Shown piece after piece: positions 1 through 64,000 of a stretch of DNA of 64,000 bases (position 1 is its first letter; each line of letters begins with the position of its first letter). The notes under the pieces are model-generated. The model was given only the letters and a program-made list of their open reading frames with translations. It was not told the origin of the DNA and did no database searches. The stretch lies in the NCBI GenBank assembly GCA_037974665.1, contig CM075769.1, forward strand, positions 20,672,139 to 20,736,138, written 5' to 3'. A program made the translations under genes and the position numbers. This DNA is from Ehretia macrophylla (taxonomy: Eukaryota; Streptophyta; Magnoliopsida; Boraginales; Ehretiaceae).

Positions 1-2215
1 CATACAACAAGCTCCACAACCATATTAACAACCCAAACATAGATTACATGCCTCCGTTTCAACTACAATATTACTAAGTAGAACCATATGCATACATAAC
101 CTATTTATACTAGCTCAGCAACTTAATTAAATCCAAAAGTAAGACAACCAAACTAGCATAATACTTTTACTATCTTTAGATTAGTTTATAGAATACAACC
201 TTAAAGAAAAGACTTGAAACTCTACAACATAAGTCATATTACAAAATAGCATAAAACATTCCAGCTAAGCATCAGGATATGACTCTGGCACATAAGACTC
301 TTCAACAAAAGTCACATTCTCATCTTCTTGAGGCACATTCCCTTATTCTGGTTCAGTAACACCTGCTTGCAGATAACGAATGAGAGTGAGCTTATATAAA
401 ACAAGCCCAGTGAAGAATTAATAGATCTTTAACACATAACAAATATCAACATCAATATAAGCATAACAATAATCATAACCAATCAATAAAGATACTCTAG
501 TTGGTGTAGCTCCAAACGCCATCACGATCTCAACCATCTTTTTATAACTTCGCATTACTCATACACCCGAGGTACCTCACTAGCCCCTCCCTCCATGGCA
601 CCTCCGCGCATGCGAGCTGGGGGTAGTCTATGATAGTTATGCCGTTATTAACCCGACAGCCCAACACTGCCCGAGAACTGGCATACACATACCAAGACTC
701 ATGATAATAATAATAATCATTCATATCATAGGAGGACAACAAAAGTAGGTTGCCTATCTCCCGGCTTCATCAATAATCAATCAGTTAATAACATTTCAAC
801 GACATAATATCATTTAATCAATTAACAACCCAACAACTAGGTTAGATGACAAAGTAGGCCACCCAACCTAACAAGCATTAAACCACACAACCAAACCCGA
901 GTCTAACCTCCAACAACACAAGATTCAATCACTCAACAGCACCCAAACACCCAAAGACAATAGTTCAATATTTTAAAGAAAGACAACTCAAACTTCTAAA
1001 AGTCATAACTTACATTCTACTAATCCAATAACCTCTAAACTAGTTTCTATCACTCACCCACTCAAGCAGCTACATTAGCCCCCTCAGAAACCAACCATAA
1101 TCCATCCAAAACAAGCCCAACAACCCTAAAACCTCAATGCACCATGGCTGAAATTTCTGGACTTTCACCACGACATCACAATCAAAAATTCCGCATTACA
1201 ACATTACTACCACATATTTAACAAACTTTTAGAAGCTAACAGCATCAATTCCAACCACCACAACTCCAATTATTCCACATTAAGCCAAATTCTCAACTTT
1301 AATACTCGAAAAATAGAAATACGTGCTACTACGGTTCAAAATAGCTATAAACCCATATAAATGACCCTTAGCATCTACTGAGCAATAATCAAAAGACAGT
1401 TTAGTATTTCACCGGCTAAATAACCAGTTATATGAAAAGACATAAAAATAGCACTTTGAGATCTAAAATTTTTCTCACCTTTGATCCGAAAAAATCCTAG
1501 GAATACGTGTAATGCGTGCCCAACAAGCGGAATCTAGCTCGATTTGAAAAGATTCGGACAAAAACTAAGTTTTTTAATGAAAAATTTCTTTAAAAAACCT
1601 TTGAAATTCTCCCTCTTTTTCTCCCTAAAACTATCGGCTATGTGTGTGTTGTGTGAGTATGTTTTGTGTTGATTCTAGTGTGTGTTGATGCATATAAGCA
1701 CAAAGTCAACAAAAACCAAAAAGTCAAAGTTGGGCAATGTAGTATTTTTTTAGTATTTTTAGTCTTTTAATTAGTATTTAGACTATTTTTACTCAAAACA
1801 AGTATTCAACACTTAGACTATTTTTAGGTAGTTTATTTTAGGCGACAAAAATTTTTACATGCAAAGACTCTCACCCAACTCGGCTAAAAACGCGATTTTT
1901 GCAACCAAAAGTGTAAAAACCTTTAAAATTCCTAATCCGATTCAAAATCCATTTTAATCAGACACGGGTCTATTAATATCCGAGGACTAGGTTTTAAAAC
2001 ACCCCTGTAAAAAATTTAGCAAGCGTGTGTTCAAAATACTATTCACGAAAATTGTTGATAAAATTTATGATGCCGATTTTGATGAAAATTTTATGAATGC
2101 ACACTTAGCACGTAATTGGAATATAAATCTCAGAATTAGCACATTCTAACTCATATAACACAAAAACAGGTCAAATCACACAAATCTAGGCAAAGAAGAA
2201 ATTCAGGGTCTCACA
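1..2215 (-). repeat. 3' LTR of Gypsy element E1 (W type), cut by window edge
   Basis: This is a long terminal repeat read on the minus strand. Its sense start is at 2215 (plus-strand end GGGTCTCACA) and it is followed at once by a polypurine tract. A second copy of the same LTR is found as the solo LTR 23146-30220, once the element nested in it is removed. Comparing the two suggests that about 110 bp of this copy lie outside the window. The body holds no reading frame with a recognisable domain. It carries two of the hairpins shared by many LTRs here: the TGAG/CTCA-type hairpin near 387-409 and the CTACTTT-type hairpin near 735-754. W type is my own label. Confidence 0.85.
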
Positions 2216-2900
2216 TTCCCCCCCCCCTCCCCCGGTCCCTTAAAGAAATTTCATCCTCGAAATTCTTACTTGTTGTATGGAAAAGATCTGGATACTGCTG
2301 CTGCATCTGATCTCGCCTTTCCCAAGTAGCTTCCTCAATTCCATGATGTTTCCACAACACTTTGACTATCGGAATCTTCTTCGACCTCAACTCCTGTTCC
2401 ATCTGATCAAGAATGCGAATCGGTCGCTCATCATAAGTTAGATTCTCACGAAGCTGTAACGACTCTGGCTCTAAAATATGAGAAGGATCCGAATTATACT
2501 TTTGCAAATTAGACACGTGAAAGACATCGTGAACATTAAAGAAATTCTATGGTAAAGCCAACCACTATGCTAACTTGCCAACCCTGCCGGTAATCTCAAA
2601 CGGCCCTGCAAACCTCGGACTCAGCTTACCACCTTTACCATATTGAGCAAACCCCTTTTGAGGAGACAATTTCAAGAAAACTCGATCCCCGACCGCAAAC
2701 TCCAAATCCCGACGACGCTTATCAGCATAACTCCATCTTCTCTGTGCTGTAAGCATTCTCTACCTGATCAACTGAACATTCTCAATCTTCTCTAGAAGTT
2801 CTGGCATGATAGTCGGATCAATAGTCTTCATCTCCCCAACTTCATCCCAATACAAAGGTGATCAGCACTTACGGCCGTAGAGAGCTACAAAAGGTGCCAT
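2211..2900 (-). pseudogene. Gypsy pol C-terminus with chromodomain (E1 remnant)
   Basis: This is the last part of a Ty3/Gypsy integrase, interrupted by stop codons. Reading on the minus strand from 2900 it shows the end of the integrase core region (an ALYGRKC motif followed by a stop), then the GPF/GPY-type module (KLSPRFAGPFEI, within 2565-2756). It ends with a chromodomain-like tail (VKVLWKHHGIEEATWE, within 2211-2516). Chromodomain tails direct integration of chromoviruses to marked chromatin. The rest of pol and the 5' LTR are missing: the TRIM cluster begins exactly at 2901. The tail resembles the Tekay/Del lineage, but that placement is tentative. Confidence 0.85.
2216..2264 (-). promoter_or_regulatory. 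E1 polypurine tract and adjacent stem-loop
   Basis: The plus strand is a C-rich run directly beside the LTR end at 2215, so the element's sense strand has a purine run ending at the LTR, as expected of the primer for plus-strand DNA synthesis. Just upstream in the sense direction, 47-52 and 59-64 of the 2200 block (AATTTC / GAAATT) form a 6-bp stem around a loop containing AGGA in the sense strand. The polypurine tract is secure from position. The stem is an observation, and its function is inferred. Confidence 0.75.
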
Positions 2901-3128
2901 TGTAACACCCCCGCTCCCCACGTGGAGCCTACGTGGAGTCTCACGGACACGTCACTACCAAGGAATTGTCCGCTATTGGCAGTTCATGGCCCGCAGGCAC
3001 AGGACCCTCACGGTTTTGTCCCTTCGAGGATCTCTCCTCAAAAGGCGCCTTGGCTGATACAAGGAGCTAAGCCCTTATATCCAGTTCTCTCACTTCCAAG
3101 ACTTCTAATGTGGGATTGTGTTACCACA
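2901..3128 (-). repeat. TRIM LTR, copy 1
   Basis: This is a 228-bp terminal repeat beginning TGTAACACCCCCG and ending TGTTACCACA on the plus strand. It is nearly identical to copies 2 and 3. It lies against E1 integrase sequence on the left and is separated from copy 2 by only three bases (TTA), with no internal region between. The TCCCACATCGG-like motif typical of several plant LTR promoters is present near its right end. No 5S-rRNA-like stretch was found, so it does not look like a Cassandra element. Confidence 0.85.
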
Positions 3129-3131
3129 TTA

Positions 3132-3359
3132 AGTAATGCCCCCGCTCCCCACGTGGAACCCACGCGGAGTCTCACGGACACGTCACTACCAAGGAATTGT
3201 CCGCTATTGGCAGTTCCTGGCCCGCAGGCACAGGACCCTCACGGTTTTGTCCCTTCGAGGATCTCTCCTCAAAAGGCGCCTTGGCTGATACAAGGAACTA
3301 AGCCCTTATATCTAGTTCTCTCACTTCCAAGATTTCCGATGTGGGATTGTGTTAGCACA
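3132..3359 (-). repeat. TRIM LTR, copy 2 (3' LTR in sense direction)
   Basis: This is the second 228-bp copy. Its plus-strand left end is AGTAATGCC, where the other copies have TGTAACGCC, so the terminal TG has mutated. It is followed on the right by the TRIM internal region, whose polypurine tract abuts this copy. This makes it the 3' LTR of a minus-strand TRIM. Confidence 0.85.
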
Positions 3360-3430
3360 TTCCACCCCCCTTAAGGAGCCCCGCGCCCTAGCGGGTACGA
3401 ACACAAAGGAAGACTGGCTCTGATACCATT
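3360..3430 (-). mobile_element. TRIM internal region with PPT and tRNA-Met primer site
   Basis: Only 71 bp separate two TRIM LTRs. In the sense direction it starts with a primer-binding site two bases from the LTR (TGGTATCAGAGCCA, the complement of 3415-3428), which fits initiator tRNA-Met. It ends with a purine run (complement of about 3363-3376). Between them a GC-rich hairpin (3380-3384 with 3391-3395) sits directly before the purine run. There is no coding capacity, so any movement needs proteins from another element. The whole TRIM would be about 527 bp. Confidence 0.88.
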
Positions 3431-3536
3431 TGTAACGCCCCCGCTCCCCACGTGGAGCCCACGCGGAGTCTCACGGACACATCACTACCAAGGAATTGTC
3501 CGCTATTGGTAGTTCCTGGCCAGCAGGCACAGGACC
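3431..3536 (-). repeat. TRIM LTR copy 3, left part
   Basis: This is the first 106 bp of the third TRIM LTR. It stops at GGACC (3532-3536), the target site of E2. The sequence resumes at 13054 with the rest of the same LTR. Confidence 0.9.
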
Positions 3537-5822
3537 TGTCACGCCCCGACCCGACCCCGCAAAAGGCCAAGCCCGGACCCGACACACGGACGGAGTTTTC
3601 TCTGTACCGCAGACGATCCGAAAACCCTAAAATCAACATAATACTTGCAAAAGCCATAAAAACAATTAAAACAAGCCAACTTTCTTTTAAAAACATACAT
3701 CCTCTTATTAACCAACTTTCCAAACCAAAATGCCATGCATACTACACAAGTATTTATGCCACTAAATAGTTAGCTATTAGCATGCATTTCTTTACTAGTC
3801 ATAAGAGTAAACTTTTACAGCTTTACATTCTTTCAACTTATACAACATAAGACCATAGAGGCCTTAAACTAGGAAATACATACAAGGCTACAAGCCTCAA
3901 AATAAAGCGTCATCCAAGCAATATACATATCAAGCAAGGCTCGCACAAAATCTGGTAACCAACCACCAGCAAAGCAAAGAAGTGCTATCACGGAAACACT
4001 TCCACCTGCTCCTCCTCCTCCTCTATTACCTCAATAGGGTCTGCTTCAACTACTCCTGTAAAAATATAGTATAGAAAGGAATGAGCAAAAACTATTGCTT
4101 AGCGAGGGCAATTGGTCTCAAGGACGGAGATGAGAGGAGCATGCAATGCAATTAGCCTAGCAATTCATACAAATATCATATAGAGATACAATAAGCCATC
4201 AATAAAGCAAGGCAATCATTAATACTATAAACACTCAATCAAAGGATACGATACTCTTTTCACGAGCAACTTTCAATCACGAATTCGATGACGACGTGCC
4301 GACCCAAACCACCTTATAACACCATTTTGGAATACCCCGGAAGTATCCATCAATCTACGACCCAAATCTCCCTGGGAGGCAACCCAAGCGAGAAGAGGGA
4401 ATAGCAGCGGAGCTAGAGCAACCAACACTGGCAACCCGAGGCTACCCAGAGAGGCCCATCACTCACGCGCGAGACACTATGCAATGCAAGACTCGATACA
4501 AGGCGATAAACAAGCAATAAAGCCACACGTGGGAGAATAACAAAGTAGGTTACTCTCGCACGCAATAGCAACAGTTGATATGCATTCCAATCAAAATCAA
4601 TTCAACAAGTATATCAAGCAACCCTAAGCATTCTATAGACATAATATCAAGAAAACAAGCAAAATCACCAATCGGCCCCAACTATCAAAACACTACCATT
4701 TCCAAACGAGCCACGAGTTCCGGAAACTGACTTCGCCAATCCTCCTAGGTCACCATAAGGCACATCTAAAGACCCCGAAACCCTACCTAACCCTAGAATT
4801 CACGCAAAGTCTCGATTTCCCCCTTTGCTCATTTGAACTACAACTATACCAACCAAATGCCCAACCAATGCCATAATCGCACCAAAAGTGCTTCCATGGC
4901 CTCCCGAAACAATGCCAACACGCAAAACGAGAAAATGCCAAACTCGACCTAAACGACCCCGACTTTCACCAAGGCATAATTCCCGTTTTTCCATTACGCA
5001 ACCCAAACAAACCATGCATTTAGGCATTCTAGCACACCTAGCACATTTCTACATCAACGGACAACATAACGGAGCAACTTCATCATTTCAAGGGTTTACT
5101 ATTCATAAAACACTATTCAACAACCAATTTAAATTGCAATCTCAACATTTAACCGCAGAAAATGTTAAAAAGTTATAAATACACGTTCTACAATTGCCAA
5201 GGAACATTCTAGAAGTATCAAAACGCTTTAAACAACAATCTACGAATAAATTCTAAAAATCACAAAGTTAACATACATAACGTTTAAATGCGCAAATAAC
5301 GTGATTCCCTCACCTTAGGCACTCCTAGTCGCTAGGAAAACAATGCTGGTCACCTCGGAAACCACCCCGCACGAGCTCACGCGAAGATTGAACGATTGGA
5401 AGTTGAAAGGTTTTTTTTTCTCTCTCTAAGCTCTCAGCCTGCTCTTGAGCTGATTTGTTTTTATTTTTTTTTATTTCCTTAGTTTTAAGCTTATAAGGTG
5501 ACTATTAGGTCAAAGGGTCAAAGCCCTTGGTCAAACAACTTAAAATTTGGTCAATTTGCCTTATTTTGTGCATTTTAAAGCCATACTAACTAAGGAACAA
5601 ATTAATTATAGCTAACAACAATTAAAATATAAAATTTAAGTAATCTAAATACTAGTTTCACTATTTGCTGAGGACTAGAAACCGTTCTCTAGCTATCGCT
5701 CCCTAAATGTAAAGCACGTTGCGACAGCAAAGAAGTAACAATTTGAATTCTAAGTACTTAAGAAAATATAATTTTCAAAATAATAAACAAGGAAATTTCA
5801 CATTCCGGGCTCGGGTATTATA
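3537..5822 (-). repeat. E2 3' LTR (left copy)
   Basis: The 2286-bp LTR starts TGTCACGCCCC. Its right end has decayed from ...TTACA to ...TTATA at 5822 (compare 13048). It carries three hairpins shared with other LTRs here: 4082-4101, about 4330-4348, and 4533-4557. The part from about 4740 to 5400 is clearly similar to the LTRs of E5 (about 44890-45590). Confidence 0.93.
4533..4557 (-). other. LTR hairpin with CTACTTT loop (E2 copy)
   Basis: In the sense (minus) strand the arms GAGAGTAAC and GTTATTCTC form nine pairs with one G-U, around the loop CTACTTT. The 4.66-kb LTR at 35087-35111 has the same loop on the different but matching stem GAGGACAAC / GTTGTCCTC. Confidence 0.6.
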
Positions 5823-5858
5823 CCCTCTCCCCCTTAAAACAATTGCGCCCACGCAATT
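5823..5858 (-). promoter_or_regulatory. E2 polypurine tract and adjacent stem-loop
   Basis: Plus-strand CCCTCTCCCCCTT abuts the LTR, so the sense strand has a purine run ending at the LTR start. Immediately upstream in the sense direction is a perfect 7-bp stem: 5841-5847 (AATTGCG) with 5852-5858 (CGCAATT) and a 4-base loop. The stem overlaps the last codons of the integrase frame. Confidence 0.85.
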
Positions 5859-6979
5859 CTTACCTGGTCAACAAACAACTCTAGATACTGATTCCGAACC
5901 TGGTCCTCTCTTTCCCAAGTTGCTTCCTCAAACCCATGATGATTCCACAGAACCTTTACTAACGGAATACTCTTTTTGCGAAGTTCCTGAATTTTCTGAT
6001 CCACAATTCGAATCGGTTTCTCTTCATAACACAACTTTTCTTCAATCTGCAAAGGCTCTGGTTCAAGTACATGTGAAGGATCTGGATGATACTTCTTTAA
6101 CATAGACACGTGGAAAACATCGTGCAGTCTCGACAAGGTTGGAGGTAAAGCTAACCGATAAGCTAAAGGACCTACCTTTTCGGTGATCTCATACGGACCC
6201 ACATACTTGGGACTAAGTTTCCCACTCTTACCGTGCCGAATCAACCCCTTTCGAGGAGAAATCTTAAGAAACACCCAATCTCCCAAATCAAACTCAAGAT
6301 CCCGACGGTGCTTATCCACATAACTCTTCTGACGACTCTGAGCTGTAAGCATACGCTGGCGAATAAGGTGAACATTATCTACCATCTTAATCATCTCAGG
6401 TAACACAGTCAGATCAACTGTTCTCATCTCTCCAACCTCTTCCCAATATAATAGGGATCTGCATTTACGACCATACAACGCCTCGTAGGGAGCCATACCT
6501 ATAGTAGATTGATAACTATTATTGTAGGCAAACTCCGCTAAAGGCAAAAACTTCTCCCAATTCTTCCCAAAGTCTAGCACACATGCCCGAAGCATGTCTT
6601 CCAAGATCTTGATAGTTCTCTCAGACTGGCCATCAGTTTGTGGATGATATGCAGTACTGAAGCTCAACTTAGTTCCTAAGGCCTCTTGCAACTTATGCCA
6701 AAAACGAGATCTGAATCTGGGATCTCTATCTGACACTATACTCTGTGGCACACCATACAATCTCACAATATTAGCAACATAAAGCTCAGCTAGCTTATCA
6801 AGGCTATCCTGTTTGTTCACGGGAATAAAATGTGTAACTTTAGTCAAGCGGTCCACAACAACTCAAACAGAATCACATCCTCTCGGAGATCTAGGAAGAT
6901 CGGTCACAAGGTCCATTGTTATATGCACCCACTTCCATTGCGGAATCGACAACGGCTGCAGAAGCCCGGCTGGCCTCTA
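5834..6979 (-). pseudogene. E2 integrase core, GPY module and chromodomain
   Basis: From 6979 downwards the frame shows the integrase catalytic core. The DLVTDLP region carries the first acidic residue, SDRDPRF the second, and TDGQSERT the glutamate. A GPY module follows ([10 protein letters not shown]), then a chromodomain-like tail with [16 protein letters not shown]. Integrase inserts the cDNA into the genome, and the chromodomain biases the site. Two in-frame stops break it: TAG at 6977-6979 and a TGA just before the VVVDRLTK segment that begins the longest open stretch (5834-6856). The TGA replaces a position where a Trp codon, TGG, would fit. Confidence 0.92.
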
Positions 6980-7207
6980 ATGCTCAACTTTAACCCTCTG
7001 ACAAGTCAAACATCTGGATACATACCCAGCAATCTCCCTCTTCATATTGTTCCACCAGAAGTGTTGTTTCAGATCTCTATACATTTTAGTACTGCCCGGG
7101 TGAATCGTATACCTCGAATTATGTGCCTCGGACAGAATCTCATTCTTCAAAGTCGGATCACCAGGAACACACACCTTGTCCCTGAATCTGAAAAATACCA
7201 TCTGCAT
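6980..7207 (-). pseudogene. E2 integrase zinc-binding (HHCC) domain
   Basis: This segment holds the N-terminal H-H-C-C domain of integrase: histidines in AHNSRYTIHPG and cysteines in CLTCQ. It is in the same frame as the downstream integrase core but out of frame with the RNase H segment above it. The frameshift falls near 7190, where the two overlapping frames read the same stretch. Confidence 0.9.
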
Positions 7208-8147
7208 GTAATTTAAACTCCAACTCTCCCCCTTTAGCTTTTTCTTGGATCTTCAAGATGTAAGGATCAGTCTTTTGAGCCTCTCTGATCTGTGCTAACA
7301 ATCCTGACTGAATCTGCAAACTAGCAAATCGAATCCCTACCTCAGTAGCCTCTGGCTTCCATGAACAAATTTCTTCCAAAGTCTCCCAATCCTTGATAAT
7401 TAAGCTTGCAACAGTAGCATTTCGGCTCAAAGTATCAGCAACAACATTTGCCTTACCTGGCACGTAGTTAATAGAACAGTTATAACCACTCAATAGCTCT
7501 AGCCATCTCCGCTGCCTCATATTCAGATCCTTCTGTGAAAACAAATACTTGAGACTCTTGTGGTCAGTAAATATTTCAAATCTGCAACCCCACAAGTAAT
7601 GACGCCACTTCTTCAGAGCAAACACAACTGCAGCTAACTCTAGATCATGTGTAGGGTAATTGACTTCATAAGGTTTCAACTTCCTCGAAGCATAAGAAAT
7701 CACCTTACCATTCTGCATTAAAACACAGCCCAAACCTTCTTTAGATGTATCACTGTAGACAATGAAGTTCTCTGTTCCCTCAGGTAAAGCTAGTATAGGA
7801 GCTGTAGTTAGTCTCTTCTTCAATTCTTGGAAACTGGATTCACATTTAGCATCCCAGTTGTAAGTAACTTTCTTCCGAGTCAACTGGCTCAAAGGTCCAG
7901 AAATTTTGGAAAAGTCTTTAACAAACCTCCGGTAGTAACCTGCCAACCCAAGAAAACTCCGAATCTCTGACACCGTCTCAGGTCTCTTCCAAGATGAAAC
8001 AACTTCAATCTTAGCTGGGTCTACTGAAATTCCTTGATCTGAAATGATATGGCCTAGAAAAGATATCTGATTCAACCAGAATTCACACTTGCTGAATTTA
8101 GCAAAAAGCTTGTTTTCTTGCAAAGTCTGTAGCACAATCCTCAAGTG
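7158..8147 (-). pseudogene. E2 RT C-terminal part and RNase H
   Basis: This covers the end of reverse transcriptase (thumb and connection: [26 protein letters not shown]) and a full RNase H with its acidic residues ([30 protein letters not shown]). RNase H removes the RNA strand during cDNA synthesis. An in-frame TAA at 8148-8150 separates it from the upstream RT segment; Gln or Glu would fit there. It ends in a frameshift into the integrase zinc domain. Confidence 0.93.
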
Positions 8148-9152
8148 TTATTCATGTTCAGCCTCGTTCTTCGAGTACACTAAAATGTCATCAATAAAGA
8201 TTACGACAAACTGATCAAGATAAGGTCGAAAAACTCTCTGCATCAAGTCCATGAATGCGGCTGGTGCATTCGTCAATCCAAACGGTAACACAACAAATTC
8301 ATAGTGGCCATACCTAGTCCTGAATGCCGTATTTGGTATGTCGTCACTCCGAATTCTGAGTTGATAGTAACCCTGCCTCAAGTCAAATTTGGAGTAAACA
8401 CTCGCACCCTGCAACTGGTCAAACAATTCTTCAATCAACGGCAATAGGTATTTGTTCTTAATCGTGACTTGATTAAGTCCCCTATAATCAATGCATAACC
8501 GTAGCGTGCCGTCTTTCTTTCTCACAAACAACACAGGCGCACCCCACGGCGAAGAACTAGGTTGTATAAACCCTTTCTCAAGCAAGTTCTGAAGCTGAAT
8601 TTTTAACTCCTGAAGTTCAGCCGATGCCATTCTATAAGGACTCCTAGAAATTGGCGCAGTGCCTAGCACAAGATCAATTACAAACTCAATCTCCTTATCC
8701 GGTGGTAAACCCGGTAATTCCTCGGGAAATACACCAGGGAAGTCTCTAACAATCGGAACCTCATTCAAACTCAACTTATCAGTAGGCTGATTGATCAAAT
8801 AAGCTAAGTAAGCTTCACAACCCTTATTCAACAACTTAGAAGTCTTGATCGCTGATAAAAGAGGAATTCGGGCAGCCCTGCAGTTCCCAACAATCTCCAA
8901 TACCAGTAGGTCAGGAACCTGAAGATAAACAATCTTTGTTCTACAATCCAACTGAGCATAATACTTCCCCAACCAGTCCATTCCCAAAATAATTTCAAAG
9001 TCACGGAATGGCAATATAATTAAATCAGCAGGAAATTTACGATTCTCAATGCATATATCACAAGATTTGCAAATAGACTCAGTAACAAATTTTGTACCCA
9101 AAGGCGTAACTTCAACTTCATGCGGCAATTTATCAATGCAAACATTCACAGA
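8148..9152 (-). pseudogene. E2 protease C-terminus and reverse transcriptase core
   Basis: This starts in the end of the retropepsin region (ILGMDWL) and runs through the RT fingers and palm: [33 protein letters not shown] with the first catalytic Asp, [15 protein letters not shown] and [10 protein letters not shown] with the other two. The strand and order match Ty3/Gypsy. It lies in the same frame as the gag-protease segment above, separated by a TGA at 9153-9155. The catalytic residues are kept; the frame itself is broken at both ends. Confidence 0.94.
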
Positions 9153-9683
9153 TCATGCACATGCAGGAGTTATAAATGAATGTGTAGCTCCGGGATCAAT
9201 CAAAACTTTAACTGGCTGAGTATTGAGAAGAAAGGTACCTTCCACTATAGCTGTAGTATCGGGTAGCTCCTCTGCATCCAGTGCAAAGACCCTAGCCTGA
9301 ACCATTTGTGCTGGACGTGCACCTGCAGCACTATTCTGAACACCCTGGCCTCCAGTACGGCCCTGAACATTGTTATACTTAGGGCAATCTCTCACCCTAT
9401 GATCATCGCTTCCACAACCTGTGCATTTACCACTCTTCCTCCAGCAATTAGCCTCAATATGCCCCGATCGATTACAAAAGTTACACTGCTGATTTTGCCT
9501 TACAACAGTGTTTCCTGTAGGTGCTGGAGCTCTGGCAGTAGTAGGAACTGTACCTCCCTGCTGGGGTCTAGTCACAGCTGGCCTAGCCTGAATCTGCTGC
9601 TGTGGCTGATACGGACGTTGCTGAGGAACCTGTGCAGAAGTCTGATACTGCCACGACTGACTCTGGCTGCTCTGGCCCAAATA
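9153..9683 (-). pseudogene. E2 Gag zinc knuckles and protease active-site region
   Basis: A Gln/Pro-rich stretch is followed by two CCHC zinc knuckles (CNFCNRSGHIEANC at residues 66-79 and CTGCGSDDHRVRDC at 86-99), which bind RNA in Gag. The protease active-site loop follows (VLIDPGATHSF, about residue 161). The usual D-S/T-G triad reads D-P-G here, which should disable the protease. Two CCHC knuckles in a row are seen in some plant chromoviruses. Confidence 0.92.
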
Positions 9684-10448
9684 CTACTTCTTACTCGGCT
9701 GACTGCTCTTAGCTAACATCTCAGCCTTCCGTTTCTCAAACTTCGAGGCTGCCTGAAATGCCTCGGGAAAAGTAGTGTAGGTCTGCCTAGTCAAATGTAG
9801 CTGAATATCCATTCTCAGCCCACGGATAAACCTATGAATCATCCTCCTAGCTGGCCGTACCAACTCGGGCATATACCTCGACAGGCTGACAAACCTAGCC
9901 TCGTACTGTGCAACAGTCATGTTTCCCTACTTCAGGGCCACAAACTCGTCTTCCCTCCTTTCCATAGCCATCTCGGGAATATACTTATCCCGAAACTCAC
10001 TTACAAAATCATCCCATAAATGTGGAACATTCTCACAATCCCACCTCAATCTGATAGTATTCCACCACTGCTCTGCATCGCCCTCAAACAGGAATGACGC
10101 ATAATCTATTCTTGCCTCGTCAGTGTACCTCAAAGCGGTGAAAATTTTCTCAACATGATTAATCCATCTCTAGGCTGCCTCATCATCCGGCTCTCCGAAG
10201 AACTTACCCGGCTCGTGCCTCAGAAATTTCTCCAACTGATTATTCTCAACTCTATACCCCTGTCCACCAGGATTAGCTTGATTTCCCTGGGGATTAATCC
10301 TGTCATGCCTCTGTTCATGCAGTACCTGGGTAATCCGGTCAACCGCTGTAGTCATAGTAGCCATAAACTGCTCAGGCAACGGTTGCTGACCCTGTTCTGT
10401 TGCCTCTTCATCTGACCCTATACCTTGAGTACCACGACGTGGCGGCAT
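9684..10448 (-). pseudogene. E2 gag, N-terminal and capsid region
   Basis: Gag starts at the ATG at 10446-10448 (MPPRRG). The capsid-like part shows FLFEGDAEQWW, FREKY-like FRDKYIPEMA, and VAQYEARFVSLSRYMPEL, typical of the plant retrotransposon Gag domain. It is cut by three in-frame TAG codons (10170-10172, 9927-9929, 9684-9686). At least the first two sit where Gln fits (CAG to TAG). The frame is otherwise continuous, so the damage is from point changes rather than rearrangement. Confidence 0.92.
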
Positions 10449-10761
10449 AGTAGCAATTCACAATAGCTGGCAACATTTAAAAGCAGTTTATAGACAGAAA
10501 TATAGCACATAAGATTAGATAACACTCAAGTCAATAACAATCAAACATTCTAACACGCAATTCACATAACACAAGATTGACATGCCAAACTAATTCACTT
10601 TAAACACATAAGCACTCTAAGTTCACAAAGTCATGCTATAACACTTTCTTTCCACTTAACAATTATACAATAACATTCTAGCCTTTTGGACCTTTACCCC
10701 ACAGACCGAGAAACATATCCCGGCTCATGCAAGACTATCATGCTCTGATACCACCTAAAGA
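10449..10761 (-). promoter_or_regulatory. E2 5' leader with tRNA-Met primer-binding site
   Basis: This is the untranslated leader between the 5' LTR and gag. The primer site TGGTATCAGAGC (complement of 10742-10753) lies 8 bases from the LTR and fits initiator tRNA-Met. The next 55 bp or so (about 10688-10741) closely match the leader of the non-autonomous E5 (about 47803-47852), including the core CAGACCGAG and TCCCGGCT on the plus strand. No other feature is seen up to the gag ATG. Confidence 0.88.
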
Positions 10762-13048
10762 TGTCACGCCCCGACCCGACCCCACAAAAGGCCAAGCATG
10801 GACCCGACACATGGACGGAGTCTCCTCTGTACCGCGGACGATCCGAAAACCCCAAAATCAACATAATACTTGCGAAAGCCATAAAAACAATTAAAACAAG
10901 CCGACTTTCTTTTAAAAACATACATCCTCTTATTAACCAACTTTTCAAACCAAAATGCCATGCATACTACACAAGTATTTATGCCACTAAATAGTTAGCT
11001 ATTAGCATGCATTTCTTTACTAGTCATAAGAGTAAACTTTTACAGCTTTACATTCTTTCAACTTATACAACATAAGACCATAGAGGCCTTAAACTAGGAA
11101 ATACATACAAGGCTACAAGCCTCAAAATAAAGCGTCATCCAAGCAATATACATATCAAGCAAGGCTCGCACAAAATCTGGTAACCAACCACCAGCAAAGC
11201 AAAGAAGTGCTATCACGGAAACACTTCCACCTGCTCCTCCTCCTCCTCTATTACCTTAATAGGGTCTGCTTCAACTACTCCTGTAAAAATATAGTATAGA
11301 AAGAAATGAGCAAAAACTATTGCTCAGCGAGGGCAATTGGTCTCAAGGACGGAGATGAGAGGAGTATGCAATGCAATTAGCCAAGCAATTCATACAAATA
11401 TCATATAGAGATACAATAAGCCATCAATAAAGCAAGGCAAGCATTAATACTATAAACACTCAATCAAAGGATACGATACTCTTTTCATGAACAACTTTCA
11501 ATCACGAATTCGATGACGACGCGCCGGCCCAAACCACCTTATAACACCAGTTTGGAATACCCCGGAAGTGTCCATCAATCTACGACCCAAATCTCCCTGA
11601 GAGACAACCCAAGCGAGAAGAGGGAATAGCAGTGGAGCTAGAGCAACCAACACTGGCAACCCGAGGCTACCCAGAGAGGCCCATCACTCACGCGCGAGAT
11701 ACTATGTAATGCAAGACTCGATACAAGGCGATAAACAAGCAATAAAGCCACACGTGGGAGAATAACAAAGTAGGTTACTCTCGCACGCAATAGCAACAGT
11801 TGATATGCATTCCAATCAAAATCAATTCAACAAGTATATCAAGCAACCCTAAGCATTCTATAGACATAATATCAAGAAAACAAGCAAAATCACCAATCGG
11901 CCCCAACTATCAAAACACTACCATTTCCAAACGAGCCACGAGTTCCGGAAACCGACTTCGCCAATCCTCCTAGGTCACCATAAGGCACGTCTAAAGACCC
12001 CGAAACCCTACCTAACCCTAGAATTCACGCAAAGTCCCGATTTCCCCCTTTGCTCATTTGAACTACAACTATACCAACCAAATGCCCAACCAACGCCATA
12101 ATCACACCAAAAGTGCTTCCATGGCCTCCCAAAACAATGCCAACACGCAAAACGAGAAAACGCCAAACTTGACCTAAACGACCCCGACTTTCACCAAGGC
12201 ATAATTCCCGTTTTTCCATTACGCAACCCAAACAAACCATGAATTTAGGCATTCTAGCACACCTAGCACATTTCTACATCAACGGACAGCATAACGGAGC
12301 AACTTCATCGTTTCAAGGGTTTACTATTCACAAAACACTATTCAACAACCAATTTAAATTGCAATCTCAACATTTAACCGCAGAAAATGTTAAAAAGTTA
12401 TAAATACACGTTCTACAATTGCCAAGGAACATTCTAGAAGCATCAAAATGATTTAAATAACAATCTATGGATAAATTCTAAAAATCACAAAGTTAACATA
12501 CATAACGTTTAAATGCGCAAATAACGTGCTTCCCTCACCTTAGGCACTCTTAGTCGCTAGGAAAACAACGCTGGTCACCTCGGAAACCACCCCGCACGAG
12601 CTCACGCGAAGATTGAACGATTGGAAGTTGAAAGGTTTTTTTTTTCTCTCTAAGCTCTCGGCATGCTCTTGAGCTGATTTGCTTTTATTTATTTTTTTAT
12701 TTCCTTAGTTTTAAGCTTATAAGGTGACTATTAGGTCAAAGGGTCAAAGCTCTTAGTCAAACAACTTAAAAATTGGTCAATTTGCCTTATTTTGTGCATT
12801 TTAAAGCCATACTAACTAAGGAACAAATTAATTATAGCTAACAACAATTAAAATATAAAATTTAAGTCATCTAAATACTAGTTTCACTATTTGCTGAGGA
12901 CTAGAAACCGTTCTCTAGCTATCGCTCCCTAAATGCAATGCACGTTACGACAGCAAAGAAGTAACAATTTGAATTCTAAGTACTTAAGAAAATATAATTT
13001 TCAAAATAATAAACAAGGAAATTTCACATTCCGGGCTCGGGTATTACA
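10762..13048 (-). repeat. E2 5' LTR (right copy)
   Basis: This 2287-bp LTR, TGTCACGCC...GTATTACA, is intact at both ends. It carries the TGAG/CTCA hairpin at 11307-11326 (TGAGCAA / TTGCTCA, perfect here). Many of the differences from the left copy are transitions. Confidence 0.94.
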
Positions 13049-13053
13049 GGACC
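13049..13053. other. E2 target-site duplication GGACC (right copy)
   Basis: The five bases GGACC at 13049-13053 repeat 3532-3536 and rejoin the two halves of the TRIM LTR, which proves where E2 inserted. Confidence 0.97.
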
Positions 13054-13175
13054 CTCACGGTTTTGTCCCTTTGAGGATCTCTCCTCAAAAGGCGCCCTGG
13101 CTGATACAAGGAACTAAGCCCTTATATCCAGTTCTCTTACTTCTAAGACTTCCGATGTGGGATTGTGTTACCACA
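13054..13175 (-). repeat. TRIM LTR copy 3, right part
   Basis: This continues the TRIM LTR that breaks off at 3536, ending GTGTTACCACA at 13175. The following sequence (TTATA...) belongs to an X-type element on the opposite strand. It gives no target-site duplication with the left flank of any TRIM copy. Confidence 0.9.
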
Positions 13176-13549
13176 TTATATAAATTTTGCACTCGACAAA
13201 TGATGATGAAATCCTTGAGTTTGGTCTTATATGTGCTGCATCTACTCTGGCTATCCTTTGACTTCTTTATTTGGTACTTGTTGAACTTCTACTGGAGATT
13301 CGTGTGTGGGGTATTCTTCTTGTCGTTATTGTGCGGTATTAGTGACATCTACAGTATCCCTGCTTTAGTCTTTAGTTGGTATTTTCTCGGCATTCTTGGT
13401 TGGAATTTCTATTAGGGTTTTCCTATGAGTATCTTAATCGGTGTCCTGCTCAGCAACCAATGAAGAGTGGTCAGAGTTGGATTTCAGATGATGTTGAGTC
13501 CTATTGGAAGAAGAATTACGAGGACGCAATTGTTTTAAGGGGGGAAAGA
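13176..13549 (+). mobile_element. E3 internal remnant (X-type non-autonomous element), with stem-loop and PPT
   Basis: This is the 3' end of an X-type internal region on the plus strand. Its last 110 bp match the corresponding end of E5 (reverse of 46096-46205). It ends with a stem (13514-13520 / 13525-13531, AGGA loop, one A-C mismatch) and a polypurine tract TTTTAAGGGGGGAAAG before the LTR at 13550. It has no gag or pol homology. The left part is missing because the TRIM copy 3 boundary cuts it. Confidence 0.8.
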
Positions 13550-16262
13550 TGTGATAACCCGAACCCGGCATGCATTTAATAGCATTTGACTGCATTTAAT
13601 TAAGTGTTTAATTAGTTAATCAACCATTTTGCACTATTTTGATATTTCTTTTAAAAGCATTCAATAATTTTTATATTGAATAATTTAAAAGATTATTACC
13701 TATTTTTATTGTTTATAGTAATTAGATTTATTTTCTTCTGTTTAATTAAGTGTCATCTTAAATGTTAGTATTTAATTGCATCTGACTACGTGTTTATATT
13801 AACTTATTCTTTTGTACCTTAACATTAATTTCATAATTCTTTAAAATATTCTAGAAATAGTTAAATTAATTATTTTTAAATGAATATTGATTATTTTGAT
13901 TATTTTAATAATCAGTTTTAATTTTCTTGCATTAAATTACTCGATTTTCAATTAAATGAGAAAAGTAACTCCAAGCCGGAGTGAATTTTAAGCTATTCTA
14001 CTATTCTACTTTTCAAAAAAAATTATAGTTTTATATTATTGCTCATCATTTGATTAGCGATCATTTATTGACCGTTCGATCATAGCATTTCAGAAATGAA
14101 AGTTAGAGGAATATTTCTCGGATTTCGTGGATAGCGTTTCTAGTTTAATTTAGCTAGTTTTAGTTGGTTTTCATTAAAATTGCATTGTTTTAACTTGAAT
14201 TCGGTTAAATGGCATCAAAATAAGCTTGTTTGACCATATTTTCACTTAAGCTTGACCTTGCAACATGACCAAAATGCCCTTTGTCATCTTTTATAAATAA
14301 AACAAGGCAAAAATCAAAACAAAACAAATTGCAAAATACCCATTGTATCCCCCCCATGGCCGAATGCATCCAAGGAGAAAAAAATAATTTTTGCTTCAAT
14401 TTTCTTCTACAATCATGCGTGGAATTGCTCGGGGGTCATGGCTCGGGTCCTTATGGGTCTTCCTCGTCAATCTCTGTGAGGGTTTTCACGTTTTTGTGCA
14501 TTTATATTCAAATTTGATTTTTGATTCAATTTCTTAGATTTGATATTTAATGCGTTATAATGCTTGAAATTGCTTGGAATTTCCCCTTTAGGGTTCGTAG
14601 AGCATTGCTTGTTAGTTATTTAGTGATTTTTACAGTTAGAAATGCAAATTGAATTTAGGCAAGAACGTGAATAGTAAAAATAAATAGTAAAACCCTAGAA
14701 TTTTGAATTTTTGATCCGAATTATGATTTCTTGATTTGGATAGGTGCCATTAATGATAGAAAGATAAAATGTGAAATAAAAACAGATCAGCCTTTGTTAA
14801 AATTAAAAATTAGACAAAGAAACGAAAATGGGCCGTTTGACCAAAAGTTGACTGTGCTCGAATTGAGTTGGGGGTTTTGCTATTGAGGGCATGGAAGCAC
14901 TTTTGGCACTATCGTGGCGTTGATTGAGTGACCGGTTAACATAGTTGTAGTTCAAACGCAGTAGGTGGACTTTCGGGCTTCGGTTGGAAAATGAAGTTTA
15001 GTGACATAGAAACGTGCCTTGTAGTGCCTAAGTGAATGTAGTGAAATCGGTTTCCTAATCCCGTAGCTTGTTTGCTCGTAATTGCCTTTGGAAATTAGGG
15101 ATTGAATAGTGATATTTGACGTTTTCGTGCTTGAACTACTATTACGTGTCTAGTTGATGTTCTTGTTGAAGTTAATGATAATCATGCTTGAAAAGTTAAT
15201 TGAATGCTAATGTTGTTTGTAAATGCTTGATATCTCGTTTATCGCCACTAATCTGCACTTTCGTGTTATTGCTCGTTTATTGCTTGTATCTCGTATTGCA
15301 TTACATTAGTGTTAGGCGCGTGAGTGATGGGCCTCTCTGGGCAGTCTCGAGCTGATGCTGCCCTCGGTGATTTGGGTCGTAGATGTGTCGGGGTGCATCC
15401 GGAGTACACCCAGTGGAAGTTATAAGGTGGTTGCGCGCTTATTGTCATCGTTGTCAACATCAAGCTCGAGATTGATGTATCGCTCGTGAAATGGTACATT
15501 GCTCGTATGAGTGAACCATAGTCTTCAAAGTCTGGTATAGCTTTGAATGGTTGTGTTAATGCTTTTATTAATTGTTTATTGTATTGATTGTTTATATTGA
15601 TTGCTTTACTTGTCAGTTATATTGCTTAACTGCCTTATTTGTATTGCACGATCTTCTTTCTCTCCACCTCGATATCTGTCTCGCCCTCACTGAGTATACG
15701 TGTTGTGTATACTCACTCCTCACCACCACATTTCAGGAAATATCATGTTAGCTGGAAAGTTCGTGGTTACGTGATAGATCGTGCTTGAAGAGTTGCCTTG
15801 CATGTTATGTGGCCTGAGTTGTCAAAGATGTAAAGATTTTACTTTCATAAGATGTATGTTTTCATGTATTGTATGTATTTAGTGTTAAAAGTTATGTAAT
15901 TAACTTAACTAAGTTTATTAGAATGTTATGATAGTCTATTTTATGCAATAGGTTAGTATAGTTTAATTGCCAAGCATGAATGTACTTGTCAAAGATGAGA
16001 AGAGATAGGTTAGCTTTTAAATTAGAAATGTATATTTACTTGTGTTCGTTTGTTGAGAACCAAGACTCGGATGGCCTTGAGGTGTTTGTATGGTTGGACA
16101 CGGTGCTGGTCCACTTATATGCTATTGCAGGTTTTGCATTTTGCCTAGAAACAGGGGAGACTCCTTCCGTCTTTCCCTAAAAATTTTGCCCGGGTTTGGA
16201 ATTGGGCTGCGATTAGATTGATTGATAGAACCTCCGGTCTCGAGAGGGATCGGGGTGTTACA
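13550..16262 (+). repeat. E3 3' LTR (X type)
   Basis: It begins TGTGATAACCCGAACCCGGCATGC after the polypurine tract and ends GGGATCGGGGTGTTACA, matching the E5 LTRs in both terminal blocks but longer (2713 versus 2436 bp). It holds the perfect 9-bp hairpin TGAGTATAC / GTATACTC(A) at 15691-15715. The ATCCGGA-loop hairpin lies around 15391-15411. No coding region was recognised. Confidence 0.85.
15691..15715 (+). other. LTR hairpin TGAGTATAC / GTATACTCA
   Basis: A perfect 9-bp stem with a 7-base loop lies 547 bases before the LTR end, followed within 25 bases by a pyrimidine-rich stretch and CAG. The arms differ among LTR families here but stay complementary. Confidence 0.65.
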
Positions 16263-16561
16263 GACATTATGTGCTAAAGTGGAATGATTGCATGCTCGAA
16301 GCTTCTTGCTTGATATGTTTCGATCCAAGTTGTAAAAGTTATAATTTGTTTGTATTACCCTCGGGTAGAAGGGTAACTGCAGCTGAAACCCTAATTTGTA
16401 ATAGCCTTTTGTATTTTAACGCTTGTATAATGGATAGTTATTGACTGTTTCCCTATCTTTTATTCCAATTAATGTTATAAAAAGTTATACACATAAGACT
16501 GCATTGACAATAAGTGCAGATTCTGACCTAATCTTGAGAAGGGTCGGGTTAGGGTCGTTAC
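16263..16561 (+). repeat. V-type LTR fragment (3' end)
   Basis: About 300 bp end in TTGAGAAGGGTCGGG...GTCGTTACA. The same end is seen in reverse at 57531. Its left part is missing; the E3 LTR ends against it at 16262. Nothing coding is visible. Confidence 0.7.
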
Positions 16562-17559
16562 ATTCATCCTCTGTAGCCATTCCCTCTCTCGCTAGGGATG
16601 TTGCCCCAGGAGAGCTAGGTCGTAGGATTAATGAGGTGTTTAACCGGAGCCCTCGTTTGGTGTAAAGGGTTATGCTGGCTTATCATTATCATTATCATTA
16701 TTATATCAGGTTTGTGTTCGTGGTTTGTGGATAGTGGTTTGTGTTCGTGGTCAATATTGTATCCTGTTGAGTAACTCTCGTTTGGGCCCTTGTTCCTTGG
16801 AGAGTTACCTTTGATTGTATTCTCATGATTGTTTAACTTACCTTGAAATGTATTGTTTAGCTTGTTTATTTGTTTAATATGTTAGTTGAATTGTTAATTT
16901 GCTTAAGTGTGGGTTGTTGCATTACACGAAAGGTTTTCAAAACTCCCCAGATATCTGTTTTCCCTCCCTCACTGGTCATACGTGTTTTGTATGCTCACCC
17001 TCGTTTCTAACATTTTCAGGTTCAGAGCCTTCAGAAAGTGTTAAGGAGAAAGCTCGAGAGTTACTGTGATTGGATATGCTAGCCTCAGTTGACTGTACAT
17101 GTGATTTTATGTGAATTAGTTAAGTGGCTTGGATTGTAAACTAGTTGAGTCCATAGAAATCTTGAATGTAATTGTATTGGGTTTTATATGTATTTGTGTT
17201 GTCATAGAGGGTTGTAATGTAAAGTTTAAAGGCTTGTAAGAACTGATAGTCATGAATGGTTTGTAATAACTTGGTGAATTACTTTATTGCCTATCGGACT
17301 TGCATGCTTGTTTGGAATAATGAAAGATGATTGGTGGACTTAATAGATAAGAATGTTGAGTAGATATGATTAGAGTGGTATAATAATCGAATTATTTGTT
17401 AAAAGAACTTCAATAGTTAATGGAATGCATGATTGTGTGTTGAGAGAAAGACTCGGATGAACTTATAGTATTGGGAAAATCATAATATGAATGGTATATA
17501 TTGCTGTTATGGTCAATTCTTCTGGGGGCAGGGTTTTGGATAGTCCTAGAAACAGGGAA
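16562..17559 (+). repeat. U-type LTR fragment, left part
   Basis: This LTR body resembles, on the plus strand, the 53067-57441 LTR. It carries the block CCCTCCCTCACT with a degenerate TGAG/CTCA hairpin (about 16973-16997), then TTTCTAACATTTTCAG. A TTATCA microsatellite lies near 16680-16705. It is broken at 17559 by the solo LTR 17560-20017 and resumes at 20018. Its own 5' part is not in the window. Confidence 0.72.
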
Positions 17560-18389
17560 TGTAAAGGGGATCGGTTCTCGGAAACATGTTCTTCACAACA
17601 TAAAAGAGTTAAAGCGCAAGCGTTAAGCATTTTAAAATTTTCAACATTAACTTTTGTAATCACATGTATTTCCAAAGTAAAGTCCATAATAATCAACATG
17701 CAACATATAATATATCAAATATACTATAAAGTAAACGAGAGGTAAAATGGCATACCTCCCGTTTATAGCCGAGTGAAGGTGGAACCACGACGGAGATGCT
17801 ACGGCGTGGTCAAGCCTTCTTCACACATGCAACGGCTCTAGATCAAAATACACAAGCATCCAATAGTTATTACTACAAACTAAGTTAATGTGCAAGATAT
17901 TTAGAAGTAGAAATAAGCTTGTATATAATTATAAAGCAAAAAGAATAACACTTATCTTTTTTCATGCTTTGGCCGAGAGCATTGAGATGAAAACAAGATG
18001 GCTTGGACTAGCCTCCTTCACAAGTGTAAAGGTCATAGATTGAAACACATGAGCATCCAATGGCAAACACCACGAACCAAGTATATCTGTTAGCTCCTCG
18101 GTAATAGATATAAGCTTGTATAAAGTTAGAAAAGCAAAAGAAAATTCCCTACCACTTTTCTCTACTATGGCCGAAAATACCATAGGAAAAATGAGAGGAT
18201 TTTATTGCTCATGTTTGTGTGCCTTGGCCTAAAAAACAACTTGAAACAATGAAGAGATGTTGGCTTTATATAGAGTCTTGAGATGTGTAGGCATGTGACG
18301 AGTGGCATGTTATGTCTTCTCAAGACATCACCTTTTTGCCAAGTGTCAAACGTACATATATATTCAAGCCAACTTGTTCTTTGTCTTTT

Positions 18390-18555
18390 AGTGTTTGTTT
18401 TTTAGTGCAAGTTGCTGCATGTATTCTAGTGTTTTATCTTTTAGTGCAAGTTGTTGTTTGTCTTATAGTGTTTTGTCTTTTAATGCAAGTTGTTGTTTGT
18501 CTTCTAGTGTTTTGTCTTTTAGTGCAAGTTGTTGTTTGTCTTTTAGTGCAGACAA
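18390..18555. repeat. 40-bp minisatellite
   Basis: About four copies of a roughly 40-bp unit (core TAGTGCAAGTTGTTGTTTG then TCTT.TAGTGTTTTGTC) lie in tandem. The reading frame across it is only a translation of the repeat. Confidence 0.75.
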
Positions 18556-18618
18556 ACATTAATTAATTCTAAATCCCTTTAGAATAATTAATTGAAGATT
18601 GACCCCTCAATCTATTTG

Positions 18619-18850
18619 CACTTAGACCCCAACACTTTCAATATTTGGACTTAGACCCCAACACTTTCGAAAATTATGATTTTGGCTTACTTAACCGTTA
18701 ATGGCCAAAATAACACCGTTAACACTTTAACGTGTTTTTAACTCAGTAATTGCACTTTGACCCCAATACTTTAAGTGTTTATACTTTGGCCCCAATACTT
18801 TCAGTATTTACACTTTGGCCCCAATACTTTCAGTATTTGTACTTTTGGCC
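18619..18850. repeat. 29-bp tandem units, two short clusters
   Basis: Units of about 29 bp with the core ACTTTGGCCCCAATACTTTC occur as two copies at 18619-18675 and three or more at 18753-18848. The divergent stretch between them carries TTAACCGTTAA-like sequence. Confidence 0.65.
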
Positions 18851-20017
18851 CGCTTAACTATTAACGTCCAAAATAAACAACGTTAACTCTTTAACGTGTT
18901 TCCAACTTAATATCAAGCTCGTTAATTGCCTTATTCTTGATGCTCTTTATGTGTGTGACTTTCTAGATTCATAACCGTATAGCGATGAGGGACTATTAAA
19001 CGCTTTTAATCTATTCCGATAATGTCTCCGTTATTCTCCGGAATACCCTCATGTTCAAGAGTTACGTCTAGCAACATACGCGTATCATGACAATTTATAC
19101 GGTAATGAAGTCCAACTTTTATGAATCTATTTATAGTTGCGAATTAGTTTACAGTCCAATTATTCCATTAAATATGTCCCGATCATTGTGGGGACCATGA
19201 TATGATTAAGCCTACTAAACGATGCTATGCATAGATCTATTCGGTGGAATAAGAGATGACACCTATGGAACCCTTTTCATCATTCCATCTGTTATGTGCC
19301 CCGGCCGAGGACTTCCTCATTTAACAACTGAAATAAGATCGCATAGGATATCGTCTCACGTCAGAGGTTAACGGATCTTATCTTGACAATTATCTGTCAG
19401 TTTATACCACAAAACTAAAACGCGAAAGGTCGTAACCCACCTATTGGAAGATGGGTATTGTCCAGTCGCAGTATTTAGCCCCTGATATAACCGGCAACCA
19501 TAATTTCTCAAGTCAAAAGATTAATTTGCACAATTCGCAACGAATAACAAACTATTAATTCAAAGTCATGTAGTTTATTATTCTGGTCACATTCAGTGAT
19601 TCGTTCAACTAACAATCACCCATATGTAAGTCAGTCACATTCCTATGCTGTTATAGCACAAGGCTCACCATCCTTTATCATTAACATCTCTCTGTTAATC
19701 AAAGGTAACTTACATATGATAGCCCGTACTTGATTATTCTAGTCCAGGTCGAATAATCTGAGGGCTATGAATCATTTTGAATGTTTATCATATTGAATAA
19801 ATATGCCAACGTATTCTAAACTCTTTTAGAATATATTTCTTCTCCAAAAAACATTAAGGACACATTCATATAATAGGAATGGCGAAGAATATGAACATCA
19901 CAAACAAGTCAATATGTAAACAAACATATAGACGTAAATGCTATTAGGTGCAAGTTAATGCCAAAATATCCCAAAATATGTTATCTAACTATATAGCATT
20001 AGGGCATATCTCCAATA

Positions 20018-20103
20018 GGGAAAACTCCGTCCGTTTTTCCTCATTTTTTGTGACTTCGAGTTTTGGATCGGGGCTCCGGTCTCGTGAAGGATCGGGGTGT
20101 TAC
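20018..20103 (+). repeat. U-type LTR fragment, right end
   Basis: This continues the LTR broken at 17559. It ends with CTCGTGAAGGATCGGGG followed by TGTTACA, the terminal block shared by several LTR types in the window. Confidence 0.75.
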
Positions 20104-21319
20104 ACCCAATGAAATGGATAAGATGGGAGCAAGATACAATTTGGATTTTGAGAACCGTGAAAATAATTCCTTGAAAGCTATAATTATCAAGCTGCCTTTG
20201 GCTGTTACTATCTACAACAAACAACTTTCGCCCATACAAGCGTCGATTCAAATTCGAGGCATTTTGAGCTGATGAACCGGAGTATGCTATGGTCATCCAC
20301 TCAGCATGGTCGGTTCCTCAATTTAGTAACCAGGTACAATAGTTCTTGGATGAACAGTCGCTATGTGCCCAACGTTTGCTGCAATAGAACAAACGTTTCT
20401 TTCACAACAGTGCAACTTAGATCATAGAGCTTTAATCCAAACTATTAGCTCTACAAGACCTTCCGTATACACAATACAACCAAAGCCTTGTCAATGAATT
20501 GTGTGCCTTCTTCCACGCTACCATTATCCAGCATAGACAGCGCAACAAAATTCTTCGGCTTTGTGACCCGACGGGTGCCTGGATTGAGAATATTGAGCGC
20601 TTAAAAGCATTAGCCAGCTCCTACTTCCAATCGCTATACACCAAAGAGGGCCCAAAGGTCTACCAATCTATCCTGCAACAGATTCACCCGATCGTCCCTT
20701 TGGCAACAAACGAGATACTTATTCGGCCTCCAACAAGTGTTGAGATTCACCAAGCAGTGTGGTTGATAGGCAGTAATAAGGCTCCAAGCCTCGATGGCTT
20801 CACAGGTTTATTGTATCATCAGTACTGGGACACCATACAAGAGGATGTCTACAGGGTTGTGTCTGTTTTTTTCTAGGGATGCCAACTACACACGTCTCTC
20901 AACCATACTACCATAACTCTGGTTCTGAAGATTGCCTAACTGGAGTCTCTAGCGCAGTTCTGACCAATCAGCTGTATCAACTTTTCGTATAAGATAATCT
21001 CAAAATTGATGGCACAACGTCTTCAACCCTTCTTAGATGGACTCATTTCACCACAACAAAGTGCATTTATCAAATGTCATGCCATTTAGGACAACATCAT
21101 CATTACTCAAGAAATAAATCACTACCTAAAAAAGCGGAGACAGTCTGACTCTCATGTAGCTGCCCTCAAACTCGACATGGCTAGGCATACGATCAGGTGG
21201 ATTGGGAGTTATTCTTTAAACTACTTCTTCGATTGGGCTTCCACAAAATTTAAGTCTCCTGGATTATGTTGTGTGTATCTACTATCTCATATACAGTTCT
21301 ATTTAATGGTGAGCCTCTA
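20104..21319 (+). pseudogene. L1-like LINE, RT N-terminal half (fragment 1 of 3)
   Basis: Conceptual translation gives the linker before RT (RFKFEAF with a stop where Trp fits, then ADEPEYA). The fingers region follows (FHATIIQHRQRNKI, KAPSLDGFTGLLYHQYW at 20499-20876). The palm start comes next (ISKLMAQRLQPLLDGLISPQQSAF, then LDMA and AYDQVDW split by a frameshift near 21185). LINE RT copies its RNA at a nicked target. The segment stops at CTCTA 21315-21319, the target site of the Z element, and resumes at 39075. Several stops and frameshifts make it inactive. Confidence 0.85.
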
Positions 21320-22308
21320 TGTAATACCTCGATCCCTCATAGAATCAGGACCACTAGAGCAACCCCACCCGATCCCTAAGGCACGAAAAACGAGGAAAAA
21401 TATACAAAGTTTCTCCTATACTATGGCCAATCCAAACTTGATCAATCAAGCTCAACAACATACAACAACACAAAACCACATAAAATTCCATTCAAGATTG
21501 CATGGTAGGCTTAGCGTTTCCTTATTTTAGACAATACATGATCAACCATTCTAGCCACCTATACTAGTACATTTACAAGACCACTAAGCTTCAAAGTAAA
21601 TTAGAGATTCAATATACAAGTACAACTCCATATTACAACACTTTCAGGCCATATCAAGACAAGTTTATCCAAGCACTCTAGCAAGCAAGTAAAACATCTC
21701 AAATTTCTTCTTCTGCTTGGGAAACCATCCCTACTTATTGTGAAAATGGTAGATAAAAAGGGGTGAGCATGCACTATGCTCAGTGAGGGAGGAATAAATA
21801 CTAGAAGTTTTCGGAAAATCCTTTCGTGCAATGCATATAAGCAAGTCATATAAAGAACAACAAGTACACAATAATAAGCACGAAAGTATACATTAATACG
21901 AGACAATCATTCAAGCTTTATAAACTATATAACATATGTAGAAAGGATACGATTTCAATCACGAACACAAACACAAACACGAGTACGAACACGAACACGA
22001 TAATAATGTCGGCAAATCCCTAAACACTCTAATGGGTGTACTCCGGATGTACCCCGAATATCCTATGACCAACACCTTGAGACCTTCAATGACCAAGCGA
22101 GTAAAGGAATAAGGTATGAAGGTTAAGCAACCAACCACTGGCAAGCCCGATGCCACCTAGGGAGGCCCAACACATCCGGCTCAAAGGATATAGTTGCAAC
22201 CATTGATGCGAGATACATGATATAATACTTGATAATCCACGAATAATCAACTGATAAACACACAAATGAGGGACAACAAAGTAGACTGCCCCTCGAGCAC
22301 ACAAGCAA
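21320..22308 (-). repeat. Z element, partial LTR
   Basis: It starts TGTAATACCTCGATCC and matches the reverse of about 41760-42706. It carries the hairpin TGAGCAT / ATGCTCA at 21764-21782 and a GTAC-type hairpin near 22034. It breaks at 22308 in the middle of the LTR, where the next copy begins. Confidence 0.82.
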
Positions 22309-23145
22309 TGAACGCCCTGATCCATCGCAGAATCAGGACCACTATAGCAACCCGACCCAATCCCTAAGGCATGAAAAATGAGAAAAAATAGATAGAGTTT
22401 CCCCTGTGCTATGGCCAGACCAAACTTGGTCAATCAAGCTCAAAAACATACAACAACACAAAACCACATAAAATTCCATTCAAGATTGCATAGTCGGCTT
22501 AGCATTTCCTTATTTTAGACAATACATGATCAACCATTCTAGCCACCTATACTAGTACATTTACAAGACCGCTAAGCTTCAAAGTAAATTACAGATTCAA
22601 TATACAAGTACAACTCCATATTATAACACTTTTAGGCCATATCAAGACAAGTTTATCCAAGCACTCTAGCAAGCAAGTAAAGTATCTCAAATTTCTTCTT
22701 TTTCCTGGGAAACCATTCCTGCTTATCCTGAAAATGGTAGATAAAAAAGGGTGAGCAAACACTATGCTCAATGAGGGGGGAATAAATACTTGGAGTTTTT
22801 GGAAAATCCTTTCGTGCAATGCATATAAATAAGTCATATAAAGAACAACAAGTACACAATAATAAGCACGAGAATATACATTAATACGAGACAATCATTC
22901 AAGCTCTATAAACTATATCACATATATAAAATGGATACGATCTCGATCACGAACACGAACACGAAAACAAACCCTAAAATAATGTCGATAAATCCCTAAA
23001 CACTCAGTGGGTATACTCCGGATGTACATTGAATATCCTACGACCCAATACCATGAGACCTTCAATGACCAAGCAAGTGAGGGAATAAGGTACGGAGGTT
23101 GAGCAGCCAACCACTGGCAAGTCCGATGCCTACGGAGGCCTAACA
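22309..23145 (-). repeat. Z element, second LTR, part 1
   Basis: It begins TGAACGCCCTGATCC and repeats 21320-22308 with many differences. It is interrupted at 23141-23145 (TAACA) by the W-type solo LTR and resumes at 30221. Confidence 0.8.
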
Positions 23146-25437
23146 TGTAATGCCCCAACTCAACCCTACCTACGATCAGTCAGGACGCAATGGAATTTTG
23201 GCAGTATAACAACAGTAACACGGACATCAGGGCTCTAAAGAAACCCTTTAGAACATCATACAACCAACTCCATAAATCACCAACCAACTCCACAATTAGG
23301 TTATCAACATACAATGCAACCGGAATAAACTTTAAACATTCTTTCACCATTTCATCCATAAGTTATATGCCTCCGTTCCAACATTATACATAGGCTATAT
23401 TATACATTGCAAAATAGATTATACACCAGTCTAGCAACCTAATCATGTTTGAAAGAAAGACTACTAAACTAGCATAGTATAAATCTTATAATTGAGTAAG
23501 TTATACAGTATTACATATTACAATAACTAAGACAAACTCATGGCAATGACTCCGGCACATAAGACTCGTCTACATAAAGCACATTCTCAGCTTCCTGAGG
23601 CATGTACTCGTATTCCTGTTCAGTAACTCCTGTATGCATATAAAGAATGAGAGTGAGCTTATATAAAATAAGCCAAGTGAGGATTCGATAGATCTTTTAA
23701 AATTATTTTCCATACTCCTTGGAAATCATCCTTTGAGTAGTAAACATATAATAAACATCAATAACAATATAAGCACAACAATAATAATAACCAATCAATA
23801 AGGATACTCTAGTTGGTGTAGCTCCAAACGCCATCACGATCTCAACTATCTTCTTATAACTCCCCATTACACACACACCCGAGGTACCTCACTTGCCCCT
23901 CCCTCCATGGCACTTCCGCCCATGCGAGCTGGGGATAGTCTATGATAGTCATGCCGTTATCAACCCGACAGCCCAACGCTGCCCGAGAGGTAGCACACAC
24001 ATACCAAGACTCATGACAATAATAATAATCATTCATATCACATGAGGACAACAAAGTAGGTTGCCTATCTCCCGACTTCATCAATAATCAATCAGTTAAC
24101 ATCATTTCAACAACATAACATCAGATAATCAATTAACAACTCAACAACTAAGTTAGATGACAAAGTTGGCCATCCAATTTAACATGCATTAATCCACTCA
24201 ACCAAACCCGAATCTAACCAATAATAACCCATGGTTCAACCACTCAAACACCACCCAAACAACTAAAGACATTATTTCAACATTTAAAGAAAAACTACTC
24301 AAACTTCTAAAAGTCATAACTTACAATCTACTAATCTAATCACCTCTAAACTAGTTTCTATCACTCACCCACTTAAGCAACTACATTAGTCCCCTCGGAA
24401 ACCAATCACAATCTATCCAAAACAAGCCCAACAACCCTAAAACCTCAATGCACCATGGCTGATTTTTTTGGACTTTCACCACTACATCACAATCAAAATT
24501 TCGGCATTACAACATTACTACCATGTATTTAACAAACTTTTAGAAGCTAACAGCAATCAATTCCAACCACCACAACTCCATTAAATCAACAACAAGCAAA
24601 TAACTCAATTTTAATACCCAAAAAATAGAAATACATGCTACAACCGTTCAAAACTTATATAAACAAAAATAAATGATCTTTAGCATCTACTGAGCAATAT
24701 TCTAACATCAATTCAACATTTCAACGGCTAAAAATTCAATTATATTAATTGACATAAAAATAGCATTTTGAGATCTAGAATTTTTCTCTCACCATTAATG
24801 TTATATGATGCAAGAAAGGTGTAGAATGGATGCCCAACAAGTGCCATCAAACTTTGGATGAAGAAGTTTGGCTTTGTATTGCAATTTCTATGAGAAAAAT
24901 TGATCAAAAACTAAACAAAAATGGCCTTGGGAGTTTCGTCCATGAGTGTGTGTGTTTGTGGTGTTTTGAGCTTTGTTTTGTGAAGTATTATGCATATTAT
25001 GTATTTAAAAGCCAAGTCAAATAAAAAAAATGCTAAGGTCAAAGTTAGTATTTTAGTTTTTTAATTATTTTCTAGTCTTTTAATTCTATTTCTTGAATAT
25101 TTTTGCTCAAAACAAGTATTCAACACTTAGACTATTTTTAGGTAGTTTATTTTAGGTGACAAAAATTTTCACATGCAAAGACTCTCATCCGACTCGGTTA
25201 AAAACGCGATTTTTGCAAAAGAAAATGTAAAAACCTTTAAAATTTCTAATCCGATTCAAAATTTGTTTTAATCAGACACGGGTCTATTAATATCCGAGAA
25301 CTAGGTTTTAAGACGTTTAAAACACCCGTGTAAAAAATTTAGCGGACGTGTGTTCAAAATACTATTCACAAAAACCGTCGATAAAATTTCTGATGCCGAT
25401 TTTGATGAAAATTTCATGAATGCACACTTAGCATGTA

Positions 25438-26249
25438 TGATACGAACCTGGTCAACATGTGCCCAGACCCAACACCAAGATTGGTAAAACAAACCCAAGA
25501 CCTTTCAAGAATGGATGGAACCGCGACCCTTTGCCTAGCAAGACAAGAACCTTGGTATAGTGAATATGATGGAAACCGCGACCCGTTGCTTAGCAAAGCA
25601 AGAACCTTGGTATGGTGAAGACGCCACAAACGGGGATGGAAATCCGCTTGATAAGTCAAGGTTGAACGCCACAAGGAATCCCTTGATAAGTTCGAAAGAG
25701 TCTCTTGGAGAACTCAAGGAGAATAATCTCACAATTTAATTTCAGAATTGTCTAACTTTATTATCACAAAGAGTGCCTTATATAGGCAATAACAAATAAG
25801 TATCCTGCTTGGAAAAGGACTCCTAAACCCTAGCCCAAGTAGGAAAAACGTGAATAGTAACTAGGTCAAAGGAAACAAACTTGGAGACCAAGAAAAGACT
25901 CCTATTAACTATTCATGTGAATAGTGACGTGAATAGTAACTAAAAAGGAAGCAAACTTGCAGCCCAAGAAAAGCTCCTTTCTAGTGTGAACACCTAATCT
26001 TGCAGCCCAAGAAAGTCTCTCTCTTAGTGTGAACACCTAAATTTGTCTATAGGAAATTAAACTAAAACTGAAAACTAAAACTAGGATAAAATTACAAAGA
26101 AATCAAATCTTGACTAAATCTTCAAATCTTCTTGAAACTTCTTGAAGAATCTTGAAGTTCTTGAATCTTGAAAATAGAATCTTGACTTGAATCTTTGCTG
26201 GAAAATTCATCCAAAAGGTGCAATGAATGTGGATGGCTGGTTCGCATCA
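25438..26249 (-). repeat. E4 3' LTR (left)
   Basis: This is an 812-bp LTR, TGATACGAACC...TTCGCATCA. A TATATAGGC-containing stretch near 25780 could be promoter-related in the other direction. It is one base different from 29303-30114. Confidence 0.95.
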
Positions 26250-28361
26250 TTCCCCCCCTCTTGAGAAGGATTTGTCCTCAAATCCTCCAGGTTCAAAGAC
26301 CAGCCTTGGTGGTAGACCATATGGCATGTCCTTGGGAAACACTTTCTCAAAATCCTGCAAGAGAGAAACAACAACACTAGGCAATGCAGTGTCAAGTTGG
26401 TTAAATTTTAAAAGAGACTCTTTGTACATGAGTACAATCATTGGCCATTTTGAGATCAAAACTCTCTTAACCTCACTTGCTTTTGCATAAAAATTACTTT
26501 GTTTTCTCTCTGTTTTTACCTCATTGGCCGAGTTCTTTTCTCTCCTTACCTCCTCTTCAGATTCGGCCTTACTTTTCTTTTCACTCTCATTCTTTTGCTC
26601 TCTCAAATTATTTTGATCACTCAAATTATTTTGTTCACTCAAGTTCTTTTGATCACTCAATTTTTGTAACCTCACTTGATCCTCATAAACTTGTTTTGGT
26701 GTCATCGGAACTAGAGTGATTGTCCGCTGATTGAACACAAATGAATATTTGTTGGTGAAGCCATCATGCTGCACACGTCGATCAAATTTCCCAAGTCTTT
26801 CTAATAGAAGATATCCAGCATGCATTGGAACCACATCGCACAATACTTCATCTTCATATTTTCCAATGCGAAACGGCACCACAACCTGTTTTGTAACGCT
26901 TATCTCACCACAATCATTCAACCATTGCAGCTTGTATGGACGTGGATGCTTAATTGTTATGAGCCTTAGCTTTTCAACCATGGAAGAACTACCAACATTA
27001 GTGCAACTACCATCATCAATAATAACACTACCTACCTTGTCTTTCACATGACAACGAGTGTGAAAGATGTTCTCACATTGTGCTACATCTTCCTCTTCTT
27101 TAGCTTGCAGGTTTAAGGCTTGTTGTGCCACTAGTCCAAGCATCTCTCCATGATCTGCCCCAAACTTCTCTGCTCCCATTGCGGTGTCCTCTAGTATGGG
27201 CATGTCATCAGAATATGTTTTGTCTTCAGATTCAATCTCACCACTTTCCAAGACTACTATTGCTCGCTTGTTTGGGCATTGGCTTGCTATGTGTCCTCGT
27301 CCCTGACATGTAAAACATTGAATCTCACTATATCGCGTCATAGTAGAGGTTGTATTACCTTGAGAGGTCATGGCAATGGTGGATGGTTTGAGCTCGGGCT
27401 TGGCCTTGGAAGTAGATGGATTTTCTTCATCCTTTAGGTAACTTGTCCTCCAAGGTGAAGGTGATGCACTCAAGTATTGTAGTGCTTGTCTTGGTCGTGT
27501 ACCACCCCTCTTGAGTTGCTTCTCCACTTTAATTGCTTTATGCACCAAATCCTCTAATTCCACATAATGATGCAACTTTATAGTGTTAGCAATCTCTTGA
27601 TTTAGCCCATTCAAGAATCTGGCCATTGTTGCCTCTCGATCTTCCTCCACATTGGCTTTAATCATAGCCATCTTCATCTCTTTATAATATTCATCAACAC
27701 TCTTATTACCTTGATGAAGACCTTGCAGCTTGAGGTATAAATGTCGATAGTAATGACTTGGTACAAATCGTTGCCTCATCACTCTCTTCATCTCATCCCA
27801 AGTTGCAATAAAACGATCTCCATTCCGCCTTCTATTGATGCACAACTGATCCCACCAAACAATAGCATAATCAGTAAATTCAATTACAGCAAGTTTTACC
27901 TTTTTCAGTTCAGCATAGTTATGACAATCAAAAACCAACTCCATCTTATTCTCCCACTCAAGATATGCTTCAGGATCACTCCTTCCTTGAAAAGCAGGAA
28001 TCTTTATCTTGATGCTTCCTAAATTGTTATCAATACGGTTCCTAGCTTCTCGATCTCGTCCATGTCTCCCATGGCTGGCCATTGACATCCTATCAAGTTC
28101 CTCATCTATACCTTCTTCTTCAAATTCATCCACAACTTCAATTTCTCTTCGATGCAACATGTTCCTCCGTGGTGCGTTTGGAGCAACTGGTGGCTGCACC
28201 CTTGGTGTTCTCTGTTCTACCCTATCCATCCTCTCATGTAGTTGATCAAATTCAGCCCTCATCATTCGTCTCATCTCTCCCAACAAAGCTTGCATCTGTA
28301 AATTTGGAACAGCAGCTTGTTGACCTCCTTCGTTAGTGTTGTCTGCTTGATTTTGAGACAT
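26247..28361 (-). CDS. gag: E4 Gag with protease-like region, 704 aa, open frame
   Basis: It starts at the ATG 28359-28361. Visible parts: a charged coiled-coil-like N-terminus (about residues 22-55), the retrotransposon Gag domain (about 117-285, with YAIVWWDQL and VDEYYKEM), one CCHC knuckle (C349, C352, H357, C362) and a retropepsin-like segment with IIDDGSC at 447-453. A linker of repeated NLSDQ/NLSEQ units (567-590) follows. Gag packages the RNA. The protease loop reads D-D-G rather than the usual D-S/T-G, so protease activity is doubtful. After GLPP (682-685) the RT domain is missing and the frame runs out through former pol-end sequence in another frame, stopping inside the LTR edge. 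Confidence 0.92.
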   Translation of the reverse strand: MSQNQADNTNEGGQQAAVPNLQMQALLGEMRRMMRAEFDQLHERMDRVEQRTPRVQPPVAPNAPRRNMLHRREIEVVDEFEEEGIDEELDRMSMASHGRHGRDREARNRIDNNLGSIKIKIPAFQGRSDPEAYLEWENKMELVFDCHNYAELKKVKLAVIEFTDYAIVWWDQLCINRRRNGDRFIATWDEMKRVMRQRFVPSHYYRHLYLKLQGLHQGNKSVDEYYKEMKMAMIKANVEEDREATMARFLNGLNQEIANTIKLHHYVELEDLVHKAIKVEKQLKRGGTRPRQALQYLSASPSPWRTSYLKDEENPSTSKAKPELKPSTIAMTSQGNTTSTMTRYSEIQCFTCQGRGHIASQCPNKRAIVVLESGEIESEDKTYSDDMPILEDTAMGAEKFGADHGEMLGLVAQQALNLQAKEEEDVAQCENIFHTRCHVKDKVGSVIIDDGSCTNVGSSSMVEKLRLITIKHPRPYKLQWLNDCGEISVTKQVVVPFRIGKYEDEVLCDVVPMHAGYLLLERLGKFDRRVQHDGFTNKYSFVFNQRTITLVPMTPKQVYEDQVRLQKLSDQKNLSEQNNLSDQNNLREQKNESEKKSKAESEEEVRREKNSANEVKTERKQSNFYAKASEVKRVLISKWPMIVLMYKESLLKFNQLDTALPSVVVSLLQDFEKVFPKDMPYGLPPRLVFEPGGFEDKSFSRGGE
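26250..26285 (-). promoter_or_regulatory. E4 polypurine tract and AGGA-loop stem
   Basis: The plus-strand C run at 26251-26258 abuts the LTR, giving a sense purine tract. A perfect 7-bp stem, 26268-26274 (GGATTTG) with 26279-26285 (CAAATCC), flanks TCCT on the plus strand, so the sense loop is AGGA. This parallels the stems beside the tracts of E1, E2 and E5, although the stem sequence is different. Confidence 0.8.
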
Positions 28362-29302
28362 GATTATTTTTCACTCCCTCACGTGTTTCACTCAACTCAA
28401 TTTGGCTTTTATCCTCTATTAATCTCACACACACTGCCTTTTACCACTCGTATTCTTCTTTAAGTTCTCTAGAAACTAATCAAGAATATCAAGAAGGGAT
28501 CCAAAGCAGCGTAACAAATCTGTCACGAAATCTGAATTTTCGTTTTTTTGAATTTTTTTGAATTTTTTTTTTTTTTTTGCAAACAGTCCTCTAAGACGTG
28601 GGGAACAAGATTAGAACCAAGAGTTAAGACAAAGAAGGAAAAAGAAACCTTTTTTTTTTTTTTTTGAACAAAAAGGAAAAAGAAACCTAGAGTGATTAGA
28701 AAAGTTAAAGAAAATCTATGCAAAAACACAAAAACGCCCAAAAACCCTTGTAAACGATTGATTTAGACCCTAAGAGGGTGGTGCCCACAGCATAGCTGTG
28801 GGTTATGCTCAAAACGACGTTTTCCTTTAGAAAAGTTTGGCCTCGCAGGCTATTTCAACCAAAAAAAATTTACTGTTCACTGTTTTCCGATTTTTCAGCT
28901 CCGAACTATTTTTTTTTTCTCTCTCTTTTCTTTCTTTTCTTGACTTTTCAGAAACGAAAACAATGAGCAAGTCACAAGAATTCAAATTTAGAAGCACAAG
29001 AAAACGGAATTGAAGCAAGAAACGGGTTTGACAAGCAAACAAGAAACGAAATTGAAAAAGAAAACAAGACACGGAATTTAGACACAACTAAAAATGAGGA
29101 ATTCAAGAAAAAGGAATTGAAAACTAGAAAGACACAGAATTGAAAAACTAGCAAGAACAAGGAATCAAGAAAAGGAATTGAAACAAGACTCAATCAAGAA
29201 CGAATAAAGGAATTTAAATACCTAAACCTAGACACACGAATTGACCAAGAAAACAAGAAAAAAGATAGGCAAACCTGATAAACCTAAGCTCTGATTACCA
29301 AC
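28362..29302 (-). promoter_or_regulatory. E4 leader with primer-binding site
   Basis: This untranslated leader is rich in T and A runs (28549-28580, 28651-28666) and GAATTGAAA-like low-complexity sequence. The primer site is TGGTAATCAGAGC (complement of 29288-29300), two bases from the LTR. It looks like the initiator-tRNA-Met site with one extra A. No coding region was recognised here. Confidence 0.8.
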
Positions 29303-30114
29303 TGATACGAACCTGGTCAACATGTGCCCAGACCCAACACCAAGATTGGTAAAACAAACCCAAGACCTTTCAAGAATGGATGGAACCGCGACCCTTTGCC
29401 TAGCAAGACAAGAACCTTGGTATAGTGAATATGATGGAAACCGCGACCCGTTGCTTAGCAAAGCAAGAACCTTGGTATGGTGAAGACGCCACAAACGGGG
29501 ATGGAAATCCGCTTGATAAGTCAAGGTTGAACGCCACAAGGAATCCCTTGATAAGTTCGAAAGAGTCTCTTGGAGAACTCAAGGAGAATAATCTCACAAT
29601 TTAATTTCAGAATTGTCTAACTTTATTATCACAAAGAGTGCCTTATATAGGCAATAACAAATAAGTATCCTGCTTGGAAAAGGACTCCTAAACCCTAGCC
29701 CAAGTAGGAAAAACGTGAATAGTAACTAGGTCAAAGGAAACAAACTTGGAGACCAAGAAAAGACTCCTATTAACTATTCATGTGAATAGTGACGTGAATA
29801 GTAACTAAAAAGGAAGCAAACTTGCAGCCCAAGAAAAGCTCCTTTCTAGTGTGAACACCTAATCTTGCAGCCCAAGAAAGTCTCTCTCCTAGTGTGAACA
29901 CCTAAATTTGTCTATAGGAAATTAAACTAAAACTGAAAACTAAAACTAGGATAAAATTACAAAGAAATCAAATCTTGACTAAATCTTCAAATCTTCTTGA
30001 AACTTCTTGAAGAATCTTGAAGTTCTTGAATCTTGAAAATAGAATCTTGACTTGAATCTTTGCTGGAAAATTCATCCAAAAGGTGCAATGAATGTGGATG
30101 GCTGGTTCGCATCA
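29303..30114 (-). repeat. E4 5' LTR (right)
   Basis: This is the 812-bp partner of 25438-26249, same length and one base different, followed by the duplication ATGTA at 30115-30119. Confidence 0.95.
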
Positions 30115-30220
30115 ATGTAATAGGAATATAAATCACAGAATTAGCACATTCTAACTCATATAACACATAAACAGGTCAAATCACACAAATCTAAGCAAAG
30201 ACGAAATCTGGGGTCTCACA

Positions 30221-30578
30221 CAACATATCCGCCCTGAACGATATGGTTACAACCATTGATACAAGATACATGATATAATACTTGATAATCCACGAATAAT
30301 CAACTGATAAACACACAAATGATGAAGAACAAAGTAGGATGCCCCTCGAGCACACAAGCAATAATAATCAATGCAATCAACCTTTGAATAAACAATATAA
30401 CTATTAAGAATATCCACGCACTTCTAGTTGGCAAGCAACACAAGAAAAAGAGCATATCAACTAGAATTCTAGTCATAATTACAAGTTAAACTCAAGCATG
30501 ACTTGTTTAGTTTAGTTATCAACCTTAATATTCACTAAAAGCTCTGAAACAACACAGGGACATAATTCATTAAGTGTA
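30221..30578 (-). repeat. Z element, second LTR, part 2
   Basis: This resumes the Z LTR after the W solo LTR and matches the reverse of about 41480-41860. It is cut at GTGTA (30574-30578), the target site of the Athila-like element, and resumes at 37988. Confidence 0.75.
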
Positions 30579-32096
30579 TGATGTGACTGTATTTGCAGCA
30601 CTCAAACCTTGGTATTTGTACTACATTTGCATCTTAACTTTAGGATAAATTCAACACTTTGATATTTTCAATACAATGTAGGAGAATACCGGAAAGTGAA
30701 AGTTTAAACCTAAAATGATCCAAATTACAAGTCAAGAAGTAGGAACGGGGAAGCACGGGAACCAGTGGAAGAATGGAGTTCATAGAGAATAAATTTGGCC
30801 GAAGGTAGTACAAAATCATACTCGGAACATTGACCTGGATGATCTTGAATAGTGACATATGTCCGTTTTTTATGAATCATACCAGTTTTTCAAGTAGAAA
30901 TGGCCTTCTGAGCAAAAATAATTTAATTCGGGGATTTTGGTTATTTTTAATCAATTTTTGAGTTAATTCTAGTTAGTTTTAGTTTTAGTTTTAGTTGTAT
31001 TTAATTAATTAGTAGGATACGGGGAAAATCCCACCTAGGTAGTTCTTATTCGGGGAAATTTTGCCCGAATAGCTACTATTAGGGAAAAGTCCGACCCATG
31101 TAGTTATTATCCGGGGGAGGTTCTGCCCGAATAGCTTTTAATAAGAAAGCTCTTATTCGGGGAAAACTTAACCCTAGTAGTTCTTATTCAGGAGAAACTT
31201 ATCCCTAGTAGTTCTTATTCGTGGAAAATTAGCTCTGCCCAAATAGCTACTTTGTGTCAGACCTCTGCTCATATTTCAGGGATCAGAAATATGCGTTCAT
31301 CAATATGGGGGAGCCTTTCTTGACTCTCTTTTATTTACATAACTCGTATTTATTTATGTCTAAGTAGATTGATATCTAGGGGTGAATATTGTAAATGATA
31401 GTATTTTAATATGTGGCCTCGGATTTAGCTTATTCAATTCATATTGCAATGTATGGCTTGTTTTAATTCAGTATTCATACGTAATGCTTTTAAAGTAGAT
31501 GTCATGAATGCTTTACTTTCGTACCATAATATTATACTTGTAGTTGATATTGTGATTGCATTACTTTAGTGTCATATAATTGTTTTAACCATGAGTCTAT
31601 AGGTTGTACCATAGACTCCATTAAACTATAGGTTATACCATCGTTTCTATTTGTAAGGTTAATTCCTTAGTTTAGTTTGCCTTGTTGTACTTGGTTAAAA
31701 TAAGCTAAGTAGATTAACTAGGTCTATAGCATTTAGCTTCACCGGGTATATGCTTTTAGCTTAAGCCCTTGCAGAATTAGATAACCTAGATACCTAGTCT
31801 ATATTAATTACCTCATTTACATATTCCAACCCCTAGATCACTACCCCTCGTATTCAACTAATAGTTAGTTTAACTTAGATAACATAGTTAGTTGTAGTTT
31901 AATTTACACTCTGATTACCAACCTGTCACTTAAGCATTTTAAACACTTTCACTCTACTTCACTAACTTAACTAACGAGCTTCCTTGTGGTACGATTCCGC
32001 ACTCAGAGCATACCACACTACGAAGATCCGTGCACTTGCGGGTATTTAAACTTGGTCTATTTTACACTTTTCACACAACCACCTCACAAGACATCA
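30579..32096 (+). repeat. Athila-like 5' LTR
   Basis: This 1518-bp repeat, TGATGTGACTG...AAGACATCA, contains an internal tandem block near 31015-31245. Its last 120 bp recur at 37848-37982 with several differences. Confidence 0.82.
31015..31245. repeat. Tandem TAGTTCTTATTCGGGG units
   Basis: Five imperfect copies of a 30-50-bp unit start TAGTT(C/A)TTAT(T/C) and contain CCCGAATAGCT or CCCTAG. They lie inside the Athila-like LTR. Confidence 0.7.
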
Positions 32097-32284
32097 AGTT
32101 TTTGGCATCGTCGTCGGGGAAGCACGGTATAGTTAATTTTTGATAAAAGTATATGTGAATCTGTTTAAGTGTTTATTTTATTTGCTTTAATTTTTTTTTA
32201 AAAAGTGTTGGAAAAATTTGAATTGATTGAAATATGACTCATTTTGATGTTTCATCCAATCAATGTACTTTTAATGACACAACC
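32097..32284 (+). promoter_or_regulatory. Athila-like primer site, leader and start of gag remnant
   Basis: TGGCATCGTCGTCGGGGA at 32103-32120 resembles the plant tRNA-Asp primer site (TGGCGCCGT.GCCGGGGA), with several differences. An ATG at 32234 opens a frame that runs to the insertion point at 32284. After removing the inserted LTR, the frame continues without shift into the zinc knuckle at 36971. The capsid part of gag is therefore missing. Confidence 0.7.
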
Positions 32285-33112
32285 TGTGACGCCCAGACCT
32301 GGCATATAGATTTTTAATTAGAAATTTGCATATTTATTTTTCTAAATTGCATATTTATTTTATTGAATTGCATTTTAATTAGATTTTTAATCCGAAAATT
32401 TTACTTATCATTATTAACTATAATTATTAAATTAAGTAATAAAATTTCATGAAACAACTACTTTATTATTTTAGGAGAAACAATTAGTTAATATTTTGTT
32501 ATTGTAATTATTTTAATTATGTTTAAACGATTTGTCGTGATATTTATTATTCAATTTGTTTAAACTTATTCTACATATCTTTAAATTAACTTGTTTTACT
32601 ATTAAATGCAAGTTAGGCCCGGAAATTGAATAAACTATTCTAATTGATTTATTTTATGATCTATTTATCTAGACTATGTTTAATGTTTTACAAGAATAAT
32701 CAATCTAGTAGTTTTATTAATTATGAGTATCTTAATTTTAATTAAGTGATTGTTGTCTATTAACTGAATTGCTAAAACTATAAGATTAAACTTGATTGGC
32801 TTGATTTAATTATACTTATATATATTTAAAAAAAAAAAGAAGAGAAACGACTCACACACACACGGCTGCATATCAAACCACACAAAAATTTTATCTCACC
32901 CACTCTCAACTACTCACACACGCATAGCCACACAAAACCACCAACTCTGATTCTTCATCTCTCTCACGCGACACACACACACAGGTGCCTCACCAACATA
33001 TCAAAACCTCTCTTCACCACTAGTATACCATCGGGCAGAGAGAGAGAGAGTAGGGAACCAGTGTTAGTCGCGGTAAGGAGAAGGAAGTTTAGGCAGATTT
33101 GTAGCAGCCGCG

Positions 33113-33115
<3 letters not shown>

Positions 33116-33175
<60 letters not shown>
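33116..33175. repeat. (AG)30 microsatellite
   Basis: A clean 60-bp AG repeat lies inside the LTR about 830 bp from its start, with shorter CA and AG runs nearby (32855-33050). Confidence 0.95.
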
Positions 33176-33179
<4 letters not shown>

Positions 33180-35086
33180 TGCAGCTTTGGCGAAGAAACA
33201 GAAGAGAAAATAACAATTTTTATTTAGGGAACGGAGCCTCTCGTCAGACGGCAAGCTCGACGTAAGGGCAGAAATCATATCTGAAACGGGGACTTAATTC
33301 ATGTGAGGGATTTGTGTATTTTAGCATTCATTTCGTGCATATAATTTGCTATTCTGAAAATCATAATTTAATATACAATTCCTAAATTCAATGTTGTAAG
33401 AATGTGTGAATTACAATTTGATATGTGTTTCGGAAGTGAAATTTTGAATGGGTAACATCTTTATTGAAAATTGATGTTGTTTGGTTAAAAGGTAGGACTG
33501 CATGTTAAGTGTTTGAGATTAAGTCTCAAAGAAGTTGTTGTATAAACTAACCAAAGGGGCTAAGTTGCTAAAATTTAAGCAGGCAAGTTGGTGTTTTGTT
33601 TTGTGGAAGTGTGTAAGAATATTAGCGGCCTTCGGCCAATCTGAATCAGCGCCGACAGTGGGCCGGCGCTGGACAGCTCCGGCAGGCCACTGCTAGCAGT
33701 GGACTGCCGATGTTAGACCTTCCGTTTGGCTTGTGTTGTACGTATATAATCTATGATTATAGGGAGGATGGTCAAGCATGTTATAAGTGTGATATTATTT
33801 GAATTACAAGCTTCTTGATTTAGTATATTACTGTGAATCACATGATTATAATAAAACTAGTTGAATTGCTGGGTATTGTTATGAATCAATTAGTTGTAAT
33901 GTAGTCAGTAGGAGTTGGAAGGTCTTGGCTTAAGGGGAAATGTGTCACCTTGACATTTGTTATTGATCCAAGATATGTTTTGAGATATGAAAGCTTAGAC
34001 TTATGCTCATGTAATGAAATTAGTTGAAATATGATTAATGTGTTTAGCCTTATTATGAATTAACAATGTGAGAGTTTTATTAAAATGCTTAGTTTAATTA
34101 TTTCGTTAAAATTGGATGTCAAGTACTAGTCTAGGATATGTTTAAGATGTGAAGGTTTAAATTCATTCATGTTTCAAGTAGGTAGTTGAGATAGGGCTAA
34201 TTAGTTAAACCTACTTATGTGTCAGAAATGTTAAACCTTCTTAAGTGCTTAGCTTAACTAATTTGGCTAGTGAGTGAATATTTGGAGTTAAGGAAGAGTT
34301 TGATCTTCGCACATGACAGTGACCTTAGGATCAAGTGCAGAATTTGGATTAAGGTTACTATAACATGAATTGTGAAGTAAGGGACCAAACGTGTTACTAA
34401 TCCATATCATCTTAAAGTAAAATATGTTATATGAGATGATTCCAACTTTATAAAAGTGTAGCATATTAATAAATGTAATATGTGTCAAAAGGTATTATAT
34501 GTTATCTATGTGCTTAAAAGGGTCGAATTCTAAATTAAGTCTATGCCTAGCCATTCAAGAATAAGCTAAGTTATGAGAACACGAAGTATACCGGAACATA
34601 TCTTCCAACTTTATAATAAAGTATATTTAAAATAGTGAAACTTTGAAAGAATAATAGCTAATGTAAAGATAATGATTATTACATGCTAATTGAGCTATAA
34701 AGAGTAGTTTAAGGTAGTGGTTAAACTTGAGAGTAATTATCATGTAAATAAAGTCGGTGACTGTTGAATAGTTAGGCTAAAATGATATCCGTTGCTGAAA
34801 ACTTTGCTTCTTTATCCTTTCATGGGCTAAAGCTTAAATTAATAACATTTGTTCATGTATATAATTAATAAGGGACTTAGTGAACCTTAGTTTAAAAAGG
34901 CATGGTTACTTTAATCCTACAAACAATTAGTTGCCATCTAGCTCACAGTTGCCTTTCTACTGTTGACTTGATTCATACGCTTCACGTAAGCTGTTGTTGC
35001 TCAATAATACTTAATTGTTACATGAATAGTTGAGTTACGTGTTTAGTTGAAAATCAATGACTAATTGATTCTATTGTTATATATAT

Positions 35087-35111
35087 GAGGACAACCTACT
35101 TTGTTGTCCTC
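35087..35111 (+). other. LTR hairpin GAGGACAAC / GTTGTCCTC, loop CTACTTT
   Basis: A perfect 9-bp stem surrounds CTACTTT. Related LTRs keep the loop while the stem changes in a paired way (see 4533-4557). Confidence 0.65.
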
Positions 35112-35139
35112 ATTTCTATGCCTTTTGAAATAAATGTTT

Positions 35140-35660
35140 TATGTGCTATCTTGAGTGGTTTGATTTCGGGGTTGCGCAACCTCTTCGGACATGGTAGCGT
35201 CGAGAAACACGGGCGGCGTCGGGCTTGCCGTGCTCTCTCTCTTGATCAAACACTTTATACTCTTTCGAGCTTCATGGACTTCTCACATACTATCCAACAC
35301 AAGAACTATGATGCAAAGACACAAATTTTCAGAACTTTTCTTTGTGCAGCAATTTACCACATTTGGATGGAAAGAAATCGACGATTGTTCAACGAGGAAG
35401 CCTACACTGAGGAACACATTTTCAACAACATTCGTAGTGATGTCACATCGAAGATCATCATGGGTCGAAAATTTGCTCCCTCCAATCTCAACAGACGAAC
35501 TTTGTTTGATTGGGGGATTTACGATTTTGCCTGATTCAATGTTGGCTTTTTTCAATTTTTTGTTTTCATTTTGTTCATGAACTTTTTTGTACTTTGATTG
35601 TACCTTGATGTACTTTTATTTTCATTTTAATATACTACCACTGAATTAACAAAAAAAAAA
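35140..35660 (+). pseudogene. LINE 3' end with poly(A)
   Basis: The frame around 35270-35534 gives the usual end of a plant LINE ORF2 (AAIYHIWMERNRRLFNEE). It is followed by a short untranslated part and A10 at 35651-35660. It is a 5'-truncated insertion. The exact left end was not determined. Confidence 0.75.
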
Positions 35661-35990
35661 ATTTATCCCAGCGTTCAAGAACATTGATCGGGGAGAAACT
35701 TCGAAACTCCGGAACAAGGAAGATACAATCCCGAGCAAGCTTTTACTAGATATTCAAGATTTTCTGAATGGAAAGTCCATCCGCCAGACACCGCACAGGC
35801 TTGGCATAAAAACTTTTTTTTAATCTTTCTTGTTCTTTCATCTGGTTCTAATTTTGTAGTCTTTTGACTCTTTTACTTTGTCAAAGAGTTTTCTTCTTTG
35901 TTTAATGGTCTCTGACCTTTCATGTACTCGGTTACTTTTGTACTTGTTACTGTGTTGTTTTGGAAATAAAATTCGCTGAATCATCCAAAA
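35661..35990 (+). other. Second poly(A)-ended segment
   Basis: About 330 bp directly behind the first poly(A) end in an AATAAAATT signal-like sequence and A8 near 35982-35990. It could be a second LINE or retroposed 3' end. No protein homology was recognised. Confidence 0.45.
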
Positions 35991-36066
35991 AAAATACTCC
36001 ACTACCCCAGAGGCGTGGTTCACCTGCTGGGCATGGACCTACCTCAGGAGAAAGGGTCGTAGGATC

Positions 36067-36087
36067 GGGATACATCCGGAGTATCCC
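36067..36087 (+). other. LTR hairpin GGGATAC / GTATCCC, loop ATCCGGA
   Basis: A perfect 7-bp stem with loop ATCCGGA is preceded by GGGTCGTAG. Other LTRs have GGGTAC / GTACCC with the same or a similar loop (53850-53868, 58295-58314 on the minus strand). Confidence 0.65.
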
Positions 36088-36440
36088 AATTGTTGGTGTT
36101 TGGGGTTTGCCGGCATGTTCGTGATGCTCGTGGTTCGTGGCTCGTGAATGAAGACTTGGGAGTGGAACCGTATCCTTTTCAATATGATTGCTACTTATCA
36201 TTGTATTCCTACCAAAGTATTGGTTAATGTGTGAGATGTTTTACTGATGTTTATGATTTGCTTCCGAGCTAAAACTTCTAAAGTAAGCTTAGAGCTTTAT
36301 TGCCTTGAGTTAGCATTTAGTCTTGCAATCGATTTTATCACTTGATCTTATTGTTACTTGAGCTACATGATATACTTGTTCATTTGCATTGCATGAGAAT
36401 ATTGCGAAAACCTCTCCGGGTATTTGTGCACCTCCCTCAC

Positions 36441-36465
36441 TGAGTATACTCATAATGTATACTCA
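36441..36465 (+). other. LTR hairpin TGAGTATAC / GTATACTCA
   Basis: A perfect 9-bp stem with a 7-base loop lies 479 bases before the LTR end, followed by TCTCTTTAACTATTTCAG. Confidence 0.65.
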
Positions 36466-36949
36466 TTCCTCTTCTCTTTAACTATTTCAGGCGAGGCAGG
36501 TTCAGTTCCTCTGGAGACGGAGGAGGAGGCTCGGGAGTCTCTTTGAGTTCCTGTGCAGTTTTGCGTGGTAGTTCTTGTAAATGTAGTAGTTAATATGAAA
36601 TCTTTTGAGGCCTGTGTGCCTTGTAAATATTTGATAAATGTAAATATGTATCTAAGCTTAAGTTTACCTAGGCTAAGCGGTCTGTAATATTTTTGGAGGA
36701 CATTAAGACTGTTAGCTAACTAACCTAGAACTCTATATAGACTATTTTGCTAAGACTAAATAATTAGCGTTATCTTGGGAACTTCAATGACTTATGTTAT
36801 TTGTGTAGTTTTGTGTGTTAATTCCTCTGGAAACAGGTGTTGGAATATCCTATAAACAGGGAAGACTCTGCCCGTTTTCCCTCGTTTTTCGTACCCCGAG
36901 TTTGGGTTCGGGACTCTGATCTTGTAAGGGATCGGGGTGTTACACAACC

Positions 36950-37847
36950 CAGCCCCCTATCCCAAATATTTGTGAAATTTGTTCTCTAATTGGGCATACC
37001 TTTGAAAATTGTCCCCAAAATCCTAACTTTTTACATATAAATGATTCTACTACTCTGGGTTATTTTTCAAACAAAAATTTGTACTCAAATGCATATAACC
37101 CAAAGTGGCAGAATCGTCAAAATTTCTTTTGGGATCAACATAATGCATCTTTTCTACCTCAAAATTTTGAAGAAAATGCATCTCAAAACCCCAATTCTTC
37201 TGAGTTTTGCTAAAGCTTTCAAAGTAATTCTTTCAAATAAAATTTTTGTTATCCTAACTTTGCTGAATTTTCTTCTCCTAAACCAAACTTCGATGACAAG
37301 TTCGGCCAACTTGTCCAACTCGCCGAATCTAACCACCAATCCATAGAAAGGCTACAAGACCAAATCGGTCAACTAGCCAAGAGCATAATTGGGTGGGAGA
37401 AAGTCGAGCACCCTATTCAACCTATCATGAATCCACAAGACCAATCTAGTTTTGTTTATCATGAAACTACCCAAAATCGGGTTGATGAGGTAGAAGTGTT
37501 TAATGGAGATAATCTGGGTAGAGAGTGTGACACTAGGAACAAGGTAGATAACATGTTTGAGGCACACACTCCAAAATGGCGAAACCAATCATCACTTTAG
37601 AGTCAAGAATCTAATGCTCGCATGCTTCAATCTTTAGATCAACACATTCAGTCTGTTATGAGCATCTTTGATGAAATACCCTGTGAACAGACTAATGATA
37701 TAAGCAAGATTATTTGGGAGACATCTGATAGGGAAAATGAATTTGAGAAAAATGATGAAATGCCTCACATAGAAGGAAAGGATGACCTTATTAATATCAT
37801 GACTCAACCCGACTCTGATTCCTCTTTAAGGAAGATGAGTGTACACA
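36950..37847 (+). pseudogene. Athila-like gag remnant with zinc knuckle
   Basis: One frame (through TGT at 36971) encodes a CCHC knuckle CEICSLIGHTFENC and an Asn/Gln-rich tail. Further segments follow (FGQLVQLAESNHQSIERL). Three or more stops interrupt it. It runs directly into the LTR remnant at about 37848, so pol has been deleted. Confidence 0.75.
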
Positions 37848-37982
37848 CTAACTTAACTAATGAGCTTCCTTGTAGTACGATTCCACACTCAGAGCACACT
37901 ACACTACGAAGATCCGTGCACTTGCGGGTATTTAAACTTGGTCTATTTTACATTTTTCACACGACCACCTCGTAAGACATCA
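37848..37982 (+). repeat. Athila-like 3' LTR remnant
   Basis: Only the last 135 bp of the LTR are left (compare 31965-32096). The end and the duplication GTGTA are preserved, so the deletion happened after insertion or in the element that inserted. Confidence 0.8.
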
Positions 37983-37987
37983 GTGTA

Positions 37988-39069
37988 GATGGGCTTAGTC
38001 ACAAACATATCCTAATCGGAGTTATATTCATCAAGTTACGACCTCTAGAAGTTTACTGTGCAATCAGCCCTGCATCTACGCAAGAATCAGAAGCCTACTA
38101 GTTTGGCTCTAAAAATGCATCCTAATGACAAAATTAGAACAATCACCTAAAACAAAGTTTGTTCATCAAGGTCTTGGGCACAACATACTAAAAATTTAGT
38201 CAATTCTAACAACGTTTGCTATGTGAAATAAGCTCTATAATTCAGTTGCGTAAATCTGTCCAGAATACTCACTCTTGCACTAATTCACTTTTCAAGCCAT
38301 TATTTGCATGTTTAGCAAGCTATGACCATTTCTTGCTATGCATCTAGTTCAAGAACTTCATTAAGGCCATTAAACAAACACTTTAACTTCACTTTTGATC
38401 ATGGTAGCAAAATACTAGCAACAACTATAACAACACACAAGAGTTAATACACATGCATTTCAAAGCTAGTTCATTAGTCTCTACACATTATAATCAATCT
38501 TGCATGTTTCTATAACTTCATACATCAACTAACCACATCTTAATCAATTTACTACTAGCAATATAACAATTAAAAATGCACAAATACATGAACCCTCACC
38601 TAAAGCTTGAAGAATTGCAAAAAAAAATAGCTAGTAAGCCTTGATTTTCACTTCTTTCTCCTTATTTTTTCCCTTTTTCTTCTCTTTATTCTTCTTTCTC
38701 TCCCTCACGTTTTCTCTCTCTTCTTTCCTCCTTCATCTAATTTTTCTAGAGCCTTCAAGAGCTTTGTTTTTGTTTTGTTATTTAAGAGCTAAATTGACTA
38801 GTCAATTGGGCTACATGGGCCTTATTGTTATTTTCTTATGTGATCTCCTAGGCCCAAATGCTATTAATTCATCTTATGGTCCACTAAGCCCACTAAAATG
38901 AACTACATATTATTTTCTATGCAATCTACTTCTATTAGCATCAATTTCACTTATTCTAAATGCAATGCAAATAATTATCGATGCACGTAAATCAAGTAAT
39001 ATGTCAATTAATGCATACAAATATATGTAAATTAATAAAATAACTATATGATCAGGCTGGGGTATCATA
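37988..39069 (-). repeat. Z element, second LTR, part 3
   Basis: This is the 5' part of the Z LTR in sense direction and matches the reverse of 40359-41450. It ends GGCTGGGGTATCATA at 39069, where the terminal CA is mutated. A pyrimidine-rich stretch lies at 38650-38740. Confidence 0.8.
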
Positions 39070-39074
39070 CTCTA

Positions 39075-40358
39075 CTAGTATTTTTTCTGGGCCGAGGATT
39101 AAGACAAGGTGACCCTCTTTTTCCCTCCCTCTTCTCACTCTTAACATAGGCTTTTTCCGAGTTGATTAACAATTACATCTTAAAGGAATCAAATTGGCTC
39201 GCACATGTCCACCTGTGTCTCACTTACTCTTTGTAGACGATTCACTTTTTTTTGTTCGAGCCACCCAAGAAGAGGCATACACCCTTAAGGACACGTTGTA
39301 CCAATATTGCTTTGTGTCAGGCCAAAGGATCAATAGACAAAAGTCTAATGTCACTTTTAGCAAGAATTGTCTGCATTTGTACTGCGATCTGGTGGGAGAC
39401 ATTTTAGATGTCCCTCAAGCAGATACATTGGGATCCTACCTTGGCCTACCGTTGGACTGGGGCTCCTCGAAAATCAAGTCCCTCCACTGGCTCACAGATA
39501 GAATACAATCTAAGGTCAGAGGGTAGAAAGAGAAACTTCTATCACATGCCAGCAAGGAAGTATTGATCAAATCTGTTATCCAGGCCTTGCCAATGTATGT
39601 CATGTCTCTCTTTTGCCTCCCAAAGTCTTGTTGCAAAGCCTTAAGCTCTCTAGTAGCCCGCTTCTGGTAGAACTCTAGATCGGACTATGGCATTTCGTGG
39701 GTAAAATGGTCTTCTGTCGCGTGCCCCAAATCTCAAGGGGACATTGGTTTCTCTAACTTCGAGGTGATGAACAAATCTCTATTATTAGGCCAAGTTTGAT
39801 GCCTACTCCATAATCCAAACTCATTGGCCTCGCAGATCCTACAGTGTATCTACTACCATGATAAACATCTCACCTCTGCGTCTTGTCCGAAAAAAAGCAT
39901 CTTGGTGTTGGCAGAGCCTCTACAAAGGGATAGAATTGATTCGGGAGTATTCTCAGTGGAAAATTAGGGATGGTAAGTCAGTGGACCTTTGGAATGATAG
40001 CTGGCTCAACGTGAACCTCCATCTGCCCAGACCAGCTGATTGTCTCTTATCCATGGTGGCAGATCTTATCGACCCCGAATTTCACCAGTGGAATATTACT
40101 ATCATCAGGCAGGTTTTCCCCTCAAATCGTGTATCTTAAATACTAGGGATTAACCTACCATGGGACCTAGGTCCAGACTCTTATATGGGCGCCTACTTAG
40201 GACGGTTAGTATAAGGTCCGAAATGGGTATACTCTACTCTTAAACATGTAAAATGCTTATCCTCTTACACCTTCCTCGTCCTATCAACCCCCACAACAAT
40301 TATGGTCAGATATTTGGGCCTCTGATATGGCTCCTCGAATCAAGCACTTCATGTGGAG
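39075..40358 (+). pseudogene. L1-like LINE, RT C-terminal half (fragment 2 of 3)
   Basis: It continues the RT from 21319: GLRQGD-like sequence with a stop, then the catalytic box LLFVDDSLFF (39215-39250). SGQRINRQKSNVTFSKN and the conserved YLGLPLDWGSSK follow (39194-39526), and then a tail with WKIRDGKSVDLWNDSWL (39858-40139). Stops and frameshifts are present. It ends at TGGAG 40354-40358, the target site of the solo LTR, and resumes at 42712. Confidence 0.87.
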
Positions 40359-42706
40359 TGTGACACCCCAACCTGATCATATAGTTATTTTATTATGCAT
40401 ATATTTATATGATTATTTTAATTGTTTGTACATACATGTTTTCATTAATTTGTATATATCTCGATAAATGTGCATTGATAATTATTTGAATCACATTTCG
40501 AGAGTGTAGAATTAATGCTAATAGTAGTAGAATATATAAAAAAAATAGTGTAAAAGTGCACCAGTGGGCTTTATTAGACCATTAGAAGACTAACTAAGCT
40601 ATTGGGCCAAATTCATTAAAAACAAGAACAACTTAAAAGCCCATTGGCCCATTTTAATTAGTTAGCTTATTAATATAACAAATAAGAGCCAAAAATAAAA
40701 GGAGGGTCGGACTTGGTGAGAGAAGAAAGAGGGAGATGATGAATAGTTAGGGTTTGGTTAGAAAGTGAAGGAAAAAGTGAAATTGAAGAAGGAAGAAGTG
40801 GTTTTTAGCTTAGTTTCTTGCATTTCTACCATTCTAAGGTGAAGGATCATGTTTATTTGCACTTTTTATTGTTTATCTTGCTTATGGTATAAATGGTATG
40901 TTGTAGACAATGGTGTAATTGAGCTATAAATGCATGTGAAGTGAGTTATTATGTGTGTAGACAATTATGCTAGAATATAAATGCATGTGTAATGAACTCT
41001 AGTATGTGGTATTAGTTGTAGCCTTTATCTTGCATAATGATCAATGTATAAAGCTCAAGTGTTTGTTAAATGTTCTAAGTGAAGTGTTATACTTAATTCA
41101 TAGCAAGAACAAGTACATAGCTAGCTTAGTATGCAAGAAAACAAGCTAATTGAACATTAGTGTACGAGTGTAAACTAGTTAGATTGCGCAACTATTTTGC
41201 AGAGCTGATTTGAGATAGCAAACGTTGTCGGAATTGGCTAAAGTTTTATATGTTATGCCCAAGACCTTGAGGAACAAACTCTCTTTTAGGTACAAACTCT
41301 AATTATGTCGTTAAGGTGTGTTTATAAAGCTAAAATAGTAGGGTTCCGATTGACCTGTAGGTGTAAGGCTACTTGCATAGTCTACTTCTAGAGGCCATAA
41401 CTTGATGAATATAGCTCCGAATTAGGATTCGTTTGAGGCTAATCCCATCTATACTTATTGACTACATGACTGTCTAATTTTAGAGCTTTTATAGAACATT
41501 AAGGATGGTAGCTGAATCAGTAAAGTCATGCATGTGTAGCCTAGAATTTCAGCTTGTATCACCAAGTGCTTATGTTGTGTTAGTGGAATTATTGATTGAA
41601 TATGTTGCTATCGTGTTGAATGTGAGAAGTTATTGGCTATCAATGTGAATTATTGTTATCTATGTGCAAGTGTTTGAGTGATAAAGAATGGTTCCAATGC
41701 ATGAATACTAGAACTATAATTTGAACTAGAGCATGTTCTATCGCTTATATTGATCGCTAATTGTTTATGTGCTCGAGAGCAACCTACTTTGTTGTCTCTC
41801 ATTTATGTGCTTATCGAATTGATTGGTTATTGATTGTTAAATGCTATATCGTTGTCATTATCGTATCAATGATTGCATAACCTTATCATTTGGTACAGAT
41901 ATGTTGGGTCTCCCTGTGCAGCATCGGGTTTGCCAGTGGTTGGTTGCCTAACCTCCGTGGCCTATTCCCTCACCTGCTTGGTCTGGAGATTACCAGGGGG
42001 TGTTGGGTTGTAGGATATTTAGGGTACATCTGGAGTACACCCAATGAAGTTTGGGATTGTCGGTATTATCGTGATCGTGTTCATGATTGTGATCAAGATC
42101 GTGATCGTCATTGAATTGGAGTGATAAGGGTTAATTGAATCATATCCTTTTAAAATGTGTTATCTAGCTTCATTATTTTGAATGATTATCTCATATTGTT
42201 ATTGGTTATATGGCTTACTTATTTGCATTGCACAAAAAAACTTTCAAAAACTTTCAAAAACTTCCCGGGTTTATTCTCCCCTCCCTCACTGAGCATAGTG
42301 TATGCTTACCCCACTTCTCTAACATTTTCAGCTATAGTAAGGTGAAATTGAAGTGCTTTGCAAGTGTCTGAGCCTACTATGCTTGGAGTGTCGTTTTACT
42401 TATGATAGTTGTAAGTTGCCTTGTAAATGTCAATGGAATATGAAGAGTTAGTGAATCATTGTAAAGTTGTAATAAATGTATAATTGGTCTAGTTTGGTTT
42501 TGTAATTTTATTCAATTTGGGTTGTAAAAGATAAAAGATTAAAAGATGTTGAATGCTTGTTGTGTTGATATTGCTTGATTGTACAGATTTAGGATTGACC
42601 TAAGTACAGGGAAAACTCCGTTTGTTTTCCCTCGTTTTTCATGCCCCGTGGTTGAGGTCGAGTTGTTACTAGTGGTCCTGATTCCACAATGCATCGGGGC
42701 CTTACA
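40359..42706 (+). repeat. Z-type solo LTR
   Basis: This 2348-bp LTR, TGTGACACCCCAACC...GGGGCCTTACA, has a perfect duplication TGGAG (40354-40358, 42707-42711). It is the most complete Z LTR and the reference for the split copy at 21320-39069. Shared hairpins are near 41770, 42022-42042 and 42290-42308. Confidence 0.9.
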
Positions 42707-42711
42707 TGGAG

Positions 42712-43230
42712 GGCTTGTCACAATGCATTGGCGATAACTAAAAACTTGACAAAGCGACATTGTGTCCGCTGTCCTACTTGCCCTATCTGCCAAAGTTCTG
42801 ATAAGACTGTGGAACATTTACTTCTCTGTTGTCCATGGAGTCAACGTTGTTGGTTTGCTTCCCCGCTCCAATTGCATCTAGAAGCCATGCCTATAACTCA
42901 TTTTGATAAGTGGTTCTTACAGATGATATTACATTGTGTTTCTATTGGCTTCCCTCGATCCTATGCTATCAATTTGTTCTTTATCATGTGCTGGGCAATT
43001 TCGAGAGTGAGAAACAGATGCGTCTTTGATAAGATAACACCCGATATTCAGACTATGTTATCTGAGGCCGCCTATCATCTTCGCGAATTTGATACTTGAC
43101 CTACTATGACACGCCATCAGAGGATGTTGGGGTTTGCATTGGGGGAACATGCAACTCTACCGCCTGTTGTAGGCCCTATAGCCCCTCCAAAACCTTTATC
43201 CATCAATTGTACAGCTTCTTTCTCTGGTAG
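42712..43230 (+). pseudogene. L1-like LINE, zinc-finger end (fragment 3 of 3)
   Basis: It continues the LINE after the solo LTR. The frame 42712-43099 carries the zf-RVT type motif CPTCPICQSSDKTVEHLLL followed by CCPWS, then the usual tail with FFIMCWAISRVRNRCVF. It stops at 43230, where a U-type LTR begins. The 3' end with poly(A) is not in the window. Confidence 0.87.
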
Positions 43231-43659
43231 TATAATGCTTCGATCCCTCACAGAATCAGGTCCCCGATCCCGAAATCTCAAGGCAAGAAAAACGAGGAAA
43301 AACGGATAGAGTTTTAATTGTTTCTAGGCCTATCCAGTTACCTGCACTCACAAGAAATAGCTGCAACAATACTACACAAGCATTCACAACATCCATAACC
43401 TCCTTTAAACATAATTCTCCAAAACTCTAAGGTCATCCGAGCCTTTCTACTACAACAATCTAAACATACAAACGTGCATTTCCTATCAGTTACCGAAATA
43501 CCCTGATTATATTTCCAATTATCATACCACTCTAATCTTTTCTACTTTATTTTTTTAGATTTTAAGTCAATCAACCAATCTCCATTTAATCCCAGACAAG
43601 TATGCAAGTTATCTAGACAATAAAGTAAAGCATTAGAGTTATTATAAGCCAACTATAAC
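43231..43659 (-). repeat. U-type LTR, part 1
   Basis: It starts TATAATGCTTCGATCCC (expected TG, now TA) next to LINE sequence. It is interrupted at ATAAC 43655-43659 by E5 and resumes at 50303. Confidence 0.72.
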
Positions 43660-46095
43660 TGTGACACCCCGATCCCTCTCGAGACCGGGAGTTCTAACAA
43701 TCAATCTATTCACAACCCAAATCCAAACCCGGCAAGATTTTAGGGAAAAACGGACAAGTCTCCCCTGTTTCTAGGCAAATTGCAAAACCTGTAATAGCAT
43801 ATAAATGGACCAACACCGTGTCCAACCCTTCAACCACCTCAAGGTCATCCGAGCCTCGGTTCACAACAAGCAATTCACAAGTAAATATAAATTCAAGCTT
43901 AGCAATTAAACTACACCAACCTATTGCATAAAGTAGACTATCATGACTTTCTATCTTTTTCCCTTTTTGTCATTACAAATATATATTGAAGTTAAGCTAT
44001 ATCAACTAAATACATAATCTAATGAACTTAAATTACATCCCCTTTAACATTAAATACATATAATACATAAAAGCATACAACTTTACAACTTTGACAACTC
44101 AAGTCACATAGGCACGCAGGACAACCCTTCAAGCACGGACTTTCACGAAATCACGAACTTTCCAGCTAACATGGCATTTCCTGAAATGTGGTGGTGAGGA
44201 GTGAGTATACACAACACGTATACTCAGTGAGGGCGAGACAGATATCGAATTGGAGAGAAAGAAAGTCGTGCAATGCAAATAAGACAGTTAAGCAATATAA
44301 CTGATAAATAAGCAATCAAGGTAAACAATCAATACAATAAGTAATTACTGAAAGCATTAACACAACCATTCAAAGCTATACCACACTCTGAAGGCTATGG
44401 TTCACTCATACGAGCAATGTACCATTCCACGAGCGATACATCAATCTCGAGCTTGATGTTGGCAACGATGACAATAAGCGCGCATCCACCTTATAACACC
44501 AGTTTGGAATACCCCGGAAGTATCCATCAATCTACGACCCAAATCTCCCTGGGAGGCAGCCCAAGCGAGAAGAGGGAATAGCTACGGAGCTAGAGCAACC
44601 AACACTGGCAACTCGAGGCTACCCAGAGAGGCTCATCACTCACGCGCGAGACACTATGCAATGCAAGACTCGATACAAGGCGATAAACGAGCGATAAACA
44701 AGATATCAAGCATTCTCAACAATGGATAAACATTTCAATCAACAACCAACTCTAACAAGCGGAATAAGCATTAGCAAGCATAACAAGCAATAATAAGCAT
44801 TAACAAGCATTCTATAGGCATAACTTCAACAAAACACACAAAGTCACAAATCGGCCCCAACTATCAAAACACTGTCATCTCCAAACGATCCACGAGTTCC
44901 GGAAACTGACTTCGCCAATCTTCCTAGGTCACTATAAAGCACGTCTAGAGACTCCGAAACCCTACTTAACCCTAGAATACAAGCAAAGCCCGGTTTTTCC
45001 CCTTTGCTCGTTTGAACTATAACTATACCAACCAAACACCCAACCAATACCACGACCGCACCAAAAGTGCTTCCATGGGCTCCCGAAACAATGCCATCAC
45101 GCAAAACGAGAAAACGCTAAAGTCGACCTAAACGACCCCGACTTTCACTAAGCCGTTTTTCTCCATTTTTCTATTACACATTCCAATTAAACCACACATT
45201 TAGGCATTCTAGCATACCTAGCACCTTTTCACATCAACAGACAGCATAACAGCGCAACTTTATCGTTTCAAGGGTTTACTATTCACTAATTACTATTCAT
45301 TAAACAATTTAAATTGCAATTTCGATTTTCAACCGCAGAAAATGCTAAAAAGCTATAAGTACATGTTCTACAATCAACAAGGAACATTCTTTAAGCAACA
45401 AAACGATTAAAACAACAATCTACGCATAAAATCCAAAAATCAAAGTTTAGATACAAATATTTCAAATGCGCAAATAACGATGAAACCCTCACCTTAGACG
45501 CTCCTAGACGCTAGGAAAACCTCGTAGAGTGCCTAAAACCACCCCGTGCAAGCTCACGCGAAGATTTGGTGATTTGTAGTTGAAGTTTTTTTTTTTTTTC
45601 TCCTTCTTTTCCTCATGTTTTCAAGTCTTTCCTCTCTGTTTTTTCGTGTGCAATTCTGCTTATTTAGGAAAAAAAAATGACAAGTCAAAGGTCAAAGATT
45701 CGGTCAACCCGCTAAACCAAAACAGCTATGCGCGACCTTACGAAAACGGCCATAACTTCTTCTAGAAACTCCAATTCATGAACGGTTTGAAGCCTCAGAA
45801 ACTAGACTCATAGAGCTTTCCAACCATATATAATTTGCTACCTAACTCTTCCCCAATTGGTTCAGATTTAATTCCAAAGTTGACCCAAAATTTGACTAAC
45901 TTAACATTGCATTTTTTTTATTTCTAATCCCAAGTTTGCCTTTTATTAAACATTTCAAAAATTTCCACCTTGTCCTAGTTGGTCAATGTAGATGAAAAGT
46001 CAACTAGTTTGGTCAAAGAAGGTGAAAGGTCAATAAAATGCAATTTAAATGAACTTTAAATGCTATTGAATACATGCCAGGTTCGGGGTATCACA
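43660..46095 (-). repeat. E5 3' LTR (left)
   Basis: This is a 2436-bp LTR, TGTGACACCCCGATCC...TTCGGGGTATCACA. A perfect 9-bp hairpin is at 44202-44226 and the GGATAC-type hairpin at 44506-44525. Confidence 0.94.
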
Positions 46096-46131
46096 TCCTT
46101 CCCCCCTTAAAACAATTGCGTCCTCGCAATT
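46096..46131 (-). promoter_or_regulatory. E5 polypurine tract and AGGA-loop stem
   Basis: Plus-strand TCCTTCCCCCCTTAAAA abuts the LTR, the complement of a sense purine tract. A perfect 7-bp stem, 46114-46120 (AATTGCG) with 46125-46131 (CGCAATT), has the sense loop AGGA. E2 has the same stem with a different loop. Confidence 0.85.
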
Positions 46132-47852
46132 CTTCTTCCAATAGGACTCTGCATCATCTACAATCCAACTCTGACTAGTCTTCATTAGCTACTGAAAAAG
46201 TATTTAATCAAGATGACCAATAGGAAAGTTCAAGTAGAAATGCCAAGTAGTAACGCCAAATAGAAGCTCAAATGCAGATACCGTACAAGAATCCTGTTGA
46301 CACGAATACCGAAGAAGAATAAATTCCAACCAGAAACGCCGAGATAATACCAATAAAAACTAAAGCAAAGATACTGTAGATGTCATTAATACCACACAAT
46401 AATGACAAGAAGAATACCTCACGCACGAATCTCCAATAGAAGTCTAACTGTTACTGCCCGAGAATTCCCAAGCAAGAAGCCAAATAAAAGCTCAAACAAA
46501 GATTCTATCTAGAGGTCCAAATAAGTACCTCACTGGTCATGAATTTCATAGAAGAATTCCCTGATAAGAGTGCGAAGAAAATACTAAGAAACCCAAATCA
46601 AATATACTTCAAAAGTTCCAAAGAAGCCTTCCAAATAATAACCCCATAGGACAACCCATTAGATTCTGAGTATCTCTATCAAATGCTGAGAAGAATGTCT
46701 AAGGAAATACTAGAGGAATTATCATGTGTCTAATAAGACAGTCAAGTTAAATAACAAATATAATTTTTCCAACTACATGAGAAATCCGAGTAAGATTCCC
46801 GAGCAGGTGTACAACATACAAAACCAAACTCCAAGGCCTCTTCACTGTTCGCCAGGTGAGAACTTATACAATTTACCACCAAGAAAGCCCAAAGTATTCC
46901 ACAGCATACCATAAGCAATATGAGATAATAAGTCTGAACAGGATTCCAAGTGTAAGACTTCCAATAACTGCCATCAAGGAAAGATACTAGTAGAATGCCC
47001 ACTAAGAATTCTATAAAATGCCATTGAAGAATTTCCAATCAGGGATGTCAGTATCACACCAATAAAGACCGAGACACATATACCATAGATAATACCGTGC
47101 AGTAAATCCAATTGAAACCCCAATAGCCAAGTCCACCAAAAAGTGCCAACAGAAGTCTCCAAAGAATACCCCATTGAGAAAACCAAAGAATGCCCCAGAG
47201 AACAATCAAATAAAACCCCAAGAGAAAGCTACTCTTCACAACTGTTAATCACAGAGGAAGACCTTAGAGATTCGCCAATAACCGAGCTCCAAAAGCAAAC
47301 ACCAACTCCCAAATAAAGGCTAATTAAATGTCATTCATTTCCTGCCAACCCATACACCTTGAGTGGCTAGCTGTGAACCACTTTCTTCAGGGGAGGAAGA
47401 GGACTTACTTACCATTTCAATAGGACATGTATGAATGCCAATATATCACAGTTATACATATGCCTTAAACTATTATGCAAGCAAGTTTACAAAATAGTTT
47501 ATTCAACAAAGTCACTCAAGCACGGCAATCAAGTCAAGCATAACATAATCAATTCAAGACATTTTAAAACACACATTACAAGCAATACTTCAAGCAAATA
47601 ACAATTCACGAGATCAATTCGATTCACAATGCCAATTCGATTGGTCAATTCAATGCACAACTAGACACTTTACTTCACTTAGCACACAATTAACACATAA
47701 CACATAACTATATCACATAGGAGCACACATTCATGTCAAGACACACAATCTCACATACAAGCATGCACTTTCAAGGCACACTTAACAAGCACACATTCAA
47801 GGATCACTACCCGCCAGACCGAGGACCCTGTCCCGGCTTATAAGCTAGACAA
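46132..47852 (-). other. E5 non-coding internal region
   Basis: About 1.7 kb carries no Gag or Pol similarity. The sense strand is rich in short recurring words such as TGGGGTATTCTTTGG and TTGGGGTTT at loose spacing of a few tens of bases, suggesting descent from diverged tandem repeats. The short hydrophobic frames in it (for example 46742-47038) are overlapping and do not agree with E3, so I do not call them genes. Confidence 0.7.
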
Positions 47853-47864
47853 GCTCTGATACCA
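47853..47864 (-). promoter_or_regulatory. E5 primer-binding site (tRNA-Met type)
   Basis: TGGTATCAGAGC in the sense direction, two bases from the 5' LTR. The adjoining leader (about 47803-47852) matches that of E2. Confidence 0.92.
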
Positions 47865-47866
47865 CC

Positions 47867-50302
47867 TGTGACACCCCGATCCCTCTCGAGACCGGGAGTT
47901 CTAACAATCAATCTATTCACAACCCAAATCCAAACCCGGCAAGATTTTAGGGAAAAACGGACAGAGTCTCCCCTGTTTCTAGGCAAATTGCAAAACCTGT
48001 AATAGCATATAAATGGACCAACACCGTGTCCAACCCTTCAACCACCTCAAGGCCATCCGAGCCTCGGTTCACAACAAGCAATTCACAAGTAAATATAAAT
48101 TCAAGCTTAGCAATTAAACTACACCAACCTATTGCATAAAGTAGACTATCATGACTTTCTATCTTTTTCCCTTTTTGTCATTACAAATATATATTGAAGT
48201 TAAGCTATATCAACTAAATACATAATCTAATGAACTTAAATTACATCCCCTTTAACATTAAATACATATAATACATAAAAGCATACAACTTTACAACTTT
48301 GACAACTCAAGTCACATAGGCACGCAGGACAACCCTTCAAGCACGGACTTTCACGAAATCACGAACTTTCCAGCTAACATGGCATTTCCTGAAATGTGGT
48401 GGTGAGGAGTGAGTATACACAACACGTATACTCAGTGAGGGCGAGACAGATATCGAATTGGAGAGAAAGAAAGTCGTGCAATGCAAATAAGACAGTTAAG
48501 CAATATAACTGATAAATAAGCAATCAAGATAAACAATCAATACAATAAGTAATTACTGAAAGCATTAACACAACCATTCAAAGCTATACCACACTCTGAA
48601 GGCTATGGTTCACTCATACGAGCAATGTACCATTCCACGAGCGATACATCAATCTCGAGCTTGATGTTGGCAACGATGACAATAAGCGCGCATCCACCTT
48701 ATAACACCAGTTTGGAATACCCCGGAAGTATCCATCAATCTACGACCCAAATCTCCCTGGGAGGCAGCCCAAGCGAGAAGAGGGAATAGCTACGGAGCTA
48801 GAGCAACCAACACTGGCAACTCGAGGCTACCCAGAGAGGCTCATCACTCACGCGCGAGACACTATGCAATGCAAGACTCGATACAAGGCGATAAACGAGC
48901 GATAAACAAGATATCAAGCATTCTCAACAATGGATAAACATTTCAATCAACAACCAACTCTAACAAGCGGAATAAGCATTAGCAAGCATAACAAGCAATA
49001 ATAAGCATTAACAAGCATTCTATAGGCATAACTTCAACAAAACACACAAAGTCACAAATCGGCCCCAACTATCAAAACACTGTCATCTCCAAACGATCCA
49101 CGAGTTCCGGAAACTGACTTCGCCAATCTTCCTAGGTCACTATAAAGCACGTCTAGAGACTCCGAAACCCTACTTAACCCTAGAATACAAGCAAAGCCCG
49201 GTTTTTCCCCTTTGCTCGTTTGAACTATAACTATACCAACCAAACACCCAACCAATACCACGACCGCACCAAAAGTGCTTCCATGGGCTCCTGAAACAAT
49301 GCCATCACGCAAAACGAGAAAACGCTAAAGTCGACCTAAACGACCCCGACTTTCACTAAGCCGTTTTTCTCCATTTTTCTATTACACATTCCAATTAAAC
49401 CACACATTTAGGCATTCTAGCATACCTAGCACCTTTTCACATCAACAGACAGCATAACAGCGCAACTTTATCGTTTCAAGGGTTTACTATTCACTAATTA
49501 CTATTCATTAAACAATTTAAATTGCAATTTCGATTTTCAACCGCAGAAAATGCTAAAAAGCTATAAGTACATGTTCTACAATCAACAAGGAACATTCTTT
49601 AAGCAACAAAACGATTAAAACAACAATCTACGCATAAAATCCAAAAATCAAAGTTTAGATACAAATATTTCAAATGCGCAAATAACGATGAAACCCTCAC
49701 CTTAGACGCTCCTAGACGCTAGGAAAACCTAGTAGAGTGCCTAAAACCACCCCGTGCAAGCTCACGCGAAGATTTGGTGATTTGTAGTTGAAGTTTTTTT
49801 TTTTTTCTCCTTCTTTTCCTCATGTTTTCAAGTCTTTCCTCTCTGTTTTTTCGTGTGCAATTCTGCTTATTTAGGAAAAAAAAATGACAAGTCAAAGGTC
49901 AAAGATTCGGTCAACCCGCTAAACCAAAACAGCTATGCGCGACCTTACAAAAACGGCCATAACTTCTTCTAGAAACTCCAATTCATGAACGGTTTGAAGC
50001 CTCAGAAACTAGACTCATAGAGCTTTCCAACCATATATAATTTGCTACCTAACTCTTCCCCAATTGGTTCAGATTTAATTCCAAAGTTGACCCAAAATTT
50101 GACTAACTTAACATTGTATTTTTTTTATTTCTAATCCCAAGTTTGCCTTTTATTAAACATTTCAAAAATTTCCACCTTGTCCTAGTTGGTCAATGTAGAT
50201 GAAAAGTCAACTAGTTTGGTCAAAGAAGGTGAAAGGTCAATAAAATACAATTTAAATGAACTTTAAATGCTATTGAATACATGCCAGGTTCGGGGTATCA
50301 CA
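47867..50302 (-). repeat. E5 5' LTR (right)
   Basis: This is the 2436-bp partner of 43660-46095. The hairpin is at 48410-48434. Differences from the left copy include single-base changes near 48052, 48529 and 49291. Confidence 0.94.
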
Positions 50303-50754
50303 ATAACTACCAAATTATACAATCCTTTAAACTTATATTACAATCCTCCATGACAACACAAATACATACAAGACCAAAAGGTCTCAAAATGGACACAAAC
50401 ATAACACAATCACATTCTTCTATATCCCACACACTGATTGAGCAAATAAGCCACACAGCAAGCAATTCCACCTCAGCTCCTCTTGAAATATTTTAAAAAG
50501 AGGAATGAGCAAACACAGTTGCTCAATGAGGGATGTGGTACAGTTAACCGGGGGCGTTTCGAAAATCTTTTCGTGCAATGCAACAGTTAACTCACATAAT
50601 TCAATTAGAACATATAACAACATATTCATGTAATAAGGTAACAAGATAGCAAGATAACCACTTAAGAAAAGGAAACGGTTCCACTAAGCCTCGATCCATG
50701 AACCATGAACCACGATATCAAAAGCCGGCATAACCCCTTACTCCAGATGGGTGT
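50303..50754 (-). repeat. U-type LTR, part 2
   Basis: This resumes the LTR from 43659, starting with the ATAAC duplication. It contains the perfect hairpin TGAGCAA / TTGCTCA at 50506-50525. It breaks at 50754 in front of a T-type LTR. Confidence 0.72.
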
Positions 50755-53066
50755 TGTAAAACCCCGCACGCATTCATGCATCTATTTAAATGAGTTATAA
50801 TTATTAATGTACGCTTGTATTACTTACTTACCATCACAGACTTCTTTGTGCATTCACCTAGTTTTACGTGCATTAAGTGTTAGATAAAGTAAACATTAGT
50901 TAAATATCTTTTAATGCCCTCTATATATATCTTAAATGTTTACTAGGTGCAATAGAAATAAGTTATAGACTAAGTTAGAGTTATAGGAGTTAAGTAGAGT
51001 AACTTCGGGGTAACGTAGCAAATATTAAAAAACTTTGGGCCAAAGTATAATTAACTAAACTTTGACTTAGACACTAATTAAACTACATAGGACTAGGATT
51101 AGCTTATAAACTACACTTGAAACACCCGGCTATAGGAAGAAAATGAGAAGGGAAGAATTATAGAGCTCGAAAAATACTTGGGTTCAAATAGCAAAACTTA
51201 TAAATTTTTGGGATCAACTTGCAATTATGAAAAGTTATACTTGGATACCAATTAATCGCTTTAAATCAAGAATTAACTCTCTAAAATCCCATTAGAACCC
51301 TAAGACTATAAGAAATTAGAAAAGAAAGTCAAGATCAAGAGCTCTTTAAGAGTTAGGGGTAAAAGTGGAGACTTTGGAACTTTCGGGGTCAAAATTGCAA
51401 TTATGAGAACTAATACTTGGAGACCAAGTTTGGCATTTTAAACTGAATATCGCATACACTAAATCGTGCAAGAAACACCCTAGTCAAATTAGAAAAGAAA
51501 CGGAGAAACTTTTACATTTTAGAAAACACGAGGGGTTGATTAACAAAACTCACAAACTTTAGAGGCTAAATTACAATAAAAGTTAAACTTGGGGACCAAG
51601 ATTGCAATTACAACTAGGATTTAAGTTGGCTAATTACATAAGGGGCCCCACAACTAAAGCTAGGCAAATTAGGGGTCAACTTATAAAGGAGAAGAAACAA
51701 CAAGGGCTAAAAGGCAAATAGGCAAAAGTTTTTACCTAGCTTCCAAGAGAAGAATAAGAAGACTCCTTGTCATCTTTTTCTCTTCATTTGGCTGCCTCCC
51801 CCATTGGAGACTAAAGAGCATTTGAGCTTTATTTTGCAAAACCTTGTGAAAAACAACAACATCAAAGTTGATATTCAAGCTTGCTAGGTGATCTTAATGC
51901 ATTATCAAGGTGGTTCTTGCATTTCCAACAAAAAACCAAAGGTGATGGTTCTTTCAAAATGATTATTTATGAGATATAAATGCATATTGATGGATTTATG
52001 AGGCTTGTATGGAGTTATAATTGCAAATCCATGGTTGAAATGTTGTTGGAGTTTGTTGTTGATGATTTGAATCAAAGATGTTGTTGCTGGAAATTTTTGA
52101 GTGTTCTTGATGATAGAGCTTGTATCTAGCTATGCAAATGTGGATGGTTGTTGCTTATTTGGGTTGCTAGAGGTTGCTTGGTTGTATAGTAGTTGATATT
52201 TATGATTAGAAGTTAGAACATGCAATGAAATCTCGGAATGACTTTATTGGACAGATTTGTTCAACCAGAAATTTTAGCCTGTTTTTATGGCTGGATGATT
52301 TTATAAAAATCTAGAAAATTCAGGAAAGGTAGAAAACTCATAGAGGAACATTTTTTCTGTTGTTCATTTCATGAGAAAAAATCGTTTTCATGCTTGAAAA
52401 CATACAAGACAGTAGGTATTAGAAATTTTGCTGCCACTGGATAGATTTGTACAAACTTGCAATTTTAGCTGGTTTTTATGGCTAGATGATTTTATAAAAA
52501 TATGGAAAATTCAAGACCTGTAGAAACTCATATAGGAACATTTTGTCAATTGTCCATATCATGAAGAAAAATCATTTTCATGCTCAAAAACACATGAGAC
52601 AGTAAGTTACGGGATTTTTGTTAAATCTGACAACTCACTGCCTTAAGTTTCTTTTGCGCATTAAAAATAGTAAACGACCTCGAAATTGAACAAAACTTTC
52701 ACAGTAGCTATATTAGGCAGTTAGGAACAACTTTCATGTTTTACAAAACATCAGATTCCGTCATTTTGAATAGCTGAATTTTCCATTTTCAAAATAACTC
52801 CAGAATAGTCTTCAATCTGAACAGTCAAGACATAGATGCATTAAATTGGTTATAACTCTATCAATTTAGATCGGAATTGAGCTTTTCTTGATTCCAGAAT
52901 TATCTACACTCGAAGAGATTTAATTATATACCTAATTCGAATAATTTGGAATTTGGGAAGATATGTTACTGATTAGTTAAATTTAGACTAATGCAGTGAT
53001 ATAAACATTGTTTTAAGTCAATAATTTTAGCTCTAATGTAAATTGCTATTGATTGAATGACTAAGT
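50755..53066 (+). repeat. T-type LTR, left part
   Basis: It starts TGTAAAACCCCGCACGC inside U-type LTR sequence (possible target GGTGT at 50750-50754, partner not found). It is AT-rich with no coding region. It shows a diverged duplication of about 200 bp around 52255-52400 and 52440-52580 (GGCTGGATGATTTTATAAAA in both, with one change). It is interrupted at TAAGT 53062-53066. Confidence 0.65.
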
Positions 53067-56000
53067 TGTAACGCCCCGATCCCTCACGAGACTGGGTCCC
53101 GATTCCATATCCCGAGGTCACAAAAAATGAGAGAAAATAGACGGAATCTCCCCTGTTTATAGGACTTATCTGATAACCTGTGAACAACATAATACAACCA
53201 CAATACTATAATCCAACATTCTCATACAACCCCAACTCCAATCATCAACTTTTCCCTATCTCCAAGCCATCCGAGCCTTAGACTTAAACAAAATAAGCAC
53301 ACAAGCATACAAGACCGTCAAGCGATAAAGTAAATCATTAAGTTATTACAAGCCACCTACCACTAATAATTCTTACAAGTCCTTAATTGTACATTGCAAC
53401 TCCTCATGGCAATACACATACATACAAGACCAACTACAATTACTTCCAAGATTCCTATGGTCTCTAAGGACTACCATCCAAGCCACGTAACTATTCCACA
53501 TAGATTCACAGGTACAAACAATTGAAGCCAACACAACCAATCTCAAAAGTTCCCGAGCTTTCACTATGTCAACTCTGGAGGCACTAACCCTGAAAATGTT
53601 AGAGACGAGGGTGAGCATACCAATATGTATACTCAGTGAGGAGGGGGAAACGGGAACATTATACCGGGGTTCGTGCAATGCAGCAATTTAACACAATTAA
53701 CACGATAAATAAACAATGAATAACAATTCCAATACCACACTTAAAAAGGATACGATCGATAACTCTTATCACTCCAAATCTTCGATCCCTGATCCACGAA
53801 CCACGAACCACGAACTCAATCTCGATATGCCAGCATCCCAAACTCCAATGGGTACTCCGGATGTACCCGATACCTACGACCCAACACCTCTGGCAATCTC
53901 CAGACCAGGCGAGTGAGAAAATAGGGTACGGAGCTAGAACAACCAACCCTGGCAAGCCCGTTGCCGCCCAGAGAGGCCCATCGCATCCGCCCCGACGATA
54001 AGGTTGCGCAACCATCGTTTCGATAACACAAGAAGCATTAATAAAAGCAATATAACAAGGTAAGCCGATAAACACATAATCGAGGAACAACAAAAAGAGT
54101 TGTCCTCACACATAAGGAATTATAACTAGTTGACAACAATAGAAGCGAAATAACGAGCATTAACCATTAAACTCATTCTACTAACTATAAAACTAACAAA
54201 TCTCATTAGAATACGCTAATAACATTGATAGCATGAAAACTATTTAACATATTCAATATACAATAGAAAAATGCAAATAAGATGCAACTCCCTCACCTTT
54301 AGTAAACCAAACCTGTAGGAGTCTAGCCAAGAACCCTTCCAATTCAACTCCAAAGTATCAACTTTTTCCAATTACCTTTACATAATACAATCAACTAATT
54401 ACATAAGAAGTTATACATTCATTCTCAACTAAAGCTAGTTCATAATTTCATTAACTTATTCATCTCCATTTAATTCCATTAACTAACATAACTATCAAAT
54501 ACATTTCTTTAACCTTGCAAACGAAATTAACCATACTAGAATTCTAACAACTTAGGCAATGGACAATTCAACTTCATAAACAACAAAAGTAACTACACTT
54601 TAAACATATAATGTAATACAATTATCAAGTGCCTTTCACCTTTTAGCATGCATTTAGTTCATTAATTCTCTCGCATATAGTTACAATCTATAAGTAACAT
54701 AACAATATAATCAAGATATACTCACATTTTAACAAGGTAGCTAAGCAACTCAAACCACGAAACTTTACCGATAAGCTAATCATACTCCCAAAGTACATTC
54801 AATCACTTAGCTAGTCCAGTCACACTTAAAAACCAGTAAATAATTTAGTACTAAGTTCAAGTATCCACCTAGATAGATCTCTCTTCACCAAACCACTCTA
54901 TTCCACCACTCAACTCAACTTAATCACGTCATTACACTCGAATTAAATACCTAACACTCAAATGACACTCAAAGTACCCAAAGGACACCAATTACACACT
55001 TGGCTAATCAATTCAAGTTCAATTACCAACAATCAATCTAACTTTCTTCCAAATGGCCCTTTATATTTCATAATCACAAAACTATCCATTTATCAATGAA
55101 AATACATTATATTCACTCTAGAAACTCCACAATCACCAATGAATCACGACCAAGCACTTCATAGCACGCAAACTCTCACACAGCTTAAAGTATACCAAAT
55201 GGCCCTTATACTCAATCAGCTCTTCCACAAGTTCAAATCACATTCTAGCAATTCCAAGCATTAAACTAGTCAATCTAGCATTTAGGTCACCTACTTCAAA
55301 CATTAAGACAAGCATTTAACCCTTAATGCAACAAAACTCTATTCCAATTATTAGTAATTGAGCTATATACTTCACACAAGGTACACAACTCCCACTCTAA
55401 CTATATTAACTCCATATGTATACCTTATGACGCCTTTCAATGCTAAGGAATCTCACTTTAACCCACAATTATCATTTAACTCCAAAATGCCCCAATGTCC
55501 ATTTGAACTACAACTACTAAACCCGATTGCCAAATCAATGTCATAAATGCATCATAATCAATAATCAACCTATCTAAGACTATCCAACACACTTAGACAC
55601 ACTTAATCAGTACTCCGTTCATATGACCCCTTGGTTCATTAGTTCAATTCAATGCTCATACCAAACACGAGTCACCTAACTCACCAGCTAGTTATTCCAC
55701 ACTTCCAATGACACTCTATAATGCAATCTAAGGCCAAGAAAACCCGTTTTTAGCGATGTCTAGCACAAAAGTCCTGAAGGTCCCGTGGTCACTTTGAACC
55801 ATAGCTACTCAAACCATCCCTCAAACCAACACCATAAAAGCATTTTAAGCACTACCACACCTAATGAACACTAACTACATCATTCAAATTCACCCGGTCA
55901 ATAATTTTACGCAAAGCCCCTTTTGAATTCAAGCCAATTCTACTAGTTTATGCAAGGTTACTCAACCTATATACATTCTAATCACTAACCTAGGTTCAAT

Positions 56001-57441
56001 AACACTTATGGCATCATTAGATAGCATCGGACCAAGCAATTCACTGTTAACCAACAAAACACTATTTATTTCTCTAACTCTCACACGCTACCACATCCAA
56101 ACGAGCTATAATACTTGAAATCCTATTTCTCTACTCAAATCTAGTCACTTTATGATGCATTTAAATCACACGAAACCACACTTTAACCCATGGTTACTAC
56201 AAAACCCAGAAATGGCCCTTTGTCCGTTTGAACTACAACTACTTAAACTGTTCATCCAATCAAGATTAGAATTGCACCGCACTTACTTCCTAGCATATCT
56301 AAGTCCATAGGAACACTCAAAACTTGCCCGGTCAACACTTCGTTCAACGTCCCCTTTTGGAATCAAGCCAATTATGCAAATTTAATCTATTTCCAAACAA
56401 ACCAATCATATACAATCATTAATCTATGTTCATTAGCACCTATAGCACCTATAGAAACCATTAATTCAAGCTCATAATACAAAATCCACCAAAACCCCAA
56501 AATTTTCAAAATTTACTATTCATCATCTTCTCCAAAGCTCTAACTCCATTTTTCAACCATTCAAAATACTATCTAACCACAAAAGTGTGCTCTATGATCA
56601 TAAATAAGAGTAATTTAAGCATATACAAGCATAAACAAGCATAACCAAGCAATTTCTCAACAAATCTTAAAAATAAAGTTTAGGTGCAAAACTTTCAAAT
56701 ACAAAATAAGAAGAAATTCTTACCACACAAGGCTAAAGAAGCTTGAAGAAGGCTTAAACATGTTCAAGAACTCTAGATTCAAGCTTGGAATGGATGGAAA
56801 TGGCCAACTATAGCAATTTTGCAAGAAAAAAATATTATTCCCGTATATGGTGTTTTGGCCGATTTTTTACCCTTTTTTAGCATTTTTTTAGAGATTTTGG
56901 GTTATAAGAGTTTAAGTTGGGTCAATGGGCCAATGGGTTAGGTTATTGGGTCAAGTAGCTTGGCTAGGTGGGTCAAATGAATTCAAAAATAAAACAAAAT
57001 GTAAAACTAAAATGCTGAATTTTTCACTATTTAATTAAGCTCGCTAATGAATTTTTTTTCATTGTTTTCGATATGCTATGCACGCAAACTCAATAAACGT
57101 ATGCATCTAAAATCGTAAATATTAAGGGAAAAATATGAAATTCAGAAAAAGACACAGAAAATTTTAATATTTCGGGCTTGGAGCTACTTTCTCAATTAGT
57201 TGAAAACAAAGTAAATATAGTCAAGAAAATAAAATAGAGTATTATAATTAATAAGTTAGCTAATATTCATTTTAAATAATTAATTTAACTATTATTTGAA
57301 TATTTTGAAGAATTATGAAATAGTGCTAAAAATGAATGAATTCATTAAGGTAAACACATAATTTGATGCTAGCATTCAAGATAGAACCTAATTAAATGCA
57401 AACATGTATTATTCTCTATATGCCGAGTTCAGGGTATCACA
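53067..57441 (-). repeat. 4.4-kb solo LTR
   Basis: This 4375-bp stretch, TGTAACGCCCCGATCC...TTCAGGGTATCACA, has a perfect duplication TAAGT (53062-53066, 57442-57446). It has no gag, pol, primer site or polypurine tract. Shared hairpins are at 53612-53635, 53850-53868 and 54082-54107. The 3 kb after them is AT-rich and carries scattered TTTGAACTACAACTA words that recur in the LTRs of E2 and E5. It is among the longest LTRs in the window. Confidence 0.85.
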
Positions 57442-57446
57442 TAAGT

Positions 57447-57530
57447 ACTTGGGTTATTAATGTGTAGTGTTATTATATGATCTCTATATGTGTTAGAATA
57501 TTTGTGGATACATTAATTTGAATTATATTA
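57447..57530 (+). repeat. T-type LTR, right part
   Basis: An 84-bp continuation of the T-type LTR after the solo LTR. A V-type LTR begins at 57531. The rest of the T type is not in the window. Confidence 0.55.
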
Positions 57531-58727
57531 TGTAACGACCCCAACTCGGCCCTTCTCAAGACTAGGTCAAAGTCCATGTTCACTATTGTTGCGGTCTCAT
57601 ATAAATAATTAACGGTAACCTTAAGAGAAAGAAAATATAGAAAAATATCCAATAATAAGCTTTTATACAATAAATTAAGTACAAAAAGTGTTACATCATC
57701 TGAGATCCAATAACTATCCAACTATCATACAAACTAGGGTTTCAGCACAGCTACCCTTCTACCCGAAAGTAATACAAACAAACTCTAACTTTTACAAGTT
57801 GGGTCGAAACATGACAGGTAAGGAGCCTTGAGCACGTAATTATAATGTCAACCCATAACAAGCTAAGCTGCACCTACAAAGGGGGAGACAAGAGTGTGAG
57901 CTCTGGGGAAGCTCAGTGAGGATGGAATAAAAGAGTTTTGAAAACCTTTCTGGTCAGGTCCCTTTTGAAAATCGTGATGCAATTCACGTACGGTAATATA
58001 ACAAATTATCCACATAAGATACTCATAACAAGTAGAAATTACTATCCCATTCGAGTCACATATCAAATAGCGGTAATAATTTTTAGATAGATAATCAATT
58101 TATATTGCATTAATAATTATATTTAGTGGCATATACCCACATCACATATCAGCCTACTCTTCGAGGGTAGAATGTCAAACGAGAGTAGGATACTACTCTC
58201 CGAGGGTGGTACCAAGCGAGAGTAGGAACAAGTCGATCATTTCACAAGGTGGCCAACCTTGATCACAATTCCCTTTTTCTTATCTCTCCTAAGAGGGTAC
58301 TCTGGATTGTACCCAAAATCTACGACCCAGCTCCCCGAGGGTAGAGATCGCCAAGCGGGAGAGGGAATAGGTCTGTAATAGACACGGGAGCATCGGCAAG
58401 CCTTATGTCGCCCGGCGTTTGTGCAAGCTATCGGACCTGAGGTTGCAACCCCTAATTGTCAAGAGCACACAGGCATGCACAAGTAGCCATAGAATACACA
58501 GTAGATAATATGGGGATCAACAAAAGAGGTTGTCCCAGGCAAGTAATAAATACTTTCTTGGAAATTCGGAATATAATGGTGGTTTGTGAAAGTAGATATT
58601 AAATTGGAACTCATCGTTGTCACTTAGTTTATTTAATAATTAATTTAAGTAGGTGAACAGCTCAAATAATAAAGTACATAATTGGAAAACTCTAGTCATC
58701 CTATAGTTGACAGTCTTAGTTTGTAGG
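57531..58727 (-). repeat. V-type LTR, split by Copia E6
   Basis: It starts TGTAACGACCCCAACTCGGC, the reverse of the end at 16561. Hairpins are at 57897-57915 (TGAGCT / AGCTCA), 58295-58314 (GGGTAC / GTACCC) and about 58512-58536 (GTTG arms). It is broken at GTAGG 58723-58727 and resumes at 63989. Confidence 0.78.
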
Positions 58728-58871
58728 TGTTAAAAGAAAGAAAGACATAGAATATGTAGAATGAATATAGTGAATGGCTTAGTATCTATGATTAAGCACT
58801 AGCCCTTATTTATATATCATAACACAAGTACGCATTATCTATTTCTCCGATGTGGGATACTACTTTCAACA
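58728..58871 (-). repeat. E6 3' LTR
   Basis: This 144-bp LTR has plus-strand ends TGTTAAAAG and TTTCAACA. It contains CCGATGTGGGA at 58847-58857 (TCCCACATCGG in sense), a motif also present in the TRIM LTR. The adjacent sense purine run GAGAAGGAG (58872-58880) is the polypurine tract. Confidence 0.93.
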
Positions 58872-58878
58872 CTCCTTC

Positions 58879-59735
58879 TCAAGCTGGAGCATATATATCA
58901 TAGGTGCCCAGCTTGTTACAAATGTATTCTACTCGAGGACCTCTCAAAGATATGGTAAACAGATCAGCTAATTGATCACTAAAACTAACAAAAGAAGTAA
59001 CAATCTCCTTTGACAACAATTTCTCTCTCACAAAGTGGCAATCAATCTCGATATGCTTGGTCCGTTCGTGGAACATTGGATTTGATGCTATATAAATCGC
59101 TGCCTGGTTGTCACACACCAGTTTCATCGGGCGAGAACAATCTATTCCAATCTTTGTGAGCAAGTGTTTAACCCATATTAACTCACAAGTAGCTACACCC
59201 ATGGCACGATATTCTAATTCATACTGGATCGAGCCACTACATCTTGCTTCTTACTCCTCCATGAGACCAAGTTTCCTCCAACAAAGACATAATATCTAGA
59301 GGTGGAACGTCTATCAAACGGACAACCTGCCCAATCAGCATCTATATAACCAATTGACCTATATGTGCCCTCAATCATTGTACAATAACCCTTTCCCTGG
59401 AGCACCTTTTATGTACTTAAGAATACGTATAATTCCCTCCCAATAATTTTCTCGCGGAGAGTTCATAAACTGACTGACAACACTTACTGCAAACGAGATA
59501 TCTAGGCGAGTTACTGTAAGGTAGTTAAGTTTTCCAACCAACTTCTATACCTACCTGGATCGGATATCAACTCTCCTTCATTAGGATCTAGTTTTACGTT
59601 TGGGTCCATAGAAGAGTCACAAGGTCGAGCACCAAGCATCCCTGCTTCACTCAATGTATCTAAGGCATATTTGAGTTGAGAAATAAATATCCCTTGCTTT
59701 GATTGTGCCACTTCAATCCCCAGAAAGTATCTCAA
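58879..59735 (-). pseudogene. E6 RT end and RNase H
   Basis: The top piece (59511-59735) is the end of RT (YFLGIEVAQSKQGIFISQ). RNase H follows with IDADWAGC (59214-59405) and CDNQAAIYIASNP plus ERTKHIEIDCHFVREK (58879-59202). Frameshifts lie near 59555 and 59215. The polyprotein ends just before the polypurine tract. Confidence 0.92.
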
Positions 59736-60653
59736 TTATCCCAAGTCCTTTGTTTGGAATTGTTAGTGAAGAAAAGTCTTCAAGTCCTATATACATTCCA
59801 TGTCATCCTCGGTTATTATGATATCATCAACATACACAATCAACAAAAGATGTTTACCAGAGGATGAATGTCGATAGAATACTGAATGATCAATTCCACA
59901 ACGGGTCAAACCAAACTCCAATACAACCATACTGAATCGACCAAACCAAGCCCGAGAAGACTGTTTCAAACTATACAAAGCCTTCTTAAGACGACACACC
60001 TTACCAGACTCCTCTTGAGCAACAAACCCTGGCGGTTGCTCCATATAGACCTCCCCATCAAGGTCACCATTCAGAAAAGCATTTTTGATATCTAACTGGT
60101 GAAGTGCCCAGTGGAACATAGCAACCAACGAGAGGAAAACACGAAGCGAGGACATCTTTGCGACAAGAGAGAAAATATCCTTATAATCAACTCCATAGAC
60201 TTGTGTATAACCCTTGGCCACGAGACAAGCCTTCAAACGATCCATAGAACCATCAGGTGAGATCTTCCCAACATACACCCAACGACAGCCAACCAAGGAT
60301 TTCCCAAGCGGAAGATCAACCAATTCCCAAGTCGCATTATTATGGAAGGCAGACATCTCTTCTAACATAGCAGCACGCCAGCCAAGATGAGCAAGAGCCT
60401 CAGTAACAAACCTGGGGATAGAAACTGAGGAAAGAGAGACAACAAAAGAAGCATAGGAAAGAGATAAAGATGTATAAGAAGCAAAGTTAGAGATAGGATG
60501 CGGCGTAGTACAAGTTCGAGTACCTTTTCGTAGAGCAATAGGGAGGTCGAGGTCAAAAGGCACAGGCTGTGATGTAGGAACTAGAGACGACGAACCGGCT
60601 GGTATAAGGCTAAGGGGTGGATGAGGACGGCACGTATAAACCTGAAGATCAGG
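59736..60653 (-). pseudogene. E6 reverse transcriptase
   Basis: This is the Copia RT: TWELVDLP, CRWVYVGKISPDGS, QLDIKNAFLNGDL with the first catalytic Asp and LLIVYVDDIIIT with the YVDD box (59787-60563). Gly of the usual KQGYTQ-type motif reads AKGYTQVYGVDY. It stops after DDMECI, and at least two stops lie between it and the RT end segment. Confidence 0.93.
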
Positions 60654-61743
60654 TCAATCTAGGCGTGATGATGGAGACAGCGGCAGTGGGTGTACAGGAG
60701 AGGTAGTGGTGAAAGTGGGAGTCGGCAATGGTAAAGACTCTAGCACCATGTCAGAGGGGGTAAGGGTGGAGAAATAAGAATCAGACTCAAAGAATGTGAC
60801 ATCGGTACAAACAAACATCTTATTTAATAGTGGGGAGTAACAACGATACCCTTTTTGGTGACGTGTGTACCCAATGAAAACACATTTGATAGAGCGAACA
60901 CCCAACTTATCCGACCTAGGAGCAAGATGATGAACAAAATAGACACAACCAAAAACTTGTGGAGGTAAAGCATAAATGGAATCACGAGGAAAAAGAATAG
61001 AGAACGTAATCTGATCATGTAACACAGATGACGACATACGATTAATAAGATAGCATGCAGTAAGGACAACATCATCCCAAAAACATAAGGGGACGTTCAT
61101 ATGAAGAAGAAGAGTACGAGCAGTTTCTATGAGGTGGCAGTTCTTTCTCTCAGCCACTCTATTTTGTTGGGGAGTGTGAGAGCAAGAAGATTGATGAAGG
61201 ATGCCTTGTGAGGCCATAAATGAGCAAAAGGATGTAGAGAAATATTCTTTAGCATTATCACTACACAAAGTACGAATAGTTATACCAAATTGAGTACGAA
61301 TTTCAGCACAAAAGGAGGAAAAGATAGAAAACAACTCTGATCGATCTTTCATTAAGAATAGCCAAGTCATATGACAATAATCGTCGATAAATGTAACAAA
61401 ATAACAAAAACCAATTTTGGAGGTCGTACGACAAGGACCCTAAACATCATAATAAATTAAGACAAAAGGGGCACTAGCCCGTTTATTGACGCAACTGACA
61501 AAAGGACTACGATAGTGTTTGCCTAACTGACAAGACTCATAAGAAATTTCACGAACAGAGCTAAGACTAGGAACCATCTTCTTGAGGCTGGATAGAGAAG
61601 GGTGACCGAGACAACAATGGACTTGCTCAAGAGAATGAGTAACAAGGCACATTGTAGGTAATCCAACATCAAGATAGTAAAGTTCGTGCTTTTCACGCTC
61701 GGTACCAATCTGCTCGTGCATCCTCAGATCCTGAACAAAGACA
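60654..61743 (-). pseudogene. E6 integrase
   Basis: The zinc domain is at 61440-61721 (HCCLGHPSLSSLKK, then SCQLGKH). The core has DV before a stop at 61440-61442 where Trp fits, then RTLCSDNAKEYFS and HTPQQNRVAERKN with the second Asp and the Glu (60654-61370). The tail with KCVFIGYTRHQKGYRCY is typical of Copia integrase. The frame is the same as RT but shifted against protease near 61745. Confidence 0.92.
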
Positions 61744-62100
61744 GAACTAGGAGTAATGTAATAGAACAGTTAAGATGTTTAGTGAGTTTACTGACAGATA
61801 ACAAGTTAAAAGAAAATTTGGGAAGATACAAAACAGAAGGTAGGGAAATAGAAGAAGTAGGATGAGCCGATCCAACAGCACACACAGAGATCGATGAACC
61901 ATTTGTGAGCGTGACAGTGGGAAAGGAACCAAACCGAAGGTCAGACAACAAGTTGACATTACCGCTCATATGATCTGAGGCACCTGAATCAATTACCCAT
62001 GGGGTATGACGAGGCAAAGTCTGAGTGAGGCATGCAGTAAAAGAACTAGCATGAGCAAGAGAAGTAGTAGAGGAAGGCATTGAAGGATGAAGGCCTGTTG
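61724..62100 (-). pseudogene. E6 aspartic protease
   Basis: WVIDSGASDHMSGN carries the intact D-S-G active site (residue 31 of the open stretch 61724-62080), followed by LPKFSFNLLSVSKLT. Frameshifts near 62095 (against gag) and 61745 (against integrase) isolate it. Confidence 0.92.
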
Positions 62101-63104
62101 GGATGCTTGAAACTGAAGGAATTGAGAGTATTCCACCTCGAGAATAGAAACCATGGACTGCGTTATGGGCACCTATGAAGAACCATCCTGTGATAAGGAA
62201 TTGTCAAAAGACTCCATTTGAGCAGCATTAGCCACACGAGGTAGGCGACCATGAAAGGTCCAACAAGTATCACGAACATGGCCAAGCTTGTTACAATAGG
62301 TACAACGAGTTCGCTGCCTAGTGCCTGAGCAACCCCCGCCACGACCACCATCATTACATCCTCGACCACAACCCCCTCGAGATTGACCATCATCTCGTCC
62401 ATGAGAATGTGTGATAAGAACAGAATGATCAGGAAGAGAAGCAGAGGGTGGATGATGAGAATGAGCACGACTCAAACGAGCATAAGCTTCTCTCAAAGTG
62501 GGCAAAGTGGAGCTCGACAAAAGTTGAGATCGAATAGTATTATAATCAGATAAGAGGCCGCGAAGCCAAAGAACAAGACAAAGTTGTTCCCATTGAGTCT
62601 CAATTGTCTTGGGATCTGTACTGACAGGGAAAAGATCACGAAATTCGGTCACAGAACTCTGAAATTGACTGTAATACTCAGTTAATCCCATATCAGTTGT
62701 TTGACCACGTAACATATTAGAAACCACATCATAGATACGAGTAACCTGACTGGAGACCATGTCTTTGGCGGAGGTCCAAATAGACTTACAAGTCCGGCAA
62801 GTATGAAAGACATTATGAAGAGACAGCTCAAAAGATTGCCACAACAAACTGACTAGTTGAGCATCAACACGACGCTATACCCGAGTATCTGCCTCCGACA
62901 AAGTGGCTGAAGCATCGGAAGTAAGATGATCTTCTAATCCTTGACCAAGGAACCATATTTCAACAACAACTGACCAATAGGAGTAATTACGACCATTAAG
63001 CTTGGTCGTAGTAATTGTGGGAGTGCCTGAGAAGGAAGGGACCACCACAATCGTGGTCGAACTAGAACCATTACCAGAAGTCACAGTTGTAGACGAAGTC
63101 ATGA
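62101..63104 (-). pseudogene. E6 gag
   Basis: It starts at the ATG near 63102 (MTSSTTVTSG). Visible are the Copia Gag start LNGRNYSYWS, a helical capsid region (62173-62847) and one CCHC knuckle CTYCNKLGHVRDTC. A TAG at 62875-62877 interrupts it where Trp would fit. Confidence 0.9.
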
Positions 63105-63844
63105 TAAAGCAACGGGAACAAAAAACCAAGTAGCGACAAAGCAAACGTCGTTGTGCAGCATCCTGCACGAAAGAATACTAAACAAGCTCCCACGTCACAA
63201 ATAGGAAGTCAACAAAGCACCATAGAACTAAAGAGGCATTGCTATAGAGGGCTGTAAGCTACTGTTCTGTAATTTTTTTTTTTTAGTGAATCCTACTGTT
63301 AAGACGATCTGAGGAGAAAGGAGCAAGAATCCGGCAAAAGGGCATACGGAAACAGAGATAGCAGACCATGGCGAGACTGCTGGTGGTCACTGATGGCAGC
63401 GCGTGGGAGTCACACGCGACTGGATGAGGCACGTGAGGTCACGTGCGGCTGCGGACGATGACGGGACGAACTGGGCTCTGGTCAAAATTGGGAGAGGAGA
63501 ACAATGGTAGAGTTATTTTGGCAGAAAGAGGCGTGGATGATGGCGTATGAGAGCAAAGACATGCGGAAGAACCCTAGATGGGGTTTCCGGCACTCCGGCC
63601 ACCAGCAAGGCAATGGCAACAGTTGGCTAGGGTCGCATTTGGGAGGGAAAGAGGCTGACGCCGTCAGTTGAGGTCACCGTCTTTGGGAGCCGTGGCAACA
63701 AAGAGGGAAACTAAGGTTAGGGATAGGGTTTTCGGTGTGTTTGTTTTTTTGTTTTTTTTTGTTTTGGTTGGACAAGTGGAAAAGGAAAATTAAAAAAAAA
63801 AAATATTGGCTAGGGTTAATGTTATAACATGGCTCTAGATACCA
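63105..63844 (-). promoter_or_regulatory. E6 leader and primer-binding site
   Basis: This is the untranslated leader. The sense site TGGTATCTAGAGCC (complement of 63831-63844) directly abuts the LTR and resembles the tRNA-Met site with one extra base. A and T runs lie at 63276-63284 and 63741-63805. GC-rich sequence at 63360-63680 gives short frames without recognisable domains. Confidence 0.8.
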
Positions 63845-63988
63845 TGTTAAAAGAAAGAAAGACATAGAATATGTAGAATGAATATAGTGAATGGCTTCGT
63901 GTCTATGATTAAGCACTAGCCCTTATTTATATATCATAACACAAGTACGCATTATCAATTTCTCCGATGTGAGATACTACTTTCAACA
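63845..63988 (-). repeat. E6 5' LTR
   Basis: The 144-bp partner of 58728-58871, four differences seen. It is followed by the duplication GTAGG at 63989-63993 and seven more bases of the V-type LTR up to the window end. Confidence 0.93.
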
Positions 63989-64000
63989 GTAGGTTTAAAT

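Follow-up and report, generated by a model that had tools for sequence, protein, structure and literature searches.

The hairpin that recurs in the LTRs of this window (the whole stretch of 64,000 nucleotides that was analysed) probably belongs to an intron. Judged from the sequence, the best explanation is an intron located within the LTR, with a U12-type donor, a 3' splice region organised by the hairpin, and partial splicing by the minor spliceosome through which RNA would be sorted. We put the probability of this reading at about 0.58. An earlier note had reported a hairpin with paired changes in its inner stem, 366-656 bases before the end of unrelated-looking LTRs, and had proposed a folded element under selection. 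All ten of its hairpin coordinates read as claimed, and the distances obtained with LTR ends from self-comparison (43659 and 10762), 543 nt for the hairpin at 44202 and 545 nt for that at 11307, fell within its range. Both covariation and the fixed sequence context support the proposed folded element at a kept position. The LTRs were unrelated-looking in so far as they form 14 clusters; however, many of them share one motif order, GGTACATCCGGAGTAC, RTATCCTTT, TGCATTGCA and CCTCAC with the hairpin, which points to shared ancestry. The splice-site-like context had not been seen at that time, and with it the likely function of the hairpin changes.

Hairpin-bearing LTRs were found on both strands, and each copy was read in the sense of its element. 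In this orientation the 13 copies of the window show a common layout, consisting of a CCTC(A/G)(C/T) box, TGAG directly next to it, a variable inner stem, a loop and CTCA. Exceptions are the box CTTCAC and the TGGG of family W, TAAG in 4082-4101 and CTTA in 42290-42308. Three of the 13 copies (4082-4101, 22752-22770, 53612-53635) were additional to those known before, and the first of them contains an A-C mismatch on the sense strand. Ten window hairpins, eight of the known ones plus 22752-22770 and 53612-53635 in a set that omitted 15691 and 48410, were folded in isolation and yielded -6.6 to -11.1 kcal/mol, with z values of -2.07 to -7.04 against dinucleotide shuffles.

Further analyses employed a sample of 48 copies, drawn from the 64-kb window and three sets of loci. 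The first set (L001-L004) was brought in by the family A pattern, with L002 also containing a family G copy, the second (L005-L024) comprised 20 regions at round coordinates on C1-C9, and the third (L025-L040) 16 loci picked for differing stems from the 100 genome matches listed. To find all 48 copies, sequences were scanned for YTCRY-TGRG with a stem of five or more pairs. Consequently, the sample has the box, pairs 1-5 and some of the low stem variation built in, while the donor, the AG and pairs 6 onward are free of this selection. Three scan matches (L015 3195, L032 521 and 481) that lay at another place in the LTR, upstream of their own locus's hairpin, were dropped, which reduced 51 matches to 48. 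The window copy 4082-4101, missed by the scan due to its TAAG, stands outside the 48.

On the 3' side, the first AG was found 17-28 nt past the hairpin in 47 of the 48 copies and in 13 of the 14 cluster representatives, the exception being L007 with an AG at 5 nt. Shuffled sequences had their first AG at 16-28 nt in 20% and before 15 nt in 64% of the cases. The stretch from hairpin to AG is pyrimidine-rich (C + T, judged by eye), the commonest acceptor form is TTTCAG/G, and the sequence context of this AG has the look of a 3' splice site. For the 12 copies of family A, the 24 nt past the hairpin showed a variation of 0.014 compared to 0.112 for the whole region, and these 24 nt played no part in choosing the copies. 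The low stem variation of family A (zero in the arms) counts little, as the stem letters had served to retrieve 6 of these 12 copies.

On the 5' side, the nonamer RTATCCTTT, described as the U12-type 5' splice site (PMC8199999), was located mostly 106-195 nt upstream of the hairpin and 271 nt upstream in one family. It was perfect in 23 of the 48 copies and 7 of the 14 cluster representatives, compared to a chance of 0.9% (0.009) per sequence estimated by first-order shuffles. With at least one perfect copy in 8 of the 14 clusters, the motif qualifies as a U12-type 5' splice site; the six clusters lacking a perfect donor in any copy are A, F, E with L008 8777, L007, L033 and L034. For family W, perfect donors were present in the relatives L028, L029 and L037. 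Little weight was given to matches at 8 of 9 positions (8 copies, 4 representatives), because chance produces them in 18% of sequences. When 167 scrambled motifs were searched in the 14 representatives, 158 were perfect in none, 8 in one and 1 in two, and the best scramble by copies reached 8 of the 48. Using solely the 20 round-coordinate regions, 7 of 15 hairpin copies possessed a perfect donor. Starting from the motif in 264 kb (window plus the 20 round-coordinate regions), the hairpin module followed 60-380 nt after 12 of 17 RTATCCTTT sites, versus 19 of 1586 scramble sites. Of the five misses, two were family D donors, one with a changed hairpin (window 4249) and one at a locus end (L024). 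A scan for the least-variable 9-mers in eight diverged copies (mean diversity 0.317), in whose selection the donor played no part, detected gtatccttt and tgcattgca at zero diversity; two further least-variable sites of this 8-copy cluster lie upstream of both. As the nine core positions served to select the 28 distinct donor contexts, their flanks alone are informative. An A at -3 was present in 27 of the 28, the flanks being otherwise less kept than the core, with weaker preferences for C at -1 (19/28), A at -9 and -10, and G or T at +17.

Table 1. Coordinates of LTRs, hairpins, candidate introns and coding pieces in the window
Feature	Position	Strand	Remarks
3' LTR of the short family A element	43659..46095	-	pair with 47866-50302, 99.6%
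5' LTR of the same family A element	47866..50302	-	hairpin 48410-48434
Hairpin, family A (starting observation)	44202..44226	-	direct reading, fold
AG of candidate 3' splice site ACATTTCAG/G	44181..44182	-	first AG past hairpin 44202-44226
Degraded donor ATAGCCTTC, homologous place in family A	44390..44398	-	7/9 positions match RTATCCTTT
Hairpin, family A copy	15691..15715	+	AG at 15735-15736
Hairpin, family A copy	48410..48434	-	direct reading
Hairpin, family D	11307..11326	-	direct reading, fold
Hairpin, family F	57897..57915	-	AG 57874-57875; without good donor motif
Hairpin, family W, outer G-U pair	387..409	-	donor place reads GTATCTTTA
Candidate intron, 194 nt, family D LTR 10762-13046	11281..11474	-	donor GTATCCTTT 11466..11474
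Candidate intron, 194 nt, other family D LTR (3537-5820)	4056..4249	-	hairpin 4082-4101
Candidate intron, 321 nt	36170..36490	+	GTATCCTTT 36170-36178, hairpin 36441-36465, AG 36489-36490
Candidate intron, 190 nt	42142..42331	+	ATATCCTTT 42142-42150, hairpin 42290-42308, AG 42330-42331
Candidate intron	21734..21950	-	GTATCCTTT 21942-21950, hairpin 21764-21782
Candidate intron, sister of 21734..21950	22728..22938	-	GTATCCATT 22930-22938 (8/9), hairpin 22752-22770, AG 22728-22729
Candidate intron	50482..50676	-	GTTTCCTTT 50668-50676 (8/9), hairpin 50506-50525
Candidate intron, 164 nt	53590..53753	-	GTATCCTTT 53745-53753, hairpin 53612-53635, AG 53590-53591
pol pieces, family D	5834..9683	-	protease, reverse transcriptase, RNase H, integrase end with Tf2-1-like SH3 domain

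The candidate introns between donor and AG (Table 1) were analysed for the 29 copies whose donor scored 8 or 9. Their length ranged from 148 to 321 nt with a mean of 191. The T fraction was 0.41 within the candidate introns compared to 0.30 before and 0.27 after them (60 nt on each side), and T exceeded both flanks in 27 of the 29; G+C was 0.35 compared to 0.44 before and 0.47 after. Enrichment of T relative to the flanks is a trait of plant introns and has served as an argument for the BARE1 intron (PMC3735527). The acceptor of 21734..21950 reads TTTTCAC and that of its sister copy 22728..22938 TTTTCAG. A TATAA(A/G) motif, searched on the upstream side alone, was found in 7 of the 13 window copies 51-198 nt ahead of the best donor-like site, the value of 198 nt stemming from the copy with the poorest such site. 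The upstream TATAA(A/G) places the hairpin probably within the transcript. The proposal that splicing removes upstream ATGs was rejected as unsupported; with 2.02 versus 1.83 per 100 nt, the ATG density was barely raised in the candidate introns, without a clear excess.

Two families illustrate the range of donor states. Family D is a Ty3/gypsy LTR retrotransposon by its LTR pair and its domains in gypsy order. The LTRs (3537-5820 and 10762-13046) are 97.3% identical with a perfect donor in both. Protease, reverse transcriptase, RNase H and the Tf2-1-like SH3 domain scored above the cut-off in broken frames, and the integrase core rve below it (27.6 of 32.6 bits). The family A element has 1.77 kb between its LTRs, in which no frame of at least 150 aa was found, and is for these two reasons probably non-autonomous. 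Its donor place is conserved in 12 copies as ATAGCCTTC or ATAGTCTTC, and just upstream of it the two halves of the family differ strongly; ATAGCCTTC/ATAGTCTTC may be an altered yet used site. A U2-type donor CTC/GTATGAGT considered for family A was dropped, since the A copies vary at this place, with CTCGTAAGAGT, CTCGCTCGAGT and other readings. Over 1.1 kb of U3 (window 4309-5426 and 44486-45602), families D and A are 83% identical, and the blastn match ends short of the hairpin region. It looks as if LTR parts of D and A had been swapped or had diverged unevenly.

The degraded donor of family A beside the nearly invariant 24 nt past the hairpin counts against the intron reading. It agrees with an explanation in which nothing is spliced and the hairpin acts in the leader of the unspliced genomic RNA, serving packaging, dimerisation, reverse transcription or export, with the AG and the donor-like motif as other conserved leader sites. 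In family A the donor is degraded while the surroundings of the hairpin are nearly unchanged in 12 copies, the element in the window is short between its LTRs, and CTCAYTGAG at the hairpin edge is nearly self-complementary. Such a leader element would also agree with the absence of spliced genomic copies in the four families searched (A, D, G, W), a search with a positive control for family D alone. For family A none were found in the genome (joined DNA with 40 of 953 candidates scored, plain pattern with up to 3 mismatches), for families G and W none were found either, and for family D the number of spliced junctions was 0, with 4,896 intact donor borders within 3 mismatches as the positive control. 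Missing spliced copies fit a copying of unspliced RNA alone and fit equally well the absence of splicing. However, a leader element leaves the nine-base U12 donor unexplained, as well as the T-rich interval and the AG-free stretch ending mostly in TTTCAG/G. We consider this explanation unlikely, though a serious one.

The host genome contains snRNAs of the minor spliceosome, with one match for the U12 gene (90.9 bits), seven for U6atac (best 88.9 bits) and two for U11 (best 68.2 bits). The branch site of U12-type introns has the consensus TTCCTTRAY and is expected 10-20 nt ahead of the 3' splice site. A polypyrimidine tract is described as absent from such introns (PMC5932401, PMC8199999). Between hairpin and AG the mean best score for TTCCTTRAY was 6.07 compared to 6.11 in shuffled sequences, and the branch-binding stretch of this genome's U12 did not pair there in excess (mean z +0.7); the same measure ahead of the hairpin gave a mean z of -0.78. 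As this branch site was looked for between hairpin and AG and not found, the candidate LTR intron is not classed as a minor intron, although it looks like one at its 5' end. The acceptor, pyrimidine-rich by eye, may count against the U12 reading too, since U12-type introns are said to be without such a tract. In 10 of the 14 representatives, 5.9 being expected, a YTNAY was observed whose A lies 8-16 nt ahead of the intron end. The box reads CCTCGC in family D (four window and locus copies listed), and its A is replaced by G in 5 of 7 family G copies. With G in place of A, family D and these five G copies cannot use CCTCAC as their branch point.

Removal of the LTR intron by the major (U2-type) spliceosome would use CCTCAC or the YTNAY near the AG as branch point, and RTATCCTTT would be the relic of an older U12-type intron or have another role. 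The pyrimidine-rich acceptor, the U12 branch site that was not found, the surplus of YTNAY near the AG in 10 of 14 representatives, and the loss of the donor motif with retention of the acceptor in family A are all in line with this explanation, and conversion of U12-type into U2-type introns has been described and provides a precedent (PMC8199999). Nevertheless, a relic is hardly expected to be exact in 23 of 48 copies and 8 of 14 clusters, and CCTCAC is unusable as a branch site in family D and 5 of 7 G copies. We therefore regard U2-type splicing as improbable.

In order to estimate the abundance of the hairpin, the genome was searched with the pattern CCTCAYTGAGN{6,20}CTCAY, which fixes CCTCAY, TGAG and CTCAY only and leaves the 6-20 bases between them free. 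This search yielded 26,472 matches (13,160 + 13,312), and the reversed control pattern 25 (11 + 14). Allowing any seven bases in the loop, the stem TGAGTATAC was counted at 12,814 genome sites; it is not confined to family A. Among the 100 genome matches listed, 26 distinct hairpins had Watson-Crick pairs in 67 of 78 cells at pairs 5-7; shuffles of the 3' arm gave a mean of 38.3 (sd 4.4) and reached 67 in 0 of 10,000 cases, where the 26 strings are partly close relatives and the shuffles ignore kinship. Using one hairpin per cluster (13 of the 14 clusters, as one hairpin was too short), 37 of 39 cells were Watson-Crick in a set derived from a scan that required five pairs and chose the best closing base. 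Shuffles of this set, again ignoring kinship, had a mean of 18.6 (sd 3.3), and 0 of 10,000 reached 37. Pairs 6-7, not required by the scan, were Watson-Crick in 24 of 26 cells (13 of 14 clusters), compared to 24.5% in composition-matched random sequence that passed the scan. Together with the 67 of 78 cells at pairs 5-7, this bears out the paired change of the inner stem. Across the clusters, pair 5 is C-G in 9 and T-A in 5, pair 6 is A-T in 8, T-A in 5 and T-G in 1, and pair 7 alternates between T-A, A-T, C-G and T-G. Stems of the TATAC/GTATA type and of the CAAT/ATTG type coexist in the 8-copy cluster.

Inner letters altered in pairs argue against a plain DNA-binding palindrome. The recurring CTCA/TGAG half-sites with their fixed order might suggest a DNA element, either a palindromic binding site or a cruciform in the promoter region, but a bound site would keep its letters, whereas here complementarity is kept; the TATAA(A/G) upstream in 7 of 13 window copies (upstream side searched) speaks against a promoter element as well, and we consider this explanation very improbable. 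Variation of the hairpin versus the whole region was 0.024/0.112, 0.234/0.317, 0.032/0.244 and 0.077/0.233 in four clusters and thus lower in the hairpin each time, a difference that is partly built in, as the copies were picked by the hairpin. Shared descent alone, with young copies and a hairpin free of selection, would suit the young family A element of the window (LTR pair 99.6%) and the low variation that picking by hairpin partly produces, but is hardly credible with stems that change in pairs between clusters and a hairpin that, in each of the four clusters measured, varies less than the whole region, even for copies picked in this way.

For the LTR intron with a U12-type donor, the following mechanism is proposed. 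A leader would be transcribed from the TATA box, with the intron in the leader part of the LTR. The intron would start with RTATCCTTT, recognised by U11, and end at the AG about 17-28 nt past the hairpin. The hairpin would fold between the CCTC(A/G)Y box and the pyrimidine-rich acceptor. Most likely it would either bring the branch region to the AG or screen wrong sites, so that this acceptor is used; alternatively, it may act by leaving only the stretch past the hairpin open. Slow and partial splicing by the minor spliceosome would generate spliced mRNA for translation and unspliced genomic RNA for packaging. LTR introns pose a puzzle, because a spliced RNA, once copied, loses the intron. If only unspliced RNA were packaged and copied, new copies would retain it, and a packaging signal inside the intron would avoid its loss from cDNA, as in retroviruses whose major donor precedes their packaging signal. 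Minor introns are slow and their splicing in plants can be poor, with 4.77% for one construct compared to 79.66 and 94.4% for two U2-type introns (PMC5932401). Transcription, splicing, the choice of spliceosome, the branch point and the purpose are what we infer here from DNA. Slightly short of even odds, and thus tentative, is the broader proposal of a large Ty3/gypsy lineage with a minor intron of new build in its LTRs, in which the hairpin would replace or present the branch site, slow splicing would act as the switch between translated and packaged RNA, donors would number in the thousands, and short relatives would have lost the donor and kept the acceptor.

The candidate introns resemble U12-type introns in the RTATCCTTT donor, GT-AG or AT-AG ends, T-richness and the presence of U11, U12 and U6atac genes in the genome. 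They differ in that TTCCTTRAY was not found, that a hairpin and a pyrimidine-rich stretch precede the AG, and that they reside in LTRs in thousands of copies instead of in a host gene. In barley, partial splicing of BARE1 divides its RNA into pools, and amplification from genomic DNA did not yield the spliced form; BARE2, a parasite of BARE1, is without splice signals (PMC3735527). The lack of splice signals in BARE2 resembles the lack of the donor motif in family A, a parallel of BARE1/BARE2 with D/A that we infer from single elements. In contrast to the LTR location observed here, the BARE1 intron has U2-like borders (CAG/GTAT...CAG/GA) at the start of the protease domain, and the excerpted text of the source does not mention a covarying hairpin (PMC3735527). 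Ogre and EVADE are likewise plant LTR retrotransposons with functional introns; these serve subgenomic RNAs via alternative splicing and are, in the excerpts of the source, not described as LTR-located or U12-type (PMC12786077). Titles and abstract starts of the open-licence literature contained, among the matches listed, no U12-type or minor intron of an LTR retrotransposon and no LTR intron of this kind. Hairpins between branch point and 3' splice site occur in yeast introns, where the stem shortens the effective distance to the AG. Those introns are of the U2 type in host genes, whereas the present ones lie in transposon LTRs.

Plant genes contain a few hundred U12-type introns. In Physcomitrella, 124 were analysed (PMC5932401). 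If the reading as a U12-type LTR intron is true, the thousands of LTR donors (4,896 borders within 3 mismatches for family D alone) would outnumber the U12-type introns of plant genes and may compete for scarce U11/U12 particles. Retroelements would then exploit the slow minor spliceosome to apportion their RNA, and the covarying hairpin would offer a handle on the recognition of 3' splice regions without a standard branch site.

Several further features were observed. Several families have a TTGCATTGCACG-like box (window 44267-44278, minus strand, and similar places) about 30-60 nt upstream of their hairpin; its core shows zero diversity in the 8-copy cluster, and the box was not seen in families G and W. 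The boxes GGTACATCCGGAGTAC and TTGGGTCGTAGG occur in the U3 of otherwise diverged LTRs, e.g. L006, L025 and L031, and this sharing is a sign that the promoter part is of common descent. A perfect 10-bp stem, TGAGGACAAC...GTTGTCCTCA, was found in a different context at 35086-35112, inside a 157-aa open frame that has no Pfam match. At 2902-3361 a 229-bp unit is present in two tandem copies (95%), with a third relative at 12949-13177 (68%). The region 59787-62203 (minus strand) contains Ty1/copia frames with an RVT_2 reverse transcriptase, an integrase part with a retroviral SH3-like domain, and Pol_BBD.
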